A stretch of DNA of 64,000 nt from Conexibacter sp. DBS9H8. GTDB lineage: Bacteria > Actinomycetota > Thermoleophilia > Solirubrobacterales > Solirubrobacteraceae. A model generated the notes under the pieces. That model worked only from the letters and a program-made list of their open reading frames with translations. It searched no databases and had not been told where the DNA came from. The position numbers were made by a program, and so were the translations under genes. Positions within the stretch are counted from its first letter, which is position 1. Every line of letters begins with the position of its first letter. Of the stretch, positions 1 to 64,000 are shown one piece after another. The DNA lies in the NCBI RefSeq assembly GCF_023330685.1, contig NZ_CP097128.1:2976001-3040000 (forward strand). Reading direction: 5' to 3'.

Positions 1-311
1 GTCGCCGCGATCATGCCGGCGTCCTCGATCGCCGACTCCGGCTTGCGCGCCCGGTCCCGGTAGAAGTTGGCCGCGAGGTTGTGGGCGATCCGGATGAGCC
101 AGGGACGCAGCGGACGGCCGTCAGACTCGCGCATCGCGCGGTCAAGGTGCCGGTAGGCCTGCAGGAAGGTCTGCTCGGTGAGGTCCTCGGCGTCGTGGTG
201 GTTGCCGACGCGGTAGTAGCTGTAGGAGTACACGTCACGGACGTGAGCGCGGTAGAGATCGCTGAAGGCCGCATCCAGCTCGGCCTTACTCGTCGTTGTC
301 TCGGTCGCCAC
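1..311 (-). CDS. ECF-type RNA polymerase sigma factor (partial, 3' end outside window)
   Basis: About 103 N-terminal residues are visible, starting at a GTG at 311; the gene runs off the left edge. The translation carries a sigma region 2 signature: YSYYRVGNHHDAEDLTEQTF, then AYRHLDRA, then RPWLIRIAHNLAANFYRDR (the -10 recognition helix). This is typical of extracytoplasmic-function sigma-70 proteins, which direct RNA polymerase to dedicated promoters. Region 4 is outside the window, so the subgroup cannot be named. It lies 34 nt downstream of the acyltransferase fusion gene on the same strand and could be cotranscribed with it. The family call is firm; the regulon is unknown. Confidence 0.85.
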   Translation of the reverse strand, partial: MATETTTSKAELDAAFSDLYRAHVRDVYSYSYYRVGNHHDAEDLTEQTFLQAYRHLDRAMRESDGRPLRPWLIRIAHNLAANFYRDRARKPESAIEDAGMIAA

Positions 312-345
312 GGCATCTCAGAGAATAGGCGCCCCCCGGCGCCCG

Positions 346-1611
346 CTACGCCGCTTGGACGCTCGGCGTCTCCCCGGCGAGCCGGTCCTCGAGCGTCCGC
401 ACGTCCCGTTCGACGCTGACGCTGAGACCGAGGTCGCGGAGGACGTCGGACATCTGACGCGCGAACCCCTTCTCGCTCGCGGCGACCGTCGCGGCCGCCC
501 CGGTCTGCGGCCACGGTTCCTCCAGGGCGACGACGGCGAGAGCACGGGCGCGGCAGCGCTCGCCGACGTAGGCGCTCGGGCGTGTCCCGAGCGGCGGTAC
601 GGTGCCCGTGGAGAGCACGAGCACGCCGGCGCTACGCGGAATCTGGTCGCCGTGGGCGTCCATCACGGCGGGCAGGGCGGCAGCGGGCACGGCAAGACAG
701 ATGAGGTCGTGGCCGTAGAGGTCGACCTTCTGGGCGGCGACGACGTTGACCCGGTCGGGGAGCACAGCGCCCGCCAACCGCTCGGCGTTGACGCGACTGT
801 CCGCGAGGCGCTTGGCCTGCTCGGCGGTGCGGCAGCCGAGGTCCACGTCATAACCGGCCTCGGCGAGGGCGATCGCGAGCGCGGTGCCGGCCCGTCCGGC
901 GCCGATCACGCAGGCGCGGCGGATCGGTGCGAGGCCCCCGAGCCACTCCCACTGCAGCGCGACGCAGGGCCAGATCCGGTTGGTGACCGCGGCGGCAAGC
1001 TGCGGTGAGGCGTGCGCAACGGTCGGGAAGTGCAGCGGTCGTCCGGCCCGCACGCGCACCTTGTGTGGCCGGATCCGCCAGCCACGGCGGATCGCCTCGG
1101 TCCCGGTCACCGCGATCGGGATCACCGGGACGCCGGTCTCAAGCGCGAGCCGGCCGACCCCCCGCTTGGGCTTGCCGAGGGTCCCCGGCCGGATCCGGGT
1201 GCCCTCGGGGAAGATGAGGACGATCTCCCCGCGGGCGAGGATCGCCTTGGCGGTCGCGATCGTCTCCTCATCCCCGCGGCCGCGGTCAACCGGAAAGGCG
1301 CCGAGGGAGTTGAGGATCCACGCCTGCCACCGGCGCCGGAACAGTTCCTTCTTGGCGACGAAGTAGAGCGGGCGCCGAGCGCACGCGCCGATCACGAACG
1401 GGTCGAGGAAGCTGCGGTGGTTGGAGGCGATGATCGCCGCCCCCGTCCGCGGAATGTGGTCGCGTCCGACCCGGTCGAGCCGGAAGTACACCGCGAAGAA
1501 CGGGACGAGCACGAGCCGGACGATCCGATAGACGAGCCGGTTGACGCCCTGCTCCCGGGCGCGGGCATGAAGGGCCGCGTGGCCCCGGTCCTCGAGGTCG
1601 AAATCGTCCAT
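346..1611 (-). CDS. PlsC-type 1-acylglycerol-3-phosphate acyltransferase fused to a GpsA-like NAD-binding domain
   Basis: 421 aa. Residues about 25-205 are a lysophosphatidate acyltransferase (PlsC) domain with the catalytic NHRSFLD box (H65, D70) and the substrate-binding EGTR box (136-139). It should add the second acyl chain to lysophosphatidate at the membrane. Residues about 230-405 start with a Rossmann signature GAGRAG (237-242) followed by GpsA-like segments (LICLAVPAAALPAVM, LSTGTVPPLG). They correspond only to the NAD-binding half of glycerol-3-phosphate dehydrogenase. The C-terminal helical catalytic domain of GpsA is absent, so a working dehydrogenase is unlikely; the domain may sense redox state or be a relic. 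Start is the ATG at 1611, divergent from the next gene by 44 nt. Confidence 0.85.
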   Translation of the reverse strand: MDDFDLEDRGHAALHARAREQGVNRLVYRIVRLVLVPFFAVYFRLDRVGRDHIPRTGAAIIASNHRSFLDPFVIGACARRPLYFVAKKELFRRRWQAWILNSLGAFPVDRGRGDEETIATAKAILARGEIVLIFPEGTRIRPGTLGKPKRGVGRLALETGVPVIPIAVTGTEAIRRGWRIRPHKVRVRAGRPLHFPTVAHASPQLAAAVTNRIWPCVALQWEWLGGLAPIRRACVIGAGRAGTALAIALAEAGYDVDLGCRTAEQAKRLADSRVNAERLAGAVLPDRVNVVAAQKVDLYGHDLICLAVPAAALPAVMDAHGDQIPRSAGVLVLSTGTVPPLGTRPSAYVGERCRARALAVVALEEPWPQTGAAATVAASEKGFARQMSDVLRDLGLSVSVERDVRTLEDRLAGETPSVQAA

Positions 1612-1655
1612 GCCTGTGTGTACCCGCTGGTGTGAGGGCCGTTACAGTGTGACCC

Positions 1656-2219
1656 TTGAGCCAAGCCCGGATCCTTCGTGGCGCCGCAAGTGGCGTTCTC
1701 GCCGCCGCCGTCTGGGCGGTCCAACAGCCCGTCGACAAGCGCATCTTCGGGTGTCGCTTCGACGACGTCGAGATGCTCGGCCGAGCGGTCACCCGGGAGG
1801 AGGACTACTACGGTCCCGGGCTGGCGATCCACCTGCTCAACGGGGCGCTGTTCGGCGGCGCCTACGCGCTCGTCGCGCCCTCCCTGCCCGGCCCCGACAC
1901 GCTCAAGGGCCCACTCGCCGCCGTGGCCGAGAACACGCTCCTGTGGCCGCTCGTCACCCTGATCGACCGCTTCCACCCGGCGCGGGAGCGACTTGAGCCG
2001 CTCGCGGGCAACCGGCGCGCGTTCACCCAGGCGACGTGGCGCCACGTGCTCTTCGGGGCCGTCCTCGGCGAGCTCGAGCGGCGCCTGCGCCCCCCCGCCG
2101 AGGAGGCGCCCGCCGCGGTGATCGAGACCGTCTACTCCTCCAACGGGCACGGGACGCTCGGGGACACCACGCTCGGGTTGCTGTCGATGGACGTGCGCCC
2201 GGGCGACTCGCCGGACTGA
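1656..2219 (+). CDS. conserved hypothetical protein, probably membrane-associated
   Basis: 187 aa from a TTG start at 1656; an in-frame TGA lies just upstream at 1650, so the start cannot be much earlier. I do not recognise the family. Three hydrophobic stretches are visible (about residues 8-25, 54-72 and 85-102), separated by charged segments such as a DDVEML...TREEDYYGPG region, so a small peripheral or membrane-embedded protein is likely. Its TGA overlaps the ATG of the downstream epimerase gene (TGATG), indicating translational coupling. No function can be assigned from sequence. Confidence 0.6.
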   Translation: MSQARILRGAASGVLAAAVWAVQQPVDKRIFGCRFDDVEMLGRAVTREEDYYGPGLAIHLLNGALFGGAYALVAPSLPGPDTLKGPLAAVAENTLLWPLVTLIDRFHPARERLEPLAGNRRAFTQATWRHVLFGAVLGELERRLRPPAEEAPAAVIETVYSSNGHGTLGDTTLGLLSMDVRPGDSPD

Positions 2220-3172
2220 TGCGCGTCCTCATCACCGGCGCGTCCGGCTTCGTCGGCGGCTGGCTCGCGCGGACGTGCGTTGAGGCCGGGGATGAGGTCA
2301 TCGGCATCTCCCGCAGCGGCACCGTCACCGCGGGGCAGGGGCGCGCCGTCGATCTCAGAGACGCGGCCGCGGTCGCGGCGTTGCTCGCCGACACCGACCC
2401 GGAGGCGATCTACCACCTTGGGGCACTCAGCCACGTCGGACGCTCCTGGGAGCAGCCGGCTGAGACGCTCGCGGCGAACGTCGGGGGGGCGGTCGCACTG
2501 TTGGAGGCGGTCCGCCGCGTCACCCCACGGGCGCGGGTGCTGTGGGCGTCCACGTGTGAGGTGTACGGCAGCGCCCCGGATCTGCCGGTGACCGAGGCGG
2601 CCCCGCTCGCGCCGGTCAACCCGTACGCGGTGTCCAAGGCCGCCGCGGACATGCTCGCGGGCGTCTACGCCGCCGCCCACGGCCTCGACGTCGTCCGAGC
2701 CCGGCCGTTCAACCACGTCGGGCCTGGCCAGCGCCCGATCTTCCTTGTCGCCTCCCTCGCCGAGCAGGCGGCCCGGGCCCTTGATGAGCGGGCGGACGCC
2801 CTGACGATCCTCACCGGCAACCCGGACACCCGCCGCGATTACACCGACGTCCGTGACGTCTGCGCCGCCTACCGGGCGCTTGTCCACTCCGCGCCCACCG
2901 GGGTCTACAACGTCTGCTCGGGCGTGTCGGTGTCGGCGCGGGAACTGGTCCGTCTCGTCGGCGAGCTGATCGCCCCCGTGGCCGTCCACCACGAAATCGA
3001 CCCCGCCCGGGTCCGGGCCCACGAGGTGATCGACCATCGCGGCTCGGCCGCGGCCCTGACGGCCGCGACCGGATGGACACCGCAGATCCCGCTCGCGCGA
3101 ACGGTCGCGGACACGATCGCCGCCTTCCGCGCACAGCGCAGCGGGGTGAGAGCCGGGGGCTTCCCCGGCTGA
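2219..3172 (+). CDS. NAD-dependent epimerase/dehydratase, GDP-4-keto-6-deoxymannose reductase-like
   Basis: 317 aa extended short-chain dehydrogenase. TGASGFVG (6-13) is the Rossmann glycine motif, STCEVYG (111-117) the active-site serine segment, and Y136-x3-K140 (YAVSK) the catalytic pair. RPFNHVGPGQ and the DTRRDYTDVRDV segment are typical of the GDP-mannose dehydratase/reductase (Rmd/GMD) branch. The likely reaction is reduction or epimerisation of a nucleotide-activated deoxysugar in the cytoplasm for surface glycan synthesis. ATG at 2219 overlaps the previous stop; longer readings would overlap that gene heavily. Exact substrate is inferred. It converges on qcrB with a 4-bp gap. Confidence 0.85.
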   Translation: MRVLITGASGFVGGWLARTCVEAGDEVIGISRSGTVTAGQGRAVDLRDAAAVAALLADTDPEAIYHLGALSHVGRSWEQPAETLAANVGGAVALLEAVRRVTPRARVLWASTCEVYGSAPDLPVTEAAPLAPVNPYAVSKAAADMLAGVYAAAHGLDVVRARPFNHVGPGQRPIFLVASLAEQAARALDERADALTILTGNPDTRRDYTDVRDVCAAYRALVHSAPTGVYNVCSGVSVSARELVRLVGELIAPVAVHHEIDPARVRAHEVIDHRGSAAALTAATGWTPQIPLARTVADTIAAFRAQRSGVRAGGFPG

Positions 3173-3176
3173 GCGG

Positions 3177-4676
3177 TCAGGGGGTCCGGCCGCGTTCGTC
3201 CGCCGGGCCGGGGGGCGGGTCCTCTTCCGATCTGCCCCGCCCCGGCGTGGCGGCATCGACCCGGCTGGGCACATGCTGGCCCGACCAGGCGCCGTCGATC
3301 GTCTCGGGCGCTTCGACGATCGTCCCCTCCCAGCCCCGGAGCGGGTGCGTGTCGGTGCGCTGAAGGTGACGGCAGACCATCAGGGTGACGCCGCCGATGA
3401 GCAGCGGGACGATCCACACGCCGATGCGCCAGAAGCGGATCTGGGAGGTGTAGGGGATGTCGAGCCGGAAGAACAGCCGGTCGGACGCGCCGATGATGAA
3501 GATGAGCACGACCCAGCTGAGGAAGCCGGTGCCGATCGCGGTCCGGATCGGACGGTCCCGCGGGCGTTCGTCGAGGTGGTGGATCGCCCGGTCGCCGGTG
3601 ATCCGCCGCTCGAGCCACGGCCAGGCGTAGAGGACACCGAAGACGACGGTGGGGAACAGGACCCCACCCCAGAACGGGCTCGGGATGATCGTCGCCCCGC
3701 CGATGTGCACCTCCCAGTTGGGCATCAGCCGTAGCGCGCCGATCAGCCATCCGATGTACCAGTCCGGCTGGGCCCCGTTCTCGGACAGGTACGTGTGGTA
3801 GGGGCCCCACTGCCAGATCGGGTTGATCTGGATCAACCCGCCGAGCAGGACGAGCACCGCGGCGACGGCGAACAGGAGGCCGAGCGAACGCAGCGCGTAG
3901 GCGGGCCACATCGGCGTGCCGACGACGTTCTGCTCCCGCCGCCCCGGACCCGGAAACTGGGAGTGGTGCTGGCGGACGATCATCGCAAGGTGAACGGTGA
4001 TCAGCAGCGTGAGGATCGCCGGGATGATGAAGACGTGGATGATCTCGAAGCGTGCGAACAGCCGCGAGGACCCGGGGAACGGGCCGTCCCAGACGAGGTT
4101 GGCGAACTGCCCCCCGATGAACGGCACCGACATCGCCGTTGAATACGCGATCGCGAGCCCCATCCCGGAGAGGAGGTCGTCGACGAGCGAGTAGCCGAGG
4201 AACCCCTCGATGATCGCGAGCCCGAGCATCGTCAGGCCGATGTACCAGTTGAGATCCCGCGGCTTGCGGTAGGCGCCGGTGAAGAACACGCGCATCATGT
4301 GCAGGACGATCGCGGCGAGGAACACGTCGGCCGCCCAGTGGTGGGTCTGGCGGACGAGCAGACCGGCGGGGACGTCGAGGCTGAGGTCGAGCACGGACCG
4401 GTAGGCGCCTGACATCTGCTCGCCCTGGAGGAGCACGTAGCTGCCGTGGTAGACCGACTGCTGCGTGCTCGGCACGTAGAACAGGGCGAGGTAGACCCCG
4501 GTGATGATCAGCACGATGAATGAGTAGAGGGCGATCTCCCCGACGAGGAAGGACCAGTGGTCGGGGAAGACGTAGCGCATCGCCCCACGGATCCCCTGAT
4601 AGGCCCCGATCCGCTCCTCATTCCAGCGGACCACCCGCTCGGCCTGGCGCCGCGGGTTGAGGTCACGGACGCTCAT
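3177..4676 (-). CDS. qcrB: menaquinol:cytochrome c reductase cytochrome b subunit
   Basis: 499 aa multi-span membrane protein, last gene of the respiratory operon. It carries quinol-site and heme-ligand features of cytochrome b: RQTHHWAADVFLAAIVLHMMRV (heme His pair), a second His pair region IIHVFIIPAILTLLITVHLAM, and the PDWY loop (QPDWYIGW), the Gram-positive/actinobacterial version of the Qo-site PEWY motif. An extra C-terminal tail of roughly 60 polar residues follows the last helices. The ATG overlaps the qcrA stop (ATGA). It oxidises menaquinol and passes electrons to the Rieske protein and the diheme QcrC. Confidence 0.95.
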   Translation of the reverse strand: MSVRDLNPRRQAERVVRWNEERIGAYQGIRGAMRYVFPDHWSFLVGEIALYSFIVLIITGVYLALFYVPSTQQSVYHGSYVLLQGEQMSGAYRSVLDLSLDVPAGLLVRQTHHWAADVFLAAIVLHMMRVFFTGAYRKPRDLNWYIGLTMLGLAIIEGFLGYSLVDDLLSGMGLAIAYSTAMSVPFIGGQFANLVWDGPFPGSSRLFARFEIIHVFIIPAILTLLITVHLAMIVRQHHSQFPGPGRREQNVVGTPMWPAYALRSLGLLFAVAAVLVLLGGLIQINPIWQWGPYHTYLSENGAQPDWYIGWLIGALRLMPNWEVHIGGATIIPSPFWGGVLFPTVVFGVLYAWPWLERRITGDRAIHHLDERPRDRPIRTAIGTGFLSWVVLIFIIGASDRLFFRLDIPYTSQIRFWRIGVWIVPLLIGGVTLMVCRHLQRTDTHPLRGWEGTIVEAPETIDGAWSGQHVPSRVDAATPGRGRSEEDPPPGPADERGRTP

Positions 4677-5749
4677 GTCTGGGAGGGCCGGCGCACGTCG
4701 AGCCAGGAGGGTCCGACGTCCTCGTCAAAGCCCCCCGCCGCGCGCAGGTAGCCGTTGGGGTCGATCAGCACCGGCAGCTGGGGAAGCGGCCGTCCGGCGG
4801 GACCGAACAGCAGCTTCCCGCCCTCGGCGGGCAGGAAGGTCGAGTAGTGGCAGGGGCAGGTGAGGGCCGGCTGGTCGTTGCCGCCGGACGGAAACTCGGG
4901 GTAGCGATACAGCGAGACCGCACAGGCGGCGTGCGGGCAGATCTTCGAGAAGGCGAGGATCCCGTGGGGCGCCCAGCCGCGCCGGCTCGACGGGAGGTGC
5001 AGCATCGCCTCGGGGAGGCGCAGGACGATGAGCGGCGAGCCGATCAGCTCGGGGTCGGCTCCCTCGGGCAGGGCGGTGAACAGCGAGCCGACGGTGATGT
5101 CCTCGGCGCGGTAGAGGCGACCGTCGATGTCGGTGAACCGCACGCCGCGATGCCACGGGGTCTTGTGGATGGCGGTGAGCCGCGGACCGATCGAGGCGAT
5201 CGGCGCGACCGCCGCCGTCGTCACCGCCGCCCCGGCCACGCACGCCGCGCAGGTGATCAACCCCCGCCGCGAGACGCCCTCGCCGGCTTCAGAGAGCGCA
5301 TCGACGATCCGCGCGGGCGCCTCCGGTTCGAGCAGCGTGCCGCGCTCCTCGATCGCCGTCTCCTGCACGACGACGGACTTGCCGGCGACGATCGCCGCCG
5401 CGGCGATGAGCGCGAGGCTGCCGCCCAGCGCAGCTCCGAGCAGTTGCGTGTCGAGGCCGGTGACCACGAAGACGGCGATGAACGCGACCGCGAGCAGCGC
5501 GGCTGCGAGCAACAACCCGGCGACGAGGGTCTCAGCCCGGGGGTTGGCGGGAACCTCACGGCGGCGAGGGTCCTCTGCGTCCGCTGGCCCGGAACCGGCC
5601 TCCGCCCCGGACGCCTCGGACGCCGCCCCGGACACCTCGGCCTTCGCCCCGGGCGCCTCGCCTCCGGCGAGATCGGAGTCGCGGCGACGCATCGCCATCC
5701 GGGCCGCGACGGCGAACGCGACGATCCGGGCGAGCAGGCGGGCGATCAC
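4673..5749 (-). CDS. qcrA: Rieske iron-sulfur protein of the bc complex
   Basis: 358 aa from a GTG at 5749 that overlaps the upstream stop (GTGA). Layout: a basic N-terminus, an Ala/Gly/Glu-rich low-complexity stretch (about 25-65), two transmembrane helices, then a third preceded by SRRGLITCAACVAG, which resembles a twin-arginine signal as in three-helix actinobacterial QcrA. The Rieske cluster motifs are CPHAAC and CPCHYS, providing the two Cys and two His ligands of the 2Fe-2S centre. It shuttles electrons from menaquinol to QcrC on the outer face. The longer reading to 5884 would sit inside qcrC and is rejected. Confidence 0.95.
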   Translation of the reverse strand: MIARLLARIVAFAVAARMAMRRRDSDLAGGEAPGAKAEVSGAASEASGAEAGSGPADAEDPRRREVPANPRAETLVAGLLLAAALLAVAFIAVFVVTGLDTQLLGAALGGSLALIAAAAIVAGKSVVVQETAIEERGTLLEPEAPARIVDALSEAGEGVSRRGLITCAACVAGAAVTTAAVAPIASIGPRLTAIHKTPWHRGVRFTDIDGRLYRAEDITVGSLFTALPEGADPELIGSPLIVLRLPEAMLHLPSSRRGWAPHGILAFSKICPHAACAVSLYRYPEFPSGGNDQPALTCPCHYSTFLPAEGGKLLFGPAGRPLPQLPVLIDPNGYLRAAGGFDEDVGPSWLDVRRPSQT

Positions 5750-6498
5750 GCGAGCCGCTCCCCGATCAGGCGGGCGACGATGACGAGCGCGAACAGGCCG
5801 ACGAACCATGCGACGATTCCCTCCGGGATCGGGCCGATGTTGTAGATCCCCACACCGCCGGCGTTGTCGGGGTGGCGGGTCCACAGCACGTACCGGGCGA
5901 TCGAGTTGAGGTCATGCTGATCGAGCTGGGCAGTGCTGAAGTGCGGCATCACGTACGGGCCCATCCGGATCGCCTCGGCGACCTCATCCGCGGTCGCCTG
6001 TCCGAGGTCGGGCACCTGGGCGTTGATGGCGATTCCGCCGCGGCCGACGATCGAGTGGCATCCGGCGCAGTTCTCGTCAAACAGCTTGAAGCCGAGGGAG
6101 AGGCTGCCGGCGGCCGGATCCGCCGTCGGCGCGATTGGACCACCGCCGATCGCGCGGACGTACGCGGCAACCGACCGGATCTGGCTCGGGTCGAAGATCG
6201 GCGTCTCGCGGACCGGCTCGTCCTGCGGGTTGGCGAGCGGCATGCGTCCCGTCGACAGGTAGAACTTCACCGGGCCGGCGCCGACGCCGATCAGCGACGG
6301 CGCGACGCCGCGTCGCCCGCGCAGGTCATAGCCGTGGCAGGAGGCACAGTGGGCGTCAAAGAGCGACTCGCCCTGGGGAAGCGCCCCCGCGTGCGCACCG
6401 CTCGCGAGCCCGCACAGCAGCAACCCGGCGAGCGGAACGAGCGCGAGCACCCGAGCGACGGCGGAGAATCGGCGACGGTGGTGGCGTCGGCTTCTCAT
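5746..6498 (-). CDS. qcrC: diheme cytochrome c subunit of the bc complex (QcrC-like)
   Basis: 250 aa. An N-terminal signal/anchor helix (ARVLALVPLAGLLLCGLASG) is followed by two cytochrome c domains with heme-binding CASCHG and CAGCHS, and a C-terminal anchor helix (IVAWFVGLFALVIVARLIG). This is the layout of actinobacterial QcrC, which replaces soluble cytochrome c and wires the bc complex directly to the aa3 oxidase. It sits between ctaG and qcrA with 4-nt overlaps on both sides, so one transcript makes both halves of the supercomplex. Confidence 0.92.
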   Translation of the reverse strand: MRSRRHHRRRFSAVARVLALVPLAGLLLCGLASGAHAGALPQGESLFDAHCASCHGYDLRGRRGVAPSLIGVGAGPVKFYLSTGRMPLANPQDEPVRETPIFDPSQIRSVAAYVRAIGGGPIAPTADPAAGSLSLGFKLFDENCAGCHSIVGRGGIAINAQVPDLGQATADEVAEAIRMGPYVMPHFSTAQLDQHDLNSIARYVLWTRHPDNAGGVGIYNIGPIPEGIVAWFVGLFALVIVARLIGERLA

Positions 6499-7325
6499 CC
6501 CGCCACCTCCCCAGCGAGCTCGTGGCGCTCACGGGCCTGCTGGCGGCGCTCGGCGGCGAGCAGGGAGCGGACGACGGTGACGAGCCCAAGGAGCCCCATC
6601 ACGGCGGTGCCGAGCACCCACATGATCGCGCCGGCCTGCTGCTGGTCGGCGAGGGCGGAAATCCCCAGTGACCGGGCGGGCGCCGCATACAGCGGATAGA
6701 GCAGCGTCGGGTCGCGGTTGAGCCAGGCGCCGAACAGCGTCATCGGCACCATCGCGGCCGTCAGGTAGAGCAGGCGAGGCACCGGGCCGACCCGCCGCGG
6801 GTTCGGCGATCCCAGCAACGGCCACCAGAGGATCGTTCCGGCGAGCAGGTAGGCGACGTGCTGAGCGTCGTGGAGAAGCGGGTGCACGAGCGCCGCGTCG
6901 AAGATCACCGGCACGTGGGTGCCGAGCAGGACGACGGTGTAGATGACCAGACAGCGGATCGGCCCGAGCTGGTGACCGACCACCATCAGCGCCCGGCCGA
7001 CGCGCCGGCGGTACGGGCGCCCGAGGACCGCGAGAAGCAGTCGGCCCGGCATCCCCTCGAGCAGCAGCGGCGGCGCGAGGTCGAGGAGGAGGACGTGCTG
7101 GAGCATGTGCGCGGACAGGCGCTGTCCGTCTTGGGCCCCGATCCCCGAATCGAGCGCGACGACGATCGTGGCGAGCCCGGCGAGAAAGGCGAGCGTGTGA
7201 GCCGCCGGCCACGGTCGTGGGGTCCGGCGGACGGCGCCGAGGTAGACCGCCGCCGTGAGCGCACACAGGGCGCTCGGCACGGCGGCGAACTGCCAGTCAT
7301 GAACAAGGAGACCGACGAGGCTCAC
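6495..7325 (-). CDS. ctaG: cytochrome c oxidase assembly factor CtaG (caa3_CtaG family)
   Basis: 276 aa from a GTG at 7325 overlapping the upstream stop. About seven hydrophobic segments with conserved His residues are visible (SAHMLQHVLLLDLAPPLLLEGMPG; HPLLHDAQHVAYLLAGTILWWPLLG), the hallmark of the CtaG/DUF1404 family. The Bacillus homologue is needed to form active caa3 oxidase, probably through copper delivery to CuB. Position between the oxidase and bc genes supports the assembly role. Confidence 0.88.
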   Translation of the reverse strand: MSLVGLLVHDWQFAAVPSALCALTAAVYLGAVRRTPRPWPAAHTLAFLAGLATIVVALDSGIGAQDGQRLSAHMLQHVLLLDLAPPLLLEGMPGRLLLAVLGRPYRRRVGRALMVVGHQLGPIRCLVIYTVVLLGTHVPVIFDAALVHPLLHDAQHVAYLLAGTILWWPLLGSPNPRRVGPVPRLLYLTAAMVPMTLFGAWLNRDPTLLYPLYAAPARSLGISALADQQQAGAIMWVLGTAVMGLLGLVTVVRSLLAAERRQQARERHELAGEVAG

Positions 7326-7780
7326 GGCACCTCTCCCGTCGGGGCGCCACCGGCCCGGCCTGCGACACGCGGCGAAGCCTCGGCGCCGGCCCGCCGCTGG
7401 GCGGCGGCGCGCTCGGCCGCATGCTGGGCGCGGCGTTCGAGGACGAGCCGGGTGAGGCCGACGATCAGCACAGCGGCGCCGAAGTCGATCAGGAAGTGTC
7501 CGAAGACGACCCCGACGACGAGGGTGCTCAGGCCGATCGCGGCGAGCGCTGCGGCGGCGCTCGCGCGGACGATCGTCTCGGCCCCCCGAGCCCCCGGGGC
7601 ACCCCGCCGCAGTGCGTCCGGGTTGGCGAGCACCTGGAAGAGCACAAGGGTTCCGACGGCGAGGACCGCCGCGGCGAACGTCGCCGTCTGGATCAGATCC
7701 CCCGTCCAGATCGCGTTGAGCGTCCCCGTCGTCGTCAGGATCGCCAGCCAGATCAGGAGCGGTCGCACCGCACCGGTCAT
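7322..7780 (-). CDS. four-helix membrane protein in the oxidase operon, function unknown
   Basis: 152 aa. Four hydrophobic helices (about residues 6-25, 30-52, 72-92 and 96-112) precede an Ala/Arg-rich cytoplasmic tail of about 40 residues. It lies directly after ctaD (ATGA overlap) at the place where subunit III or IV genes usually occur. It is not a recognisable COX3: it is too short and has no COX3 motifs. It could be a small accessory subunit comparable to CtaF, or a proton/iron-handling helper. The function is inferred only from position. Confidence 0.65.
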   Translation of the reverse strand: MTGAVRPLLIWLAILTTTGTLNAIWTGDLIQTATFAAAVLAVGTLVLFQVLANPDALRRGAPGARGAETIVRASAAAALAAIGLSTLVVGVVFGHFLIDFGAAVLIVGLTRLVLERRAQHAAERAAAQRRAGAEASPRVAGRAGGAPTGEVP

Positions 7781-9375
7781 GGCACAGGCACCGGGTCGGA
7801 GGGGTCAGCGGCCGCCGCGGCGTCCGCGGCCTCCCGCAGGTCGAGCAGCGGCGCGTAACTGCGGATCGGCGGCAGCGGCTCGGTGAAGTTGAGCGCCGGC
7901 GGTGGCGAGCTCGTCGCCCACTCGAGCGTGTGCCCGAGCCACGGATCCGGACCGGCGAGCCGCGGACGACGCAGCGAGACGACGACGTTGAGGAGGAACA
8001 CGGCGACGGCGAGCGCGATCAGCCCGGCCCCGGCCGTCTCGAGCTGGTTGAGCCCCGCCCACCCGGGGTGGGTCGGGTAGCGGGCGATCCGCCGGGCCAT
8101 CCCGTCGGAGCCGAGGAAGAACATCGGCAGGAACGTGAGGTTGGTACCGACGATCAGGAGGCCGAGGTGGACCCGGCCGAGCCCCTCACGCAGCAGGCGT
8201 CCGGTCAGCTTCGGGAACCAGTGGTACACCCCGGCGAAGAAGCCGAAGATGCTGCCGGCGAACAGCGTGTAGTGGAAGTGGGCGACGACGATGTAGCTGC
8301 CGTAGGCGTTGTAGTCGAGCACCGGGGAGGCGAGGAAGATGCCCGACAGCCCGCCGATGAGGAACTGGATGAAGAAGGTGATCCCGAACAGGAACGCGCA
8401 GCGCGGGACGATCGACCCGCCGACGAGGGTGCCGACGAGGTCGAAGTACTCGATTCCGGCCGGGACGAGCAGCAGCGTCGAGGTGAACGCGAAGTACTGG
8501 TTGGTGACCCCGCCGGTGACGAACATGTGGTGCCCCCAGACGCTCATCGACAAGACGGAGAAGGCGAGCATCGAGGCGACGAACGCCGTGTAGCCGAACC
8601 ACCGCTTGTGCGCCCCGACGGCGATCGCCTCCGCCGCCGCCCCGAGGTAGGGGAAGAACATCACGTAGACGACCGGGTGGCCGAAGAACCAGAACAGGTC
8701 CTCGTAGTCGACCGCTCCGGCGAAGCCGGTGAAGATGTGGGCTCCGAGCCGGTCGACGTAGAGCAGGGCCATCACGAGCACCATCATCGGGAAGGCGCCG
8801 ATCACCATCAGGACGGAGACGAGCGCCGTCCAGGAGAACACGGGTAGGCGCATCATCGTCATCCCGGGTGCCCGCCGGCGGGCGACGGTCACCGCGATGC
8901 AGATCGCGATCAGGATCATCCCGAGGATCGCGAGGAGGACCCCGAGCACCCACAGGTCCTGGCCGACCCCCGGGGTGTATGAGCCCGTCGACAGCGGCGT
9001 GTAGGAGGTCCAGCCGTCCTGCCCGGGCCCGGACGCGGTGAACCACCCCGACTGCATCACGAGGCCGCCACACACCCACAGCCAGAACCCGCACAGGGCC
9101 GCCCGCGGCGCACTGAGCGTGCGGGCCCCGATCTGCAACGGGATCAGATACAGCGCGAGCGCGAGCGCCATCGGCGTCACGAACAGGAAGATCATCGTCG
9201 AGCCGTGCATCGTGAACAGCTCGTCGTAGGTGCCGTTGCTGAGCAGCTGGTTGTTCGGCTCGGCGAGCTGGGAGCGCATCAGCAGCGCGAACAGGCCACC
9301 GAGGAGGAAGTAGAACAGCGAGAGGACGCCGAGGTTGATCCCGATCGTCTTGTGGTCGGTGCTGATCAGCCTCAT
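7777..9375 (-). CDS. ctaD: heme-copper cytochrome c oxidase subunit I, with non-canonical proton-channel residues
   Basis: 532 aa, start at the ATG at 9375 overlapping the ctaC stop. Metal ligands are intact: H57 (low-spin heme), H233/H282/H283 (CuB), H366/H368 in VVAHFHYT (hemes), and the cross-linked Tyr Y237 in GHPVVY. Residues that normally define proton uptake differ. The Glu of GHPEVY is V235; neither the Tyr-Ser pair of A2-type enzymes nor a Glu is present. The D-channel entry Asp is T86 (GARTLSAP). The K-channel Lys of PTGIK is E309 (PAGIEYFD). The protein is therefore a recognisable oxidase core with altered proton routes. Reduces O2 to water using electrons from QcrC/CtaC. Confidence 0.92.
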   Translation of the reverse strand: MRLISTDHKTIGINLGVLSLFYFLLGGLFALLMRSQLAEPNNQLLSNGTYDELFTMHGSTMIFLFVTPMALALALYLIPLQIGARTLSAPRAALCGFWLWVCGGLVMQSGWFTASGPGQDGWTSYTPLSTGSYTPGVGQDLWVLGVLLAILGMILIAICIAVTVARRRAPGMTMMRLPVFSWTALVSVLMVIGAFPMMVLVMALLYVDRLGAHIFTGFAGAVDYEDLFWFFGHPVVYVMFFPYLGAAAEAIAVGAHKRWFGYTAFVASMLAFSVLSMSVWGHHMFVTGGVTNQYFAFTSTLLLVPAGIEYFDLVGTLVGGSIVPRCAFLFGITFFIQFLIGGLSGIFLASPVLDYNAYGSYIVVAHFHYTLFAGSIFGFFAGVYHWFPKLTGRLLREGLGRVHLGLLIVGTNLTFLPMFFLGSDGMARRIARYPTHPGWAGLNQLETAGAGLIALAVAVFLLNVVVSLRRPRLAGPDPWLGHTLEWATSSPPPALNFTEPLPPIRSYAPLLDLREAADAAAAADPSDPVPVP

Positions 9376-10034
9376 ACCGGCCCCGCCCCGTGTCGGGCGA
9401 GCCAACGATCAAAGCGGCGGTCGGGCAGCACCCGCACGCCGAAGACCATCTCGGAGTGGAAGATCCCGCAGTACTCGCTGCAGGCCCCGCTGAAGCTGCC
9501 GGTGCGGTCGAAGTCGAGCGTGACCCGCTCCACGGTGCCGGGCATCGCGTCCCGCTTGAAGGCGAGCTGGGGAATCCAGAATCCGTGGATGACGTCTCGA
9601 GAGGTGAGGTTGAAGCGGACGGGCTCGTCGACGGGAACGACGAGTGGCGCATCACCGACGGCACCGCTGACGTGGGTGATCCCGTGACCGGCGTAACGGA
9701 AGGTCCACTCCCACCGGCTCGCGATCACGTCGACGGTGAGGGCCGGGCGCTCCCGCGCCGACGCGGTGTCGACGAGATGCTCGGCGCGGAAGGTCACGTC
9801 GAGCAGGACCGCGGCGATGCAGAGCAGCACGACGGCGTAGGCGAGCTCGAGCCGGTTGGCTTCGTTGTGGCCCGCGAGCCGGTGCCGGCGCCCGTCCCGG
9901 CGCCGGAAGCGCACCGTCACGACGATGATCGTGACGGTGAAGAACCCGAACACGCCGATCCCGATCGGCACGTAGATGCCGAACACCCAGTCATAGACGT
10001 GCCGAGTGTCGACAATGGCGGTCGGGACGGGCAT
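9372..10034 (-). CDS. ctaC: cytochrome c oxidase subunit II (CuA subunit)
   Basis: 220 aa starting at the ATG at 10034, first gene of the operon. Two transmembrane helices (about 18-42 and 63-80) are followed by a cupredoxin domain. CuA ligands are visible: H150, then C185, E187, C189, H193 and M196 in CSEYCGIFHSEM. There is no lipobox and no fused cytochrome c domain; the nearby QcrC presumably donates electrons. Upstream lie a TATACA hexamer at 10050-10045 (minus strand) and a perfect-armed dyad at 10082-10095, likely control elements. Confidence 0.93.
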   Translation of the reverse strand: MPVPTAIVDTRHVYDWVFGIYVPIGIGVFGFFTVTIIVVTVRFRRRDGRRHRLAGHNEANRLELAYAVVLLCIAAVLLDVTFRAEHLVDTASARERPALTVDVIASRWEWTFRYAGHGITHVSGAVGDAPLVVPVDEPVRFNLTSRDVIHGFWIPQLAFKRDAMPGTVERVTLDFDRTGSFSGACSEYCGIFHSEMVFGVRVLPDRRFDRWLARHGAGPV

Positions 10035-10081
10035 CGCTGGGCGGTGTATATCCCGTCGTTCTGGCCGGGCGAACCCGACGT

Positions 10082-10095
10082 GTTCGCACGCGAAC
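10082..10095. promoter_or_regulatory. candidate operator GTTCGC-AC-GCGAAC between ctaC and the Crp-like gene
   Basis: 14-bp dyad with perfect 6-bp arms. It ends exactly 47 nt before the ctaC ATG and 72 nt before the Crp-like ATG. The same dyad, differing only in the two central bases, occurs at 16030-16043, also exactly 47 nt before the first ORF of the formate dehydrogenase operon. The GTTCG-N4-CGAAC geometry equals that of FNR sites (TTGAT-N4-ATCAA). Being an operator of the adjacent regulator is an inference. Confidence 0.65.
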
Positions 10096-10167
10096 GGTCG
10101 GGTCCGAGGGCGACGCCGAGCCCGCCCGGGGGGTTTGGCCAGGGCCCGCCGGGGGCAAGGGAGAGCC

Positions 10168-11139
10168 ATGTCCGCCCTGTCTGTCTCCCCCGGCCCGGCG
10201 TCGGCGACGGCCGAAGTTCCCGCTCCCGCGGAGGCGCCGACCCCGGTGGTTCCCGACAGCCCGTCCACGCCGCTGGTCCCCGACCCCGGTACGCCCGCCG
10301 ATCCTGCGGTCCCGAGCACGGTGCCCGGGCCCGCCGAGCCGGCCGAGCCGATCGCCCCACCCGAGCCGGGTCCGGAGATCCCGCCGGAGCCGCGCCAGAG
10401 CGCCACCGTTCGCCTGCTCGACATCGACCCCGACCTCGGCGCCGGCTTGGACGCGGCGATGTTCGCGCGGGCGCGGGAGCTGCTCCGCGCCCCGGTGTTC
10501 GAGGTCGGCCGCGGCGCACGGACGCTGCCCGAGTGTGACTCCGACAGCGCCTTCGGTCTGCTCGTCCTCAGCGGTCTGCTCGGGCGGCGCCTCCGCGTCT
10601 GCCAGGCCCACGCGACCGAGCTGCTCGGACCGGGCGACATCCTCCGTCCCTGGGACCCGTTCGATTCGCTCCAGAGCGTGCCTCCCGAAGTCGACTGGCG
10701 GAGCCTGACCCCGGTCCGGGTCGCCATCCTCGATCAGTCGGTGACGCGGATCATCGGCCGCCGTCACGAGCTGCTGCTCGCCTTCTCGGGCCGCCTGCTG
10801 CACCGCGTCCGGACCGGCACCTATCTGCGTGCGGTGAGCAACCTCACCCGGGTCGACGAACGGGTTCTCGTCAGCCTGTGGCACCTCGCCAGCCGCTGGG
10901 GCAACGTCACCCCAGACGGGGTGCTGCTCCCCTTCCGGCTCACCCACGAGGTCCTCGGCGAGGTCGTCGGCGCCCAGCGGCCGTCGGTCACCCTCGCGCT
11001 CAGCCGACTGCGCCGCCTCGGGATCGTGGAGCGGCTCAGTGACGGCCGTCTCGTCCTCTGCGGCGAGGCCCCCGCCGGCCCCGGCACCCGGATCCGGGGC
11101 GGGGAGCTGCGCCGCCTCGACGACCGTGCGGTCGCCTGA
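10168..11139 (+). CDS. Crp/Fnr-family transcriptional regulator with a Pro-rich N-terminus
   Basis: 323 aa, start chosen at the ATG at 10168, preceded by a GGGAGAG-type ribosome site; the reading from 10006 lacks support. Residues about 8-75 are a Pro/Ala/Glu-rich linker. Residues about 78-185 form a degenerate cNMP-like sensor without a clear cyclic-nucleotide phosphate-binding cassette or an iron-sulfur Cys cluster. Residues about 225-298 form a Crp-type winged helix-turn-helix with recognition segment AQRPSVTLALSRLRR. It is divergent from the oxidase operon, and one copy of the dyad lies upstream, suggesting autoregulation and control of respiration. The signal it senses is unknown. Confidence 0.82.
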   Translation: MSALSVSPGPASATAEVPAPAEAPTPVVPDSPSTPLVPDPGTPADPAVPSTVPGPAEPAEPIAPPEPGPEIPPEPRQSATVRLLDIDPDLGAGLDAAMFARARELLRAPVFEVGRGARTLPECDSDSAFGLLVLSGLLGRRLRVCQAHATELLGPGDILRPWDPFDSLQSVPPEVDWRSLTPVRVAILDQSVTRIIGRRHELLLAFSGRLLHRVRTGTYLRAVSNLTRVDERVLVSLWHLASRWGNVTPDGVLLPFRLTHEVLGEVVGAQRPSVTLALSRLRRLGIVERLSDGRLVLCGEAPAGPGTRIRGGELRRLDDRAVA

Positions 11140-11143
11140 ATCG

Positions 11144-11857
11144 GTGGCCGGCGCGGCAGACACCGCCTCAGCACCCGCGCCCCCGTCCGCGACGGAGGCG
11201 GGTGCCCAAACTCGGGTGATGCTGCGGCCGATCGCGACGCCGTTCCCGGTCGGCCTCGGTGCCCTCGCGACCGCAAGCCTGCTCGCCTCGGGCCTCGAGC
11301 TGGGCTGGTTCGCCAACCGGGACACGCCCACCGTCGCGGTCGCGCTGATCGCGTTCTGCTTTCCCCTGCAGTTCCTCGCCTCGATCTTCGGCTTCCTTGG
11401 TCGGGACACGGCGGCGGCGACGAGCTTCGGGATCCAGGCGGGGGCCTGGCTCGTGATCGGCGTATCGCTGCTGCTCTCCCCGCCCGGCCGGCTCAGTCCG
11501 CCGCTCGGCGTGCTGCTGCTCGCCGCCGCCGTGTGGGTCGCCCTCGCCGCCGGCGGTGCCGCGGGCGCCAAGCTCGTTCCCGCGCTCGTCCTGTTCGCCG
11601 TCGCGGTGCGCTTCCTGCTCACCGGGCTCTACGAGCTCGGTCTCGGTGTCGGGGTCGAGGACGCCGGGGCGATCGTCGGCCTCGCCGTTGCCCTGTCGGC
11701 CGCCTACGCCGCCCTCGCTCTCGAGCTCGAGAACGCGCGCCGCCACACCGTGCTGCCGCTGCTGCGCCGCAACCGCGGATTAGAGGCAATGGAGGCCGGC
11801 CTTGCCGTCCAGAACGCCGACGTCGCCCACGAGGCGGGGACCCGCGAGCAGCTCTGA
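11144..11857 (+). CDS. GPR1/FUN34/YaaH (SatP)-like membrane protein
   Basis: About 237 aa from a GTG at 11144; GTG 11126 (overlapping the previous stop) and ATG 11219 are alternatives. Six hydrophobic segments follow an Ala/Pro-rich lead. The pattern of a first helix after a Pro-containing motif (IATPFPVGLGALATASLLAS), then FPLQFLASIFGFLGRDTAAATSFG, resembles acetate/succinate transporters of the SatP family, whose signature region is NPAPLGL near the first helix. That motif is only loosely kept. It follows the Crp-like gene closely and may be coexpressed. Transport of a small carboxylate is an inference. Confidence 0.55.
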   Translation: MAGAADTASAPAPPSATEAGAQTRVMLRPIATPFPVGLGALATASLLASGLELGWFANRDTPTVAVALIAFCFPLQFLASIFGFLGRDTAAATSFGIQAGAWLVIGVSLLLSPPGRLSPPLGVLLLAAAVWVALAAGGAAGAKLVPALVLFAVAVRFLLTGLYELGLGVGVEDAGAIVGLAVALSAAYAALALELENARRHTVLPLLRRNRGLEAMEAGLAVQNADVAHEAGTREQL

Positions 11858-12043
11858 CCCCGCTGATCGTGGCCGCCCACCTGACCGCCGCCCGCTGGGT
11901 GGCTGAGCGCGAGGGTGGCGGCGTCACAGACCACGGCCACCGAGGCCCACGGCGGTTGGGCGGCAGCCACGAACACGCTTGACGGCGGCGTGATCCTCAC
12001 CGTCTGCTTCAGCGGTGCCGCAGCCGACGCCACCCCGAAGTCA

Positions 12044-13711
12044 TCACGCACTGATGCCCTGTGCGACCCGGCCGCTCGCGCGGGTCCGCGCAGGCGGACG
12101 TTCGAGCACGGACACCCGAACCACCGCCCCGTCCTCCCAGGGGCGAAGAAACTGTCCGCCCGTCACACTGCGCGGGCCGTCGAGCCGCTGCTCGACAGCC
12201 GCGAGAACGGCAAACGCCATCTCTCCCAGGGATCGCAGCGGTTGATGGCGGTTCTGTCGGGTGCCCAGATGGCTTTCGGCGAGCGCGTCGAGCCCGCACC
12301 GCTCAAGACTGTCGATCAGAAGCGCGATCTCAACCCCGTAGCCGACGGGGAACGGAAGCTCCTCCAGCAGGTGGCGCCGCCCCGCGAACTCCCCGGCGAG
12401 CGGCTGCACGAACCCGGCGAGCAGCGGGAAATGCAGGTTGAGCAGCGGGCGGGCCATCAGCTCGGTCACCCGCCCTCCCTCCCCAGCCAGGGTGACCGTC
12501 CCCGTGCGGAAGGGTCGGTCGAAGGCACCTTTGACGAGCATGAGCTCCGGCGCCTGGAGCAACGGGCCGATCAACCCGAGCAGATGACCGGGGTCCGGGT
12601 CAGAGGTGTCCGCGTCCAGGAAGCAGACGATCTCCCCGGCCGTGACCTGGAGGGCGCGCCACATCGCATCGCCCTTGCCGTGTGCGGGACCGAGGTCCGG
12701 ACACAGTTCGTCCTGCTGGAGCACCCGGGCACCGCTCGCCTCCGCGATGGCGGCGGTGCCGTCCCCCGAGGCGGCGTCGACGACGACGACGTCGTCGATG
12801 AGGCCGGCCTCCCGGACAGGTCGGACCGTCGTCTCAAGGACGGAGCCGACGGTGGCAGCGCACTCCTTGGCCGGAACGATCACGGTGATGGCGGGACTGC
12901 CGGCGGCCGCCCACCTCGCCGTGAGCGACCGAAGGTCAAAGTCCGCCGCGACGAACCGGCGGCGTTCACGCCAGGCGGAGACCGCGAGGTCGACCGAGAG
13001 GCCGCGCCTGGCGCGGCCGTCGGTGCGTGCGGCCGTCTGCACACGTACATCGGCCGCACGGAGGATCGGGATTCCGTTGGCGCGCACCTGCTCGGCGAAC
13101 GCCTCATCCTCGAGCGCGGGCGTCATCGCGAGGCCGCCGACCCGCCGGTAGGCCTCGACGCTGACCCCGAGGGACGCCCCGGCGAAGTGGTGGTGCCCAG
13201 CGTCAGGATCGATCCGGGCGACCTCCCGCATCCGACGCCGCGCATCGTGCTCCCGCCGTCGCAGGACGCCGGCCGGCAGCCCCGCGGAGCTTTCGTGGTC
13301 GAGTTCGATCCGTCCGGCGATCACCTCGGCGCCGTTGGCGAGGTGCGCGAGTTGGTGTGCGAGCCACTCACGGGACGGCACCGAGTCCGCGTCGGTGGTG
13401 GCGATCAGGCCGCGGTGCGCTCCCGCGGCCTCCAGCCGCTCCGCGGCGGCCTCCATCCCGAGGCGGCGGGCCGGTCCCGTGCCCGCGCCCGGTCCTTGCA
13501 GCACGGTGAGGCGCAGTCCGAGCCGCGCCGCGCCTGCGGTCGCGAACTCGACGGTGCGATCGACGCAGCCGTCGGCCACGAGGATCACCTCGAACTGAGT
13601 CGGCGCGATCGTCTGGACCGCCAGGGCCGCGAGGCAGTCACCGATCGTGGCCTCCTCATCACGGGCCGGGATGACAACCACGCTGAGCGGCGCGTCCGGG
13701 GCGCGAGTCAT
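12044..13711 (-). CDS. bifunctional glycosyltransferase: GT2 domain fused to GpgS-like glucosyltransferase
   Basis: 555 aa. Residues about 8-240 are a GT-A fold GT2 transferase (VVVIPARDEEATIGDCL, nucleotide/metal motif D107-A-D109 in TTDADS). Residues about 273-555 match glucosyl-3-phosphoglycerate synthase: VIVPAKECAATVGSVL, GKGDAMWRAL, metal motif D366-A-D368 in LDADTSDPDPGH, and PVGYGVEIALLID. GpgS transfers glucose to 3-phosphoglycerate, the first step toward glucosylglycerate and polymethylated lipopolysaccharides. Fusion of the two in one chain is unusual. It is the last gene of a four-gene operon (ATGA overlap with the methyltransferase). Acceptors are not predictable. Confidence 0.85.
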   Translation of the reverse strand: MTRAPDAPLSVVVIPARDEEATIGDCLAALAVQTIAPTQFEVILVADGCVDRTVEFATAGAARLGLRLTVLQGPGAGTGPARRLGMEAAAERLEAAGAHRGLIATTDADSVPSREWLAHQLAHLANGAEVIAGRIELDHESSAGLPAGVLRRREHDARRRMREVARIDPDAGHHHFAGASLGVSVEAYRRVGGLAMTPALEDEAFAEQVRANGIPILRAADVRVQTAARTDGRARRGLSVDLAVSAWRERRRFVAADFDLRSLTARWAAAGSPAITVIVPAKECAATVGSVLETTVRPVREAGLIDDVVVVDAASGDGTAAIAEASGARVLQQDELCPDLGPAHGKGDAMWRALQVTAGEIVCFLDADTSDPDPGHLLGLIGPLLQAPELMLVKGAFDRPFRTGTVTLAGEGGRVTELMARPLLNLHFPLLAGFVQPLAGEFAGRRHLLEELPFPVGYGVEIALLIDSLERCGLDALAESHLGTRQNRHQPLRSLGEMAFAVLAAVEQRLDGPRSVTGGQFLRPWEDGAVVRVSVLERPPARTRASGRVAQGISA

Positions 13712-14262
13712 CGGCGCTCCAGCACGTGCAACAGATAGTCGGCGGTGGACCGGTCCGCGGTGGTCGCCAGCCCGGGGAGAGCCCGCGCCCGCGCATGGAC
13801 GTACGCGGCGGTGAGTGGCCGCTCGGTCCCTGGCGGCCGCCAGTGCACGAGGACCAGGCGCGCGATCATCACCTCGTCGATCCTCCGCAGCGTCTCCTCG
13901 AGCGCGCGCGAATCGAGGTAGTACAGGACTTCGGAGGCGACGACGAGCTCGTACGGTCCGTCCGGAATCGCGTCGGGTATCGCGCCAAGGCGCACGTCGA
14001 CCTGCGGATGGGCGCGCAGGCGCCGGCGCGCGTTGCGAACCGCCGTCGGCGCGAAGTCGACCGTGGTGAGGGCCTGGCAGCGTTCGGCCAACCGGGCGCT
14101 GAACACGCCCACCGACCCGCCGAGTTCGAGTGCGGCGGTGAACGGACCACGTCCGCAGGCGCTCAGCGTCGCGTCGTACTTGGTCCGCTCATAGTCACTG
14201 TCCGCATAGGCCCACGGATCGGGGTTTGAGCGGTAGCGGCGCTCGAAGTCATCGGCGGTCAC
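13708..14262 (-). CDS. NodS-like SAM-dependent methyltransferase
   Basis: 184 aa, GTG at 14262 overlapping the upstream stop. The N-terminal DPWAYADSDYERTKYDATL and the SAM-binding LELGGSVGVFSARLAERC fit the NodS family (nodulation N-methyltransferase type) of class I methyltransferases; VVASEVLYYL is the post-II region. NodS itself N-methylates deacetylated chito-oligosaccharides. Here the partners are a NodB-type deacetylase and glycosyltransferases, so methylation of an amino sugar or sugar is a reasonable inference. Cytoplasmic. Confidence 0.85.
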   Translation of the reverse strand: MTADDFERRYRSNPDPWAYADSDYERTKYDATLSACGRGPFTAALELGGSVGVFSARLAERCQALTTVDFAPTAVRNARRRLRAHPQVDVRLGAIPDAIPDGPYELVVASEVLYYLDSRALEETLRRIDEVMIARLVLVHWRPPGTERPLTAAYVHARARALPGLATTADRSTADYLLHVLERR

Positions 14263-15356
14263 GCGGGCCTCCGCAAGTCGCTGAGCAGCTCGGCGCCCAC
14301 CTCGGCGACACTCGCGTCGAGTCGATGTTGGAGCAGGAACAGATCGAGGTCCCGACGGGCGCGGTCAAGATCGGTTCCCGTCGCAAACGGATGTGACCCG
14401 CACGCGCGAGCGGCCTCGGACAGGATCGTTCGGCAGCCGTCGGCGATCGCCACGCGCGCGTGCACGGCAAGGTGGGGCAGGTCGAGAGCGACCGCGTCCA
14501 TCGCCGCCGCGGCGCGCTCGAGCCAGGCGGTGATGGTCTGCGATGCGGTGGCCATCCGCCCCGCCGCAAGGTCCTCGAGCGGGCCGCTGACCGGGCGGGC
14601 GGCCAGTTCGCCGAGGGCGCTGCGACAGGCGCGATCGGCCATTCCCGCCCAACTCGCGGCGGTGCGGAGCGCATCTCGACTCAGCCACGGAAACTGCGCC
14701 AGCGATCCCGGCCCGCCAAAGCGGGCGATGATCGGCGCATCGTCGAAGACGACTCGGTGCGAGGCCGACGCCCGCAGTCCCGCGGACCGGTACCAGCGCC
14801 GATCAACCCTCACTGCGTGCGCGTCGGTGACGTCGATCCAGACGGCGACCGGCTCCGTGCAGGCGGGGTCGCGCGCGAGTACGAGCGCGCGCTGCAGACC
14901 GCCAGCCCCCGAGCAGAATGTCTTGACGCCCGACAGCGTCCCGTCCGGACCGACGGTCGCGGGAGGGCCCTCCCCGGGACGGGGGTTTCCGCCCCAGACC
15001 CCGGCGAGGAGGTCCCCGCGGTGAACGGCCGCAAGTTCTCGCTCGCGCACATCCGCGGGGGCCTGAACGGCCAGGCGCTCGACTGCGTTGAGATGGCCGT
15101 CGAAGATCCGGCCGACCGAGCCGTCCGCCGCCGCGACGGCACGCACGAGTGCGAGTTCCCCAGACGCCGGCGGCCGCTCGGGTCCCGGCGTCGCGTTCAC
15201 CTCAAGGGCACCGGCGTCCCGCAGATGCGCGATCGCAGCTTCCGGAAACGGCGGGTCACACGCGCGGTCGCGCTCCGCCGCTGAGGCGGCGATCGCCTCG
15301 AGTGCGGCACCGAGCTTCCCCTCGTCGAGAACGGTGGACGGGGCCACCATGCTCAC
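14259..15356 (-). CDS. acyl-CoA dehydrogenase-like flavoprotein
   Basis: 365 aa from a GTG at 15356 overlapping the upstream stop; an ATG two codons later is possible. The overall plan is that of acyl-CoA dehydrogenases: an N-terminal helical part, a middle segment (GVWGGNPRPGEGPPATV...LSGVKTFCSGAGGLQRALV), and C-terminal helices with RTAASWAGMADRACRSAL. The catalytic Glu is not obvious and the middle domain is short, so the substrate may not be a normal acyl-CoA. Embedded between a deacetylase and a methyltransferase, it may oxidise a carrier-bound or sugar-linked group. Function inferred. Confidence 0.75.
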   Translation of the reverse strand: MSMVAPSTVLDEGKLGAALEAIAASAAERDRACDPPFPEAAIAHLRDAGALEVNATPGPERPPASGELALVRAVAAADGSVGRIFDGHLNAVERLAVQAPADVRERELAAVHRGDLLAGVWGGNPRPGEGPPATVGPDGTLSGVKTFCSGAGGLQRALVLARDPACTEPVAVWIDVTDAHAVRVDRRWYRSAGLRASASHRVVFDDAPIIARFGGPGSLAQFPWLSRDALRTAASWAGMADRACRSALGELAARPVSGPLEDLAAGRMATASQTITAWLERAAAAMDAVALDLPHLAVHARVAIADGCRTILSEAARACGSHPFATGTDLDRARRDLDLFLLQHRLDASVAEVGAELLSDLRRPA

Positions 15357-15925
15357 GTGAGCGCCTCGAGGGTGAGCCCGCGGGCCCTGGCGTGGGTCGC
15401 CACCGAGGCGACGTACCGAAGCGTCTCCCCCGCGCCCTCCCGCCGCGCCCCCGGCCCGATCCCGTCGTGGGCGAGCACGACCGCCCCGGCGGTGATCTCG
15501 TCACGGGTCGCCGCGAACATCCTCTCGGCGCTGTCGCCCCGCCAGTCGTGGGAATCGACGGTCCAGCCAACGATCTCGAGCCCGTGTTCGACGGCGACCG
15601 GCTCCGTCCACGGTGCCGTCTCTCCCCAGGGAGTTCGCCAGAGTTTCGGTCGGACTCCGATCGCCTTGAGCCGTCCGAGTGCCGTCGCGGTGTCGCGCCG
15701 CAGCCAGTCCGCGTCACGCTCGCGGTGGCGGACATGCTCGTCACAGTGCAGTCCGACCGTATGCCCGTCGGCGGCCATCCGCGCGAGCAGCCCAGGATGG
15801 GCGGCGGCCCGAGGCGCGATCACAAAGAACGTCCCGGTGACCTTCAGAGCGGCGAGCACGTCCAGAAGCGCCCGCGTCCAGTGGGCGTCGGGGCCGTCGT
15901 CGAAGGTGAGGGCGACCCCGTCCAT
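15353..15925 (-). CDS. polysaccharide deacetylase (NodB homology domain)
   Basis: 190 aa, first gene of the four-gene operon. Carbohydrate esterase 4 motifs: TFDDGPD (catalytic base and metal Asp), TGTFFV, the metal-binding HxxxH in GLHCDEHVRH, RTPWGE (motif 3), and VVLAHDGIG (motif 5). These enzymes remove N- or O-acetyl groups from sugars. There is no signal peptide, so it would act in the cytoplasm on a biosynthetic intermediate rather than on wall polymer, consistent with its methyltransferase and glycosyltransferase partners. It is divergent from the formate dehydrogenase operon. Confidence 0.88.
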   Translation of the reverse strand: MDGVALTFDDGPDAHWTRALLDVLAALKVTGTFFVIAPRAAAHPGLLARMAADGHTVGLHCDEHVRHRERDADWLRRDTATALGRLKAIGVRPKLWRTPWGETAPWTEPVAVEHGLEIVGWTVDSHDWRGDSAERMFAATRDEITAGAVVLAHDGIGPGARREGAGETLRYVASVATHARARGLTLEALT

Positions 15926-16029
15926 GCGCTTCTTCCAGTACCCCGATCGCTCACCTGCGAATCGGTCGGTCCGCTCACGTGCACATCGGTCGCACCCTCA
16001 TGCTCGTGTGGCTGACCATGGACGTGAAG

Positions 16030-16043
16030 GTTCGCATGCGAAC
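16030..16043. promoter_or_regulatory. candidate operator GTTCGCATGCGAAC upstream of the formate dehydrogenase operon
   Basis: Perfect 14-bp palindrome in the divergent region between the deacetylase operon (start 15925) and the fdh operon (start 16091). 47 nt separate it from the 16091 ATG, the same distance as the related site has from ctaC. It sits 104 nt from the deacetylase start. It could serve either direction. Binding by the Crp-like protein at 10168 is inferred from the repeated motif and spacing. Confidence 0.65.
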
Positions 16044-16090
16044 ACTCGCGGTGTGGGGACCGGACCGCCCGGGCAAGATGGCGTCTGGAG

Positions 16091-16393
16091 ATGTCCCTGC
16101 CCGACCGTATCCGCGTTCTGCTTGAGGAGGGCCTGTCCTATCCGTCGGTCGCTGACCGGCTCGGGATCTCCCCGGGACTCGCCTTCCTGCTCGCCACGGG
16201 CCGCCCCGTCGATGACGGCACCTCCGGAACGACGGAGGGCCTGTGCAGATCGCCCACCCCGTCAGCCAGCCCGCGGGAGCTCAGTCCGCAGGAGCTGATC
16301 GGTGCCGGGGCCTCAGTGCCTGAGCGGCACTCCGAGATCCTCGAGTGGGTCGCCGCCCGGGCCGCCCGGGAGCTCACCTCGCCGCATGCCTGA
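16091..16393 (+). CDS. small HTH-like protein leading the formate dehydrogenase operon
   Basis: 100 aa; the ATG is preceded by a CTGGAG ribosome site. Residues about 4-35 (DRIRVLLEEGLSYPSVADRL followed by GISPGLAFLLATG) look like a helix-turn-helix; the rest is a Ser/Pro-rich linker and a C-terminal helix. It overlaps the start of the catalytic subunit gene by 8 nt, so translation is probably coupled. No named family recognised. It could be a local regulator or a maturation helper. Confidence 0.6.
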   Translation: MSLPDRIRVLLEEGLSYPSVADRLGISPGLAFLLATGRPVDDGTSGTTEGLCRSPTPSASPRELSPQELIGAGASVPERHSEILEWVAARAARELTSPHA

Positions 16394-19300
16394 GCGTCGC
16401 CTGATCACGAGCTGGCCGCTGCTGCGCCAACTCCGCGGTGAGGACCCGAGCGGGCGCGGAGCCGCCGTCCGCTCAGCGGGTACGGACGCGATTCGGGCCC
16501 GGACGGTCGAGGCGGACCGGGTCGTCAAATCCGTCTGCCCCTACTGTGCGGTCGGCTGTGCCCAGAACGTGTTCGTCAAGGACGGTCGTGTCGTCCAGGT
16601 CGAGGGGGATCCGGACGCCCCGCACAGCCGGGGCCGGCTCTGTCCCAAGGGGTCGGCGACCCTCCAGCTGACGACCGGCTCCGCGCGTGAGCAGTATGTC
16701 CTCTACCGCCGGCCCTACGGCTCGGACTGGGAGCGCCTCGACCTCGAGACCGCGATGGACATGGTCGCCGACCGGATCGTCGACTCCCGGCGTCGGGGCT
16801 GGGAGTGGGAGGTCGACTCGGTCCGCACGCGGCGGTGCATGAGCATCGCCGCGCTCGGCGGGGCGACCCTCGACAATGAGGAGAACTACCTGATCAAGAA
16901 GCTGCTGACCGCCCTCGGGGTGATCCAGGTCGAGAACCAGGCCCGGGTCTGTCACAGCTCGACGGTCGTCGGTCTCGGCACGTCCTTCGGGCGTGGCGCC
17001 TCCAGCACGCTCCCGGCGGACCTCCAGCACTCGGATCTGATCGTGCTCGAAGGCTCGAACATGGCCGAAGCCCATCCGGTCGCCTTCCAGTGGGTGATGG
17101 AGGCCAAGGCCCGGGGGGCGACGGTCGTCCACGTCGACCCGCACTACAGTCGCACGAGCGCCCTCGCGGACGTGTTCGTGCCGATCCGCGCCGGTTCCGA
17201 CATCGCCTTCCTCGGCGGGATCATCAACTACGTCATCGCGAACGAGCTCGACTTTCGCGAGTACGTCCTCGCGTACACGAACGCGCCGACGATCGTCGGG
17301 GAGGAGTTCCAGGACGTGGGGGCCGACGGCGTGTTCTCCGGCTTCGACCCCGAAACGGGCGCCTATGACCCCTCGAGCTGGCAGTACGAGGGCGCGTTCG
17401 TCGCGGCGGCCTCCGGCCAACGCGATCAGGAGGGCAACCTCGCCCCGCTGGACAGCGAACGGTCAGCCAACGCCTCGGAGGGCGGCCGGGGCGATCCGAC
17501 ACTCGACCTCACCCTCACCCACCCGCGCTGTGTCTGGCAGATCCTCAAGCGCCACTACGCCGAGTACACGCCCGAGATGGTCGAGCGGACCTGCGGAATC
17601 CCCCAGGACCTGTTCCTTACGGTGTGCCGACTGTTCGTCGAGAACTCGGGCCGGGAGCGCACCGCCGCGTTCGTGCACGGGGTCGGCTGGACCCAGCATA
17701 CGATCGGCTCCCAGTACATCCGAGCCGCCTCGATCCTGCAGCTGCTGCTCGGCAACATGGGCCGCCCCGGCGGCGGGGTGATGGCGATGCGCGGCCACGC
17801 GTCGATCCAGGGTTCGAGTGACATCCCGACCCTGTTCGACACCCTGCCGGGGTACATCCCGATGCCCCACGCCCACGCCCACGGGGACCTCGACGCGTTC
17901 GTTTCCGGTGACGCGGCCAAGCGTGGATTTTGGGGGAACATGCGGGCATACATGGTGAGCCTGCTGAAGGCGTGGTACGGGGCGACCGCGACGGCGGAGA
18001 ACGACTTCTGCTTTGACTATCTCCCCCGCCTCACCGGCAGCCACAGTACCTACGACACGGTGATGGAGCAGCTCGCGGGCCGCATCGAGGGGTACCTGCT
18101 GTTGGGCCAGAACCCGGCGGTCGGGTCGGCGAACTCGCGGATGCAGCGGTTCGGGATGGCCAACTGCAAGTGGCTCGTCGTCCGGGACTTCTCCCTGATC
18201 GAGTCGGCGACCTGGTGGAAGGATGGCCCCGAGATCGCCAGCGGGGAGATGCGCACCGAGGACATCGAGACCGAGGTGTTCTTCTTTCCCGCGGCCGCGC
18301 ACACCGAGAAGGAGGGGACCTTCACCAACACCCAACGGATGGTCCAGTGGCATGAGAAGGCGATCGACCCCGCCGCCGACCGGCGCAGCGACCTGTGGTT
18401 CATCTACCACCTCGGGCGCCGCCTGCGTGAGCGGCTCGCCGGCTCCGCCGATGCGGCTGACCGTCCGCTGCTCGATCTCACCTGGGACTACCCGCTGGCG
18501 AGCGGGACAAATGAGCCGAGCGCCGAGGCGGTGCTCGCGGAGATCAACGGCTGGAACGCCGACGGGGAGATGCTGTCCTCCTACACGGAACTGGCCGCGG
18601 ACGGATCGACGGCGAGCGGGTGCTGGATCTACTGCGGCGCCTACGCCGACGGGGTCAACCAGACGGCTCGCCGGACCCCCGGCTCGGAGCAGAACTGGAC
18701 GGGTTCCCAGTGGGCGTGGGCGTGGCCGGCGAACCGCCGGATCCTCTACAACCGCGCGTCCGCCGACCCGGAGGGACGTCCGTGGTCAGAGCGCAAGGCG
18801 CTCGTGTGGTGGGACGCCGCGGAGGGCCGCTGGGTCGGGCACGACACGCCGGACTTCGAGGCCGACAAACCCCCGAGCTACCGGCCGCCGGAGGGGGCGA
18901 CGGGTCCGGCGGCGATCGCGGGAACTGACCCGTTCATCATGCAGGCCGACGGTCGCGGCTGGCTGTACGCCCCCGCCGGCGTCGGCGACGGCCCGCTTCC
19001 GGTGCACTACGAGCCCCAGGATTCGCCGCTGCCCAACCGGTTGCACCGCCGCCAGCGCAATCCTGCCCGCCAGCTGTACCCCCACCCGAACAACCGTTAT
19101 CACCCCGATCCGGGCACCCCGGGCAGTGAGGTGTTCCCCTTCGCGGTCACCACCTACCGGCTGACCGAGCACTTCACCGCCGGTGGGATGAGTCGGTGGA
19201 CCCCCTATCTCGCCGAACTGCAGCCCGAGTTCTTCTGTGAGGTGTCCCCCGAACTCGCTGGCGAGCGGGGCCTCGAGCACGGCGGCTGGGCGACGCTCGT

Positions 19301-19610
19301 CTCCGCCCGCGGGGTGATCGAGGCACGGGTGATGGTGACTGACCGGATGACCCCGCTGCGGTTGGGTGACCGGATCGTGCACACCATCGGCCTTCCCTAC
19401 CACTGGGGGCCGAACGGGTATGCCCGCGGGGACTCGATGAACGAACTGTCCTCGATGGCGCTGGATCCGAGTTCCCACATCCAGGAGGTCAAGGCCCTGA
19501 CCGTCGACATCCAGCCCGGGCGCCGGCCCCGGGGCCCCGCCCGCCTCGCGCTTGTGCAGGAGTACCGCACCCGCGCCGGAATCACGGAAACGACGGGGAT
19601 GGCCCGGTGA
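16386..19610 (+). CDS. fdh: formate dehydrogenase catalytic (molybdopterin, FeS) subunit, cysteine form
   Basis: 1074 aa, start at the ATG at 16386. An N-terminal 4Fe-4S motif C51-x2-C54-x3-C58...C86 is followed by the bis-MGD molybdopterin oxidoreductase domains. The active-site residue that is selenocysteine in FdnG/FdhF enzymes is Cys189 here (NQARVCHSSTVVG), followed by the conserved His190; no in-frame TGA is used. Other signatures: GSNMAEAHPVAFQWVMEAK, GNMGRPGGGV, and a C-terminal dinucleotide-binding domain. No twin-arginine leader is visible, so the enzyme probably faces the cytoplasm. It oxidises formate to CO2 and passes electrons to the downstream FeS subunit. Confidence 0.93.
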   Translation: MPERRLITSWPLLRQLRGEDPSGRGAAVRSAGTDAIRARTVEADRVVKSVCPYCAVGCAQNVFVKDGRVVQVEGDPDAPHSRGRLCPKGSATLQLTTGSAREQYVLYRRPYGSDWERLDLETAMDMVADRIVDSRRRGWEWEVDSVRTRRCMSIAALGGATLDNEENYLIKKLLTALGVIQVENQARVCHSSTVVGLGTSFGRGASSTLPADLQHSDLIVLEGSNMAEAHPVAFQWVMEAKARGATVVHVDPHYSRTSALADVFVPIRAGSDIAFLGGIINYVIANELDFREYVLAYTNAPTIVGEEFQDVGADGVFSGFDPETGAYDPSSWQYEGAFVAAASGQRDQEGNLAPLDSERSANASEGGRGDPTLDLTLTHPRCVWQILKRHYAEYTPEMVERTCGIPQDLFLTVCRLFVENSGRERTAAFVHGVGWTQHTIGSQYIRAASILQLLLGNMGRPGGGVMAMRGHASIQGSSDIPTLFDTLPGYIPMPHAHAHGDLDAFVSGDAAKRGFWGNMRAYMVSLLKAWYGATATAENDFCFDYLPRLTGSHSTYDTVMEQLAGRIEGYLLLGQNPAVGSANSRMQRFGMANCKWLVVRDFSLIESATWWKDGPEIASGEMRTEDIETEVFFFPAAAHTEKEGTFTNTQRMVQWHEKAIDPAADRRSDLWFIYHLGRRLRERLAGSADAADRPLLDLTWDYPLASGTNEPSAEAVLAEINGWNADGEMLSSYTELAADGSTASGCWIYCGAYADGVNQTARRTPGSEQNWTGSQWAWAWPANRRILYNRASADPEGRPWSERKALVWWDAAEGRWVGHDTPDFEADKPPSYRPPEGATGPAAIAGTDPFIMQADGRGWLYAPAGVGDGPLPVHYEPQDSPLPNRLHRRQRNPARQLYPHPNNRYHPDPGTPGSEVFPFAVTTYRLTEHFTAGGMSRWTPYLAELQPEFFCEVSPELAGERGLEHGGWATLVSARGVIEARVMVTDRMTPLRLGDRIVHTIGLPYHWGPNGYARGDSMNELSSMALDPSSHIQEVKALTVDIQPGRRPRGPARLALVQEYRTRAGITETTGMAR

Positions 19611-20446
19611 GCGTTCCCGACGCCACGGAGATTCCCCGGATGGGGTTCTTCACCGACACGTCCGTGTGCATCGGCTGCAAGGCCTGTGAGGTCGCCTGCA
19701 AGGAGTGGAACGGGGTGCCTGAGGACGGTCTCGTCTGGACCGGTCACTCACACGACAACTCCCAGGGCCTGAGCGCCGATACCTGGCGCCACGTCGCCTT
19801 CATCGAGCAGCGCGCCACCGTCGGTCACCATCAGCCGAACCTCCAGCGCACGGGAGCTTCCGACGGCGACACCGATCAGGCGTTCCGCTGGCTGATGGCC
19901 TCTGATGTCTGCAAGCACTGCACGCACGCCGCCTGCCTCGACGTCTGTCCGACCGGGGCGATCTTCCGCAGCGAGTTCGGCACCGTCGTCGTGCAGGCCG
20001 ACGTCTGCAACGGCTGTGGCTACTGCGTTCCCGCCTGCCCCTACGGCGTCATCGACAAGCGGCCCGATGACGGCCGCGTGTTCAAGTGCACCCTCTGCTA
20101 TGACCGCCTGCAGGTCGGGCAGGAGCCGGCGTGCGCGAAGGCGTGCCCGACGGACTCGATCCAGTTCGGGGTCCTCGACGACCTCCGTGAGCGCGCGACC
20201 CTGCGGGTCGAGCGCCTGCACGCCGACGGGGTGACCGAGGCCCGTCTCTACGGTCACGACCCGTCCGACGGCGTCGGCGGGGACGGGGCGTTCTTCCTGC
20301 TGCTGGACGAACCCGAGGTCTACGGGCTTCCGCCCGCTCCGGTCGTCACGACCGCCGACCTGCCCGCGATGTGGCGCCACAGTGCGCTCGCGGCGGCCGG
20401 GCTGCTGCTGATCGGCCTGCTCTCCGCCGCGGGAGCGCGCCGGTGA
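19607..20446 (+). CDS. formate dehydrogenase iron-sulfur (beta) subunit
   Basis: 279 aa from a GTG overlapping the previous stop (GTGA). Four ferredoxin-like clusters are visible: CIGCKACEVACKEW, CKHCTHAACLDVC, CNGCGYCVPACPYG, and CTLCYDRLQVGQEPACAKACP. A C-terminal hydrophobic helix (HSALAAAGLLLIGLLSAAG) can anchor it to the membrane, as in FdnH. It relays electrons from the molybdenum site to the NrfD-type membrane partner. It also overlaps the next gene by 4 nt. Confidence 0.93.
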   Translation: MSVPDATEIPRMGFFTDTSVCIGCKACEVACKEWNGVPEDGLVWTGHSHDNSQGLSADTWRHVAFIEQRATVGHHQPNLQRTGASDGDTDQAFRWLMASDVCKHCTHAACLDVCPTGAIFRSEFGTVVVQADVCNGCGYCVPACPYGVIDKRPDDGRVFKCTLCYDRLQVGQEPACAKACPTDSIQFGVLDDLRERATLRVERLHADGVTEARLYGHDPSDGVGGDGAFFLLLDEPEVYGLPPAPVVTTADLPAMWRHSALAAAGLLLIGLLSAAGARR

Positions 20447-21444
20447 GCGAGCCTCAGGGATCCCACGGCGTCGGCCAGACCGGTCGTCAGGACCAGGGCC
20501 AGGGTGACCGGTCCTACTACGGTCGGCCGGTGCTCAACCCCCCGGTGTGGGAGGAGCGGGAGATCGCCGGCTACCTGTTCACCGGCGGGCTCGCCGGGGC
20601 CTCGTCGATCCTCGCTGCCGCCGCGGACGCCGGCGGTGCCGCGGGCCTCGTGCGGCCGGCCCGGCTGTGTGCGAGCGCGGCGATCTCCGTGTCGTTCGTC
20701 GCGCTGATCAAGGACCTCGGGCGCCCCGAGCGGTTCCTCAACATGCTGCGCGTGTTCAAACCGACGTCACCGATGAGCGTCGGCACCTGGATCCTCTCCG
20801 CCTATGCGCCGCTCAACTTCGCCGCGTCGGCGAGCACGCTGACGGGCCGGGCCCCCCGGGCGGGCGCCGTCGCCGGAGCCGGGGCGGGACTCCTCGGGTC
20901 GGCGGTCGCCACCTACACCGCCGTCCTCGTCGCCGACACGGCGGTCCCCACCTGGCATGAGGCCCACCGGGAGCTTCCCTTCCTGTTCGCCGGTTCCGCC
21001 GCGTCGGCCGCCGGCGGGTTCGGGCTGCTCGCCGCCGCCCGTGCCGAGAACGGACCGGCGCGGACGATGGCCGTCCTCGGGGCCGTCGGCGAGCTCGCGG
21101 CGATGCGCACGCTCCGGCAGCGTCTCGGCCCGCTGGCCGAGACGCTGGACACCGGCCCGGCGGGCCGGCGCCTGCGCGCCGCCGAGCGACTGTCGGTCGC
21201 CGGCGTGATCGGGGCCGCCCTGCTCGGACGCCGCAGTCGGGTCGCCGCCGCGCTCGCCGGCGGTGCCCTCATGTCCGCCTCGGCCCTGACCCGCTTTGGC
21301 ATCTTCGCCGCCGGGATGGCCTCGGCGGAGGATCCGCACTGGACCGTCGATCTCCAGCGGGCGCGTATCGCGGCGGCCGCAACCGCCGCGCAGCCTTCCC
21401 CGGCGCCGAACCCGGCCTCCCCGGCGCCGGTCCGCAGCGCCTGA
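20443..21444 (+). CDS. nrfD: NrfD-type membrane subunit of formate dehydrogenase
   Basis: 333 aa, GTG at 20443 overlapping the FeS subunit stop. A polar N-terminus with SYYGRPVLNPPVWEEREIAGYLFTGG leads into about eight hydrophobic helices. LIKDLGRPERFLNMLRVFKPTSPMSVGTW is the characteristic NrfD/PsrC loop. NrfD proteins exchange electrons with quinone without heme, so this replaces the cytochrome b556 subunit of FdnGHI and suggests menaquinone reduction by formate. The C-terminus is an Ala/Pro tail. Confidence 0.9.
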   Translation: MSEPQGSHGVGQTGRQDQGQGDRSYYGRPVLNPPVWEEREIAGYLFTGGLAGASSILAAAADAGGAAGLVRPARLCASAAISVSFVALIKDLGRPERFLNMLRVFKPTSPMSVGTWILSAYAPLNFAASASTLTGRAPRAGAVAGAGAGLLGSAVATYTAVLVADTAVPTWHEAHRELPFLFAGSAASAAGGFGLLAAARAENGPARTMAVLGAVGELAAMRTLRQRLGPLAETLDTGPAGRRLRAAERLSVAGVIGAALLGRRSRVAAALAGGALMSASALTRFGIFAAGMASAEDPHWTVDLQRARIAAAATAAQPSPAPNPASPAPVRSA

Positions 21445-21453
21445 GCGCACGGG

Positions 21454-21488
21454 ACCCTCAAGCCCAGGTCGAGGGTGTTCCGCGGAAC
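21454..21488. terminator. probable bidirectional termination region between nrfD and the acylase gene
   Basis: Two dyads in tandem: ACCCTC/GAGGGT arms (21454-21459 and 21471-21476) with an 11-nt loop, then the 12-bp palindrome GTTCCGCGGAAC (21477-21488). They lie between convergent genes. There is no U-tract, as is common in GC-rich actinobacteria. Confidence 0.45.
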
Positions 21489-21511
21489 GCGCCCGGCCGG
21501 AGCCGACCCGC

Positions 21512-24307
21512 TCAGGGGCGGTGGCCGACGATCGCCACCGCCTGGTAGAAGGTTCCCCGGTTATCGAAGGGCTGGGGCGGGATCGACACCGCGCCGACGC
21601 TCGTCGGGACGACCTGTGTGCAGGTGGCCGGATGGGTGATCGGACAGACCGTCGGCATCACCCAGTTGGCGGGGTCCGGGCCGTCCTTGGCGGCCAGTTG
21701 ACGGTAGGCGCGCAGCAGCGTCGCGTCGAGCATCCCGCGGCAGCGGGCGAGGGAGCCCCGCCCGCAGTAGCGGCGGGAGAAGCGGTCGGGGCGGTGGAGC
21801 CTGAGCACCCCGGCGAGGTCCTCTGCGACGTCGTTCTCCCACCCCTGCCCGAACGCGTCGCTCGTCCCGTCGTACAGGCCGTTGGGGGCGATCTGCTCGA
21901 GGTTGGCGTTGATGAAGTTCAGCAGCGGGGTTCCGAGCACCGGCCCGAACTCGCCGCGGACAAGCAGCGGCCACCAGGTGTCCATCAACAGCACCGCGGG
22001 TCCGTACTGGACGTTCCCTCGGTAGGTGAGGCTGCGTCGCTGGGACCCGGCGCGCGACCAGGCGGCGAGCAACCCGACCAGCTCTCGCAGCGTCGGGTTC
22101 TTCGGCCGTCCGATCACCCGGGCGAGCAGCGGCCAGTCCCCGACTCCCCGGAGGTCGGCGGTGGCCGCCGGGGCGGTGACCATGCCGGTGAGCTTGGCGA
22201 GGTCGGTCGGGCCGCTGCGCAGGGTCGCCTTGAGGTCGTCGAGCAGGATCGTGTCGCGCACGACGGGACCCTGGGTCCAGTAGCCGGCGGCGATCGGCCA
22301 GCCGTGCGCGATCTGGTTGTTCCAGTTGACCAGGTAGCCGTCCCGGGGGTCGATGGCGGTCGGATTGTCCCGGGCGGGCAGGCGGTCATATCCGTTGGTC
22401 GCCGGCCGGAAGCCCTTCCAGTCCCAACGGCCGGTGCCCCAGATCGGGAAGTCGGGGTTGGTGTGGGCGGCCCGCACGGGATACCAGCCGGACTGCAGCA
22501 GCGCGATGTTCTTGTCATCGACGTACCACCAGTTCTCCCCGCCGGTCACGTACCGCATCGTCGCGGCGAAGCTCTGGGGGGAGGTGACGACGTTCTCGGC
22601 CAGGCGCATGAAGGCGATGTAGCTCTGCACCTCATGTCCGCGCGTCGCGTTGGCGGTCGCCAGGGCGACCGGGCGGCCGTGCACGGTGGCGAAGTAGGTG
22701 ATCGGCCCGTGCACCGAGTTCTCGGTGTGGAGCACGATCGTCTGGGGCGCCGCGGGGCTCGTCGGAGCGACCGGGGTCGTCTCGGTCACCGTCCCGAGCG
22801 TGAAGGGGACGCACCGTCCCTTGTACACGTAGTGGGTGGAGGCGTACGAAGGCGCCGACCCGTCGGGGTTGCACAGCCGCTCGGCGAACATGTCCTGGTT
22901 GCTCGAGTACGCCGAGGTGCCCGTCCAGGCATAGTCGATCCCGTGTCCGATCAGCGGATAGGGGGCCGCGCCGGGAAAGGCGATGCCGCTCACGTCGATC
23001 CCCGGGGCGTGCATCTCGTACTCGAGGAAGACCTCGGGGGTGTAGTAGTCGACCTGGGGGCCGCCGACCATCATCGCCTGACCGGTGCGGCTCGCCTTCG
23101 CGTCCACGAGCACCGCGTTGGACTCTCCCTGAGCGATGTGCAGCGGATGTTCGATCAGCGCCTGGGCCCACCCGGGCAGACGGGCGAGCGCCCGGCGTTC
23201 CCGGGCCAGGGCGGTCATCGAGTTGGCCGAACGGACGGGCAGGCCGGTCTGGGCGTCGCGCAGGGCCAGAGAGCCCGGGTCGATCATCGCCTCGGAGGCG
23301 GGGTTGGTCCTCCCCAGGCGCTGACCGTCAAAGCTCCGGGCGAGGGTGACGACTCCCCCCGGGTTGGCCGCCTGGCGGAGATCGTGATAGACGCGGTCCC
23401 CGGCCCGCACCCCGAAGCGCCGTCGGGCCAGGGTGAGCGCCTCCGACTGTTGGGCCTGGTTGTCGCTGAGGACGAGGTCCTGGCCGATCAGGTAGATGCC
23501 GACTGCCGCGGAGTCCGCCAGCGTCCACGGCTGCGGAGTGATCCCGAGGGCGGCGTACTCGGCCGGCAGCAGGGCCGGATCGAGCTTCGTTTCGTTGATG
23601 TAGGCGTTGATCCCGGCGACGTACTGCTCGATATCGTCGAGGGCCTGGGCCCCCTGGGCACCCTCGGTGCGGGGGAGGGACTCCATCTCGGCGGTGAGCT
23701 GCTGGCTGGTGGCGTCCTGGACCCCGAGCGCGGCGCTGTCGTTGGGCACCGCCCCGGCGCCGAGCAGCTCCGCGGTCGTTCCCTCCGCGGTGTGACGCAG
23801 CACGTCCATGAGGAAGAGCCGGTCCTGCGCGGTGACGTACCCGGCCGCGTACATCGCCTCGGCCCGTGTCTGGCCGTAGATGACCGGCACCCCATACGGC
23901 GCCTGGCGGACGACGGTCGCCCCCGGCTCAGGCGACTCGACCGCCGGTGGGTTACCGGAGAGGTCGCCGCTCAGGCCGCCCAGGCCGCCGCTGAGCACGC
24001 TCTGGCTCGGCTCGGGGACGAAGTCGGAGTTGCGGTAGTACGTGTTGAGGTCGGCGGCGGTGAAGCCCGGCCAGGCTTGCTCGATCCCCTCATAGAGGCC
24101 GACCTCGTTGAGGTCCGCCGCAGGCGCGGTGCCGTTGGCCTCAAAGGCGGCGAGCGCCGCGGGGGTCGTTCCCACCCCCTCACCGAAGGCGAGGACCGAG
24201 TGGAATCCGGAGTAGATCGGAAAGCCCGCCGCCCGCGCCGACGATCGCCCGGCCATCACCAGCACACAGGCGAGGACCACCACCCACGGGAACGCACGCC
24301 ATCTCAT
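21512..24307 (-). CDS. secreted penicillin-acylase family Ntn-hydrolase
   Basis: 931 aa. Signal peptide at residues 1-27 (hydrophobic VVVLACVLVMAG, cleavage near ARA-AG). The alpha-chain region includes APYGVPVIYGQTRAEAMYAAGYVTAQDRLFLMD, typical of penicillin amidase alpha chains. The likely autocatalytic site and nucleophile is Ser396 in GESNAVLV, followed by the beta chain with MMVGGPQVDYYTPEVFLEYEMHAPG. Such enzymes hydrolyse amides: beta-lactams, acyl-homoserine lactones or lipopeptides. Length and layout fit the family. It is divergent from the lipase gene across 52 bp. The natural substrate is unknown. Confidence 0.87.
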   Translation of the reverse strand: MRWRAFPWVVVLACVLVMAGRSSARAAGFPIYSGFHSVLAFGEGVGTTPAALAAFEANGTAPAADLNEVGLYEGIEQAWPGFTAADLNTYYRNSDFVPEPSQSVLSGGLGGLSGDLSGNPPAVESPEPGATVVRQAPYGVPVIYGQTRAEAMYAAGYVTAQDRLFLMDVLRHTAEGTTAELLGAGAVPNDSAALGVQDATSQQLTAEMESLPRTEGAQGAQALDDIEQYVAGINAYINETKLDPALLPAEYAALGITPQPWTLADSAAVGIYLIGQDLVLSDNQAQQSEALTLARRRFGVRAGDRVYHDLRQAANPGGVVTLARSFDGQRLGRTNPASEAMIDPGSLALRDAQTGLPVRSANSMTALARERRALARLPGWAQALIEHPLHIAQGESNAVLVDAKASRTGQAMMVGGPQVDYYTPEVFLEYEMHAPGIDVSGIAFPGAAPYPLIGHGIDYAWTGTSAYSSNQDMFAERLCNPDGSAPSYASTHYVYKGRCVPFTLGTVTETTPVAPTSPAAPQTIVLHTENSVHGPITYFATVHGRPVALATANATRGHEVQSYIAFMRLAENVVTSPQSFAATMRYVTGGENWWYVDDKNIALLQSGWYPVRAAHTNPDFPIWGTGRWDWKGFRPATNGYDRLPARDNPTAIDPRDGYLVNWNNQIAHGWPIAAGYWTQGPVVRDTILLDDLKATLRSGPTDLAKLTGMVTAPAATADLRGVGDWPLLARVIGRPKNPTLRELVGLLAAWSRAGSQRRSLTYRGNVQYGPAVLLMDTWWPLLVRGEFGPVLGTPLLNFINANLEQIAPNGLYDGTSDAFGQGWENDVAEDLAGVLRLHRPDRFSRRYCGRGSLARCRGMLDATLLRAYRQLAAKDGPDPANWVMPTVCPITHPATCTQVVPTSVGAVSIPPQPFDNRGTFYQAVAIVGHRP

Positions 24308-24359
24308 CTTCGGAACGTGTCACACCGTTGCCGTCCGGTGCAAGTTCTGACATGGTCGC

Positions 24360-25670
24360 ATGGTGAGGCGGGGACGGAGATGGCTTGCCGGCTGGGCGCT
24401 GCTCGTGTCGGGGTTGACTCTTGGGTGCGCGCCGCCGGCCTGGGCGGGGTCCTACGCTCCCGAGCCGCTCGGCCCCTTCGCCCCGCTCAACCGCCCCGGT
24501 CCGCCCCTGTCGCCCCCCGTGGCGGCGATGGCCGACGCGCTGCAGTGCAGCGGACAGGTCGTGGCCGCACCCGTCACCCCGGTCCTGCTCGTCCCAGGAA
24601 CCGGGGCGACGGCGGCGAGCAACTTCGGCTGGAACTACGAGCCGGCGCTGACGAACCTCGGCATCCCCTGGTGTGCGATCACCTTCCCCGCCGACGGCAA
24701 CGAAAACATCACCGTCGACGGCGAGTACATGGTCTACGCGATCCGCAGCATGTACGCGTGGGCGGGGCGGCGGATCTCCATCATCGGGCACAGCCAGGGG
24801 GGCATGATCCCCCGCTGGGCGTTGCGGTTCTGGCCGGACACACGGCACATGGTCGACGACCAGATCGGCTTTGCCCCCCCGAACCAGGGGACGACGGTGG
24901 CGAGCCCGAACTGTCCGCGCGGCTGCCAACCCTCGACCACCCAGCAGGCGGCCGGGTCGATGTTCATCCGCGCGCTCAACAGCGGTGCCGAGACCTTCCC
25001 GGGAATCTCCTACACGGAGGTGTTCTCCCGCGACGATGAGGAGGTCCACCCCAACCAGGAGAACGGTGACAGCGCGACGGACCTGTTCGGCGGTGGCGGG
25101 GAGATCACCAACGTCTCCGTGCAGGACATCTGTCCCGCCGACGTGGTCGAGCACCTCGGGTTGGGGACCTATGACCCGGTCGCCTACGCGCTGGCGATCA
25201 ACGCGCTCTCACACCCCGGACCGGCGGTGCCCGCAGAGATCCCCAAGAGCGTCTGTAACGAGAAGCTGATGCCCGGCGTCGATCCGCTCACCTTCGCGCC
25301 GGTCGCCGCCCAAGCGGCGTTTCAGACGGAGACCTCGCCGGCCCAGACGGTCTACCGGGAGCCGCCGCTGCCCTGCTACGTGTTCGCCCGCGGGTGTGGC
25401 AGCCCCGCGCGGGCCCGGGTGCGCCACCCCGCCGGTTGCACGCGGATCCGTTCCCTGCGCATCGACCTCCCGGCTCCTCCAGGTGCGCGGACGGTCGCCG
25501 TCTCGGTCTACGTCGGCCGCCGCCTGTGGCTGCGGCGCCACGGGCATGATCTGCGCCGGGTCACCCTGTCGCACCTTCCCGCCCGGGGCAGCTATGAGAT
25601 CGTCATCCGCACCCGGGCCAGTGACGGCCGGCGCGTCGTGCTTCGCCGTCGCTACATCGCCTGCGGCTGA
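24360..25670 (+). CDS. secreted CALB-like lipase / alpha-beta hydrolase
   Basis: 436 aa with an N-terminal signal peptide (hydrophobic LAGWALLVSGLTLGCA, cleavage near AWA-GS). It resembles Candida antarctica lipase B: VLLVPGTGATAASNFGWNYEPAL, nucleophile S145 in GHSQGG, probable acid D226 (SRDDEEVHPN) and His265 (ADVVEHLGLG). After about residue 350 comes a Cys-bearing beta-rich C-terminal domain (CGSPARARVRHPAGC...) that may bind a surface or the cell wall. It probably hydrolyses esters outside the cell. Shares a 52-bp divergent promoter region with the acylase gene. Confidence 0.87.
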   Translation: MVRRGRRWLAGWALLVSGLTLGCAPPAWAGSYAPEPLGPFAPLNRPGPPLSPPVAAMADALQCSGQVVAAPVTPVLLVPGTGATAASNFGWNYEPALTNLGIPWCAITFPADGNENITVDGEYMVYAIRSMYAWAGRRISIIGHSQGGMIPRWALRFWPDTRHMVDDQIGFAPPNQGTTVASPNCPRGCQPSTTQQAAGSMFIRALNSGAETFPGISYTEVFSRDDEEVHPNQENGDSATDLFGGGGEITNVSVQDICPADVVEHLGLGTYDPVAYALAINALSHPGPAVPAEIPKSVCNEKLMPGVDPLTFAPVAAQAAFQTETSPAQTVYREPPLPCYVFARGCGSPARARVRHPAGCTRIRSLRIDLPAPPGARTVAVSVYVGRRLWLRRHGHDLRRVTLSHLPARGSYEIVIRTRASDGRRVVLRRRYIACG

Positions 25671-25757
25671 GCGGGCGCGCAGCCGGTCGTCCCGAGACCC
25701 CGACGGCCGAGCCTGGCCGCGGTGCATCGAGTGCCCGGCCCCGGTACCGTCAGCACC

Positions 25758-26039
25758 ATGCCCAAGGTCAAACTGCACCGCTGCTCCTACACGTTCCTGC
25801 ACGTCAACGCCGACGCGTGCTGGCGGCTGCAGAAGGCCCTTGACGCCGAGGGCGTCGACTATGAGGTCGTCACCCACGGGTTCGGCAAGAGCGACAAGTC
25901 ACGTGCGGAGATCATCAAGATGAGCGGCCAGAAGTACGTGCCGGTGCTCGAACTCGCCGACGGCACCGTCTACCGCGAGGAGACCGACGACATGATCGCC
26001 AAGCTCAAGGCGGGCACCCTGCCCGGGCCGACGGCCTGA
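25758..26039 (+). CDS. glutaredoxin/GST N-terminal-domain-like small protein
   Basis: 93 aa from the ATG at 25758. The thioredoxin-fold pattern KLHRCSYTFLHVNADACWRLQ...KYVPVLELADGTVYREETDDM matches the N-terminal domain of glutathione S-transferase-like proteins: a cis-Pro before VLE, then an ES/ET-type dipeptide. No CxxC is present, and the two Cys residues are 12 apart. No C-terminal helical GST domain follows. A thiol or mycothiol-linked role is possible; the function is not defined. Confidence 0.7.
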   Translation: MPKVKLHRCSYTFLHVNADACWRLQKALDAEGVDYEVVTHGFGKSDKSRAEIIKMSGQKYVPVLELADGTVYREETDDMIAKLKAGTLPGPTA

Positions 26040-26085
26040 GACAGGACGGGGCCGACCGCCGCGGCCGACTCGCTCGCGCGGACGC

Positions 26086-26598
26086 TCAGCCGACCTCCGC
26101 TGCCTCATAGGCTGAGAGCAGCTCCTGCCAGCGGGCTTCCACGTCACGGAGCTCACGACCATTCAGGTGGTCGACAAGATGTTCGACGTGGATCTGGATG
26201 CCGGTGCCGTAGGCGGGGAGGAGCTCCACGGGCATCCCCCGTTGCTCCCAGACCAGGCTCGCCCGCGTCTGCTCAGGGTGCAGCTGAATCTCGAGCCGGG
26301 TCTGCGCCGGTTGCCCGGGCCGGGGGTCGGGGTCACCGAGGGTCACGAGCAGGCGCTCGGGAGGCCGACAGACCTCGACGCGGCCCACTCGATCACCGGA
26401 GAGGAGGATACGGACCCGGAATGCGCCGTTCTCGGCGAGGTCACCCTCAACCTCCCCGAACCAGCCCGCGAGCCTCCCGGGCTCGGTGAGGGCTGCCCAG
26501 ACATCGTCGATCCCGGCATCGAGGGAGCATTCCATCCGCACGACGCCCTCACCGTCGCGGACGAAGAGGCGCCCGAGGAGGAGTCGCTCGTCACTCAC
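26086..26598 (-). CDS. SRPBCC/AHSA1-type ligand-binding protein
   Basis: 170 aa, GTG at 26598. The AHSA1 fold is suggested by MECSLDAGIDDVWAALTEPGRLAGWFGEVEGDL near the N-terminus, the PPERLLVTL strand, and a long C-terminal helix. Members bind hydrophobic ligands or act as Hsp90-activator-like proteins; in bacteria they are often paired with a small ArsR regulator, which is absent next to this one. It overlaps the stop of the upstream VOC gene by 8 nt, so the two are cotranscribed. Confidence 0.8.
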   Translation of the reverse strand: MSDERLLLGRLFVRDGEGVVRMECSLDAGIDDVWAALTEPGRLAGWFGEVEGDLAENGAFRVRILLSGDRVGRVEVCRPPERLLVTLGDPDPRPGQPAQTRLEIQLHPEQTRASLVWEQRGMPVELLPAYGTGIQIHVEHLVDHLNGRELRDVEARWQELLSAYEAAEVG

Positions 26599-27004
26599 CG
26601 GCCTCCGCCTCCTCGTAGCCGATCAGCCAGTGCAGGCCGAACCGGTCGATCACCTGACCGTCGAACGCCCCCCAGGGCCGCCGCTGCAGAGCATCGACGA
26701 CCGTTCCGCCCTCCGACAGGGCCGCAAACCATCCGCGGAGGGTGTCCGGGTCCGCGACACCGAGCAACGAAAACATCAGGCCCCGGGTTTCGAGAGCGTT
26801 CTCGGCGCTCGTGACATCGGCTGCGAAGAGGGCCACGGGACCGTCGGCGAGTCCCCCGTGGGCGATCGCGTCGGTCGGCCCGTCGGCGCGCCCAAACTCA
26901 GCGTAGGTGTGCCACTGAGGGCGCCCTCCGAACACCTCGGCGTAGAACGACAGCGCCTCACGCGCGGTGCCGTCGAGGTGGAGGTAGGGCGTCGGACCGG
27001 GCAC
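26591..27004 (-). CDS. PhnB-like VOC (glyoxalase/dioxygenase superfamily) protein
   Basis: 137 aa. LHLDGTAREALSFYAEVFGG is the signature of the PhnB/DUF1428-like branch of the vicinal-oxygen-chelate fold, and FGLHWLIGYE closes the domain with the conserved Asp/Phe-Gly-x-x-W pattern. Such proteins are mostly uncharacterised. Metal binding is uncertain because the canonical His/Glu set is incomplete. First gene of a two-gene unit with the AHSA1 protein; divergent from the persulfide dioxygenase gene. Confidence 0.8.
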   Translation of the reverse strand: MPGPTPYLHLDGTAREALSFYAEVFGGRPQWHTYAEFGRADGPTDAIAHGGLADGPVALFAADVTSAENALETRGLMFSLLGVADPDTLRGWFAALSEGGTVVDALQRRPWGAFDGQVIDRFGLHWLIGYEEAEAGE

Positions 27005-27054
27005 CTGACCAGGCTATTTCCGCCCGCGATCGAGGTCAAGCGTCATTGCTACTA

Positions 27055-27080
27055 TTCAAGTAGTTTGTTGACTAATTGAA
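27055..27080. promoter_or_regulatory. candidate ArsR-family operator upstream of the CstB-like gene
   Basis: Dyad TTCAAGTAGT (27055-27064) and ACTAATTGAA (27071-27080), 9 of 10 positions symmetric, ending 9 nt before the ATG and overlapping a -10-like TACTAT (27050-27055). Its first 17 nt match the consensus TTCAANNNNTTNGTTGA, also present at 29791-29807 beside the ArsR-rhodanese gene. The AT-rich island is striking in this GC background. Confidence 0.65.
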
Positions 27081-27089
27081 GGAGTCGAG

Positions 27090-28502
27090 ATGGCGCTGCA
27101 CTTCGAACAGATCAACACCCCGGGCCTGGCCGCCCTGTCCTACCTCGTCGGCGACCGTGACCAGGGTCTCGTGGCGGTGATCGACCCGAGGCGCGACGTC
27201 GAGGTCTACCTCGAACGGGCCCGCGCGGCGGACGTCCGCATCGCGGCGATCATCGAGACCCACATCCACGCGGACTTCGTCTCGGGCTCCCACGAGCTGG
27301 CTGCGCGGACGGGCGCCCCGATCTACGGCGGACGCTCGGCGGACTACCGGTTCGACGTCCACCCCCTGGACGACGGCTCCGAGATCGCCCTCGGCGGCGT
27401 GCGCCTACAGGCGCTGCATACCCCCGGCCATACCCCCGAGCACATCGCCCTGCTGCTGTTTGACGATCAGCAGGGCCAGGAGCCCTTCGGCCTGTTCAGC
27501 GGGGACCTGCTCTTCAACCTCGAGGTGGGCCGGCCGGATCTCCTCGGTGAGGAGAGCAAGCGGGCCCTCGCCGCCCAGCTGTACGAGTCTCTGTTTGTCA
27601 CGCTCGCCGCACTCCCGGACCGCATCGAGGTCTATCCGGGGCACGGCGCCGGTTCGGCCTGTGGCGGCAGCATCGGCGACCGTCTACAGAGCACGCTCGG
27701 CAACGAGCGGCTGTTCAGCCCGGCCCTGCAGGACCGCAGCCCCGAGGCGTTCACCGACTGGCTGCTCGGTTCGCTCGGTGATCCGCCGCGCTACTACGCG
27801 CACCTGAAGCAGGTCAACGCCATCGGGGCGCCCCTGCGGGGCGGGACCCCGGTGCCGGCCGCCCTCAGCGTGGATGAGTTCGCCACCCGGGCGCAGGAGC
27901 CCAGCACAGTGATCATCGACGCGCGCAGCATGGAGGCGTGGGCCGCCGGGCACGTCGAGGGAGCGATCAACCTCCCCGCCGACGACCACTTCCCGATGTG
28001 GCTGGGCTCCGTCGTCGAACCGGAGGCGCGGCTCCTCCTGATCGCCGAGGACCCCAACGCCCTCGCCGTCGCGGTGGGCCACGCCCACCGCATCGGCTAT
28101 GACCATCTGATCGGATACCTCCACGGCGGCATGGCCGCCTGGGAGCAGGCGGGTCGTGCGGTCGCCCACGGCGACCTGGTGAGCGTCCACCAACTCTCCG
28201 AGCGCATCGGCAACGAGGATCTGACCGTCCTCGATGTGCGCACCGCCGCCGAACACACCAAGGGACACATCCCGGGCTCGGTGCACATCCCGGCCAATCA
28301 GATCGTCGCACGGGCCGGCGAGCTCGACCCCGACCGGCCCGTGATCACCTACTGCGGAACGGGGTACCGCGCCACCGTCGCCGCCAGCCTCCTGCACCGG
28401 GCGGGCCTGGGACAGGCCGCCGCGGTCCCCGGCTCCTACCGGGCCTGGACGGCAGCAGGACTTGACGTCACGCGTGAGGAGCCTGTCGGCACTCTGCGAT
28501 GA
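27090..28502 (+). CDS. persulfide dioxygenase-rhodanese fusion (CstB-like)
   Basis: 470 aa, ATG preceded by AAGGAG. Residues 1-240 are a metallo-beta-lactamase-fold persulfide dioxygenase with H58-x-H60-x-D62 (THIHADF), H114, D139 and H185 (YPGHGAGSACG). Residues about 258-355 form a rhodanese-homology domain without an active-site Cys. Residues about 362-465 form a second rhodanese with Cys422 (YCGTGYR). This is the domain order of Staphylococcus CstB, which oxidises low-molecular-weight persulfides and makes thiosulfate, detoxifying sulfide. Likely repressed by the ArsR-rhodanese protein through the upstream dyad. Confidence 0.88.
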   Translation: MALHFEQINTPGLAALSYLVGDRDQGLVAVIDPRRDVEVYLERARAADVRIAAIIETHIHADFVSGSHELAARTGAPIYGGRSADYRFDVHPLDDGSEIALGGVRLQALHTPGHTPEHIALLLFDDQQGQEPFGLFSGDLLFNLEVGRPDLLGEESKRALAAQLYESLFVTLAALPDRIEVYPGHGAGSACGGSIGDRLQSTLGNERLFSPALQDRSPEAFTDWLLGSLGDPPRYYAHLKQVNAIGAPLRGGTPVPAALSVDEFATRAQEPSTVIIDARSMEAWAAGHVEGAINLPADDHFPMWLGSVVEPEARLLLIAEDPNALAVAVGHAHRIGYDHLIGYLHGGMAAWEQAGRAVAHGDLVSVHQLSERIGNEDLTVLDVRTAAEHTKGHIPGSVHIPANQIVARAGELDPDRPVITYCGTGYRATVAASLLHRAGLGQAAAVPGSYRAWTAAGLDVTREEPVGTLR

Positions 28503-28526
28503 GGCGATCTCTGCCGTGAGGCGATT

Positions 28527-28554
28527 GGAGCGCCGGCCTGCTCGCCGGCGCTCC
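28527..28554. terminator. hairpin terminator between the CstB-like gene and the SnoaL-like gene
   Basis: Perfect 11-bp stem GGAGCGCCGGC / GCCGGCGCTCC with a 6-nt loop, followed on the plus strand by TTCTGT. It starts 24 nt after the CstB-like stop and lies between convergent genes, so it can serve both strands. Confidence 0.8.
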
Positions 28555-28589
28555 TTCTGTGATGCCGGACCGACATCAACCGGGGAGGT

Positions 28590-29045
28590 CTATCGGTGGC
28601 TCAGTGCGCCCCGGGGGAGCTTGACCCGCCCACAAAGCACATCGGCCACAAGCATCCCGGTACGAAGCACGCCGAGGGCTCGAGGCAGCGCCAGTGAATC
28701 GGTGTAGCTGTGATCCTCGATGATCCGCCCGTTCTGGAAGCGGCTGATGACGATCCCGCGCAAGATCACCTCGCGCCCGCGATAGGTGCCGTAGAGCGCC
28801 CAACGGCTGGCGACCTGATCGTGGCCTGCGACCTGATCCTCCACCTCGATCCGCATCGGGTCGAACAATGAGGTGTAGAAGCCGACGGACTGACGCGCCC
28901 CCGAGTGTCCGTGAAAGACCATCGCGTTGACGTGATCGACGAAGCTCTCGTCATAGAAAACGGCGAGCTGATCGAGGCGTCCGGCACAGACCACCTCAAG
29001 CGCACCGCGAGCCCGGCTTGCGAGGTCTGGGTCCTGTTCGGTCAT
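28590..29045 (-). CDS. SnoaL-like (NTF2-fold) protein
   Basis: 151 aa. The pattern LDQLAVFYDESFVDHVN, then GHSGARQSVGFYTSLF, then VASRWALYGTYRGREVILRGIVISRFQNGRIIEDHSY is the SnoaL/ester-cyclase NTF2 fold. Members range from polyketide cyclases to binding proteins, and no polyketide genes are nearby. It lies 57 nt downstream of the ArsR-rhodanese gene on the same strand and may be part of the same transcript. Confidence 0.78.
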   Translation of the reverse strand: MTEQDPDLASRARGALEVVCAGRLDQLAVFYDESFVDHVNAMVFHGHSGARQSVGFYTSLFDPMRIEVEDQVAGHDQVASRWALYGTYRGREVILRGIVISRFQNGRIIEDHSYTDSLALPRALGVLRTGMLVADVLCGRVKLPRGALSHR

Positions 29046-29102
29046 CGCAGCAACGTGCCGACGTGCCCGGGCCGCGAACCGGAGCGACGTCGGTTCTGAC
29101 CT

Positions 29103-29789
29103 TCATCCATTGCCGGCACCGAGCTCATGCCGCTGCGGCTCCGTCGCGCCTTGGCGCATCCGCCATTCAGGCCAGCCGTCACCCAGACGACGCGCGACAC
29201 GGCCGGCGCCCTGAAGTGTGCGAACGGCTTCATGGGCATAGGCGCACAACGGCCCGCGGCAGTAGGCGACGATCTCAGTGTCGGCCGGAAGCTCGGCGAT
29301 CCGCTGCTTGAGCTCTTCGAGCGGGATCGAGCGGGCTCCCTCGATGTGCCCGGCGGCGTACTCCTCGGCCGGGCGAACGTCGATCAGGACGACCTCACCG
29401 CGATCGAGGCGACCGATGAGCTCGTCACGATCGATCGCGTCGACCCCGTCACCGAGATGGTCCCGAGCGGCGCGCTCGACCTCCGCCAGCCGCGCCACCG
29501 ACGTGTCGCGCAGCGCCAGCCACAGCGCGAGGACCTGCTCGTCCGCCAGCGCGTAGCGCACCCGCGCCCCCTCACGCTGGCGGGACAGCAACCCGGCGGA
29601 GTGCAGGGCCTGCAGGTGCTGGGAGGTGTTCGCCGTCGACTGTGCCGTCGCACGGGCGAGCTGCTCAACCGTGCGGGGCGCCTGGGCGAGCAGGTCGAGC
29701 AGCTCGAGCCGGACGGGGCTGGAGAACGCCCGGCCCATCAACGCGATCGCCTCAAACAGGGCCGTTCTGCTTTCGCCCTCACAGGTCAT
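29103..29789 (-). CDS. ArsR-family regulator with C-terminal rhodanese domain
   Basis: 228 aa from the ATG at 29789. Residues about 8-95 form an ArsR winged helix (LARATAQSTANTSQHLQALHSAGLLSRQREG). Residues about 118-212 form a rhodanese with active loop C177-RGPL-C182. Such fusions are thought to read reactive sulfur through the rhodanese cysteines. Cys3 near the N-terminus is another thiol. It is divergent from an MFS gene, and the TTCAANNNNTTNGTTGA motif lies directly at its 5' end, fitting autorepression. Longer readings to 31466 run antisense through the transporter and are not credible. Confidence 0.87.
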   Translation of the reverse strand: MTCEGESRTALFEAIALMGRAFSSPVRLELLDLLAQAPRTVEQLARATAQSTANTSQHLQALHSAGLLSRQREGARVRYALADEQVLALWLALRDTSVARLAEVERAARDHLGDGVDAIDRDELIGRLDRGEVVLIDVRPAEEYAAGHIEGARSIPLEELKQRIAELPADTEIVAYCRGPLCAYAHEAVRTLQGAGRVARRLGDGWPEWRMRQGATEPQRHELGAGNG

Positions 29790-29790
29790 A

Positions 29791-29807
29791 TTCAATAGAT
29801 TAGTTGA
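29791..29807. promoter_or_regulatory. candidate ArsR-family operator at the regulator/MFS divergent promoter
   Basis: TTCAATAGATTAGTTGA; 12 of 17 positions match the motif upstream of the CstB-like gene (27055-27071), with TTCAA and GTTGA fixed at the same spacing. It starts 1 nt beyond the ATG of the ArsR-rhodanese gene and ends 12 nt before the MFS start, so occupancy could silence both. Confidence 0.6.
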
Positions 29808-29819
29808 TAGCTTGGGTAG

Positions 29820-31106
29820 GTGGGACCTGTCCACCACCCGCGGCTTGGTCTGCGGGAGAACTGGCGTCAATTCTCCCTGTTCACCGTCATCACGCTGCTG
29901 ATCGGGATGACGATCGGTGTCGAGCGCGTCGCGCTGCCGCCCCTGGCCCAGCACGCCTTCCACATCACCTCGATCTTCGCCACGGTGACGTTCATCACCG
30001 CGTTCGGGGCGGTCAAGGCGGTGATGAATCTCGTGTCCGGGCGCCTCTCGGACCGGCAGGGCCGCAAGCGCCTGCTGCTCATCGGCTGGGCCTTTGCGGT
30101 CCCCTACGCGGTTTTGATCATCCTCGCGCAGGCGTGGTGGTGGGTGCTTCTCGCCAATCTCTTCCTCGGCATCAACCAGGGGCTCACCTGGACGATGGCG
30201 GTGACGGCGAAGATCGACCTCGTCGGCCCGGTCAACCGCGGCCTGGCCGTCGGCATCGACGAATCCGCCGGCTATGTCGGCACCGGCCTCGGCGGCCTCG
30301 CCGCCGGGCTGCTCGTGTCCGCTGACGGGCTGCGCCCCGCCCCTTATCTCCTCGCCCTCGGCGTCGTCGGCGTCGGGGCACTGCTCACGCTCACCCTTGC
30401 CCGGGAGACGCTGCCCTGGGCACAGGGCGAGCACAGCCCGACCGGCGGCGGACGCGTGTCCTACCGCAGCGGAGCCGCCGAGTCGCCCGCGGAGAACGCC
30501 ACCCTCCGTGTGCTCGCCCGCTCGATGGCTCAGAACCCGACGCTGGCCGTCGTCTGCCAAGCCGGCTTTCTCAACAAGTTCGCCGACAGCCTCGTGATCG
30601 GCTTCTTCCCGATCCTCTTCCTGCACCGAGGGCTGTCCGTGTCTGGCGTCGCGGTGCTCGTCGGCGTCTACGCGTGGGTGTGGGGACTTGGCCAGGTTCC
30701 CGCCGGGGGCCTCGCCGACCGGATCGGCCGCAAACCGCCGATCACCCTCGGGACGCTGCTCATCGCCGCCGGCATCGCGGCGATCACCGCCGGCGGGGGG
30801 CGTGACCTCTGGTACGGTGGCGCCGCCGTGATGGGCGTCGGGATGGCCCTCGTCTACCCCAACCTGATCACCGCCGTCAGTGACGTCGCGGCCCCGGCCC
30901 AGCGCGGTGGGGTGCTCGGCATCTACCGCCTCTGCCGTGACGGCGGCTATGCGCTCGGCCCGCTCGTCCTCGGGGCCGTCGCCACCCTCACCAGCCTCAC
31001 CACCGCCTGCTGGACCGCGGCCGGACTGATGGCCGCCTCCGCCCTCGCGCTGCTCGTCCTCTTTGAGGAGACCACGCCTGAGGGCACCGTCCCCCGTGGC
31101 CGGTGA
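29820..31106 (+). CDS. major facilitator superfamily transporter
   Basis: 428 aa, 12 predicted helices. GRLSDRQGRKRLLLIGW (loop 2-3) and the repeated GLADRIGRKPPITLG in the second half are the MFS signature loops. The GTG at 29820 is used because conserved-looking sequence begins immediately; no good ribosome site precedes it, so a short-leader or leaderless start is possible. Substrate unknown. Sharing a regulatory region with a sulfur-sensing ArsR suggests export or import of a sulfur compound, which is inference. Confidence 0.82.
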   Translation: MGPVHHPRLGLRENWRQFSLFTVITLLIGMTIGVERVALPPLAQHAFHITSIFATVTFITAFGAVKAVMNLVSGRLSDRQGRKRLLLIGWAFAVPYAVLIILAQAWWWVLLANLFLGINQGLTWTMAVTAKIDLVGPVNRGLAVGIDESAGYVGTGLGGLAAGLLVSADGLRPAPYLLALGVVGVGALLTLTLARETLPWAQGEHSPTGGGRVSYRSGAAESPAENATLRVLARSMAQNPTLAVVCQAGFLNKFADSLVIGFFPILFLHRGLSVSGVAVLVGVYAWVWGLGQVPAGGLADRIGRKPPITLGTLLIAAGIAAITAGGGRDLWYGGAAVMGVGMALVYPNLITAVSDVAAPAQRGGVLGIYRLCRDGGYALGPLVLGAVATLTSLTTACWTAAGLMAASALALLVLFEETTPEGTVPRGR

Positions 31107-31118
31107 GATGATCGCGGG

Positions 31119-31842
31119 ATGCACCGCATGAACCTCGAGACCGTGGCGTGTCAGGACCGGCTCGATGAAGCCGGCTTCTCCCATCGAGCAGCGCGACTGA
31201 CGGAGCATCTCGGTGCCCAGCAGATCGGGGCGTGCCTGTATGAGGCCGCCGCGGGCATCCCGATCTGGCGCTTTCACCATACCGAGGGGTTGAGGAGTGG
31301 CTCGTCGTTCTGTCCGGGCAGCCGACGTTGCGGGACGGGGTGGCCGGCGCGTTCTCACGCCCGGAGATGCCGTCGCCTTCCCCTCCGGACCAGCGGGCGT
31401 GCACACCGTCGGAGGTCCCGGACGGTTTGTCATGTTCTCCGCGGACGCCCGGACGGAAGCCCGCACTTCGGTCTATCCGGACTCGAACAAGATGAACTGC
31501 GCTGAAGGGATGATCCCGCTCGACCGCGTCGTCGGCTACTGGCGGGGAGAGTGGGTTCTCGCGCTGTCAGGCAGCGTCACCCTACGCCGCCCCGCCGGCC
31601 AGACCATCCTCGCTCCGGGGGACCTTGCCTTCTGTACCGAGGGACCGGGGGTGCCCATCGGCTGAGCAACGATGGCGGCGACCCGGTCAGGGTCGTGCTC
31701 TTCTCGACCAAGACGATCCCGTCGACGGTGCATTACCCCGACTCGGGCAAGTGGCTTTCTTCGCAACTCCGAGCCGCAGGGCACCCTCTTGGGCGCGCTG
31801 CTCACCGGCGCCGAAACCGGCTACTGGGACGGGGAGAGCTGA
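31119..31842 (+). pseudogene. decayed tandem cupin-domain genes (multiple frameshifts)
   Basis: Cupin-type sequence can be followed only by switching frames about five times: MHRMNLETVACQDRLDEAGF, then EEWLVVLSGQPTLRDG (from 31292), then TPGDAVAFPSGPAGVHTVGG with SVYPDSNKM, then a second cupin piece EWVLALSGSVTLRRPAGQTI, LAPGDLAFCTEG, HRLSNDGGDPVRVVLFSTK, TVHYPDSGKW, GALLTGAETGYWDGES and a stop at 31842. Two related cupin genes apparently fused by deletion and then eroded. No intact product is possible. Sequencing error is an alternative, but five shifts in 700 bp within an otherwise intact window argue for decay. Confidence 0.75.
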
Positions 31843-31905
31843 ACGCGGACGTCTGGTCGTGCGGGCGTTGTGCCCGAAACCGCTTCACAGTCCTCAGCAC
31901 GGCGC

Positions 31906-32292
31906 TCACGCAGCAGGTAGATCGGTCTGCGCAAAGTCGTTGCCCTTGAAGAGCAGCGGTGCGCCGGCCAGCGATGCCGTCGCGTAGGCAAAGCAGTCAC
32001 CCAGGTTCAGTCCCGCCGGATGGCGGCCCTTGCCAAAGCGCCGCCAGGCCGCGGCGGCGGCTCGCGCGTGTGTTGCGTCGACGGCAACGACCCGATCGAT
32101 CACGCCCGCCACCAGCAGTTCGAGGTCGCGCACCGCGTCCGCACCCTGGCGGGCCTCGGCCACGATGGTGGCTTCGGTCAACGACACCGCGGACAGTGAG
32201 GCGGCGTCCGCTCCCATGGCGGCAAGAAAACGCTCCGCATCAGCCTCGCCGAGCACAACGGCGATGAGGGCCGAGGAGTCCACCGCGATCAT
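31906..32292 (-). CDS. vapC: VapC-type PIN-domain toxin
   Basis: 128 aa. PIN-domain acidic residues are visible: D5 in MIAVDSSAL, E41 region (SLTEATIVAEA), and the C-terminal NLGDCFAYATA plus GNDF segment. VapC proteins are Mg-dependent RNases that commonly cleave tRNA or rRNA. The ATG overlaps the VapB stop (ATGA), the usual toxin-antitoxin coupling. It lies 360 bp from tRNA-Thr. Confidence 0.9.
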   Translation of the reverse strand: MIAVDSSALIAVVLGEADAERFLAAMGADAASLSAVSLTEATIVAEARQGADAVRDLELLVAGVIDRVVAVDATHARAAAAAWRRFGKGRHPAGLNLGDCFAYATASLAGAPLLFKGNDFAQTDLPAA

Positions 32293-32537
32293 CGCGGCAG
32301 ACCATCGGCACCGTAGCCGAGGATCTCCTCAGGGGAACGGTCGTCGAGGATGCTCCGTGCCCGACCCCGGCTGATGATCCCATCGAGCCCGGGGCCAGAC
32401 GCACGGGCGCGAGCGGTGAGGACGGCAATCCGTTCCTCGAGGGCCTCCCGCACCGCCGTCGTGATCGACTGGCCGGAGAGGTCGGCGAGTTCACGGGCGA
32501 GACGGTCGGTCTCAGGATCCTTGATGTTGAGCGCCAC
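32289..32537 (-). CDS. vapB: VapB-type antitoxin (Rv0623-like)
   Basis: 82 aa from a GTG at 32537. MALNIKDPETDRLARELADL is the ribbon-helix-helix/AbrB-like start of Rv0623-family antitoxins; the C-terminal SILDDRSPEEILGYGADGLP is the toxin-binding tail. It neutralises VapC and usually represses its own promoter. Located between the decayed cupin genes and tRNA-Thr. Confidence 0.88.
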   Translation of the reverse strand: MALNIKDPETDRLARELADLSGQSITTAVREALEERIAVLTARARASGPGLDGIISRGRARSILDDRSPEEILGYGADGLPR

Positions 32538-32652
32538 AGAGGAAGACTACCATCCATCCTTCCACCCCATCAGGAGCCCCACGGGCGACATCCGCGCGGC
32601 AGGCCGACGGGTGGCCCCGGGAGTCGTTCGAGAGTGGCGCGACCCGGTTCCA

Positions 32653-32725
32653 AGCCCGCTGTCGGACTCGAACCGACAACCGCCTGATTACAAATCAGGT
32701 GCGCTACCAATTGCGCCAAGCGGGC
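32653..32725 (-). tRNA. tRNA-Thr (anticodon TGT)
   Basis: 73 nt with a full cloverleaf: 7-bp acceptor GCCCGCT/AGCGGGC, D arm GCGC/GCGC with AATTGGTA loop, anticodon stem CCTGA/TCAGG with loop TTTGTAA (anticodon TGT), and T arm GTCGG-TTCGAGT-CCGAC. Discriminator base T; the CCA end is not encoded. It would read ACA-type Thr codons. Confidence 0.96.
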
Positions 32726-32830
32726 GGGGCCCGCTCAGGCGGGCGTTCTGCCGCCTTAGTCTGGCAGGTGCGCAGGACCGTGGAGCCCCGCTGACCAGGC
32801 TCGGGCACCGGGGCCGCTCCGCGCCGCGGT

Positions 32831-33907
32831 TCAGACGCTGAGGGGCGCCTGGGGCAGGGCGACGGCGGGCGGCTCGTCGGCGACCTTGGCCGCCGCGAGC
32901 CCGCGCCGACGCGGCCGCCAGACCTTGACGTACTGGGCGCCGACGTAGGAGCCGACGACGATCGCCACGGCGATGAACTGGGCGATCACCGTCTCCCAGT
33001 TGGGGAAGATCGACAACCACTGTCCGAGCCAGCCGGGGAGGGAGACGCCGATCGGGGTGGTCGAGATCCAGCCGGCGAGCTGCATCTCGTTGACCTCCTC
33101 CCCGACCATCACGAGCAGCACGACGAGCAGCATCACGCCGGTGATGATCAGCAGCTTCTTGTACGGCAGCTTCGCGTGCAGGGTGAAGGTGAGCACTCCG
33201 ACCGCGGCGGTGAACAGCGCGCCGAGCGTGACGCCCTCGAGCACGACGCTCGAGCCGAAGGTGAGGCGAAGGTTCTGCAGAAACAGGACCACCTCGAAGC
33301 CCTCTCGGTAGATCGAGGTGAATCCGAGCAGAACGAAGCCGAGCAGGGCACGGCGCCGGTTGACCGCCGGGTCCGAGGACATGATGCTGCGTCGGCGCTT
33401 GTTGTGGTGGGAGATCCAGCCTGTCCAGTAGACCTTGTGGAAGAACCAGTTCATCACCAGCAGCAGGACGATGATCGCCGGGATCCCGGTCGCCGCCTGG
33501 AGGGTGAGGCCCTCATGGCCGAAGATGCCCAGCAGCCCGACCGCCGCGAACCAGGTGCCGACGGTCGCGAGCAGGCCGAGCCCGGCGCCGCCGGCGACCG
33601 GCCGGCGGTACTCGGAGTTCGAGCCGCGGAAGCTCGCGGTGATCGCCGCGAGCACGAGGATCGTCTCGAGCCCCTCTCGGAAGACGAGGATGGCGCTGTT
33701 GATCACTGCCGTCGTGCGGCTCATGTGCAACGCGTTGGCCTTGACCGAGGGGTCAACGGTTCCGCCCGAGGAGTGCCAGCCGAGGATCACCGCCGCGGAG
33801 GCGACCGCGAGCGCAAGCGCGATCCAGACATAGAAGCTCCAGCGGGTGCCGGTCCGCCCGTCACTCGAGGCCCGTTGCGGTGTGCCTGTGGTGGTCGTGG
33901 GAGTCAT
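32831..33907 (-). CDS. efeU: FTR1-family iron permease (EfeU-like)
   Basis: 358 aa, start at the ATG at 33907. Two REGLE/REGFE motifs (VFREGLETILVLAAITAS and IYREGFEVVLFLQNLRL) are the iron-binding signatures of the Ftr1/EfeU family, within about seven to eight helices; a hydrophobic helix also precedes them near residue 25. It imports iron, in EfeUOB systems as Fe(II) after oxidation or heme handling, but no efeO or efeB gene lies next to it. A DtxR/IdeR-type box at 33982-33995 predicts iron repression. Confidence 0.9.
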   Translation of the reverse strand: MTPTTTTGTPQRASSDGRTGTRWSFYVWIALALAVASAAVILGWHSSGGTVDPSVKANALHMSRTTAVINSAILVFREGLETILVLAAITASFRGSNSEYRRPVAGGAGLGLLATVGTWFAAVGLLGIFGHEGLTLQAATGIPAIIVLLLVMNWFFHKVYWTGWISHHNKRRRSIMSSDPAVNRRRALLGFVLLGFTSIYREGFEVVLFLQNLRLTFGSSVVLEGVTLGALFTAAVGVLTFTLHAKLPYKKLLIITGVMLLVVLLVMVGEEVNEMQLAGWISTTPIGVSLPGWLGQWLSIFPNWETVIAQFIAVAIVVGSYVGAQYVKVWRPRRRGLAAAKVADEPPAVALPQAPLSV

Positions 33908-33981
33908 CGTGGCGTCCGGTGCGGTTCCGAAGTCCAATCGCGGAGGTCGGGATTAGAAGGCGGACGCTATCAGATCGAAGG

Positions 33982-33995
33982 TTAGGGTGCCCTAA
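33982..33995. promoter_or_regulatory. DtxR/IdeR-type iron box
   Basis: TTAGGGTGCCCTAA is a perfect palindrome matching the actinobacterial iron-box core TTAGG-N4-CCTAA. It lies 74 nt upstream of the FTR1 permease start and 45 nt upstream of the divergent PHP gene. Iron-loaded DtxR/IdeR would repress the permease; an effect on the PHP gene is possible. Confidence 0.75.
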
Positions 33996-34040
33996 GTGCC
34001 GCTGACCGGGGTCCCCCGCCCGACGTTCTAGCCTGCCTGG

Positions 34041-34940
34041 ATGGCCGCCAGCCCCGACCATGCGACCGCGCCGACCTTCGATCTCCAGAGCCACTCACTC
34101 CACTCGGACGGCACCCTCGCGCCCGCGGAGGTTGTGGCCGCGGCTGCCCGCGCGGGCGTGGTGCTGTTAGCCCTCACCGATCATGACAGCGTCGATGGCG
34201 TCGCCGAGGCGCAGACGGCTGCCGCCGCGTACGGCGTCACCCTCGTTTCCGCGGCCGAGATCTCGGTGCTAGACGCGAGCGGAAGCGACCTGCACCTGCT
34301 CGGCTACCGGGTCGACGTCAGTGACCCGGCCCTCACCGCCGCCCTGGCGCGCTCACGCGAGGCACGCGAGCAACGGGCCGAGCTGATCGTCGGCCGTCTC
34401 GAGGAGCTCGGCTGGCACGTCGACCGAACCTTTCTGGCCGCCCACGTCGACGCCGGAACGACCGTCGGGCGCCCCCACCTCGCCGAGGCGGTGCTACGGG
34501 CGCCCGCCAACGCACCCCGTCTCGCCGCCGAAGGGCTCCCCGACGCGACGGCATTCCTCGTCGCCTATCTGATCGAGGGCCGTCCGGCGTTCCTCCCGCG
34601 GGAGGCGCCGACGGTCGCGGAGGCGATCGCGCTGATCCACGGGGCCGGGGGGCTCGCCGTCTGGGCGCATCCGTTCTGGGACCTCAGTGCCGACCCCGAC
34701 GTCTGCGCCACCCTGGAGCGCTTCTGCGCCGAAGGCCTCGACGGGGTCGAGGCCTTCTACATCACCCACACCGCCGAGCAGACGGCGCTGCTCGTTTCCC
34801 AGGCCGCCGGGCTGGGCCTGCTGACGACCGGCTCGGCGGACTTCCACGGTCCCGGTCACCGCCTCTTTCACCGCTTCCGCGCCTTCTCCACCCACGGGCT
34901 CCCAGTCAACCTCGGTCCGATCGCCGAGCCACTGAGCTGA
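34041..34940 (+). CDS. PHP-domain metal-dependent phosphoesterase
   Basis: 299 aa. PHP motifs: H18-x2-H21-x-D23 (HSLHSDG), D47-H48-D49 (TDHDS), E63-region AAEIS, GRPHLAEAV, WAHPFWD and SADFHG. Length and order match the YciV/RnmA (RNase AM) branch, which removes nucleotides or phosphate from 5' ends or from 3',5'-bisphosphates, though the substrate cannot be read from sequence. It is monocistronic, converges on sigH, and shares an upstream region with the iron permease. Confidence 0.83.
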   Translation: MAASPDHATAPTFDLQSHSLHSDGTLAPAEVVAAAARAGVVLLALTDHDSVDGVAEAQTAAAAYGVTLVSAAEISVLDASGSDLHLLGYRVDVSDPALTAALARSREAREQRAELIVGRLEELGWHVDRTFLAAHVDAGTTVGRPHLAEAVLRAPANAPRLAAEGLPDATAFLVAYLIEGRPAFLPREAPTVAEAIALIHGAGGLAVWAHPFWDLSADPDVCATLERFCAEGLDGVEAFYITHTAEQTALLVSQAAGLGLLTTGSADFHGPGHRLFHRFRAFSTHGLPVNLGPIAEPLS

Positions 34941-34968
34941 TCGCGGCCGTTCAGGCCACCGCGACCGG

Positions 34969-35619
34969 TCAGGCGGCAATCGCCCGCGAGGCGATGTGCA
35001 GGCCGATCTTGCGCTTGACCCGCTGGAGGGCGTTGTCCACGGTCTTGCAGTCACAGCCGAGCCGACGGCCGACCTCCTCATAGGAGTGCCCGTCGAGGTA
35101 GAGGGTGAGCACCCGCGACTCCAGAGCCGACAGGGACGTGGAGATACAGGCAACGAGCGCACGCAGTTCCTCGGAGGAGATCACCTGGTTGATCGGATCG
35201 TGCACCGGTGACCCGGGCAGCATCTCATCGAGGGTGGGGTCGGCGTCGGAGGCCGAGCCGGCCGGGGTCGAGGAGAACGACACGTATTGGTTCAGCGGCG
35301 TGTGCTTGTTGCGCGTCGCGGTCTTCACCGCGGTGATGATCTGGCGGGTGATGCAGAGCTCGGCGAAGTTCCGGAAGCTCGATTCACGGTCGGTCCGGTA
35401 GTCCCGGATCGCCTTGTAGAGGCCGACGAGCCCCTCCTGGATGAGATCGTCGGAGTCGCCGCCGGCGAGGAAGTAGGAGGAGGCCTTGAGTCGGACGAAG
35501 CCGTAGTAGCGACGCACAAGACGGTCATAGGCGTCGGCGTTGCCCCGCTTGGCCAGGGCGATGAGATACCCATCATCGACCTGAAGTTGAGAGTGAGGGT
35601 TGGTTGAAAATCGAGCCAC
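34969..35619 (-). CDS. sigH: SigH-like alternative RNA polymerase sigma factor
   Basis: 216 aa from a GTG at 35619 preceded by AAAGGGG. Region 2: YYGFVRLKASSYFLAGGDSDDLIQEGLVGLYKAIRDY, with RQIITAVKTATRNKHTPLN (2.4). Region 4: LSALESRVLTLYLDGHSYEEVGRRLGCDCKTVDNALQRVKRK. This is the branch of B. subtilis SigH (Spo0H), also found in Thermoleophilia. Its place at the end of the rlmB-cysS block equals the Bacillus order. The regulon in this organism is unknown. Confidence 0.9.
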   Translation of the reverse strand: MARFSTNPHSQLQVDDGYLIALAKRGNADAYDRLVRRYYGFVRLKASSYFLAGGDSDDLIQEGLVGLYKAIRDYRTDRESSFRNFAELCITRQIITAVKTATRNKHTPLNQYVSFSSTPAGSASDADPTLDEMLPGSPVHDPINQVISSEELRALVACISTSLSALESRVLTLYLDGHSYEEVGRRLGCDCKTVDNALQRVKRKIGLHIASRAIAA

Positions 35620-35944
35620 GACGTTCCCCTTTGATCCGCACGACAACCTGCCGCGCGGTCCGGAATCGATTGCGTGGCGCGTCACCTCCCCTGGCGCCGC
35701 ACCTATTGAATTGACATCACAAGCGAGGCTGGCCCTCCCAGGCTCACCACCTCACGAACTCCGCCCTCAAGCTTGAGTTCAACCTTATGACGGGCGCCAG
35801 CCTGACACAGGCGCAGACCTATGTCAACCGCAAACTGCAGGATCTTTCCCAGGACGAGGAGAACCGTTGCTGTTGCTGAGACTGAGGGTTCGTAAGAGCT
35901 CCGGACTCGACCTGAGATCGAGGGTTGTCGGCTCCTGCCCTGGG
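35620..35944. other. 325-bp intergenic region between rlmB and sigH
   Basis: No gene is supported here. It holds a 12-bp palindrome CTCAAGCTTGAG (35766-35777), a minus-strand TTGACA hexamer (35827-35822) without a convincing -10 at normal spacing, and a short hairpin CTCGA/TCGAG (35907-35923) that could end the rlmB transcript. It probably contains the sigH promoter. The segment is less GC-rich than its surroundings. Confidence 0.5.
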
Positions 35945-36631
35945 TCAGCGCGCCGCCGCGTAGAGGAGCACCGCGGCGGCGGCTCCGACGCTGAGCGATT
36001 CAATCTTCCCCCGCAGCGGCAGGGAGACGAGCGCGTCACAGCCCGCGGCGACGCGCGGGCGCAGCCCACGCCCCTCCGACCCAAGCACAAGCACCACCCC
36101 GCCGCTGAAATCGACCTGGCGGTAATCCAGCGCGGCGTCACCATCGGCGCCGTAGCACCACAGGCCCGCCCGTTTGGCTTCTCCGAGGAAATCGGCGAGG
36201 TTGCGCACGCGGGCGACTGGGAGGTGCTCGACGGCGCCGGCGGAGGCCTTGCAGACCGCCGGAGTGACCTCGGCCGCGCGCCGTTCGCAGATGATCAGAC
36301 CGGCCGCCCCGGCGCACTCGGCACTGCGGATGATCGAGCCGAGGTTCTGAGGGTCCTGAACCTCGTCGAGGGCGATCAGCAGAGGCTCGGGGGAGCCGGT
36401 GAGCAGCGCTGTGGCATCGGCGTAGGTGAAGGGCTCAACCTCCGCGCAGATCCCCTGGTGGCCCTCTGAGCCACAGCGAGCGAGGATCTGCTCGGCGCTC
36501 GCCTCCGCCAGCGGAACGCCGGGGTCGGCCAGCCAGGACTCCCGGGCTGCCCCCCGGGTCACCCACACGGCGCTGACCTGGCGCGGGCCGCGCAACGCCT
36601 CATGCACCGCGTTGCGGCCGTAGACGATCAT
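35945..36631 (-). CDS. rlmB: 23S rRNA (guanosine-2'-O-)-methyltransferase RlmB (SpoU/TrmH family)
   Basis: 228 aa. An N-terminal substrate-binding part (MIVYGRNAVHEALRGPRQ) is followed by SPOUT motifs: LDEVQDPQNLGSIIRSAECAGAAGLI (motif 1), LVLGSEGRGLRP (motif 2) and SLPLRGKIESLSVGAAAAVLLY (motif 3). It methylates G2251-equivalent 2'-O in 23S rRNA using SAM in a knotted dimer. ATG overlaps the cysS stop. Confidence 0.93.
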   Translation of the reverse strand: MIVYGRNAVHEALRGPRQVSAVWVTRGAARESWLADPGVPLAEASAEQILARCGSEGHQGICAEVEPFTYADATALLTGSPEPLLIALDEVQDPQNLGSIIRSAECAGAAGLIICERRAAEVTPAVCKASAGAVEHLPVARVRNLADFLGEAKRAGLWCYGADGDAALDYRQVDFSGGVVLVLGSEGRGLRPRVAAGCDALVSLPLRGKIESLSVGAAAAVLLYAAAR

Positions 36632-37980
36632 GTCAGCGGAGCCACATGGGGACCGTCGGCACCGTCACGGATCTCCCAGCCGAGGGCGCGCGCCGCGGCC
36701 CGGAGCCGGTCCGCCTCTGCCCAGTCCCGCTGCGTCCGTGCCTGCTCACGGGCGGCGACGATCTCGTCCACCGCCGAAGGGAGGACGGCCGGCTCGGTGA
36801 CGAGCAGGTTCTCGAGGCCGAGGAGCCCGAGCATCTCAGTGAGATCGTCACTTCCGACCGGCCCGTCGGATCGGTTGGCTTCCCGCACCCACTCCCAGAT
36901 CATCGCGAGCGCACCGGGGGTGTTGAAGTCATCGGCGAGGGCGGCGAGGAAGCGGTCGCGCAGCGGGCCAGACCAGTCCGGTGAGGGACCGGAGTGCAGG
37001 CGCCGGCCGGCCTCCCGGAGCCGGCGGACGTTCTCCCGCGCCTCCGCCATCAGCGCATCGCTCCACTCGACCGGCTGGCGGTAGTGGCGGGCGACGAAGT
37101 AGAGGATGAGCGCATCCCGGCCGTGGGCGGCGACCGCCTCGTGCAGCAGGAACGTGTTCGCCAGCGACTTGGACATCTTCTCCGCCGCGGTGCGGACCAT
37201 GCCGACGTGGACCCACAGCCGGGCGAGGTCGCCGCCGTGGGCGGCGCCGCTCTGGGCTGCCTCATTCTCGTGGTGGGGGAAGATGAGGTCAGAGCCGCCC
37301 CCGTGGATCTCAAAGCCCATCCCGAGCAGCGACTCGGCCATCGCCGAGCACTCGATGTGCCAGCCCGGACGGCCGCGTCCCCACGGCGCGTCCCAGGCGG
37401 TGTCCTCCCCCACCTTGGTCGCCTTCCACAGGGCAAAGTCGGCGGGCTCCCGCTTGCGGGCGACACCTTCACCCCCCTCGCCCTGATCCATGTCCTCGAG
37501 CCGGCGGTGCGACAGTTCACCGTAGCGGGGGTAGGAGCCGACCGAGAAGTACACGTCCCCGTCCGCGACGTAGGCGTGGCCGCCGTCGATCAGGGTGGTG
37601 ATGAGTTCGATGATCTCCCCCATCGCGCCGGTCGCCGTCGGCTCGTGGTCGGGGCGGCCGAGCCCGAGCGCGTCGGTGTCGGCGACATAGGCGGCGCTCA
37701 TCTCCTCGGCGAGGCGCGCGGACGGGATGTTCGCCGCGCGTGCCGCCGCGTAGATCTTGTCGTTGATGTCGGTGAGGTTCGAGACGAGCGTCACCGTATA
37801 GCCCTGATGGGAGAGGAACCGCTTGAGCAGGGAGAAGACGACGTAGTGGCGGGCGTTGCCGACGTGTGCGCGGCCGTAGACGGTGGGACCGCAGGTGTAG
37901 ATTCCGACCCGCGACGGATCGCGGGGCACAAGCGGCGTCTTGGCACCGAGACGGGTGTCATGCAGGGCAAGCTCAGGCAC
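36628..37980 (-). CDS. cysS: cysteinyl-tRNA synthetase
   Basis: 450 aa from a GTG at 37980. Class I signatures: YTCGPTVYGRAHVGNARHY (HIGH region with zinc Cys), WHIECSAM, FPHHENEAAQS (zinc ligands) and KMSKSLAN. Length is slightly short of the usual 460-470. It charges tRNA-Cys. The extended reading to 38277 would overlap ispF and is rejected. Gene order ispF-cysS-rlmB is widely conserved. Confidence 0.96.
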   Translation of the reverse strand: MPELALHDTRLGAKTPLVPRDPSRVGIYTCGPTVYGRAHVGNARHYVVFSLLKRFLSHQGYTVTLVSNLTDINDKIYAAARAANIPSARLAEEMSAAYVADTDALGLGRPDHEPTATGAMGEIIELITTLIDGGHAYVADGDVYFSVGSYPRYGELSHRRLEDMDQGEGGEGVARKREPADFALWKATKVGEDTAWDAPWGRGRPGWHIECSAMAESLLGMGFEIHGGGSDLIFPHHENEAAQSGAAHGGDLARLWVHVGMVRTAAEKMSKSLANTFLLHEAVAAHGRDALILYFVARHYRQPVEWSDALMAEARENVRRLREAGRRLHSGPSPDWSGPLRDRFLAALADDFNTPGALAMIWEWVREANRSDGPVGSDDLTEMLGLLGLENLLVTEPAVLPSAVDEIVAAREQARTQRDWAEADRLRAAARALGWEIRDGADGPHVAPLT

Positions 37981-38002
37981 CGCGAGAACGGTAGCGTCCG
38001 CC

Positions 38003-38485
38003 TTACCCCGGGCGCTCGACGGTGGCGATCGCGAGCGTCGCCGCCCCCTCCCCGCGCCCGATGAACCCCATCCCCTCCCCGCGGGTCGCCTTGACGTTGA
38101 CGTCGCCGACGCCGACGCCGAGGCCGTCCGCGATCCGCTCGCGCATCGCCGCCTTGTACGCAGCCAGCTTCGGCGCCTCAAGGACGACAGTCGAGTCCAC
38201 GTGGAGGATGCGCACCCCCTCGCGTTCGAGCAGCGTCCGGGTGGCGGTGAGGAGGTCCATCGAATCAGCCCCCGCATAGGCAGGGTCGGTGTCGGGAAAG
38301 TGCTCGCCGATGTCCCCGAGCCCGGCCGCTCCGAGCAGCGCGTCGATCACCGCGTGGATGAGGACGTCGGCGTCGGAGTGGCCGAGCAAACCACGGTCGG
38401 AGGGGATCACCACCCCGCCGATCACGAGCGGCCGCCCGTCGCAGAAGCGGTGGCAGTCATAACCGATACCGGTGCGGACGCTCAT
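38003..38485 (-). CDS. ispF: 2-C-methyl-D-erythritol 2,4-cyclodiphosphate synthase
   Basis: 160 aa. GIGYDCHRF (metal Asp/His), GLLGHSDADVLIHAVIDALLGAAGLGDIGEHFPDTDP and KATRGEGMGFIGRGEG are diagnostic of IspF, the fifth step of the MEP isoprenoid pathway. ATG overlaps the ispD stop, coupling the third and fifth steps. Trimeric cytoplasmic enzyme. Confidence 0.96.
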   Translation of the reverse strand: MSVRTGIGYDCHRFCDGRPLVIGGVVIPSDRGLLGHSDADVLIHAVIDALLGAAGLGDIGEHFPDTDPAYAGADSMDLLTATRTLLEREGVRILHVDSTVVLEAPKLAAYKAAMRERIADGLGVGVGDVNVKATRGEGMGFIGRGEGAATLAIATVERPG

Positions 38486-39276
38486 CGGCCCGTCCGTCCC
38501 GCCACCGACGTCCCCGCCACCGACGTCCGCGCATCAGCCGTCCCGGCCACCGCGTTCCCCCGCCCCCCCGCGTCCGCGCCTGTCCTCCCCACGTCCGCCG
38601 CGGCGCCGGCCCGGGCAGCGAGCCGTGCCTCCGCGAGCATCAGGTCAGCCGGGACGGTGATCTTGATGTTCTCCGGATCCCCCTTCACGACGTGGACGGT
38701 GCCACCGGCCGCCTCGATCAGCCCGGCGTCGTCGGTCGCCGCGGCGAGCCCCTCCGGGCCGGCGGCGGCGAGCGCCGCCGCGAGCGCCGCCCGCCCGAAC
38801 ACCTGCGGGGTCTGGACCGCCCACAGCTCGACGCGCGGCAGGGTCGCGGTGACCCGGGTCTCGCCCACCGGCACGCGCTTGATCGTGTCGGTGACCGGGA
38901 GGGCGGCGATGACGGCGTCTGCGCCCGTCTGGGCCCAGGCGACGAGGACGGAGGTGATGAGGGCGGGGGTGAGCAGCGGCCGAGCGGCGTCGTGGACGAT
39001 CACCGGATCACCGGGAGGAGCGGCGGCGAGCGCGGCGGCGACCGACGCCGACCGGGCCACCCCGCCGGGAACGGCGGTCACCCCCGGCGGCAGCCGACAG
39101 GCCTCGACGTGGTCGGCGGGGAGGGCGAGCACGATCGCCGACACCTCCGGGCAGGCGCTCAGCGCCGCCACCGACCACTCCCACATCGGCCGGCCGGCGA
39201 CGGGCACGAGCGCCTTGGGCCCACCGGCCCCGAGGCGCTCGCCGCTGCCGGCGGCGACGACGAGCGCGACCGCCAT
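38482..39276 (-). CDS. ispD: 2-C-methyl-D-erythritol 4-phosphate cytidylyltransferase
   Basis: 264 aa. The nucleotide-binding loop AAGSGERLGAGGPKALVPVAGRP, IVHDAARPLLTP, QTPQVFGRAAL, TDDAGLIEAAGG and VKGDPENIKITVPADL are typical of IspD, which makes CDP-methylerythritol from MEP and CTP. A C-terminal Ala/Gly/Thr-rich tail of about 35 residues with a repeated SVAG element exceeds the usual 230 aa length and looks dispensable. Confidence 0.95.
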   Translation of the reverse strand: MAVALVVAAGSGERLGAGGPKALVPVAGRPMWEWSVAALSACPEVSAIVLALPADHVEACRLPPGVTAVPGGVARSASVAAALAAAPPGDPVIVHDAARPLLTPALITSVLVAWAQTGADAVIAALPVTDTIKRVPVGETRVTATLPRVELWAVQTPQVFGRAALAAALAAAGPEGLAAATDDAGLIEAAGGTVHVVKGDPENIKITVPADLMLAEARLAARAGAAADVGRTGADAGGRGNAVAGTADARTSVAGTSVAGRTGR

Positions 39277-39299
39277 GCGTCCAGGCCTGCGTGGCGGGG

Positions 39300-39956
39300 T
39301 CAGTCGGCCGCGACGGCGATGCCGTCGTTGGCGGCGGCACCGTCTCGGATGATCGCCGCGAGGTGGGCGTCGATCTCCTCCTCATCCATCTCCAAGGCGT
39401 ACATCATCTCCGACCCGAGGATCTTCTTCGCCCGGCTGTAGAGCTGCTTCTCCCCGGTCGAGAGGCCCTTGTGCGCGTCCCGGACCCCGAGGTTGCGGAC
39501 GACCTCGGCGAGGTCATAGATGTCGCCGGTCTTGAGCTTGTCGCGGTTGAACTTGAACCGGCGGTTCCAGTTGCCCGGCATCGTCGTGCACGGATCCTGC
39601 AGCACGGCGATCACCTTCTGGCAGGTCTCCGCGTCGACGACCCGGCGCAGGCCGGCGACCGCCGCGTTGGCGGTCGGCACCATCACGGTCATGTCGTTGT
39701 GGAGGATCTTGATCGTCAGGTACTCGCGAATCTCCCCGAGGATGTTCTTGTCCTCCTTCTTGATCACCTGCCCGGCGCCGTGGTGGGGGTAGACGACGCT
39801 GTCGCCGACCTCGAAGACGAGCGGTTCGAGCACGACGACGGACTCCAGCACCGCCAGCGCGGCCTCCGGGTCCAGTTCGGGGTCGAGCTCGTCATCGAAC
39901 TCAGCCGGATCGGCGTCCGGCGCGGCGGGGGGAATGGAAATGGTGTCCTCCTTCAT
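39300..39956 (-). CDS. carD: CarD-family transcriptional regulator
   Basis: 218 aa from the ATG at 39956. The RNAP-interacting Tudor-like domain starts at VFEVGDSVVYPHHGAGQVIKKE, followed by YLTIKILHNDMTVMVPTANA and the helical DNA-binding part with NWNRRFKFNRDKLKTGDIYDLAEVVRNL. CarD stabilises open promoter complexes, notably at rRNA promoters. An acidic N-terminal extension of about 45 residues precedes the domain. The only strong ribosome site (AAGGAGG) lies inside the reading frame, 5 nt before an ATT codon (39941-39939), so initiation at ATT is possible. Confidence 0.92.
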   Translation of the reverse strand: MKEDTISIPPAAPDADPAEFDDELDPELDPEAALAVLESVVVLEPLVFEVGDSVVYPHHGAGQVIKKEDKNILGEIREYLTIKILHNDMTVMVPTANAAVAGLRRVVDAETCQKVIAVLQDPCTTMPGNWNRRFKFNRDKLKTGDIYDLAEVVRNLGVRDAHKGLSTGEKQLYSRAKKILGSEMMYALEMDEEEIDAHLAAIIRDGAAANDGIAVAAD

Positions 39957-39987
39957 CGAAAGTGGTGGCGAGGCCTGGCCCGGCCCG

Positions 39988-41103
39988 TCAGGTCTGCAGG
40001 TAACGGTCGACGAGGTTGATCTCCTGCTGGCGGCGCAGCCCCTCGCGAATGTCCTTGGCACGGATCTCACCGACCCCGTCGACGGTCTCCAACTCCCCGT
40101 CCGTGGCGGCGAGCAACTCCTCGAGCCCGCCGAAGGCGTCGATGATCCGCTTGATCACCATCTTGGGCAGGCGCGGGATCCGCCCGAGGATGCGGATGCC
40201 GCGCGGGGAGATCGGATAGTCGAGGCTGTTGAGCTTGCGGTCGAAGCCAAGCAGTTCGGCGAGGCGACCGAAGTCGAGCAGGTCCTGGTGGGGCAGGCGC
40301 ACGAGCATCTCGAACGCGCCGGCGAAGGTCTCGTCGCTGTCCTCGAGGATGTAGTCGTGCACGAGCGCGGTCTTCTCCGCGGAGACGCCGACCATCGTCT
40401 CATCGAGCTGCATTTCAATGAGCCGGCCCTCCGTGCCGAGCTCGACGATGTAGCGCTCGATCTCCCCGGCCATCCGGGTGACGAGCTCGGCGCGCTGGAG
40501 GACGGTGAGCACGTCATGGAGCGTCGCACCGCCCTCGAACTCGAGCGCGGTGAGACGGGTCGAGACCTGATCGAGCCGGGAACGGTACTTGTCGAGGGTG
40601 GCGAGCGCCTGGTTCGCCTTGGCGAGGACGACCGGAATGTCCTCGAGGATGTACTTGACCCCGTCCACGTACAGGGAGACGACGTGGCGACGCTCGGAGA
40701 CGGCGACGACGATCGCGTCGGTCTGCTTGGAGACCCGTTCGGCGGTGCGGTGGCGGGTGCCCGTCTCAGAGGTGTGGATCGTCGGGTCGGGGGTGAGCTG
40801 GACGTTCGCCTGGGCGATCCGCGTCGCGTTGGTCGAGAGGACGATCGCTCCGTCCATCTTCGCCAGCTCATACATCTGGGCCGGCGAGTAGTCGAGGTCG
40901 AGCTTGAACCCGCCCGAGAACATGAACGCAAGCTCATCCGGATCGCCGATCACGATCAGGCCGCCGGTGTGGGCGTGGAGGATGTTGTCGATCCCCTCCC
41001 GCAGGGAGGTGCCGGGCGCGACCATCTCGAGCGCGCGGACCATCCGCGACTCCTGGCGCGCCTCCAACTCCGAGCTCAGCTCATCCCCGGTCCGTGGCGC
41101 CAT
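39988..41103 (-). CDS. disA: DNA integrity scanning diadenylate cyclase
   Basis: 371 aa from the ATG at 41103; a GTG one codon earlier is an alternative. The DAC domain has the DGA motif (KMDGAIVLS) and RHR motif (GTRHRTAERVS) required to make c-di-AMP. A helical middle region and a C-terminal helix-hairpin-helix DNA-binding domain (LEELLAATDGELETVDGVGEIRAKDIREGL) follow. It scans DNA for branched structures and tunes c-di-AMP. Next to radA, whose product is known to restrain DisA. Confidence 0.96.
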   Translation of the reverse strand: MAPRTGDELSSELEARQESRMVRALEMVAPGTSLREGIDNILHAHTGGLIVIGDPDELAFMFSGGFKLDLDYSPAQMYELAKMDGAIVLSTNATRIAQANVQLTPDPTIHTSETGTRHRTAERVSKQTDAIVVAVSERRHVVSLYVDGVKYILEDIPVVLAKANQALATLDKYRSRLDQVSTRLTALEFEGGATLHDVLTVLQRAELVTRMAGEIERYIVELGTEGRLIEMQLDETMVGVSAEKTALVHDYILEDSDETFAGAFEMLVRLPHQDLLDFGRLAELLGFDRKLNSLDYPISPRGIRILGRIPRLPKMVIKRIIDAFGGLEELLAATDGELETVDGVGEIRAKDIREGLRRQQEINLVDRYLQT

Positions 41104-41165
41104 CACTGAGACTTTACGCTGTCCCCGCCGATCCGGTAGGGTGGACGGGCAGACCGGCGGGATCC

Positions 41166-42539
41166 TCAGGCGGCGATCGGGTCGGCGCGATCTCCGCGCC
41201 CAAGCGCGGCCGCGACCGCGCCGCGCACCGTTGGCTGTCCGGACGGTTCGATCACCGCCGACAGACCGTAGCGGCGGGCCTCCGCGATCCGCCGGTCCGC
41301 GTGGGCGACGCTGCGCAACTCACCGGTCAGCCCAAGCTCGCCGAAGCAGGCGAGCGGGCGACCACCCGGCCCGGTGAGCGCAACCCCGCGGACGGCGGAG
41401 GCGACCGCGAGGGCGACGGCAAGGTCCGCGCCCGGCTCGTCGATCCGCACCCCGCCAACGACGTTGACGAACACGTCGGCGTGACCACAACCGATCCGGG
41501 CGTGTCGTCCGAGCACGGCGAGCACGACCGCGAGCCGGTTGCGGTCAAAGCCGGCGACAACCCGCCGGGGCTGCTCGAGCTCGCTCGCGGAGACGAGCGC
41601 CTGCACCTCGACGAGCAGCGGGCGAGTACCTTCCATCGCCGCGAGCACGACGCTGCCGGGGGCGCGGGTCGCCTCGGCGACGAACCGTGCGCTCGCGTCG
41701 AGCACCTCGACGAGACCGCTGTCACGCATCTCGAACACGCCCGCCTGGTTGGTCGAGCCAAACCGGTTCTTGGTCGCCCGCAGGGTCCGGTAGGTCCGCT
41801 CGCGCTCCCCTTCGAACTGGAGGACGCAGTCGACGAGATGTTCGAGCACTCGCGGGCCCGCGAGCGCCCCCTCCTTGGTGACGTGCCCGACGAGCAGCAC
41901 GGCGATCCGGTGGGTCTTGGCGACGCGCATGATCGCGTCGGCGACCTCCCGGACCTGGGCGACGCTGCCGGCCGCGCTGGAGAGCTGATCGGAGACGATC
42001 GTCTGCACCGAGTCGATCACGCACACCTGCGGCCGCTCGGCCTCGAGCGTCGCGAGCACCGTCGTGAGGTCCGTCTCGGCGATCACGGGAAGCTCGAGCG
42101 CGCTCGGTCCGAGCCGTTGGGCGCGCAGGCGGATCTGGGCGGCCGACTCCTCCGCGGACACATACAGGGTCGTGAGCCCGTGGCTGCCGAGACGGGCAAG
42201 CGCCATCGTCGTCAACGTCGACTTGCCGATCCCCGGAGCCCCACCGATCAGTACGAGCGAACCGGGGACCAGCCCGCCGCCGAGGACGTTGTCGAGCTCT
42301 CCGATCCCGGTCACCAGCCGGCGGTGATCCTCGGCGGCGACCTCGGCCAAGCGGACCGGCGTGGCGGCCGGGCCGGCGGCTGACCGGCTCGCCGGCCCGG
42401 AGCGACCGCCCCGCACTGCGGTCGGCCGCACCTCCTCGACGAGCGTGTTCCACTCCCCACAGCCGCTACAGCGCCCGGTCCAGCGCGGGGTCTCATGGCC
42501 ACAGGCCGAGCAGACGTGGACGGTGGCGGGACGGGGCAT
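41166..42539 (-). CDS. radA: DNA repair protein RadA
   Basis: 457 aa. An N-terminal C4 zinc finger (CSACGHETPRWTGRCSGC), Walker A GGAPGIGKSTL, Walker B VCVIDSVQT, the RadA-specific KNRFGS motif and a C-terminal Lon-protease-like domain. It is a helicase-like branch-migration factor in recombination. 61 bp separate it from disA; it follows the acyltransferase genes by 31 nt and may be read with them. Confidence 0.96.
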   Translation of the reverse strand: MPRPATVHVCSACGHETPRWTGRCSGCGEWNTLVEEVRPTAVRGGRSGPASRSAAGPAATPVRLAEVAAEDHRRLVTGIGELDNVLGGGLVPGSLVLIGGAPGIGKSTLTTMALARLGSHGLTTLYVSAEESAAQIRLRAQRLGPSALELPVIAETDLTTVLATLEAERPQVCVIDSVQTIVSDQLSSAAGSVAQVREVADAIMRVAKTHRIAVLLVGHVTKEGALAGPRVLEHLVDCVLQFEGERERTYRTLRATKNRFGSTNQAGVFEMRDSGLVEVLDASARFVAEATRAPGSVVLAAMEGTRPLLVEVQALVSASELEQPRRVVAGFDRNRLAVVLAVLGRHARIGCGHADVFVNVVGGVRIDEPGADLAVALAVASAVRGVALTGPGGRPLACFGELGLTGELRSVAHADRRIAEARRYGLSAVIEPSGQPTVRGAVAAALGRGDRADPIAA

Positions 42540-42570
42540 GCACGCCGGAGGCTACGCCCCGGCCCCGACG

Positions 42571-43764
42571 TCATCCCGACAGCACGGCAAGCCGGGCGAG
42601 CAGCGCGTCGGTGCCGGTGCCGACGCGCCGGGAGAGGTTGATCGTCGGATGCTCGACCAGGCGCCAGAGCAGGTCGGCCGCCAGCAGTGCGAGCGGCACG
42701 CTGAGCGCGGCGAGGAGGACCGTGTTGACCTTGCCGCCGAACGCGAAGGCGATCGAGATGACGATCGGCTGATGGATGAGATAGAGGCTGTAGGAGCGGT
42801 GGCCGAGCCAGCGGCTCACCCGCGAGGACATGAACGCGATCACGATCCGGTTGGAGAGGGCGAGCCAGACCGCGAGCACGGCGCCGAGCACGATCAGACG
42901 CTCGGGCCAGCCGACCGCCGAGCCGCCGTCCTCGTTGACGGTCCAGTAGCCGGCGGTGAGCGCGAGCAGACAGACGGGGATGAGTGCCGTGCTCAGCCAC
43001 TGGCCGGGGCTGGTGCGGTGCCCGCGCGGCGCGACCCGCTCGGGCGGGAGGTGGACGGCCATCAGCGAGCCGATCACGAAGATCGGCAGGTAGCGGCCGG
43101 CCAGGGCGAAGAAGGTCCCCGACGGCGCAAAGTGCGAGGTCGACCACGCGCACGCGCACGCGATGATCAGCGCGAGGGGCCAGACCCGGCGGGTGAGCAG
43201 CGTCGCGAGGGCGATGAGCGGCAGCAGCATCGAGAAGATCACCTCCCAGCGCATCGACCACAGGACCGTCGTGTAGGCGTTGAGCGCGTTGGTGCCACTG
43301 AGCAGGGAGGCGGAGCGCAGACCGTTGCTGAACGTCTCCGGGACGGCGAACTCGTTGAGCCAGACGCCGGCGCCGGGCTGAGGGGCCCGGCCCGGGATGT
43401 GGTGGAGGACGGCGGCGAACAGGAGCGCGGCGAGCGCGGGCAGGTAGAGGCGGACGAGCCGACGCGGGTAGTAGGACAGCTTCAGCGCGGCGACCCCCCG
43501 GATCACGTAGGGGAGGGTGAGCACGTAGCCGCTGAGAACGAAGAAGATGAGGACCATCTCCGGCCCCGCCCAGATCAGGTGCAGCGGGGTCTGGACGATC
43601 CACCACCGCCCCGACCATTCCGGCCACTTCTCGATCCCGGGCGGGTTGTACCAGATCAGCGAGGCGTTGAAGACGTGGCTGAAGACGACGATCAGCGCCG
43701 CCCAGCCGCGGAGTCCGTCGAGGGCGCCGACGCGGCGCTGGGGGTCGGGCGACTCAGCTGACAT
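42571..43764 (-). CDS. acyltransferase-3 family membrane protein (copy 1)
   Basis: 397 aa, ATG at 43764, overlapping the stop of copy 2 by 11 nt. About ten helices; RVGALDGLRGWAALIVVFSHVFN holds the catalytic-type His of the OafA/NodX acyltransferase-3 family, with FFVLSGYVLTLP, YYPRRLVRLYLP and SYSLYLIHQPIVI also characteristic. It probably transfers acyl groups to exported glycans or lipids. Very similar to the adjacent copy 2, so the pair arose by tandem duplication. Confidence 0.88.
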   Translation of the reverse strand: MSAESPDPQRRVGALDGLRGWAALIVVFSHVFNASLIWYNPPGIEKWPEWSGRWWIVQTPLHLIWAGPEMVLIFFVLSGYVLTLPYVIRGVAALKLSYYPRRLVRLYLPALAALLFAAVLHHIPGRAPQPGAGVWLNEFAVPETFSNGLRSASLLSGTNALNAYTTVLWSMRWEVIFSMLLPLIALATLLTRRVWPLALIIACACAWSTSHFAPSGTFFALAGRYLPIFVIGSLMAVHLPPERVAPRGHRTSPGQWLSTALIPVCLLALTAGYWTVNEDGGSAVGWPERLIVLGAVLAVWLALSNRIVIAFMSSRVSRWLGHRSYSLYLIHQPIVISIAFAFGGKVNTVLLAALSVPLALLAADLLWRLVEHPTINLSRRVGTGTDALLARLAVLSG

Positions 43765-45085
43765 GGCGGGCGAGAAGACGGACGTTGAGCGCGTCGAGGC
43801 GACGGTCACAGAGCACGGCGACCCGCCGGGAGAGGGTGATCGTCGGCGCCTCGACCCAGCGGTAGAGCAGGTCGGCGGCGATCAGGGCCGGGGGCAGGCT
43901 GAGGGCGGCGAGGGCGAACACGTTGATCTGTCCGTGAAAGGCGAAGGCGAGCGAGATGACGATCGGCTGATGGATGAGATACAGGCTGTAGGAGCGCCGT
44001 CCCAGCCACTGGCTGACCCGGGTCTGCAGCAGGGCGACCATCAACCGGTTCTCGAGACTCAACCAGACGGCGAGGCACGCGCCGGCGATCGTGCCCGCCT
44101 CCAGCCAGCCCGTCGTCGAGCCGAGGTCCTCGTTGACGGTCCAGTAGCCGATCGTGAGCAGGCCGACACAGAGCGCGATCGGGACGAGGGTGCTGAGGAG
44201 GGAGACCGCCCGTCGTCGCGCGGGCGGTGCCCCGGTCCGGACCGGGCCAGGGTCGGCCGCCGAGCGGCGCGGGGAGAGGTGGACGGCCATCAGCGAGCCG
44301 AGCAGGAAGATCGGGAGGAAGCGGACGCAGTTGGCGCCGAAGTCCCCGGTGTCGATCGACTGGCAGGTGAGGTAGAGACACAGCGCTCCGGCGAGCACGG
44401 CGAGCAGCGGCTGGCGGCGGGTCGCGAGCGCCGCCCCGATGAACACGGGGAGCAGGAGCGAGAAGATCACCTCCCAGCGCATCGACCACAGCACGGTCGT
44501 GAAGGCGGTGAGGGAGGCGGTCGGGCCGACGAGCACGGCGGTGCGAACCGCGTTGGGAACGGTCGCCGGGACGGCGAACGAGTTCAGCCAGATCGACGCG
44601 CCCGGCTGAGGCACCCGGGCGGGGAAGGCGTGCAGCACCGCGGCGAAGGCGATCGCCGCCCAGGCGGGCAGGTAGAGGCGGACGAGCCGCCGCGGGTAGT
44701 AGGAGAGCCGGAACCAGTCGGTGCCGCGCACCACGCCCGGGAGCGTGAGCACGTACCCGCTGAGGACGAAGAACACGATCACCATCTCCGGGCCCGCCCA
44801 GATCAGGTGCAGGGGGGTCTGGACGATCCACCACCGCCACGACCACAGCGGCCACTTGATGATGCCGGGTGGGTTGTACCAGGTGAGCGCCGAGTTGAAC
44901 ACGTGGTTGAAGACGACGAACAGGGCGGCCCAGCCGCGCAGTCCGTCGAGGGAACTGACCCGCCGCTGCGGGTCGATGCGGTCCCGGACCGCCGGGGTGG
45001 GATCGAGCGCCTGCGTCCTCACGTCAGGGGACCGAGCGTAGAGGATGGCCGCCTCGAACCCCGGGCGGGACGGGCTCGGGCTCAT
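43754..45085 (-). CDS. acyltransferase-3 family membrane protein (copy 2)
   Basis: 443 aa from the ATG at 45085, which overlaps the upstream stop (ATGA). Same plan as copy 1 (RVSSLDGLRGWAALFVVFNH, HLIWAGPEMVIVFFVLSGYV, YYPRRLVRLYLPAW, SYSLYLIHQPIVI), with a longer polar N-terminus of about 35 residues and a Pro/Arg insertion in a middle loop. Acceptors may differ between the copies. Cotranscription with the glycosyltransferase-like gene upstream suggests modification of a surface glycan. Confidence 0.88.
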   Translation of the reverse strand: MSPSPSRPGFEAAILYARSPDVRTQALDPTPAVRDRIDPQRRVSSLDGLRGWAALFVVFNHVFNSALTWYNPPGIIKWPLWSWRWWIVQTPLHLIWAGPEMVIVFFVLSGYVLTLPGVVRGTDWFRLSYYPRRLVRLYLPAWAAIAFAAVLHAFPARVPQPGASIWLNSFAVPATVPNAVRTAVLVGPTASLTAFTTVLWSMRWEVIFSLLLPVFIGAALATRRQPLLAVLAGALCLYLTCQSIDTGDFGANCVRFLPIFLLGSLMAVHLSPRRSAADPGPVRTGAPPARRRAVSLLSTLVPIALCVGLLTIGYWTVNEDLGSTTGWLEAGTIAGACLAVWLSLENRLMVALLQTRVSQWLGRRSYSLYLIHQPIVISLAFAFHGQINVFALAALSLPPALIAADLLYRWVEAPTITLSRRVAVLCDRRLDALNVRLLARHVS

Positions 45086-46791
45086 GGCGTCGGGGCGGGC
45101 GGAAACCGGCTGGCGATGTCGTACCCGTAGACGTAGACCTCCATCCCGGCGATGCGGGCGTGGGTGAGCGGCGGCCCGAGATCGGTGGCGGTGAGGCTCG
45201 TCATCCACGACGTGCCGGCTGGGCTGATCCCGCCCGTGTTGGGGACGGTCGGATCGACGATCAGCAGGCTGCGGACCTGCGATCGGGGCCGGTACCAGGC
45301 CGACAGCGCGATCCCCCAGGGACAGAGTCCGGTGGCCGTACCGACCGGGCAGGGACCGACCGCCCCGAGGCTGAGCCGGAACCGGGTCTCCCAGGTGAGC
45401 GCGACCGACGTCCAGTAGCTCCCGAACCCGATCTGGACGTGCTCGCGGGCGGCGTAGGCGGCGAGCCGGCGGGCGGCGGACGGGCCGGGCGCCAGTCCGG
45501 GCAGCGCGCCGGCGGTGGCGGGGAGCGCGAGCGCTCCGGCGGCGGCGAAGGCGCCGACACCGACGCTGAGGGCTCGCCGGCGCAGCGCCGCCCGGTCGGG
45601 CGCGGCGGTGACGAGCAGCGCCGGGATGGCGAGGTAGGGGGCGAGGAGGTAGCGGCCGCTGAGGTAGTCGACGGCGACGTTGGAGAGGAGGTAGGCGCCG
45701 AGCCCGAGCAGCAGCGCGAGCGCCCAGAAGGCGAGGTAGGCGAGCGCGGGCGCCGCACGGGGCCCGCGGCCGCGCAGCAGCGCGACCGTGTGGGCGAGCA
45801 CGGTGAGCAGCGCGGCGACGAGGCCGGCGAGGATGAGGCCGCCGCGCACCAGGGTGAGGAGGCCATGTCCGTCGGGGGCGATCCCGAGGAAGTCCCCGCC
45901 GGCGATGTTGGTGAGGCCCTGAAGCACGAGCCCGGCGTCATGTCCGAGCTCGTTCATGGGCGTGAGGGTGAGCGGAAACGGACTGTGGACGAACCCGTGG
46001 GCGGCCATCACGACCGTGAGGAAGTGGGCGCCGAGCAGTGCGAGGCCACAGACGGCGGCGGCGAGCCCGAGCAGCTCGGCGGAGGCGCGCCCGGGGCGGG
46101 CGATCGCGAGGATCACCGCGGCGCCGAGGAACGGGGCGAGGCCGGAGATGAGAAAGAGCGGATCAGAGGCCTCGGGGAGGGCGCTGAGCAGTCCGAGGCC
46201 GATCGCGCCGAGCACGAGCCTCGGTTCCCGCCAGGGGGCGTCACGGCGGGCGGCGTAGACGAGGGCGGCCATCAGCAGGATCGCGTGGAGCTGAGGCAGG
46301 TCGTGGAAGTCCCAGCTGAAGAAGTACTGGCGGCCCATCTGCCCGAGACAGGCGACGGCGACGACGAGCAGCAGCGCCGAACGGCGTCCGAACCCGACGG
46401 CGGCGGCCCAGCCGAGCAGGGCGAGGTCGAGCGCGAGCCAGGCGACCGGGATCAGGCGCCACAGCTCGCGGTGGTCGGGGAGCCAGCCGACGACGGTCGC
46501 CCCGAGGATCTCCTCATACAGCGGGCGGTTGCCGATCACGACGCTGCCGAGCGGCGCGCCGACGTCGATCCGGTGGGCGACGACGGGAACGATGGCGACA
46601 TCGGAGTTCGCGTAGGTGACCGCGAGGATCTCATGCAGGTGGACGACAAGCAGGATCCCGTAGAGGACCCCGACCCCGAGCAGCAGCCAACCGAGCGGAC
46701 CCATACCCCGCCGGCCCGCCGCCCCGCCGTCCTCCGAGCCGGACCGGGCCCGGCGGCGCGCCGGGAACGGAACGAAGCTCGGGCGCACCAT
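45082..46791 (-). CDS. polytopic membrane protein, GT-C glycosyltransferase-like
   Basis: 569 aa from the ATG at 46791 (TTG at 46800 possible). More than ten hydrophobic helices; an early loop after the first helix (HEILAVTYANSDVAIVPVVAHRI) has acidic residues as in GT-C enzymes, and a C-terminal soluble part of about 130 residues begins near GPSAARRLAAYAAREHVQIGFG. I do not recognise a named family; GT39/ArnT-like use of a polyprenyl-phosphate sugar is a guess from topology and from the acyltransferase partners. Confidence 0.6.
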   Translation of the reverse strand: MVRPSFVPFPARRRARSGSEDGGAAGRRGMGPLGWLLLGVGVLYGILLVVHLHEILAVTYANSDVAIVPVVAHRIDVGAPLGSVVIGNRPLYEEILGATVVGWLPDHRELWRLIPVAWLALDLALLGWAAAVGFGRRSALLLVVAVACLGQMGRQYFFSWDFHDLPQLHAILLMAALVYAARRDAPWREPRLVLGAIGLGLLSALPEASDPLFLISGLAPFLGAAVILAIARPGRASAELLGLAAAVCGLALLGAHFLTVVMAAHGFVHSPFPLTLTPMNELGHDAGLVLQGLTNIAGGDFLGIAPDGHGLLTLVRGGLILAGLVAALLTVLAHTVALLRGRGPRAAPALAYLAFWALALLLGLGAYLLSNVAVDYLSGRYLLAPYLAIPALLVTAAPDRAALRRRALSVGVGAFAAAGALALPATAGALPGLAPGPSAARRLAAYAAREHVQIGFGSYWTSVALTWETRFRLSLGAVGPCPVGTATGLCPWGIALSAWYRPRSQVRSLLIVDPTVPNTGGISPAGTSWMTSLTATDLGPPLTHARIAGMEVYVYGYDIASRFPPAPTP

Positions 46792-46828
46792 CACCGGCAA
46801 TCTAGGGCCTCACGCCCGCCGGCGGCCG

Positions 46829-46875
46829 ACGGCGGGGGAGAAATGCGTCCCCACGACACATTTCCCCCCCGCCGT
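46829..46875. repeat. 47-nt near-perfect hairpin/dyad element
   Basis: Arms 46829-46845 and 46859-46875 pair at 16 of 17 positions (single A/C mismatch at 46839/46865), and three more pairs (GTC/GAC) extend into the 13-nt loop. The inner part reads AAATGCG...CACATTT flanked by G5/C7 runs. It lies between the divergent GT-C-like gene and the VOC gene. Long exact dyads like this are often dispersed palindromic elements; here function is unknown. Confidence 0.8.
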
Positions 46876-46910
46876 TGCGCACGGACCCCGGGAAAGCGAT
46901 CATCACCCCC

Positions 46911-47306
46911 ATGCACGCCTCCGCCGCCGGACTGAACCGCATCAGCCTCGTCTGCCTGCCGACCCTCGAACAGGATGATGCGATCGCCTTCTATGAGGCG
47001 CTCGGGTTCCACAAGCGGACCGACACCCCCTTCGGCGGCGGGATGCGCTGGATCGAGATGGCGCTCCCGGGAGACGGGGCGGCGATCGCTCTCGCCCCGC
47101 CGCCCCCGGGCCGGAAGGTCGAGCCGGTCAACAGCGGCCTCACCCTCGAGTGCGTCGACGTCGACGCGACGCACGCGGCCCTGCTCGCACGCGGGGTCGA
47201 CGTCGACGCAGAGGTCACCCGCATGGGCGACCCGATCTCCCCGATGTTCTGGTTCCGCGACCCGAGCGGGCACACCCTGCTCGTCGTCGAGGCCCCCGCG
47301 GCCTGA
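46911..47306 (+). CDS. VOC family (glyoxalase/bleomycin-resistance fold) protein
   Basis: 131 aa from the ATG at 46911. NRISLVCLPTLEQDDAIAFYEALGF starts the fold; FRDPSGHTLLVVEAP at the end contains the conserved D-P-S/D-G-H/N pattern and Glu metal ligand. Single-domain VOC proteins include lyases and resistance proteins; no specific activity is readable. Monocistronic; ends 53 nt before a hairpin shared with clpC. Confidence 0.82.
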   Translation: MHASAAGLNRISLVCLPTLEQDDAIAFYEALGFHKRTDTPFGGGMRWIEMALPGDGAAIALAPPPPGRKVEPVNSGLTLECVDVDATHAALLARGVDVDAEVTRMGDPISPMFWFRDPSGHTLLVVEAPAA

Positions 47307-47359
47307 CGCGCCGGACCGGCGGTGGCCGTCTCGCCCGGCGGAGGCGGGGCTGACGTGAC

Positions 47360-47383
47360 GAGGGCGGCCCCAAGGCCGCCCTC
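47360..47383. terminator. hairpin terminator between VOC gene and clpC
   Basis: Perfect 10-bp stem GAGGGCGGCC / GGCCGCCCTC with loop CCAA, located between convergent genes, 53 nt after the VOC stop and 27 nt beyond the clpC stop. No U-tract on either strand. Confidence 0.7.
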
Positions 47384-47410
47384 GCGCTCAGTACTCGTGC
47401 GGACCGGGGT

Positions 47411-50002
47411 CTAGCCCTGGTCGTCGGCGGCCGGTGGCGCCGGAGGCTCGATCGCCTCGTGCGCGTCGGGCGCCTCACCCTCGGCGCCGACCCCGACCGG
47501 GGTCGGCTTGGGCGCCGTCTTGATCACTGAGAGGATCACCTCACGCTCCTCCGGATCGCCCTCCGGGGCCGGCTCGACGAGCACGGTCGACCCCTCCGGG
47601 ACCTGGGAGCGGAGCACGAAGTCGGCGAGCGGATCCTCGATGTAGCGCTGAATCGCGCGGCGCAACGGCCGGGCGCCCATCGACGGATCCCAGCCCTTCT
47701 CCACGAGCAGGTCCTTGGCCTCCTCGGAGAGTTCGAGCTGCAACTCGCGTTCGGCCATCGAGTGGCGGATCCGCATCAGCAGCAGGTCGACGATCTCCTT
47801 GATCTCGGTCTTGGCGAGCTTGTGGAAGACGATCACGTCGTCAATCCGGTTGATGAACTCGGGCCGGAAGACGCGCTTGAGCTCGCCCATGATCCGGCTC
47901 TTCATCTCGTCGTAGGAGACGCCCGTCTCGTCCTCGATCGTCGAGAAGCCGATCTGGAAGTTCTTGGCGATCTCCGACGCGCCGATGTTCGACGTCATGA
48001 TCACGATCGTGTGGCGGAAGTCGACCGTCCGCCCCTGGGCGTCGGTGAGACGCCCGTCCTCGAGGATCTGCAGGAGGATGTTGAACACGTCCGGGTGGGC
48101 CTTCTCGATCTCATCGAGCAGGAGCACGCTGTAGGGCTTGCGCCGCACCGCCTCTGTGAGCTGGCCACCCTCGTCGTAGCCGATGTAGCCGGGAGGGGAG
48201 CCCACGAGCCGGGAGACCGCGTGCTTCTCCATGTACTCGGACATGTCGATCCGGATCATCGTGTCCTCGTCCCCGAACAGGAACTCGGCGAGCGTCCGGG
48301 CGAGCTCGGTCTTGCCGACCCCGGAGGGGCCGAGGAAGATGAAGCTGCCGGTCGGCCGCTTCGGGTCCTTGAGGCCGGCCCGGCTGCGGCGGATCGCCTT
48401 GGAGATCACCTCGACGGCGGGCTGCTGTCCGATCACCCGCTTGTGAAGCTCCTCCTCCATCCGCATCAGCTTGGCCGTCTCCGCCTCGGTGAGCTTGAAC
48501 ACCGGGATGCCGGTCCACATGCTGACGATGTCGGCGATCTCCTCCTCACCGATGCTCGGACGCTCGGTCGACTCACCGGCCTCCCACTGCTCGGCCAGAT
48601 CGCGCTTCTTCTGGGTGAGGCGCCGCTCCTGGTCACGCAGGTTGGCCGCCTTCTCGAACTCCTGAGCCTCGATCGCGGCCTCCTTGGCCCGGCGGGTCTC
48701 CTCGATCTCGTCCTCGAGCTCGCGGTAGACCGGCGGAGAGGTCATCGACTTGATCCGCATCCGGGAGGCGGCCTCATCGATGAGGTCGATCGCCTTGTCG
48801 GGCAGGAACCGGTCGGAGATGTAGCGGTCGGCGAGGTCGGCGGCCGCCGACAGCGCCTCGTCGGTGATGTTGACCTTGTGGTGCTGCTCGTAGCGGTCAC
48901 GCAGGCCCTTGAGGATCTGCACCGCCTCCTCGACGCTCGGCTGGTCGACGATGATCTTCTGGAAGCGCCGTTCGAGCGCCGAGTCACGCTCCAGGTATTT
49001 GCGGAACTCCTCGAGCGTCGTCGCGCCGATCGTCTGCAGCTCCCCGCGGGCGAGGGCCGGCTTGAGGATCGAGGCGGCGTCAATCGCGCCCTCGGCGGCA
49101 CCGGCGCCGACGAGGTTGTGCAGCTCGTCGATGAACAGGATGATGTCACCGCGCTGGGTGATCTCCTTCATCACCTTCTTGAGGCGCTCCTCAAACTCTC
49201 CGCGGTACTTGGACCCGGCGACGAGGGCGGCCAGATCCAGCGTGTAGATCTGCTTGCCCTTGAGCAGCTCGGGCACGTCGGCGGAGACGATCCGCTGAGC
49301 GAGGCCCTCGACGACGGCGGTCTTGCCGACCCCGGGCTCACCGACGAGCACCGGGTTGTTCTTCGTCCGGCGGCTGAGGATCTGCATGATCCGCTCGATC
49401 TCGGTTTCCCGCCCGACGACGGGGTCGAGCTTGCCGTCGGAGGCCAGCCGGGTGAGGTTGCGCCCGAACTGGTCAAGCAGCTTGGAGGACTTCTTGCCGT
49501 CACCGGGGGCGGCGGCGCCCGCGGCGGTGCCGGCCGCGCCGGCGGCGGTCCCGCGCTGGCGGCTGCCGGGGCCCGACAGCATCCGGATGACCTCATTGCG
49601 AATCTTCTCGGAGTCCGCATCGAAGTCGAGCAGGATCCGGGCGGCGACGCCCTCGTTCTCACGAACGAGACCGAGGAGGATGTGCTCGGTGCCGATGTAG
49701 TTGTGACCGAGGCTGAGCGCTTCACGCAGCGCGAGCTCGAGCACCTTCTTGGCCCGTGGGGTGAACGGGATCTGGCCGGAGGTGACTTCCTCACCGGAGC
49801 CGACGATCCGTACGACCTGAGCCCGGACGCGCTCGACGGTGATCTCGAGCGATTCGAGCACGCGGGCTGCCAGGCCCTCCTCCTCGCGGAGCAGGCCGAG
49901 CAGGATGTGCTCGGTGCCGATGTAATTGTGCTTGAGGGTGCGCGCCTCTTCCTGTGCCAGGACGACCACCTGACGGGCGCGCTCTGTGAATCGCTCGAAC
50001 AT
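47411..50002 (-). CDS. clpC: ATP-dependent Clp protease ATP-binding subunit ClpC
   Basis: 863 aa. Two N-terminal Clp repeats ([31 protein letters not shown]), AAA+ domain 1 with GEPGVGKT, a UVR-containing middle coiled-coil region (EEFRK... and [18 protein letters not shown]), AAA+ domain 2 with [11 protein letters not shown] and [13 protein letters not shown], and a ClpP-binding loop region. It unfolds substrates for ClpP. The usual ctsR-mcsA-mcsB genes of Firmicutes are absent upstream. A 16-bp palindrome sits in its leader. Confidence 0.97.
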
Positions 50003-50066
50003 GACTGTGGATCTCTCTGTTCGCCGGGGACTAGGGCAGGTCGGTCGATTGCTTGTCCGGATGGGT

Positions 50067-50082
50067 CGGCAGGTACCTGCCG
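50067..50082. promoter_or_regulatory. palindrome in the clpC leader
   Basis: CGGCAGGTACCTGCCG is a perfect 16-bp palindrome 64 nt upstream of the clpC ATG; three further GGG/CCC pairs outside a single mismatch extend it to a 24-bp dyad (50063-50086). It may be an operator or an mRNA hairpin. It does not match the CtsR heptanucleotide repeat. The surrounding 50003-50293 stretch holds no gene; a weak hairpin CGGTC/GACCG (50204-50217) may end the lysS transcript. Confidence 0.5.
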
Positions 50083-50293
50083 GCCCCTAGTTTAGTGCGG
50101 TGCCTCTCCCCTACTTGTCGGCCGCGACGCGTGATCTGATAAGTCAGCGGTCCGTGAGAGGAGGCCATAGGCCAGTCTAACAATCTCCCCGACGCGAACG
50201 GGACGGTCCCCGGACCGCGGCAGGCCGGTACCGTCGCATGGAGGGTGCGGCGGCGGAGGCTCGCGCCCGTGGACGGTCGCGGCGCCTGGAGGG

Positions 50294-51787
<1,494 letters not shown>

Positions 51788-51797
51788 GGCGGGGAGC

Positions 51798-52271
51798 CTA
51801 GGCGACTTCGATCTTCTGGATCGTCAGCTTCCGCTCGCCCTTGGGGGTCGAGACGGTCGCGACGTCACCCTTCTTGGCTCCCATCAGTGCCTTGCCGACG
51901 GGTGACTCGTTGGAGAGCTTGTGCTCGGCGGGCTTCGCCTCCGCGGAGCCGACGATGTGGTAGACGTGCTTGGCGCCGTCGGCGTCCTGCACATGCACCG
52001 TCGACCCGACGCGCACGATGTCGTTGTCGAGTTCGGAGGCGTCGACGACGGTGGCGGAACGCAGCCGCTCCTCCAGCTGGGCGATGCGCGCCTCGAGCAT
52101 CGCCTGCTCGTTCTTGGCGTCGTCGTACTCGGCGTTCTCGGAGATGTCGCCGAAGTCGCGCGCCTCCTTGATCCGCGCCGCCACCTCACGACGGCGAACC
52201 GTCGACATGTGCTCGAGCTCCGCCTTGAGCGAGGCCAGACCTTCTGGGGTGAGAATGACGTCTTTGGCCAT
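51798..52271 (-). CDS. greA: transcription elongation factor GreA
   Basis: 157 aa. An N-terminal antiparallel coiled coil ([50 protein letters not shown]) with the acidic tip DISENAEYD, and a C-terminal FKBP-like domain ([14 protein letters not shown]...[18 protein letters not shown]). It stimulates RNA polymerase transcript cleavage to rescue backtracked complexes. Confidence 0.96.
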
Positions 52272-52310
52272 ATCGAGCGGGGGAGTATAGCCGCGGGTGT
52301 CGGCGCCGGT

Positions 52311-53303
52311 TCAGGCCGGAACGGGGACGAGCACTGACCGGACGGCCGCGAGGTCCGGGGCCTGCTGCAGCGCGGACTGGAGGGTCTTCTGCTGCGCTCG
52401 GGTGCCGCCGAGCCGCTCGACATACCACGGGTAGAACTTGCGCAGATAGGCGTTCGCGCGTGACTCCCCGAGGTGCTCGACGGCCCGGTCGATCACCCAG
52501 TCGAGCTCGGCGACCACCTCAGCGCGGTCGGGCTCGAGACCGGCCGGGCGGGCGCCGGTGAGCTCCGCGAAGATCCACGGGTTGCCGAGCCCGCCACGGG
52601 CGATGAGGACGGCGGCGGCGCCGGTCTGCTCAAAGGCGCGGCGGGCGCCGCGGGCACTCCACAGCCCGCCCGACAGGAGCACCGGGACCGGGAGTTCCTC
52701 GACGAGCTGGGCAAACAGCGAGTAGTCGGGTGATCCCGAGTGGCGCTGGGAGGCGTGACGGGGGTGAATTGACAGGGCGGCGACGTACCCGGAGTCTGCG
52801 AGCGCCCGGGCCAGGCGGACCCCCTTGCCGTCCCCGGGGCGCAGGCCGGTACGAAGCTTGACGGTCACCGGCAGGCCGCTCCCCTCGGCGGCAGCCCGGG
52901 CAAGCGCGACGGCACGGTCGGGGTCGTCGAGCAGCGCCGCGCCCGCCCCGGTCTTGCACACCTTCGGTACCGGGCAGCCCATGTTGATGTCGATCAGCTG
53001 CGCGCCACGGCCGGCGACCGTCTCCGCCGCGGAGGCCATCACGTCGGGGTCGTGGCCGAACAGCTGCACGGCGACGGGCCCCTCCTCCGGATGGATGCGC
53101 AGCAGCTCGCGGCAGGTGCGCTCGTTCTGATGGTGCACCGCGAAGGAGGAGACCATCTCCGAGAACGCGAGCCCGGCCCCGTAGCGCTTGGCCTGCCAGC
53201 GCACGAACCAGTTGCCGATCCCCGCGAGCGGCGCGAGCAGCACGCGGTTGGGGACGGTGAGCGGCCCGAGCTGCCACGGGTCGGTGAGCGCGCCGGCGGA
53301 CAT
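52311..53303 (-). CDS. dus: tRNA-dihydrouridine synthase (DusB-like)
   Basis: 330 aa from the ATG at 53303. A TIM barrel with FMN: LAPLAGIGNWFVRWQAKRYGAGLAFSEMV, the catalytic Cys loop NMGCPVPKVCKTGAGAALL, TVKLRTGL and IARGGLGNPWIF, then a helical RNA-binding C-terminus. It reduces uridines in tRNA D-loops. Gene order dus-greA-lysS parallels dusB-lysS of Firmicutes. Longer readings overlap the divergent amidohydrolase and are rejected. Confidence 0.93.
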   Translation of the reverse strand: MSAGALTDPWQLGPLTVPNRVLLAPLAGIGNWFVRWQAKRYGAGLAFSEMVSSFAVHHQNERTCRELLRIHPEEGPVAVQLFGHDPDVMASAAETVAGRGAQLIDINMGCPVPKVCKTGAGAALLDDPDRAVALARAAAEGSGLPVTVKLRTGLRPGDGKGVRLARALADSGYVAALSIHPRHASQRHSGSPDYSLFAQLVEELPVPVLLSGGLWSARGARRAFEQTGAAAVLIARGGLGNPWIFAELTGARPAGLEPDRAEVVAELDWVIDRAVEHLGESRANAYLRKFYPWYVERLGGTRAQQKTLQSALQQAPDLAAVRSVLVPVPA

Positions 53304-53325
53304 GGCTTCATGGTAGGAATGAGCG

Positions 53326-54456
53326 ATGGCGCTGACCGAACTGCTCGCGCGCTGGCGAGCGAGCATCCGCGAGCAGGTTCCCGGGCTGGAGATCTTCGAC
53401 GCCCACACGCACGTGGGCTGCCATGACCCGGACGGCTTCACCCAGTCCTTCCGCGAGCTCGTCGACCGGCTCGCGAGCGCGGAGGCGTGCGGCTGCTTCG
53501 TCTTTCCCTTCCACGAACCCGACGGCTACCCGCACCCCAACGACACGGTCCGCGCCGAGGCGGAGGCCCACCGCTGTGAGCACCCGGACGGTCCGGCGAT
53601 CGTCCCGTTCTGCCGGGTCAACCCGCGGGAGGGGGCCGTCGCCGAGGCACAACGCTCCCTCGACCTCGGCGCCCGCGGGATCAAACTGCACCCGCGCGCG
53701 GAGGCGTTCACCCTCGACCACCCGGCCGTCGCGGACCTGTTCGCCCTCGCGGCCGAGCGGACCGTGCCGATCCTCGTCCACTCCGGGCGCGGGATCGAGG
53801 CGCCCGGGGCCCACATCGTCCGGCTGGCGGAGCGCTACCCGGGCGCGCGGGTGATTCTCGCCCACGCCGGCGCGACCGACCTCTCCTGGTTGTGGCGGGC
53901 CGCTCCGGCGGTGCCGAACCTGCTGTTCGACTCGGCGTGGTGGATGCCCGCCGACCTCACCGCGCTTTTCTGCCTGATCCCGCCCGGGCAGATCCTGTTC
54001 GCCTCCGACGCCCCGTACGGCGATCCGCTTGTGACGGCGATCTGCCAGGCGCGGATCGCCCAGCAGGCCGGGCTGAGCGCCGACCAGATCCGGCTCATCT
54101 TCGCCGGCCAGTCCCGCGCGGTCGCCGCGGGCGCGCCGTTGATCTGCGCCGGCCCGGCGGTCGGCGAGCGCGAATCCGCACCCCACGTCCTCCTCAACCG
54201 GGTCGCCGAGTTCATCCAGATGGCGACGATGCTGTGGATCCGCGGCGGCGACGGAGCGGAGTCCCTCGCGCTCGCCCGCCAGGCCTGCCAGGTCCCCGAG
54301 GAGCACGACGACGCGCCGCTGTTCGCCGCGCTGCTCGACCTGCTCGACGCGCACACGGCGATGCACGGAGCCGATCCCGAGGACCGCCGCCACCTCAGCG
54401 TGTTGATGCTCGCGGGGGCGGTCGCGCGGACGCCTGCGGTTCCGCTGCCGGGGTGA
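53326..54456 (+). CDS. amidohydrolase-family (TIM-barrel) metal-dependent hydrolase
   Basis: 376 aa. IFDAHTHVG (H27, H29) is the first metal motif; GIKLHPRAEAF, VPILVHSGRGIE, VILAHAGATDLSWL and ILFASDAPYGDP complete an amidohydrolase-2-like barrel. A long helical C-terminus of about 100 residues follows. The substrate is unknown; the family includes decarboxylases and hydrolases of aromatic or lactone compounds. Its start is only 22 nt from the divergent dus start. The stop codon lies inside a tandem repeat. Confidence 0.8.
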   Translation: MALTELLARWRASIREQVPGLEIFDAHTHVGCHDPDGFTQSFRELVDRLASAEACGCFVFPFHEPDGYPHPNDTVRAEAEAHRCEHPDGPAIVPFCRVNPREGAVAEAQRSLDLGARGIKLHPRAEAFTLDHPAVADLFALAAERTVPILVHSGRGIEAPGAHIVRLAERYPGARVILAHAGATDLSWLWRAAPAVPNLLFDSAWWMPADLTALFCLIPPGQILFASDAPYGDPLVTAICQARIAQQAGLSADQIRLIFAGQSRAVAAGAPLICAGPAVGERESAPHVLLNRVAEFIQMATMLWIRGGDGAESLALARQACQVPEEHDDAPLFAALLDLLDAHTAMHGADPEDRRHLSVLMLAGAVARTPAVPLPG

Positions 54457-54535
54457 GGGGGTCGCGCCGGGTGAGGGTGGTCGCGCCGGGGTGAGGGGGT
54501 CGCCGGTGGGTGAGGGGGTCGCGCCGGGGTGAGCG
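54451..54535. repeat. imperfect 18-20 bp tandem repeat, about 4.5 copies
   Basis: The unit GTGAGGGGGTCGCGCCGGG recurs with starts near 54453, 54471, 54491, 54510 and 54529 (periods 18, 20, 19, 19). The first unit contains the amidohydrolase stop codon. From its end to about 54750 I see no gene and no clear regulatory signal. Confidence 0.75.
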
Positions 54536-54750
54536 AGGGTGCCGTCACCCGGACGAGCGGCTGAGCAGCGCGCACACTGCCAACCGACGTGACATCACGG
54601 TCTCAGCGCTGTCACAACTGTGTTCCAACTGTCGTGCAATCTTCACCCCGGCCACCCGCCGGTTCACGATCAGGGGCGTACAGCGCACCAAACCCTGCCC
54701 GGGCCGTCGTCACCCTCGGCAATTGCACGGTTTGGGTCGTTCCCGGGGCC

Positions 54751-55574
54751 CGTGAGCGTGTCCGCAACGCGCTCGCGATCGCCGAGCACCAGCGCGGCCT
54801 CGTCAGCACCGCCCAACTGCTGGCCGCCGGATGGACAGCGAGCGCGACCCGGAGCGCAACCGGGACCGGACGGCTGATCCGGATCCGGCGCGGGGTGCAC
54901 CGCTCCGGCGGGTCAGCGGCCGCCCCGACGTCATCTTCCACCGCTTCCAGGACCTCCTTCCCACCGACCTGCGGACCCTCGAGCGTCTGCCGATGACCAC
55001 GGTGGAGCGGGCGCTGCTCGACGCAGCCGGCGCCCTTCCCGCCCGGACGCTCGCCCGGGCTCTGGATGAAGCCGTGGCCGCCCGGTGGACGAGCCGAACG
55101 AAGCTCCGGGAGCTGCTGGACCGAGTTTCCCCGTGCCCGGCCGTCCGCCTTCTTGCCCAGCTCGCCGACCCCGGCCGCCCGAGCGGGCTCACCGAGTCTC
55201 GGCTGGCCGAGCGTGCCCTGGCCCTCATCGCCGCCGCCCAGCTGCCGGCCCCACACACGGAGGTCGAGCTCTTCGGCTACCGGGCCGACGCCTACTGGCC
55301 CGAGGCGGCCCTCGTGCTGGAGATCGACAGCTTTGGCTTCCACGGCCTGATGCGGGAGAACTTCAACCGGGACCGGCTCAAGGATCGGACGCTGGGGCGA
55401 CACGGCATCGCCGTGGTGCGCTGGAGTGAGGACGACGTCGCGCGCCGCGGGCTGGAGATCATCGCCGCGCTTGCCACGACGATCGCCCGGCGGCATGACG
55501 GGCGCCCGCGCGACAGCCCGCACACCCGCCCACCTACTCCCGGTTACGCTCCCAGATCAGCCGCAGCCCGGTGA
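54751..55574 (+). pseudogene. broken AbiEi-like / DUF559 gene
   Basis: Two parts of one known architecture lie in different frames. An AbiEi-type N-terminal winged helix (RVRNALAIAEHQRGLVSTAQ, LLAAGWTASATRS, RLIRIRRGVHRSG) is in one frame up to about 54915. The remainder (GRPDVIFHRFQDLLPTDLRT, LPMTTVERALLDAAG, then a DUF559/Vsr-like nuclease fold with LVLEIDSFGFHG and FNRDRLKDRTLGRHGIAVVRW) is in another. The usual 50-60 residue middle segment is missing, so a frame-changing deletion probably killed it. The 3' end overlaps coaX by 41 nt, convergently. Confidence 0.65.
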
Positions 55575-56328
55575 GCGTGAGGAACGGGTCGAGCGCCACC
55601 TCGATGCCGCGAACGAAGGGTACGACCGCTCCCGCGAGCCCACCGGTGGCGAGTACGGGAGTGTCGGCGCCCAGCTCGTCGCGGAGGCGGGCGACGATCC
55701 CCTCGAGCTGGCCGGCGTAGCCGTAGGCGACGCCGGCGCGGATCGCCTCGACCGTCGACTTGCCGATCACCGCCTTCGGCGCGACGATGTCGACCTTGGG
55801 GAGCTTGGCGGCGCGCTCATACAGCGCATCGAGGGAGATCTCGGCACCCGGGGTGATGATCCCGCCGAGGTACTCACCCGCGTCGGAGATGATGTCGTAG
55901 GTGATCGCCGTACCGAAGTCGACGACGATCGCGCAGCGCCCGAGCCGGTCATAGGCGGCGATCGAGTTGACGAGCCGGTCAGCGCCGACTTCGCGCGGGT
56001 TGTCGATCCGGATCGGCATGCCGGTCTTGATCGCCGGGCCGACGACGAGCATCTCATGGTCGAGGTATGAGGCGGCCATCAGCGTCCACTGGTCGTTGAG
56101 CTGGGGCACGGTCGAGGAGACGATCGAGGCGTCAATGTCGGCGAACCCGAGCCCGCGGAGGGCGAGCAGGTTCGACAGCGCAGCCCCGAGCTCATCCCGG
56201 GTCGACTCGCGCACGGTGGCAAAGCGCCACTCCTCGAACACGGTCGTCTCCCCCGCCCCGAACACGCCGAAGTGGGTCTGGGTGTTGCCGACGTCGACGA
56301 CGAGCAGGTAGCCAGCGCTGTGAGGCAC
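55534..56328 (-). CDS. coaX: type III pantothenate kinase
   Basis: 264 aa. ASKHA-fold motifs: LVVDVGNTQTHFGVF (phosphate 1), REVGADRLVNSIAAYDRLG, VVDFGTAITYD, GGIITPGAEISLDALYERAAKLP and LATGGLAGAVVPF. It phosphorylates pantothenate, the first step of CoA synthesis, and is insensitive to CoA feedback. The position in the ftsH-fol block matches Bacillus. Confidence 0.96.
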   Translation of the reverse strand: MPHSAGYLLVVDVGNTQTHFGVFGAGETTVFEEWRFATVRESTRDELGAALSNLLALRGLGFADIDASIVSSTVPQLNDQWTLMAASYLDHEMLVVGPAIKTGMPIRIDNPREVGADRLVNSIAAYDRLGRCAIVVDFGTAITYDIISDAGEYLGGIITPGAEISLDALYERAAKLPKVDIVAPKAVIGKSTVEAIRAGVAYGYAGQLEGIVARLRDELGADTPVLATGGLAGAVVPFVRGIEVALDPFLTLTGLRLIWERNRE

Positions 56329-56351
56329 CGCGTGAATATAGGCTCTCGCCG

Positions 56352-57062
56352 GTGAACATCCGTCTCTACGTCATCCATAACTCTCACCCCTGCGACGCGG
56401 TCGCCCGCGCGCTCGAGCTCAAGGGCCTCCCCTACCGGACCGTCGAGTGGCCCCCGCTGCTGCACACGGTCGCCCAGACGGTCATCTTCGGCTCCCGCAC
56501 CGTGCCGGCGCTGCGCCTCGACGAGGAGAAGATCCAGGGCACGACACGGATCTTCCATCGACTCGACGCGCTCGTGCCCGAGCCCGCCCTGTTCCCGGCG
56601 CAACGCCCGGCGGTCGAGGTGGCCGAGCGGTGGGGCAACGAGGAGTTCCAGCAGGTCGCCCGCGACCTCATCTGGGCCGCCGCCGGCCACCATCCCGCCG
56701 CGCTCGTCTCCTATACGCAGGGCTCGCGCCTGCCGCTCCCACCGGCGCTCGTCAAGCTCAACGCGCCGCTGATCGTCGCCGCCGAACGGCGGCTGCAGCG
56801 CACCGACGACGCGACCGGCCGCCGGCGCCTCGCCGAACTGCCCGGCCAGATCGAGAAGATCAACGCGTGGATCGAGGACGGGACGATCGGGGACCTCGCC
56901 CACCCCAACGCAGCCGACCTGCAGATCCTCTCGACCGTCCGCCTGCTCGCAAGCATCGGGGACGTTGCGCCGCTGCTCGCCGCCAGCCCCGCCCTCGACC
57001 TCGCGCTCGCCCTGTTCCATGGGCCGGTCGGCGGGTCCCTCCCCGCCGGCGCGCTCGCCTAG
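56352..57062 (+). CDS. glutathione S-transferase-family protein
   Basis: 236 aa from a GTG at 56352. The N-terminal thioredoxin fold (RLYVIHNSHPCDAVARALELKGLPYRTVEW...GSRTVPALRLDEEKIQGTTRIFHRLD) has the cis-Pro (TVPAL), and the C-terminal helical domain ends with a LAHPNAADLQILSTVRLL segment (the conserved GST N-capping Asp). Actinobacteria use mycothiol or lack glutathione, so the cofactor is uncertain. It is a plus-strand insertion in an otherwise minus-strand block, divergent from coaX by 23 nt. Confidence 0.8.
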   Translation: MNIRLYVIHNSHPCDAVARALELKGLPYRTVEWPPLLHTVAQTVIFGSRTVPALRLDEEKIQGTTRIFHRLDALVPEPALFPAQRPAVEVAERWGNEEFQQVARDLIWAAAGHHPAALVSYTQGSRLPLPPALVKLNAPLIVAAERRLQRTDDATGRRRLAELPGQIEKINAWIEDGTIGDLAHPNAADLQILSTVRLLASIGDVAPLLAASPALDLALALFHGPVGGSLPAGALA

Positions 57063-57140
57063 GCGGCGCCCGCCCGGCACGCTCGTGCCCTCCCGTCCGA
57101 CAGCGTCTCCGGCGCCCGGACGGGCGCGCGCGTGGCCGGT

Positions 57141-57164
57141 GCCGCCCGCCTGTGAGCGGGCGGC
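57141..57164. terminator. hairpin terminator between the GST-like gene and folK
   Basis: Perfect 9-bp stem GCCGCCCGC / GCGGGCGGC with a 6-nt loop, between convergent genes and 13 nt beyond the folK stop. No U-tract. Confidence 0.6.
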
Positions 57165-57177
57165 CCGGGGCGGCGGC

Positions 57178-57690
57178 TCAGAGCAGCGGGGGCCCGGCGA
57201 CCCGGACGGCCTGCCCCTCGAGGGTGGCGAGCGCGTCGGCGAACCGGACGCCGCCGGGGACCCCCAGGTCGGGGTCGAGTTCGAGCAGCGGCACGAGGAC
57301 GAAGCGCCGCTCGGTCAGGGCCGGATGCGGGAGGGTGAGCCGCGGGGTCTCGAACGCGAGATCACCCAACAGGAGGATGTCGACGTCGATCACCCGGGGC
57401 CCGTGACGGACGACGGTGGGGTCGCGCCCAAGCGCGCGCTCGAGCGCCTTGACGGCATCAAGCAGGTCGAGTGGCGCGAGGGTGGTGGCCACCCGCAGGC
57501 AGGCGTTGAGAAACGCGGGCTGGTCGAGGACCAGCCCCACCGGCTCGGTCTCATAGACCGAGGAGGCGGCGCGCACCTCGACCCCGGCGGCCACGAGCCC
57601 GTCGAGGGCGGCGCGCAGGTTCGCGCGCCGGTCCCCGACGTTGGAGCCGAGCCCGAGGTAGCCGACGACCGGGGCGGCGCCGGCGCTCAC
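57178..57690 (-). CDS. folK: 2-amino-4-hydroxy-6-hydroxymethyldihydropteridine diphosphokinase
   Basis: 170 aa; the GTG at 57690 that overlaps the folB stop is preferred over the GTG at 57702. LGLGSNVGDRRANLRAAL, SSVYETEPVG, QPAFLNACLRVAT and HGPRVIDVDILLLGD plus LPHPALTERRFVLVPLLEL are the HPPK motifs. It transfers pyrophosphate from ATP to the pterin in folate synthesis. Confidence 0.95.
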   Translation of the reverse strand: MSAGAAPVVGYLGLGSNVGDRRANLRAALDGLVAAGVEVRAASSVYETEPVGLVLDQPAFLNACLRVATTLAPLDLLDAVKALERALGRDPTVVRHGPRVIDVDILLLGDLAFETPRLTLPHPALTERRFVLVPLLELDPDLGVPGGVRFADALATLEGQAVRVAGPPLL

Positions 57691-58121
57691 GCCTCCCGCC
57701 ACACCTCAACGGAGACCTCACTGACTGGGAGGGCGATCGGCGGCTCGGGCTTGGCCGCCTTGATCCAGATCGCGTGAACCTCATACTCCTCCAACAGCCG
57801 GTCGGCGATCGCCCCGCACAGCCGTTCGAGGGTGCGGTAGGAGCGCTGCTGGGCGACCAGCGCGACGACGTTGCAGACCTCGCCGTAGTCGACGGTGTCC
57901 TCGATCCGGTCGGTGATCGTCGCGTCGGACTCACCGATGTCCATGCGCACGTCGATTAACAGGCGCTGGCCGATCTCGCGCTCGGCGGCGGTGACCCCCA
58001 TGTGCGTGTAGAGGGAGAGCCCGCTGATCTCGATCGTCACCTCCGGTTCGGGATGGCCCTCATCCTCATCCTCATCCTCATCGGACTCGGCGTACTCGTC
58101 GTCCAGCTCGTCATCTGCCAT
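57687..58121 (-). CDS. folB: dihydroneopterin aldolase with acidic N-terminal extension
   Basis: 144 aa from the ATG at 58121, preceded by GGAAGGG. The core EVTIEISGLSLYTHMGVTAAEREIGQRLLIDVRMD, TVDYGEV, TLERLCGAIADRLL and WIKAAKPEPP is FolB. The first 25 residues are almost all Asp/Glu (DDELDDEYAESDEDEDEDEG), not found in standard FolB and probably disordered. It cleaves dihydroneopterin in the folate pathway. Confidence 0.94.
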   Translation of the reverse strand: MADDELDDEYAESDEDEDEDEGHPEPEVTIEISGLSLYTHMGVTAAEREIGQRLLIDVRMDIGESDATITDRIEDTVDYGEVCNVVALVAQQRSYRTLERLCGAIADRLLEEYEVHAIWIKAAKPEPPIALPVSEVSVEVWREA

Positions 58122-58222
58122 CGGGATCCCTTCCTTCCAAGAGCCGCGCACGGGTGAGCGGGCCAGCTTAGACAGTGGGGCTTATCGACGGGGCTCGCCC
58201 GTGCGGGCGGGGACACCGGGGC

Positions 58223-59065
58223 TCAGTCGGGCGCGAACGTCGCGGCGGTGACGGTGAGCGCGTCATGGACGGGGGCGACGTCATGGACGCGGAAGATCCG
58301 CGCCCCGCGCTCATAGGCGATCACGTTGGTGGCGATCGTGGCGGCGAGCCGGTCGGCGGGCGGGCGCCCGCCGGTGAGCGCCCCGAGGAAGGACTTGCGG
58401 CTCGTGCCGATCAGGATCGGGCGACCGAGACTGAGCAGTTCGTCACAGCGGCGCAGCAGGGTGAGGTTGTGGGCGACCGTCTTGCCAAAGCCGATCCCGG
58501 GGTCGAGGATCACCCGCTCCTCCGGCACCCCCTCGGCGACCGTGAAGGCGAGGCGGGCCTCAAGGAAGGCCTTGACCTCTGAGACGACGTCGCCGTACAC
58601 CGGGCTGGCCTGCATCGTGCGGGGCTCCCCGCGCATGTGCACGAGACAGACCTGAGCCCCGGCCTGGGCGGCGAGACCGGCGAGCTCGGGGGCGTGGCGG
58701 AGGGCGGTGACGTCGTTGAGCAGGGTCGCCCCGGCGGCGAACGCGGCCGCCGCGACCCCGAACTTGGACGTGTCGACGCTGATCCGGACCGGGGCCGGCA
58801 CGGCGGTGAGGGCGGCGGCGAGACCCTCGATCACCGGGATCACCCGGGTGGTCTCCTCAGCCTCGGGGACGGGGTCGGCGCCCGGCCGGGTCGACTCGCC
58901 GCCAACGTCGAGGATCGCCGCCCCCTCCCCGACGAGTGCGAGTCCGTGGGCGATCGCCGCTTCCGGGTCGAGGTAGCTGCCCCCGTCGGAGAACGAGTCG
59001 GGGGTGACGTTGACGATCCCCATCACCGTGAACGGGGCGCCCACGCGGGCCTCGGGCTCGCTCAC
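58223..59065 (-). CDS. folP: dihydropteroate synthase
   Basis: 280 aa. MGIVNVTPDSFSDGG and LDVGGESTRPGADPV are the two pterin/pABA loops; LNDVTALRH, LVHMRGEPRTMQ, ILDPGIGFGKTVAHN and IGTSRKSFLG complete the barrel. Target of sulfonamides. GTG/ATG start overlaps the stop of nothing; 101 nt separate it from folB downstream. Its start overlaps the 3' end of the small membrane protein gene (ATGA). Confidence 0.95.
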   Translation of the reverse strand: MSEPEARVGAPFTVMGIVNVTPDSFSDGGSYLDPEAAIAHGLALVGEGAAILDVGGESTRPGADPVPEAEETTRVIPVIEGLAAALTAVPAPVRISVDTSKFGVAAAAFAAGATLLNDVTALRHAPELAGLAAQAGAQVCLVHMRGEPRTMQASPVYGDVVSEVKAFLEARLAFTVAEGVPEERVILDPGIGFGKTVAHNLTLLRRCDELLSLGRPILIGTSRKSFLGALTGGRPPADRLAATIATNVIAYERGARIFRVHDVAPVHDALTVTAATFAPD

Positions 59066-59430
59066 CGGGATGGGCCGGCCGGGCCCTGTTCCCCGGGCCA
59101 GCGACCGGTGCGGGCGAAGTATTCGCGCGCCTCCTCCTCCCGCTGGCGGTCCTTGCCGTCCCGGGTCGTCATCCGCATCAGCCAGCCGACCATCCAGATC
59201 ATCAGGGCGACGACGAGGGCGGTCACCCCGAGGATGCTGTCGATCGAGCGCTGCCCGGTCGGGTAGGTGCTGAACACGCTCGCGCCCGACGTCGTGTCGC
59301 TGACGTTGGCGATGTGGCCCTGTCCCCGCACGATCAGAACGATCCCGACGACGGCGATCGCGAGGGGCACCCCCCAGCGGACGGTGAGCACGAACCAGCG
59401 GGCACGGGGGGGCCGGGACGGGGAATCCAT
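59062..59430 (-). CDS. small two-helix membrane protein, unknown
   Basis: 122 aa from the ATG at 59430. Two hydrophobic helices (about residues 18-34 and 65-85) flank an exported loop; the cytoplasmic tail ends EEEAREYFARTGRWPGEQ, a pattern seen in many uncharacterised actinobacterial membrane proteins. The stop overlaps folP by 4 nt, so it is cotranscribed with the folate genes. No function can be assigned. Confidence 0.6.
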   Translation of the reverse strand: MDSPSRPPRARWFVLTVRWGVPLAIAVVGIVLIVRGQGHIANVSDTTSGASVFSTYPTGQRSIDSILGVTALVVALMIWMVGWLMRMTTRDGKDRQREEEAREYFARTGRWPGEQGPAGPSR

Positions 59431-59527
59431 CCTCCTGACGGTACCGCGCCGCTGCGGCGGCGAAGAGCCAAGAGGGTTCTCATCCGCCTCCAAGCGCCGC
59501 TTTACCGCCACGACCGACAGTGAGGAC

Positions 59528-60238
59528 ATGGCGACCTCTGACACCTATCCGTCCCGCCAGCGCTCCCGACCGCGGGCTGACTACCGCTCCCGCTCCCGCG
59601 TGCGGGCTCGACGCCGCAGCCTGTTCGGCGGGGGACCGGCTGGTAACGAGCAGCTGACCGCGGTCACCGGCGTGATCCTCCTCGTCCTGTTCGCGTTCAT
59701 CGGGATCACGATCCTGCGGATCGGCCAGATGCTGTGGCTGCACCTGTTCGTCGGGGTGCTGCTCGTCGGGCCGGTCGGGCTCAAGCTCGCCACCACCGGC
59801 TACCGGTTCACCCGCTACTACACCGGGAGCGCCGTCTACCGGCGCAAGGGGCCGCCCCACCCGATGCTGCGGATCCTCGGGCCGTTCGTCATCTTGACGA
59901 CGCTTGGGGTGCTCTTCTCCGGCCTGCTGCTGCTGCTCGTCGGACCGACTTCCTCGAACCTACTGCGCCTCTTCCACAAGGCGACGTTCATCCTCTGGCT
60001 CGGCGCAATGGGCCTTCACGTCCTCGGCCACCTCGCTGAGCTCCCCGACGCGGTCAGGGCGGTCAGCCACGAACAGCGCCGCCGCGACGACCTACCAGGC
60101 ACGCGCGGGCGGGTGATCGCGCTCATCGTCGCGATGGTCGCCGGCCTCATCCTCGCCCTCATCTTCCTGCCCGACGTCAACGTGTGGAGCCACACCGGCC
60201 TCTACCCGGCCGGATACGCGGCCCACCTCGGGCACTGA
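59528..60238 (+). CDS. membrane protein with four to five helices and conserved-looking His residues
   Basis: 236 aa from the ATG at 59528. An Arg/Ser-rich cytoplasmic N-terminus (40 residues) precedes helices around 45-62, 66-85, 115-138, 148-170 and 205-222. His residues sit within or at helix ends: LWLHLFVG, LFHKATFILWLGAMGLHVLGHL. Paired intramembrane His resembles cytochrome b561/DUF4405-type heme-binding proteins, so a heme or redox role is possible but unproven. Divergent from the small membrane protein gene by 97 nt. Confidence 0.6.
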   Translation: MATSDTYPSRQRSRPRADYRSRSRVRARRRSLFGGGPAGNEQLTAVTGVILLVLFAFIGITILRIGQMLWLHLFVGVLLVGPVGLKLATTGYRFTRYYTGSAVYRRKGPPHPMLRILGPFVILTTLGVLFSGLLLLLVGPTSSNLLRLFHKATFILWLGAMGLHVLGHLAELPDAVRAVSHEQRRRDDLPGTRGRVIALIVAMVAGLILALIFLPDVNVWSHTGLYPAGYAAHLGH

Positions 60239-60326
60239 CGGGTCCGGAGCGCCGAAGCCACGGGCGCCCGAGAGGCGTGAGCGGGGAGACGGGCGTCTGA
60301 GCGTCGTCGCCGGAGCCACCGGCGCC

Positions 60327-61241
60327 TCAGAGCGGTGACGGGAGGATGGCCAGGCGCTCGAGCCAGCGCCAGAACGCGGCCGCCGGGGCGGCGTGGGGAC
60401 CGCGCGCGCGACGAACCGCCTGCAGCGCCCGGCTGAGATCGAGGCCCTGGATCGGCACCGCCGCGAGGGTGCCCGCACGCTGCTCGGCCTCGACCGACAG
60501 CTCGGAGATGATCGCAAAGCCGCCCGCCGCGATCGCCCGCTTGAGGCTCTGCAGGCTCGCGACCGACAGGGCCGGGGCGAGGGAGATGCCGGCGGCGGCG
60601 AGCGCGCTCTCGGCGACCGCCCGGGTGCCCGACAGCTTCTCCCGAGTCAGGTACGGCTCGCCGACGAGCTCGGCCGGAGCGATCGCCCGGCGCCGGGCCC
60701 AGCGGTGGTCGGCGGCGATCACGACGACGAGCCGGTCGTGGGCGAGGGTGAGTACCTCAAGCCCCTCGAGCGGGTCGAGCCCCTCCACGAAGCCGATCTC
60801 ACTCTCCCCCTCCCGGACGGCGTGGACGACGAGGGCGGAGTTGACCACCTCCAGCTCGCCGTGCACCCCGGGCAGCTGGGTACGGAAGCTCGCCATCCAG
60901 CCGGGGAGCAGGAACTCGCCGACGGTGAAGCTCGAGCTGAGCCGCAGCTCCCGGGTCTCCCCGGCGGCGGTGAGAGCCGCCCCGGCCTCCGACAGCGCGG
61001 CGAGCGCCTGCTTGGCGAGCGGGTAGAGCCGCTTGCCGAGGTCGGTCGGTTCGACGCCGCTGTGCCCGCGCGTGAGCAGCGGACCGCCTCCGCGGCTCTC
61101 GAGGCGCTGGATCCGTTTCGTCGCCGCCGACTGGGTGAGGGCGAGCGCGTCCGCGGCCCCCTGCACGGTGCCGCTCTCGATCGCCGCGACGAACGCGGCC
61201 AGTTCACTCCCAGGCAGGGGATCCGCGTCAGTGAAGGTCAT
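60327..61241 (-). CDS. LysR-family transcriptional regulator
   Basis: 304 aa from the ATG at 61241. N-terminal winged helix-turn-helix ELAAFVAAIESGTVQGAADALALTQSAATKRIQRLESRGG (about 13-55), then a periplasmic-binding-like effector domain (RELRLSSSFTVGEFLLPGWMASF). It begins 19 nt after the ftsH stop and may be expressed with it. Effector unknown; it interrupts the conserved ftsH-coaX-fol order. Confidence 0.9.
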   Translation of the reverse strand: MTFTDADPLPGSELAAFVAAIESGTVQGAADALALTQSAATKRIQRLESRGGGPLLTRGHSGVEPTDLGKRLYPLAKQALAALSEAGAALTAAGETRELRLSSSFTVGEFLLPGWMASFRTQLPGVHGELEVVNSALVVHAVREGESEIGFVEGLDPLEGLEVLTLAHDRLVVVIAADHRWARRRAIAPAELVGEPYLTREKLSGTRAVAESALAAAGISLAPALSVASLQSLKRAIAAGGFAIISELSVEAEQRAGTLAAVPIQGLDLSRALQAVRRARGPHAAPAAAFWRWLERLAILPSPL

Positions 61242-61260
61242 CGACCTTGGCGGAGAACCT

Positions 61261-63183
61261 CTACTCGGAGGCGAGGCCGGGCCGCGGCAGGGGCCGCGGT
61301 GCGGTCTGAGGCACCCGCTCGGGGGAGGCGGGCAGCTGCGGGGGCGGCGGCGCCTCCGATCCGAACACCGCCTCCTCCGAGGAGCCGGCGAGCAGAGCCT
61401 CGAACTGGTCGGCCTCAATCGTCTCACGCTTGATGAGGATCTCGGAGATGCGGTTGAGCGCTTCACGGTGGTTGGCCAGCAGGCCGAGGGCCTGCTGGTG
61501 GGCGCCCTCGACGATCCGGCGGATCTCGGTGTCGATCTCCCGGGCGATCTCATCGGAGTAGTCCGGTTCGGTCCCCATGTCGCGGCCGAGGAACGGCTGG
61601 CCGTGGTCGTGACCGAACACGCGCGGACCGAGCCGCTCGGACATGCCGTAGCGCATCACCATCTGCTTTGCCGTCGCGGTCACCTTCTCCAGGTCGTTGG
61701 AGGCGCCGGTGGTGATCTCACCGAAGACGATCTCCTCGGCCGCCCGGCCGCCGAGGGTCATCGCCATCGTGTCAAGCAGTTCGGCGCGGGTGGTGAGGAA
61801 CTTGTCCTCCCCGGGCATTGAGATCGTGTACCCGAGCGCCTGGCCGCGGCTGATCACCGAGATCTTGTGGATCGGGTCCGAGTGGGGCAGGTAGTGGCCG
61901 ACGATCGCGTGCCCCATCTCGTGGTAGGCGGTGATCCGGCGCTCGCCCTCGGACATCACCCGCGTCTTCTTCTCGGGGCCGGCGATCACGCGCATGATCC
62001 CCTCCTCGAGTTCGATCTGGGTGATCTCCCGCTTGCCGTTGCGGGCGGCGAGGAGTGCGGCCTCGTTGACGAGGTTGGCGAGGTCGGCCCCGGTGAAGCC
62101 GGGGGTCTGCCCGGCGAGCGCCTCCACGTCGATCTCCCGGGCGAGCGGCTTGCCGCGGGTATGCACCTCGAGGATCTTCTTGCGGCCCGCCCGGTCGGGC
62201 CGGTCGACGACGATCTGGCGGTCAAAGCGGCCGGGGCGCAGCAGCGCCGGGTCGAGGATGTCGGGCCGGTTCGTCGCGGCGATGAGGATGATGTTGTCCT
62301 TCATCTCAAAGCCGTCCATCTCCACGAGGAGCTGGTTGAGGGTCTGCTCGCGCTCGTCGTGCCCGCCGCCGAGGCCGGCACCGCGGTGGCGGCCGACGGC
62401 GTCGATCTCATCCATGAAGATGATGCACGGACTGTTCTGCTTCGCCTGCTCGAACAGGTCACGGACGCGGCTCGCGCCGACCCCGACGAACATCTCGACG
62501 AAATCCGAGCCCGAGATCGAGAAGAACGGCACCCCGGCCTCCCCGGCGACCGCGCGGGCGAGCAGGGTCTTGCCCGTACCGGGCGGACCGTAGAGCAGCA
62601 CGCCCTTGGGGATGCGGGCGCCGAGGGCCTGGAACTTCTTCGGGTTCTCGAGGAACTCCTTGATCTCATGGAGCTCCTCAACCGCCTCATCGACGCCGGC
62701 GACGTCCCGGAAGGTGATCTTCGGTGAGTCGACCGCCATCCGCTTGGCCCGCGACTTGCCGAAGCTCATCACCTTCGAGCCGCCGCCCTGGACCTGGTTC
62801 ATCAACAGGAACCAGAGGCCGAACATCAGCACGAACGGGAGCATGTAGGTGAGGATCGAGATCCACGCGCTCGAGGATTTGTCCTGGAACTGCGCGGCCT
62901 GGGGGCCGTCGTGCTTGATCAGCTCCTGGGTGAGGACCTGGGTCATGTTGTCGGGATAGCCGACCGAGTACTTGCCCCCGCCGTTGCGCAGCACGACGGC
63001 GACGCTGTTGTCCTTCTGATCGAAGTTGGCCGACTGCACCTGGCCCTTCTGGACCTGGGTGACGAACTGGCCGAAGGTGTAGGAGGTGCCCGAGTGGGAG
63101 CCGCCGATCAGCTTCTGGGCGAAGAACGCGAGCACGACCACGATCAGGATCGGGAACAGCGCGCTCTTGAAGAATCGGGTCAT
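61261..63183 (-). CDS. ftsH: ATP-dependent zinc metalloprotease FtsH
   Basis: 640 aa from the ATG at 63183. TM1 (about 5-25), an extracytoplasmic domain, TM2 ([22 protein letters not shown]), AAA+ domain with [19 protein letters not shown] and the SRH region [10 protein letters not shown], and a zinc protease with HEMGH ([12 protein letters not shown]). It degrades membrane and regulatory proteins. The C-terminal Pro-rich tail is dispensable in the family. Confidence 0.97.
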
Positions 63184-63259
63184 CGCGGTGCGTCTCGCGC
63201 CGCGGTCCACCCTGATTGGGCGGTCCCGCGGTGAGCGGGAAACGCCAAGCCTAGCAACC

Positions 63260-63799
63260 TCATGGCTGGCGCAGAGCGGCGACGAACGGGAGGTTGCGGT
63301 AGCGCTCGGCGTGATCGAGCCCGTAGCCGACGACGAAACGGTCCGGCAGCTCGAACCCGACGTAGCGGGGTGAGGACCGCACCTGGCGGGCGCCCGGCTT
63401 GATCAGCAGCGCGCACACCTCGAGGCTCGCCGGGTTGCGGGCGGCGAGGTTGCGCAGCAGGTACTGCAGGGTGAGGCCCGAGTCGACGATGTCCTCGACG
63501 ATCAGTACGTCGCGACCCTCGAGCGGCATGTCGAGGTCCTTGAGGATCCGCACGACGCCCGAACTCTTGGTCGCCGAGCCGTAGCTGGAGATCGCCATGA
63601 AGTCGACCTCGCAGGGAACCGTCAGCGCCCGCATCAGGTCGGCGAGGAAGAAGATCGCCCCCTTGAGCACGCCGATCAGGACGAGCTCGCGGTCGGCGTA
63701 ATCGGCGGAGACCTCGGCGGCGAGCTCGCGCACCCGGGCGGCAAGCGCCACCTCAGAGACGAGGATCTCCCCGACCGGGTCGTCACTGGGGGTGGGCAC
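63260..63799 (-). CDS. hpt: hypoxanthine(-guanine) phosphoribosyltransferase
   Basis: 179 aa from a GTG at 63799. VLIGVLKGAIFFLADLMRAL, DFMAISSYGSATKSSGVVRILKDL and the PRPP loop VLIVEDIVDSGLTLQYLL are diagnostic. Purine salvage. The start overlaps the end of the tilS-like gene by 17 nt; tilS-hpt-ftsH is one of the most conserved trios in Gram-positive genomes. Confidence 0.96.
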   Translation of the reverse strand: MPTPSDDPVGEILVSEVALAARVRELAAEVSADYADRELVLIGVLKGAIFFLADLMRALTVPCEVDFMAISSYGSATKSSGVVRILKDLDMPLEGRDVLIVEDIVDSGLTLQYLLRNLAARNPASLEVCALLIKPGARQVRSSPRYVGFELPDRFVVGYGLDHAERYRNLPFVAALRQP

Positions 63800-64000
63800 C
63801 GTCGGATTGTGTCAGCGATGTGATCGGGGCGTCCACTCGCGGTGTCCGCTCGAACGCCAGCCGGCTCGCCCGGGTGCGCGCCCGCACTCCGCCGGGCAGG
63901 TCGAGCGCGGCGTCGGGCCCCATCGCGACGATCTCCCCGAGCCGCCGGGCGACCCCGGCGGCAGGGCCGCCGGCGGCGGCGTCGGCGAGCCGCTGCACCG
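63783..64000 (-). CDS. tilS: tRNA(Ile)-lysidine synthase, C-terminal part (partial)
   Basis: Only the last 71 or so residues are inside the window; the gene continues beyond 64000. The visible part (MQRLADAAAGGPAAGVARRL...ALDLPGGVRARTRASRLAFERT) fits the end of TilS, where VDLPGG-type strands follow the helical region; the ATP-binding PP-loop would lie outside. The assignment rests largely on position upstream of hpt-ftsH. Confidence 0.65.
   Translation of the reverse strand, partial: VQRLADAAAGGPAAGVARRLGEIVAMGPDAALDLPGGVRARTRASRLAFERTPRVDAPITSLTQSDGAHPQ

Follow-up and report, generated by a model that had tools for sequence, protein, structure and literature searches.

Two palindromes in the 64-kb window (the whole stretch of DNA that was analysed) are probably operators, with the core GTTCG-N4-CGAAC, of the Crp/Fnr-type regulator encoded beside one of them; this reading rests on sequence comparison. 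Dyad 1 (GTTCGCACGCGAAC, 10082–10095) and dyad 2 (GTTCGCATGCGAAC, 16030–16043) are 5,948 bp apart. A homodimer of the regulator would occupy both sites: dyad 1, which separates the ctaC operon from the divergent crp-like gene, and dyad 2, ahead of the fdh operon. It may also regulate its own gene, and would jointly set the genes for formate oxidation and for bc1/aa3-type oxygen respiration (Table 1).

Table 1. Positions of the dyads, candidate promoters and genes in the window.
Feature	Position	Strand	Remarks
Dyad 1	10082..10095	.	GTTCG-CACG-CGAAC; candidate operator, ctaC/crp-like intergene; similar sites before relatives' crp-like genes
Dyad 2	16030..16043	.	GTTCG-CATG-CGAAC; candidate operator ahead of fdh operon; recurs before fdh in G009, G010
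Candidate SigB-type promoter of crp-like gene	10133..10158	+	GTTTGG-N14-GGGCAA
Weaker candidate fdh-operon promoter	16051..16076	+	GTGTGG-N14-GGGCAA; 7 nt after dyad 2
Weak candidate ctaC promoter	10049..10074	-	GTTCGC-N14-GGGATA; 7 nt after dyad 1
Crp/Fnr-type regulator gene	10168..11139	+	Pfam HTH_Crp_2 E 1.2e-8; AlphaFold model
100-aa gene, first of fdh operon	16091..16393	+	Homologs ahead of fdhA in six relatives
fdhA, formate dehydrogenase alpha subunit	16386..19610	+	NF041513 1903 bits, cut-off 1400
fdhB, iron-sulfur subunit	19607..20446	+	Best match FDH-beta, below cut-off
NrfD-like membrane subunit	20371..21444	+	Pfam NrfD E 1.7e-11
ctaC, cytochrome c oxidase subunit II, first gene of oxidase operon	9372..10034	-	COX2; CoxB above cut-off
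ctaD, cytochrome c oxidase subunit I	7777..9405	-	COX1 E 2.8e-117
CtaG-like oxidase assembly gene	6495..7325	-	caa3_CtaG E 2.7e-15, below cut-off
Diheme cytochrome c subunit of bc1 complex (QcrC-like)	5746..6498	-	NF050122 192 bits, cut-off 200
Rieske iron-sulfur subunit (QcrA-like)	4673..5884	-	Pfam QcrA_N and Rieske over cut-off
Cytochrome b subunit (QcrB-like)	3177..4676	-	Pfam Cytochrome_B over cut-off

An earlier note on this DNA had placed each dyad 47 nt before the first start codon of a respiratory operon, and this holds: 47 nt separate dyad 1 from the ctaC ATG (10034, minus strand) and dyad 2 from the ATG at 16091, which opens the 100-aa gene preceding fdhA; fdhA itself (ATG 16386) lies further off. 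The same note had the first dyad also precede the Crp/Fnr-type gene, as it does, with 72 nt up to the ATG at 10168. With starts taken further upstream, dyad 1 becomes part of an open frame on either strand, and the gene caller placed it inside. For 12 of the 13 best CtaC relatives the match begins at query residues 1–6, which fits the ctaC start at 10034; alignments of the nine best relatives of the regulator begin at query residues 46–82, counted from 10168, and so hint at no conserved coding before that start, which a query beginning there could not have revealed in any case.

Both dyads have perfect 6-bp arms, and the note's observation of no other intergenic copy can be extended from the window to the 3.64-Mb host genome, in which GTTCGC-NN-GCGAAC occurs exactly twice, as dyads 1 and 2 (one occurrence of the reversed control pattern). 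The looser core is found 16 times (control 8); by a simple gene caller, 13 of the 14 remaining copies lie within ORFs called coding and one between uvrB and uvrA. The scan that the note had proposed was also run on relatives: 60 genomes hold 42 exact copies, or roughly 0.7 each, where the reversed control gives 52. Of these 42, one copy was sampled from each of 27 genomes, and the gene caller put 24 of the 27 in coding sequence. A genome-wide regulon was rejected on these counts.

That two unrelated palindromes merely coincide is very unlikely, although several counts lean that way. The window holds 630 dyads with 6-bp arms and spacers of 0–10, 50 of them intergenic, and 62 repeated sets; at up to two mismatches the dyad shows no excess there (5 found, 7.4 expected), its exact form is not over-represented in the relatives, and its conservation is sparse. 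Against coincidence, GTTCGC-NN-GCGAAC is the only one of the 62 repeated sets with two intergenic copies, a conservative test since the crp gene was missed by the gene caller and its span counted as intergenic, and these are also its sole two copies genome-wide. About 0.3 matching intergenic pairs would be expected by chance (a rough estimate), so that the pair taken by itself is suggestive. Comparative evidence carries the case, including recurrence at relatives' fdh and crp genes above permuted-arm controls and a peak at a gap of 4.

Among 125 crp-like, fdh and ctaC genes of relatives (host genome excluded), 7 have the dyad upstream with at most one mismatch, compared with a mean of 0.3 over 90 permuted arms, of which the next best reached 3. 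The seven include one coding match, ahead of ctaC in G025 (GTTCACCGGCGAAC), which falls in the 3' end of nrfD within a Gly-Ser-Pro-Ala peptide common, by eye, to the homologs; it was dropped, leaving six. Four crp-like genes carry the site (an exact and a 1-mismatch copy in tandem in G011; one mismatch in G030, G010 and G019), as do the fdh genes of G009 (exact) and G010 (one mismatch), so that 3 of 26 fdh loci have it, the host locus counted. The family yielded 42 more fdh loci, 22 from one listing, of which seven other places were left out, and 20 from a second; one of them has a 1-mismatch site (G154). Four of the 42 have less than 800 nt of upstream sequence, one of them only 4 nt.

Conservation of the dyad is sparse and, in the sequences compared, nearly confined to one genus. 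At up to one mismatch, 13 ctaC upstream regions hold nothing beyond the host site and the G025 match, and two related loci, both from Thermoleophilaceae MAGs, have no exact or 1-mismatch dyad. Among the matches listed, none of the exact sites in other genera of the family lies, by eye, near crp or fdh places. G013, whose fdh and ctaC are closest among 61 genomes, has the dyad at neither gene, and most of 91 crp-like genes (the best 90 places of a longer homolog list, plus the host paralog at C1:111922) have no recognisable site upstream; both observations count against the operator reading. The seven nearest relatives of the regulator (48–53% identity; G013, G021, G006, G012, G017, G020 and G024) likewise have no recognisable site.

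Upstream of the 91 crp-like genes, GT-armed perfect palindromes with a gap of 4 number 13 at 10 genes, where 1.48 were expected (10 sites at 8 genes without the host genome), and ten other gaps give 0–5 sites each. In the relatives' sites, four of five mismatches fall at the two innermost of the 12 positions (P 0.003), the pattern that a 5-4-5 site, and not a 6-2-6 one, would give. The gap-4 peak and the innermost mismatches bear out the FNR-type geometry, 5-bp half-sites with a 4-bp spacer, that had been suggested.

Across these 91 genes the letters of the operator vary with the recognition helix. Helices of the form A-E-R-P-S-x-[S/T]-H (n=8) are accompanied by GTAAC-N4-GTTAC in five cases (at most one mismatch) and by the GTTCG type in none, compared with six GTTCG-type and one GTAAC-type among the other 83; the two classes were noticed post hoc and counted over all 91 helices. 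Arg-Pro is present in 86 of the 91, the host regulator included, at columns that would correspond to CRP positions 180 and 181. The published code ties a G in motif position 3 to R180, and GTAACnnnnGTTAC to the replacement of E181 by Pro (PMC1274295). In the permuted-arm, gap and helix comparisons, putative twofold-symmetric binding sites accompany these genes.

It is unlikely that the dyads serve another regulator instead, whether a Crp paralog or an unrelated palindrome-binding factor. The host genome has three further matches to the regulator protein, and the helices that accompany GTTCG-type sites are of several types, a lack of uniformity that counts against the operator reading. Dyad 1, however, abuts the crp-like gene and a similar site recurs ahead of relatives' crp-like genes, and the paralog at C1:111922 has a different candidate operator of its own, two copies of GTAACCCGGGTTAC.

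The adjacent regulator, the favoured partner of the dyads, is by domain and fold a member of the CRP/FNR superfamily. It contains a Crp-type winged HTH (PF13545, 35.3 bits, cut-off 27); its conserved part spans about 10405–11080, after a Pro-rich N-terminal extension. The AlphaFold model (pLDDT 87.8) has a beta-roll sensor, a long dimer helix and a C-terminal HTH fold, and its best PDB matches are Mtb CRP, GlxR and NtcA (E 2e-12 to 7e-12). The actinobacterial cAMP-CRP proteins Mtb CRP and GlxR are the best fold matches and among the best sequence matches, but identity is only 20–24% over the fold matches, and their site, TGTGA-N6-TCACA, is unlike GTTCG-N4-CGAAC. No cNMP-binding Pfam family, as would mark a cAMP-CRP or GlxR protein, was found in the regulator at E 1e-3; nor is there a cysteine that could be an FNR-type Fe-S ligand in any column that is invariant, or nearly so, across 28 homologs.

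Each dyad is followed by a candidate promoter. SigB-type promoters of Streptomyces and Bacillus have a consensus like GTTT-N12-14-GGG(A/T)A(A/T) (PMC8346170), and the GTTT/GGG promoter here resembles them; use of such a sigma factor is predicted. The host genome encodes a sigma factor matching TIGR02980 over cut-off, and the SigB-like pattern precedes crp as well as 14 of 68 fdh loci. The crp-like promoter is the only GTTTNN-N14-GGGHA on either strand of the window. The relaxed pattern fits 14 window places, so the fdh promoter is assigned tentatively; the ctaC candidate fits neither scanned pattern (the fifth base of its -10 is T), and its assignment is likewise putative. At ctaC and fdh, 7 nt separate the site from the candidate -35, and its centre would fall near -46, a position that could suit contact with RNA polymerase, that is, activation; the sign of regulation is predicted neither way.

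The left arm GTTCGC might itself be taken for a GTTT-like SigB-type -35 element, with the palindrome incidental, as 2-mismatch dyads overlap GTTTGC-N14-GGGCAC and GTTTTC-N13-GGGTAG in G001 and G050, respectively. This is very unlikely: no GGG-type -10 is seen at a suitable distance from the host dyads themselves, the separate candidate promoters begin 7 nt after the dyads, and the right arm and the gap-4 rule would go unexplained.

Gene order gives the proposed joint control by operators some logic. In G023, fdhA, fdhB, nrfD and ctaC are consecutive on one strand, and at 7 of 12 ctaC loci of relatives the gene immediately preceding ctaC is an nrfD homolog; with relatives' fdh genes and this oxidase as neighbours, shared control makes sense. 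The 100-aa gene is probably real, since homologs precede fdhA in G013, G083, G130, G136, G140 and G143. The fdhA frame has no in-frame stop where many relatives carry TGA. The earlier suggestion of a regulator linking formate oxidation and terminal oxidase gains from the FNR-geometry candidate operator, which genome-wide scan, relatives' matches, the gap of 4, helix covariation and the fdh-nrfD-ctaC order tie to the Crp-like gene, ctaC and fdh; it is weakened by the sparse conservation, the siteless G013 and the coding nature of the G025 match.

Among known systems, HcpR2-type CRP/FNR regulators share the Pro that replaces Glu181 in the recognition helix and a 5-4-5 palindrome starting with GT, GTAACnnnnGTTAC (PMC1274295). 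They differ in having hcp/NO targets, whereas GTTCG-N4-CGAAC here precedes an fdh and an oxidase operon; GTAAC-N4-GTTAC with an hcp target is not what the host site presents. The same paper describes two cyanobacterial HcpR genes, divergent from their target and with no other similar genomic site, so that very small, local circuits of this sort have been described before (PMC1274295). Bradyrhizobium FixK2 and NnrR have 14-bp palindromes; the genes that carry such a box include a cytochrome oxidase operon, and the CRP/FNR gene nnrR shares one box with nnrS, which is divergent from it (PMC6710368). There, by contrast, the box is TTG[A/C]-N6-[T/G]CAA and the targets are denitrification and cbb3 genes.

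A text search of the literature for a GTTCG-N4-CGAAC operator found no paper, most subscription papers being outside its scope, and none was seen in the available parts of PMC4694148, PMC8346170, PMC6710368 and PMC1274295. CRP/FNR control of respiration is a known kind of regulation; the operator sequence may be new. A search for regulation in this bacterial class gave nothing on point. To our knowledge, such regulation has been little studied in the class.

More tentatively, a formate-to-oxygen module (formate dehydrogenase and the bc1/aa3-type chain) may stand under its own autoregulated FNR-geometry regulator on SigB-type stress promoters. The subfamily to which this regulator would belong, much duplicated in Thermoleophilia, might recognise either GTTCG-N4-CGAAC or GTAAC-N4-GTTAC according to two residues of the helix, presumably 179 and 185 in CRP numbering, so that paralogs in one cell might keep separate circuits. 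The analysis offers a concrete candidate operator, a likely regulator and three target promoters that can be tested in vitro. Formate oxidation and an oxygen-respiration operon would be joined in one circuit, and the two-class pairing of helix and operator may provide a way to predict operators for many paralogous Crp-like genes.

The genome, a single contig of 3,636,119 bases, contains the exact palindrome GTTCGC-NN-GCGAAC only twice, as two intergenic copies 5,948 bp apart (dyads 1 and 2; see table); two random places would fall as close with P 0.003. The earlier note had described both dyads, with identical 47-nt spacing and a Crp-like gene adjacent, and sequence and coordinates agree with this; its statement that the window holds no other intergenic copy applies to the genome as a whole. 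These two copies are the whole yield of the genome-wide scan that it had proposed. The looser core GTTCG-N4-CGAAC has 16 copies and is mostly coding: beyond the two dyads, 13 of 14 lie in coding regions according to our own gene caller, and one lies between uvrB and uvrA. Among 62 sets of 6-bp dyads repeated in the window (spacer 0-10), only GTTCGC-NN-GCGAAC has two intergenic members; with up to two mismatches there is no excess of dyads in the window (5 found vs 7.4 expected). Taken alone, the pair is suggestive.

Dyads, candidate promoters and neighbouring features (bare coordinates refer to the window, C1 to the contig)
Feature	Position	Description
Dyad 1	10082-10095	Between leftward ctaC operon (ATG 10034) and rightward Crp-like gene (ATG 10168)
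Dyad 2	16030-16043	Upstream of rightward operon: 100-aa gene (16091), fdhA (16386), fdhB, nrfD-like
Leftward operon		ctaC, ctaD, small gene, CtaG-like gene, QcrC-like diheme cytochrome, Rieske protein, cytochrome b
Candidate crp-like promoter	10133-10158	GTTTGG-N14-GGGCAA; sole GTTTNN-N14-GGGHA in window, both strands
Candidate fdh promoter		Looser GTGTGG-N14-GGGCAA; relaxed pattern fits 14 places in window
Weak candidate ctaC promoter		GTTCGC-N14-GGGATA; matches neither scanned pattern
N-terminal extension of regulator	10168-10400	Pro/Ala-rich, ~80 aa
GPR1/FUN34/YaaH ORF	11039-11857	Acetate permease-like; overlaps crp-like gene end on same strand; may be co-transcribed with it
~100-aa gene	16091-16393	Ahead of fdhA
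fdhA	16386-19610	No stop in matched frame
Second Crp-like gene (L230)	C1:111922-112629	Two identical GTAACCCGGGTTAC palindromes upstream, 25 bp apart
uvrB/uvrA core copy (L283)	C1:2750290-2750303	Intergenic GTTCG-N4-CGAAC

From its gene content, the leftward operon looks like a whole bc1/aa3 chain; since there are two more CtaC matches elsewhere in the genome, its oxidase is probably not the only one. The ctaC and fdh blocks are separate here and oriented away from each other, with one dyad each. In one relative (G023), ORFs and Pfam place fdhA, fdhB, nrfD and ctaC consecutively on one strand, and an nrfD homolog lies immediately upstream of ctaC in 7 of 12 relatives' ctaC loci (G007, G010, G016, G018, G022, G023 and G025).

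The motif was defined from this genome alone and then sought in 60 relatives, in upstream regions (crp 300 nt, fdh 400 nt, ctaC 300 nt) drawn from loci found with the Crp-like protein, CtaC and formate dehydrogenase (FDH). Outside the own genome, 7 of the 125 genes (crp 4/88, fdh 2/25, ctaC 1/12) have the dyad in their upstream region with at most one mismatch. Ninety permutations of the arm gave a mean of 0.3 on the same genes, and the next best arm gave 3. The ctaC match (G025) was dropped, as coding sequence accounts for it, which leaves six. Two are at fdh: an exact dyad in G009, by our count 49 nt ahead of the ATG, and one with a single mismatch in G010. The crp-like gene of G011 carries an exact and a one-mismatch dyad in tandem, and those of G030, G010 and G019 one one-mismatch dyad each. 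The proposed scan of relatives yielded recurrences at crp and fdh above the permuted arms, but the site is missing in several places. G013, the closest relative in the FDH and CtaC searches, has no such site (two other genes and its homolog of the ~100-aa gene separate its ctaC from fdh); no dyad stands at the seven Crp homologs nearest to the window's protein (48-53% identity); and a one-mismatch site was found at 1 of 42 further fdh loci. By eye, the matches listed from 146 genomes of the family include no exact site near a Crp or FDH place outside the genus.

The FNR-type geometry that the earlier note had assigned to the dyads is upheld by two observations. Of the twelve positions that the motif specifies, the innermost two take up four of the five mismatches in relatives (P 0.003), which argues for a 5-4-5 rather than a 6-2-6 site. 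In addition, the 250 nt upstream of 91 Crp-like genes were scanned for perfect 5-bp palindromes with an arm starting GT and gaps of 0-10: gap 4 gave 13 places in 10 genes (10 in 8 without the own genome), and every other gap 0 to 5, with 1.48 expected per gap. The gap-4 palindromes are mainly of two kinds, GTTCG-N4-CGAAC and GTAAC-N4-GTTAC; three genes carry the latter in tandem, at a distance of about 25 bp.

These two kinds go with different recognition helices, classes that were noticed in the same data with no prior prediction. GTTCG-N4-CGAAC is paired with A-[Q/R/H]-R-P-[S/T]-V-T, and GTAAC-N4-GTTAC with A-E-R-P-S-[V/I]-[S/T]-H. Among eight genes with the latter helix, five have the GTAAC kind (at most one mismatch) and none the GTTCG kind; one more (G009) has GTAAT-N4-ATTAC, a closely similar palindrome. 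The remaining 83 Crp-like genes have the GTTCG kind in 6 and the GTAAC kind in 1. Both kinds occur in the own genome, at the window's crp-like gene and at a paralog (C1:111922), respectively. Arg-Pro is present in 86 of 91 helices and invariant in 28 homologs (alignment A1); these columns probably correspond to CRP positions 180 and 181. In the published CRP/FNR family code, a G at motif position 3 accompanies R180, and in HcpR2 GTAACnnnnGTTAC accompanies Pro in place of E181 (PMC1274295); the pairing seen here fits this code.

In the Crp-like protein, Pfam recognises the Crp HTH alone and, at E 1e-3, no cyclic-nucleotide domain; its 28 aligned homologs share no conserved cysteine. Nothing therefore points to cAMP or to an Fe-S cluster of the FNR type. 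The protein's structure model has a pLDDT of 87.8, and its matches are Mtb CRP, GlxR and NtcA. Because of the Pro/Ala-rich extension and a candidate -10 box that ends just 9 nt ahead of the ATG, translation may in fact start downstream of that ATG.

S. coelicolor SigB homologs are described as using promoters close to GTTTAA-N12-14-GGG(A/T)A(A/T) (PMC8346170). A SigB/F/G-type sigma factor is encoded in the own genome, above the curated cut-off. The candidate fdh and ctaC promoters both start 7 nt past the respective dyad and end 14 nt ahead of the ATG, a placement that would explain the identical 47-nt spacing. GTTT-N14-18-GGG-type promoters lie within 150 nt of the match at 14 of 68 fdh loci; for comparison, the more distant upstream sequence (42 kb) holds 2 such sites, and the near regions hold 1 on their reverse strand.

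The fdh loci differ in other respects. As in the own fdhA, the matched frame has no stop in G013, G065, G081, G083, G120, G130, G136, G140, G143 and G145; the other strong FDH homologs among the matches listed have one in-frame TGA each, which presumably encodes selenocysteine, so that a single bacterial family would be split between Sec and Cys. Homologs of the ~100-aa gene were found in 6 of 67 upstream regions searched, and all six precede an fdhA without TGA; for the window's own copy, neither Pfam nor NCBIfam gave a match to the product at E 1e-3. At L170 (G049), fdhA is flanked on both sides by Crp-like genes, one at C73:3962-4639 and another, divergent from fdhA, at C73:9748-10452. By eye, apparently the same small divergent gene lies opposite fdhA in G009, G016, G022, G023 and G033.

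The earlier note had envisaged a regulator linking formate oxidation to terminal oxidase expression. Recurrence, helix/operator pairing and the fdh-nrfD-ctaC gene order favour this link, and sparse conservation weighs against it; overall, comparison largely bears the interpretation out. The operator case draws on a handful of recurrences within or near one genus and on the helix/operator pairing, and stops short of proof. Since G013, the nearest Crp homologs and most further fdh loci have no site, and the matches listed for other genera include no exact one near a Crp or FDH place, the circuit would be young or quickly rewired. It joins an already known kind of system as a new member.
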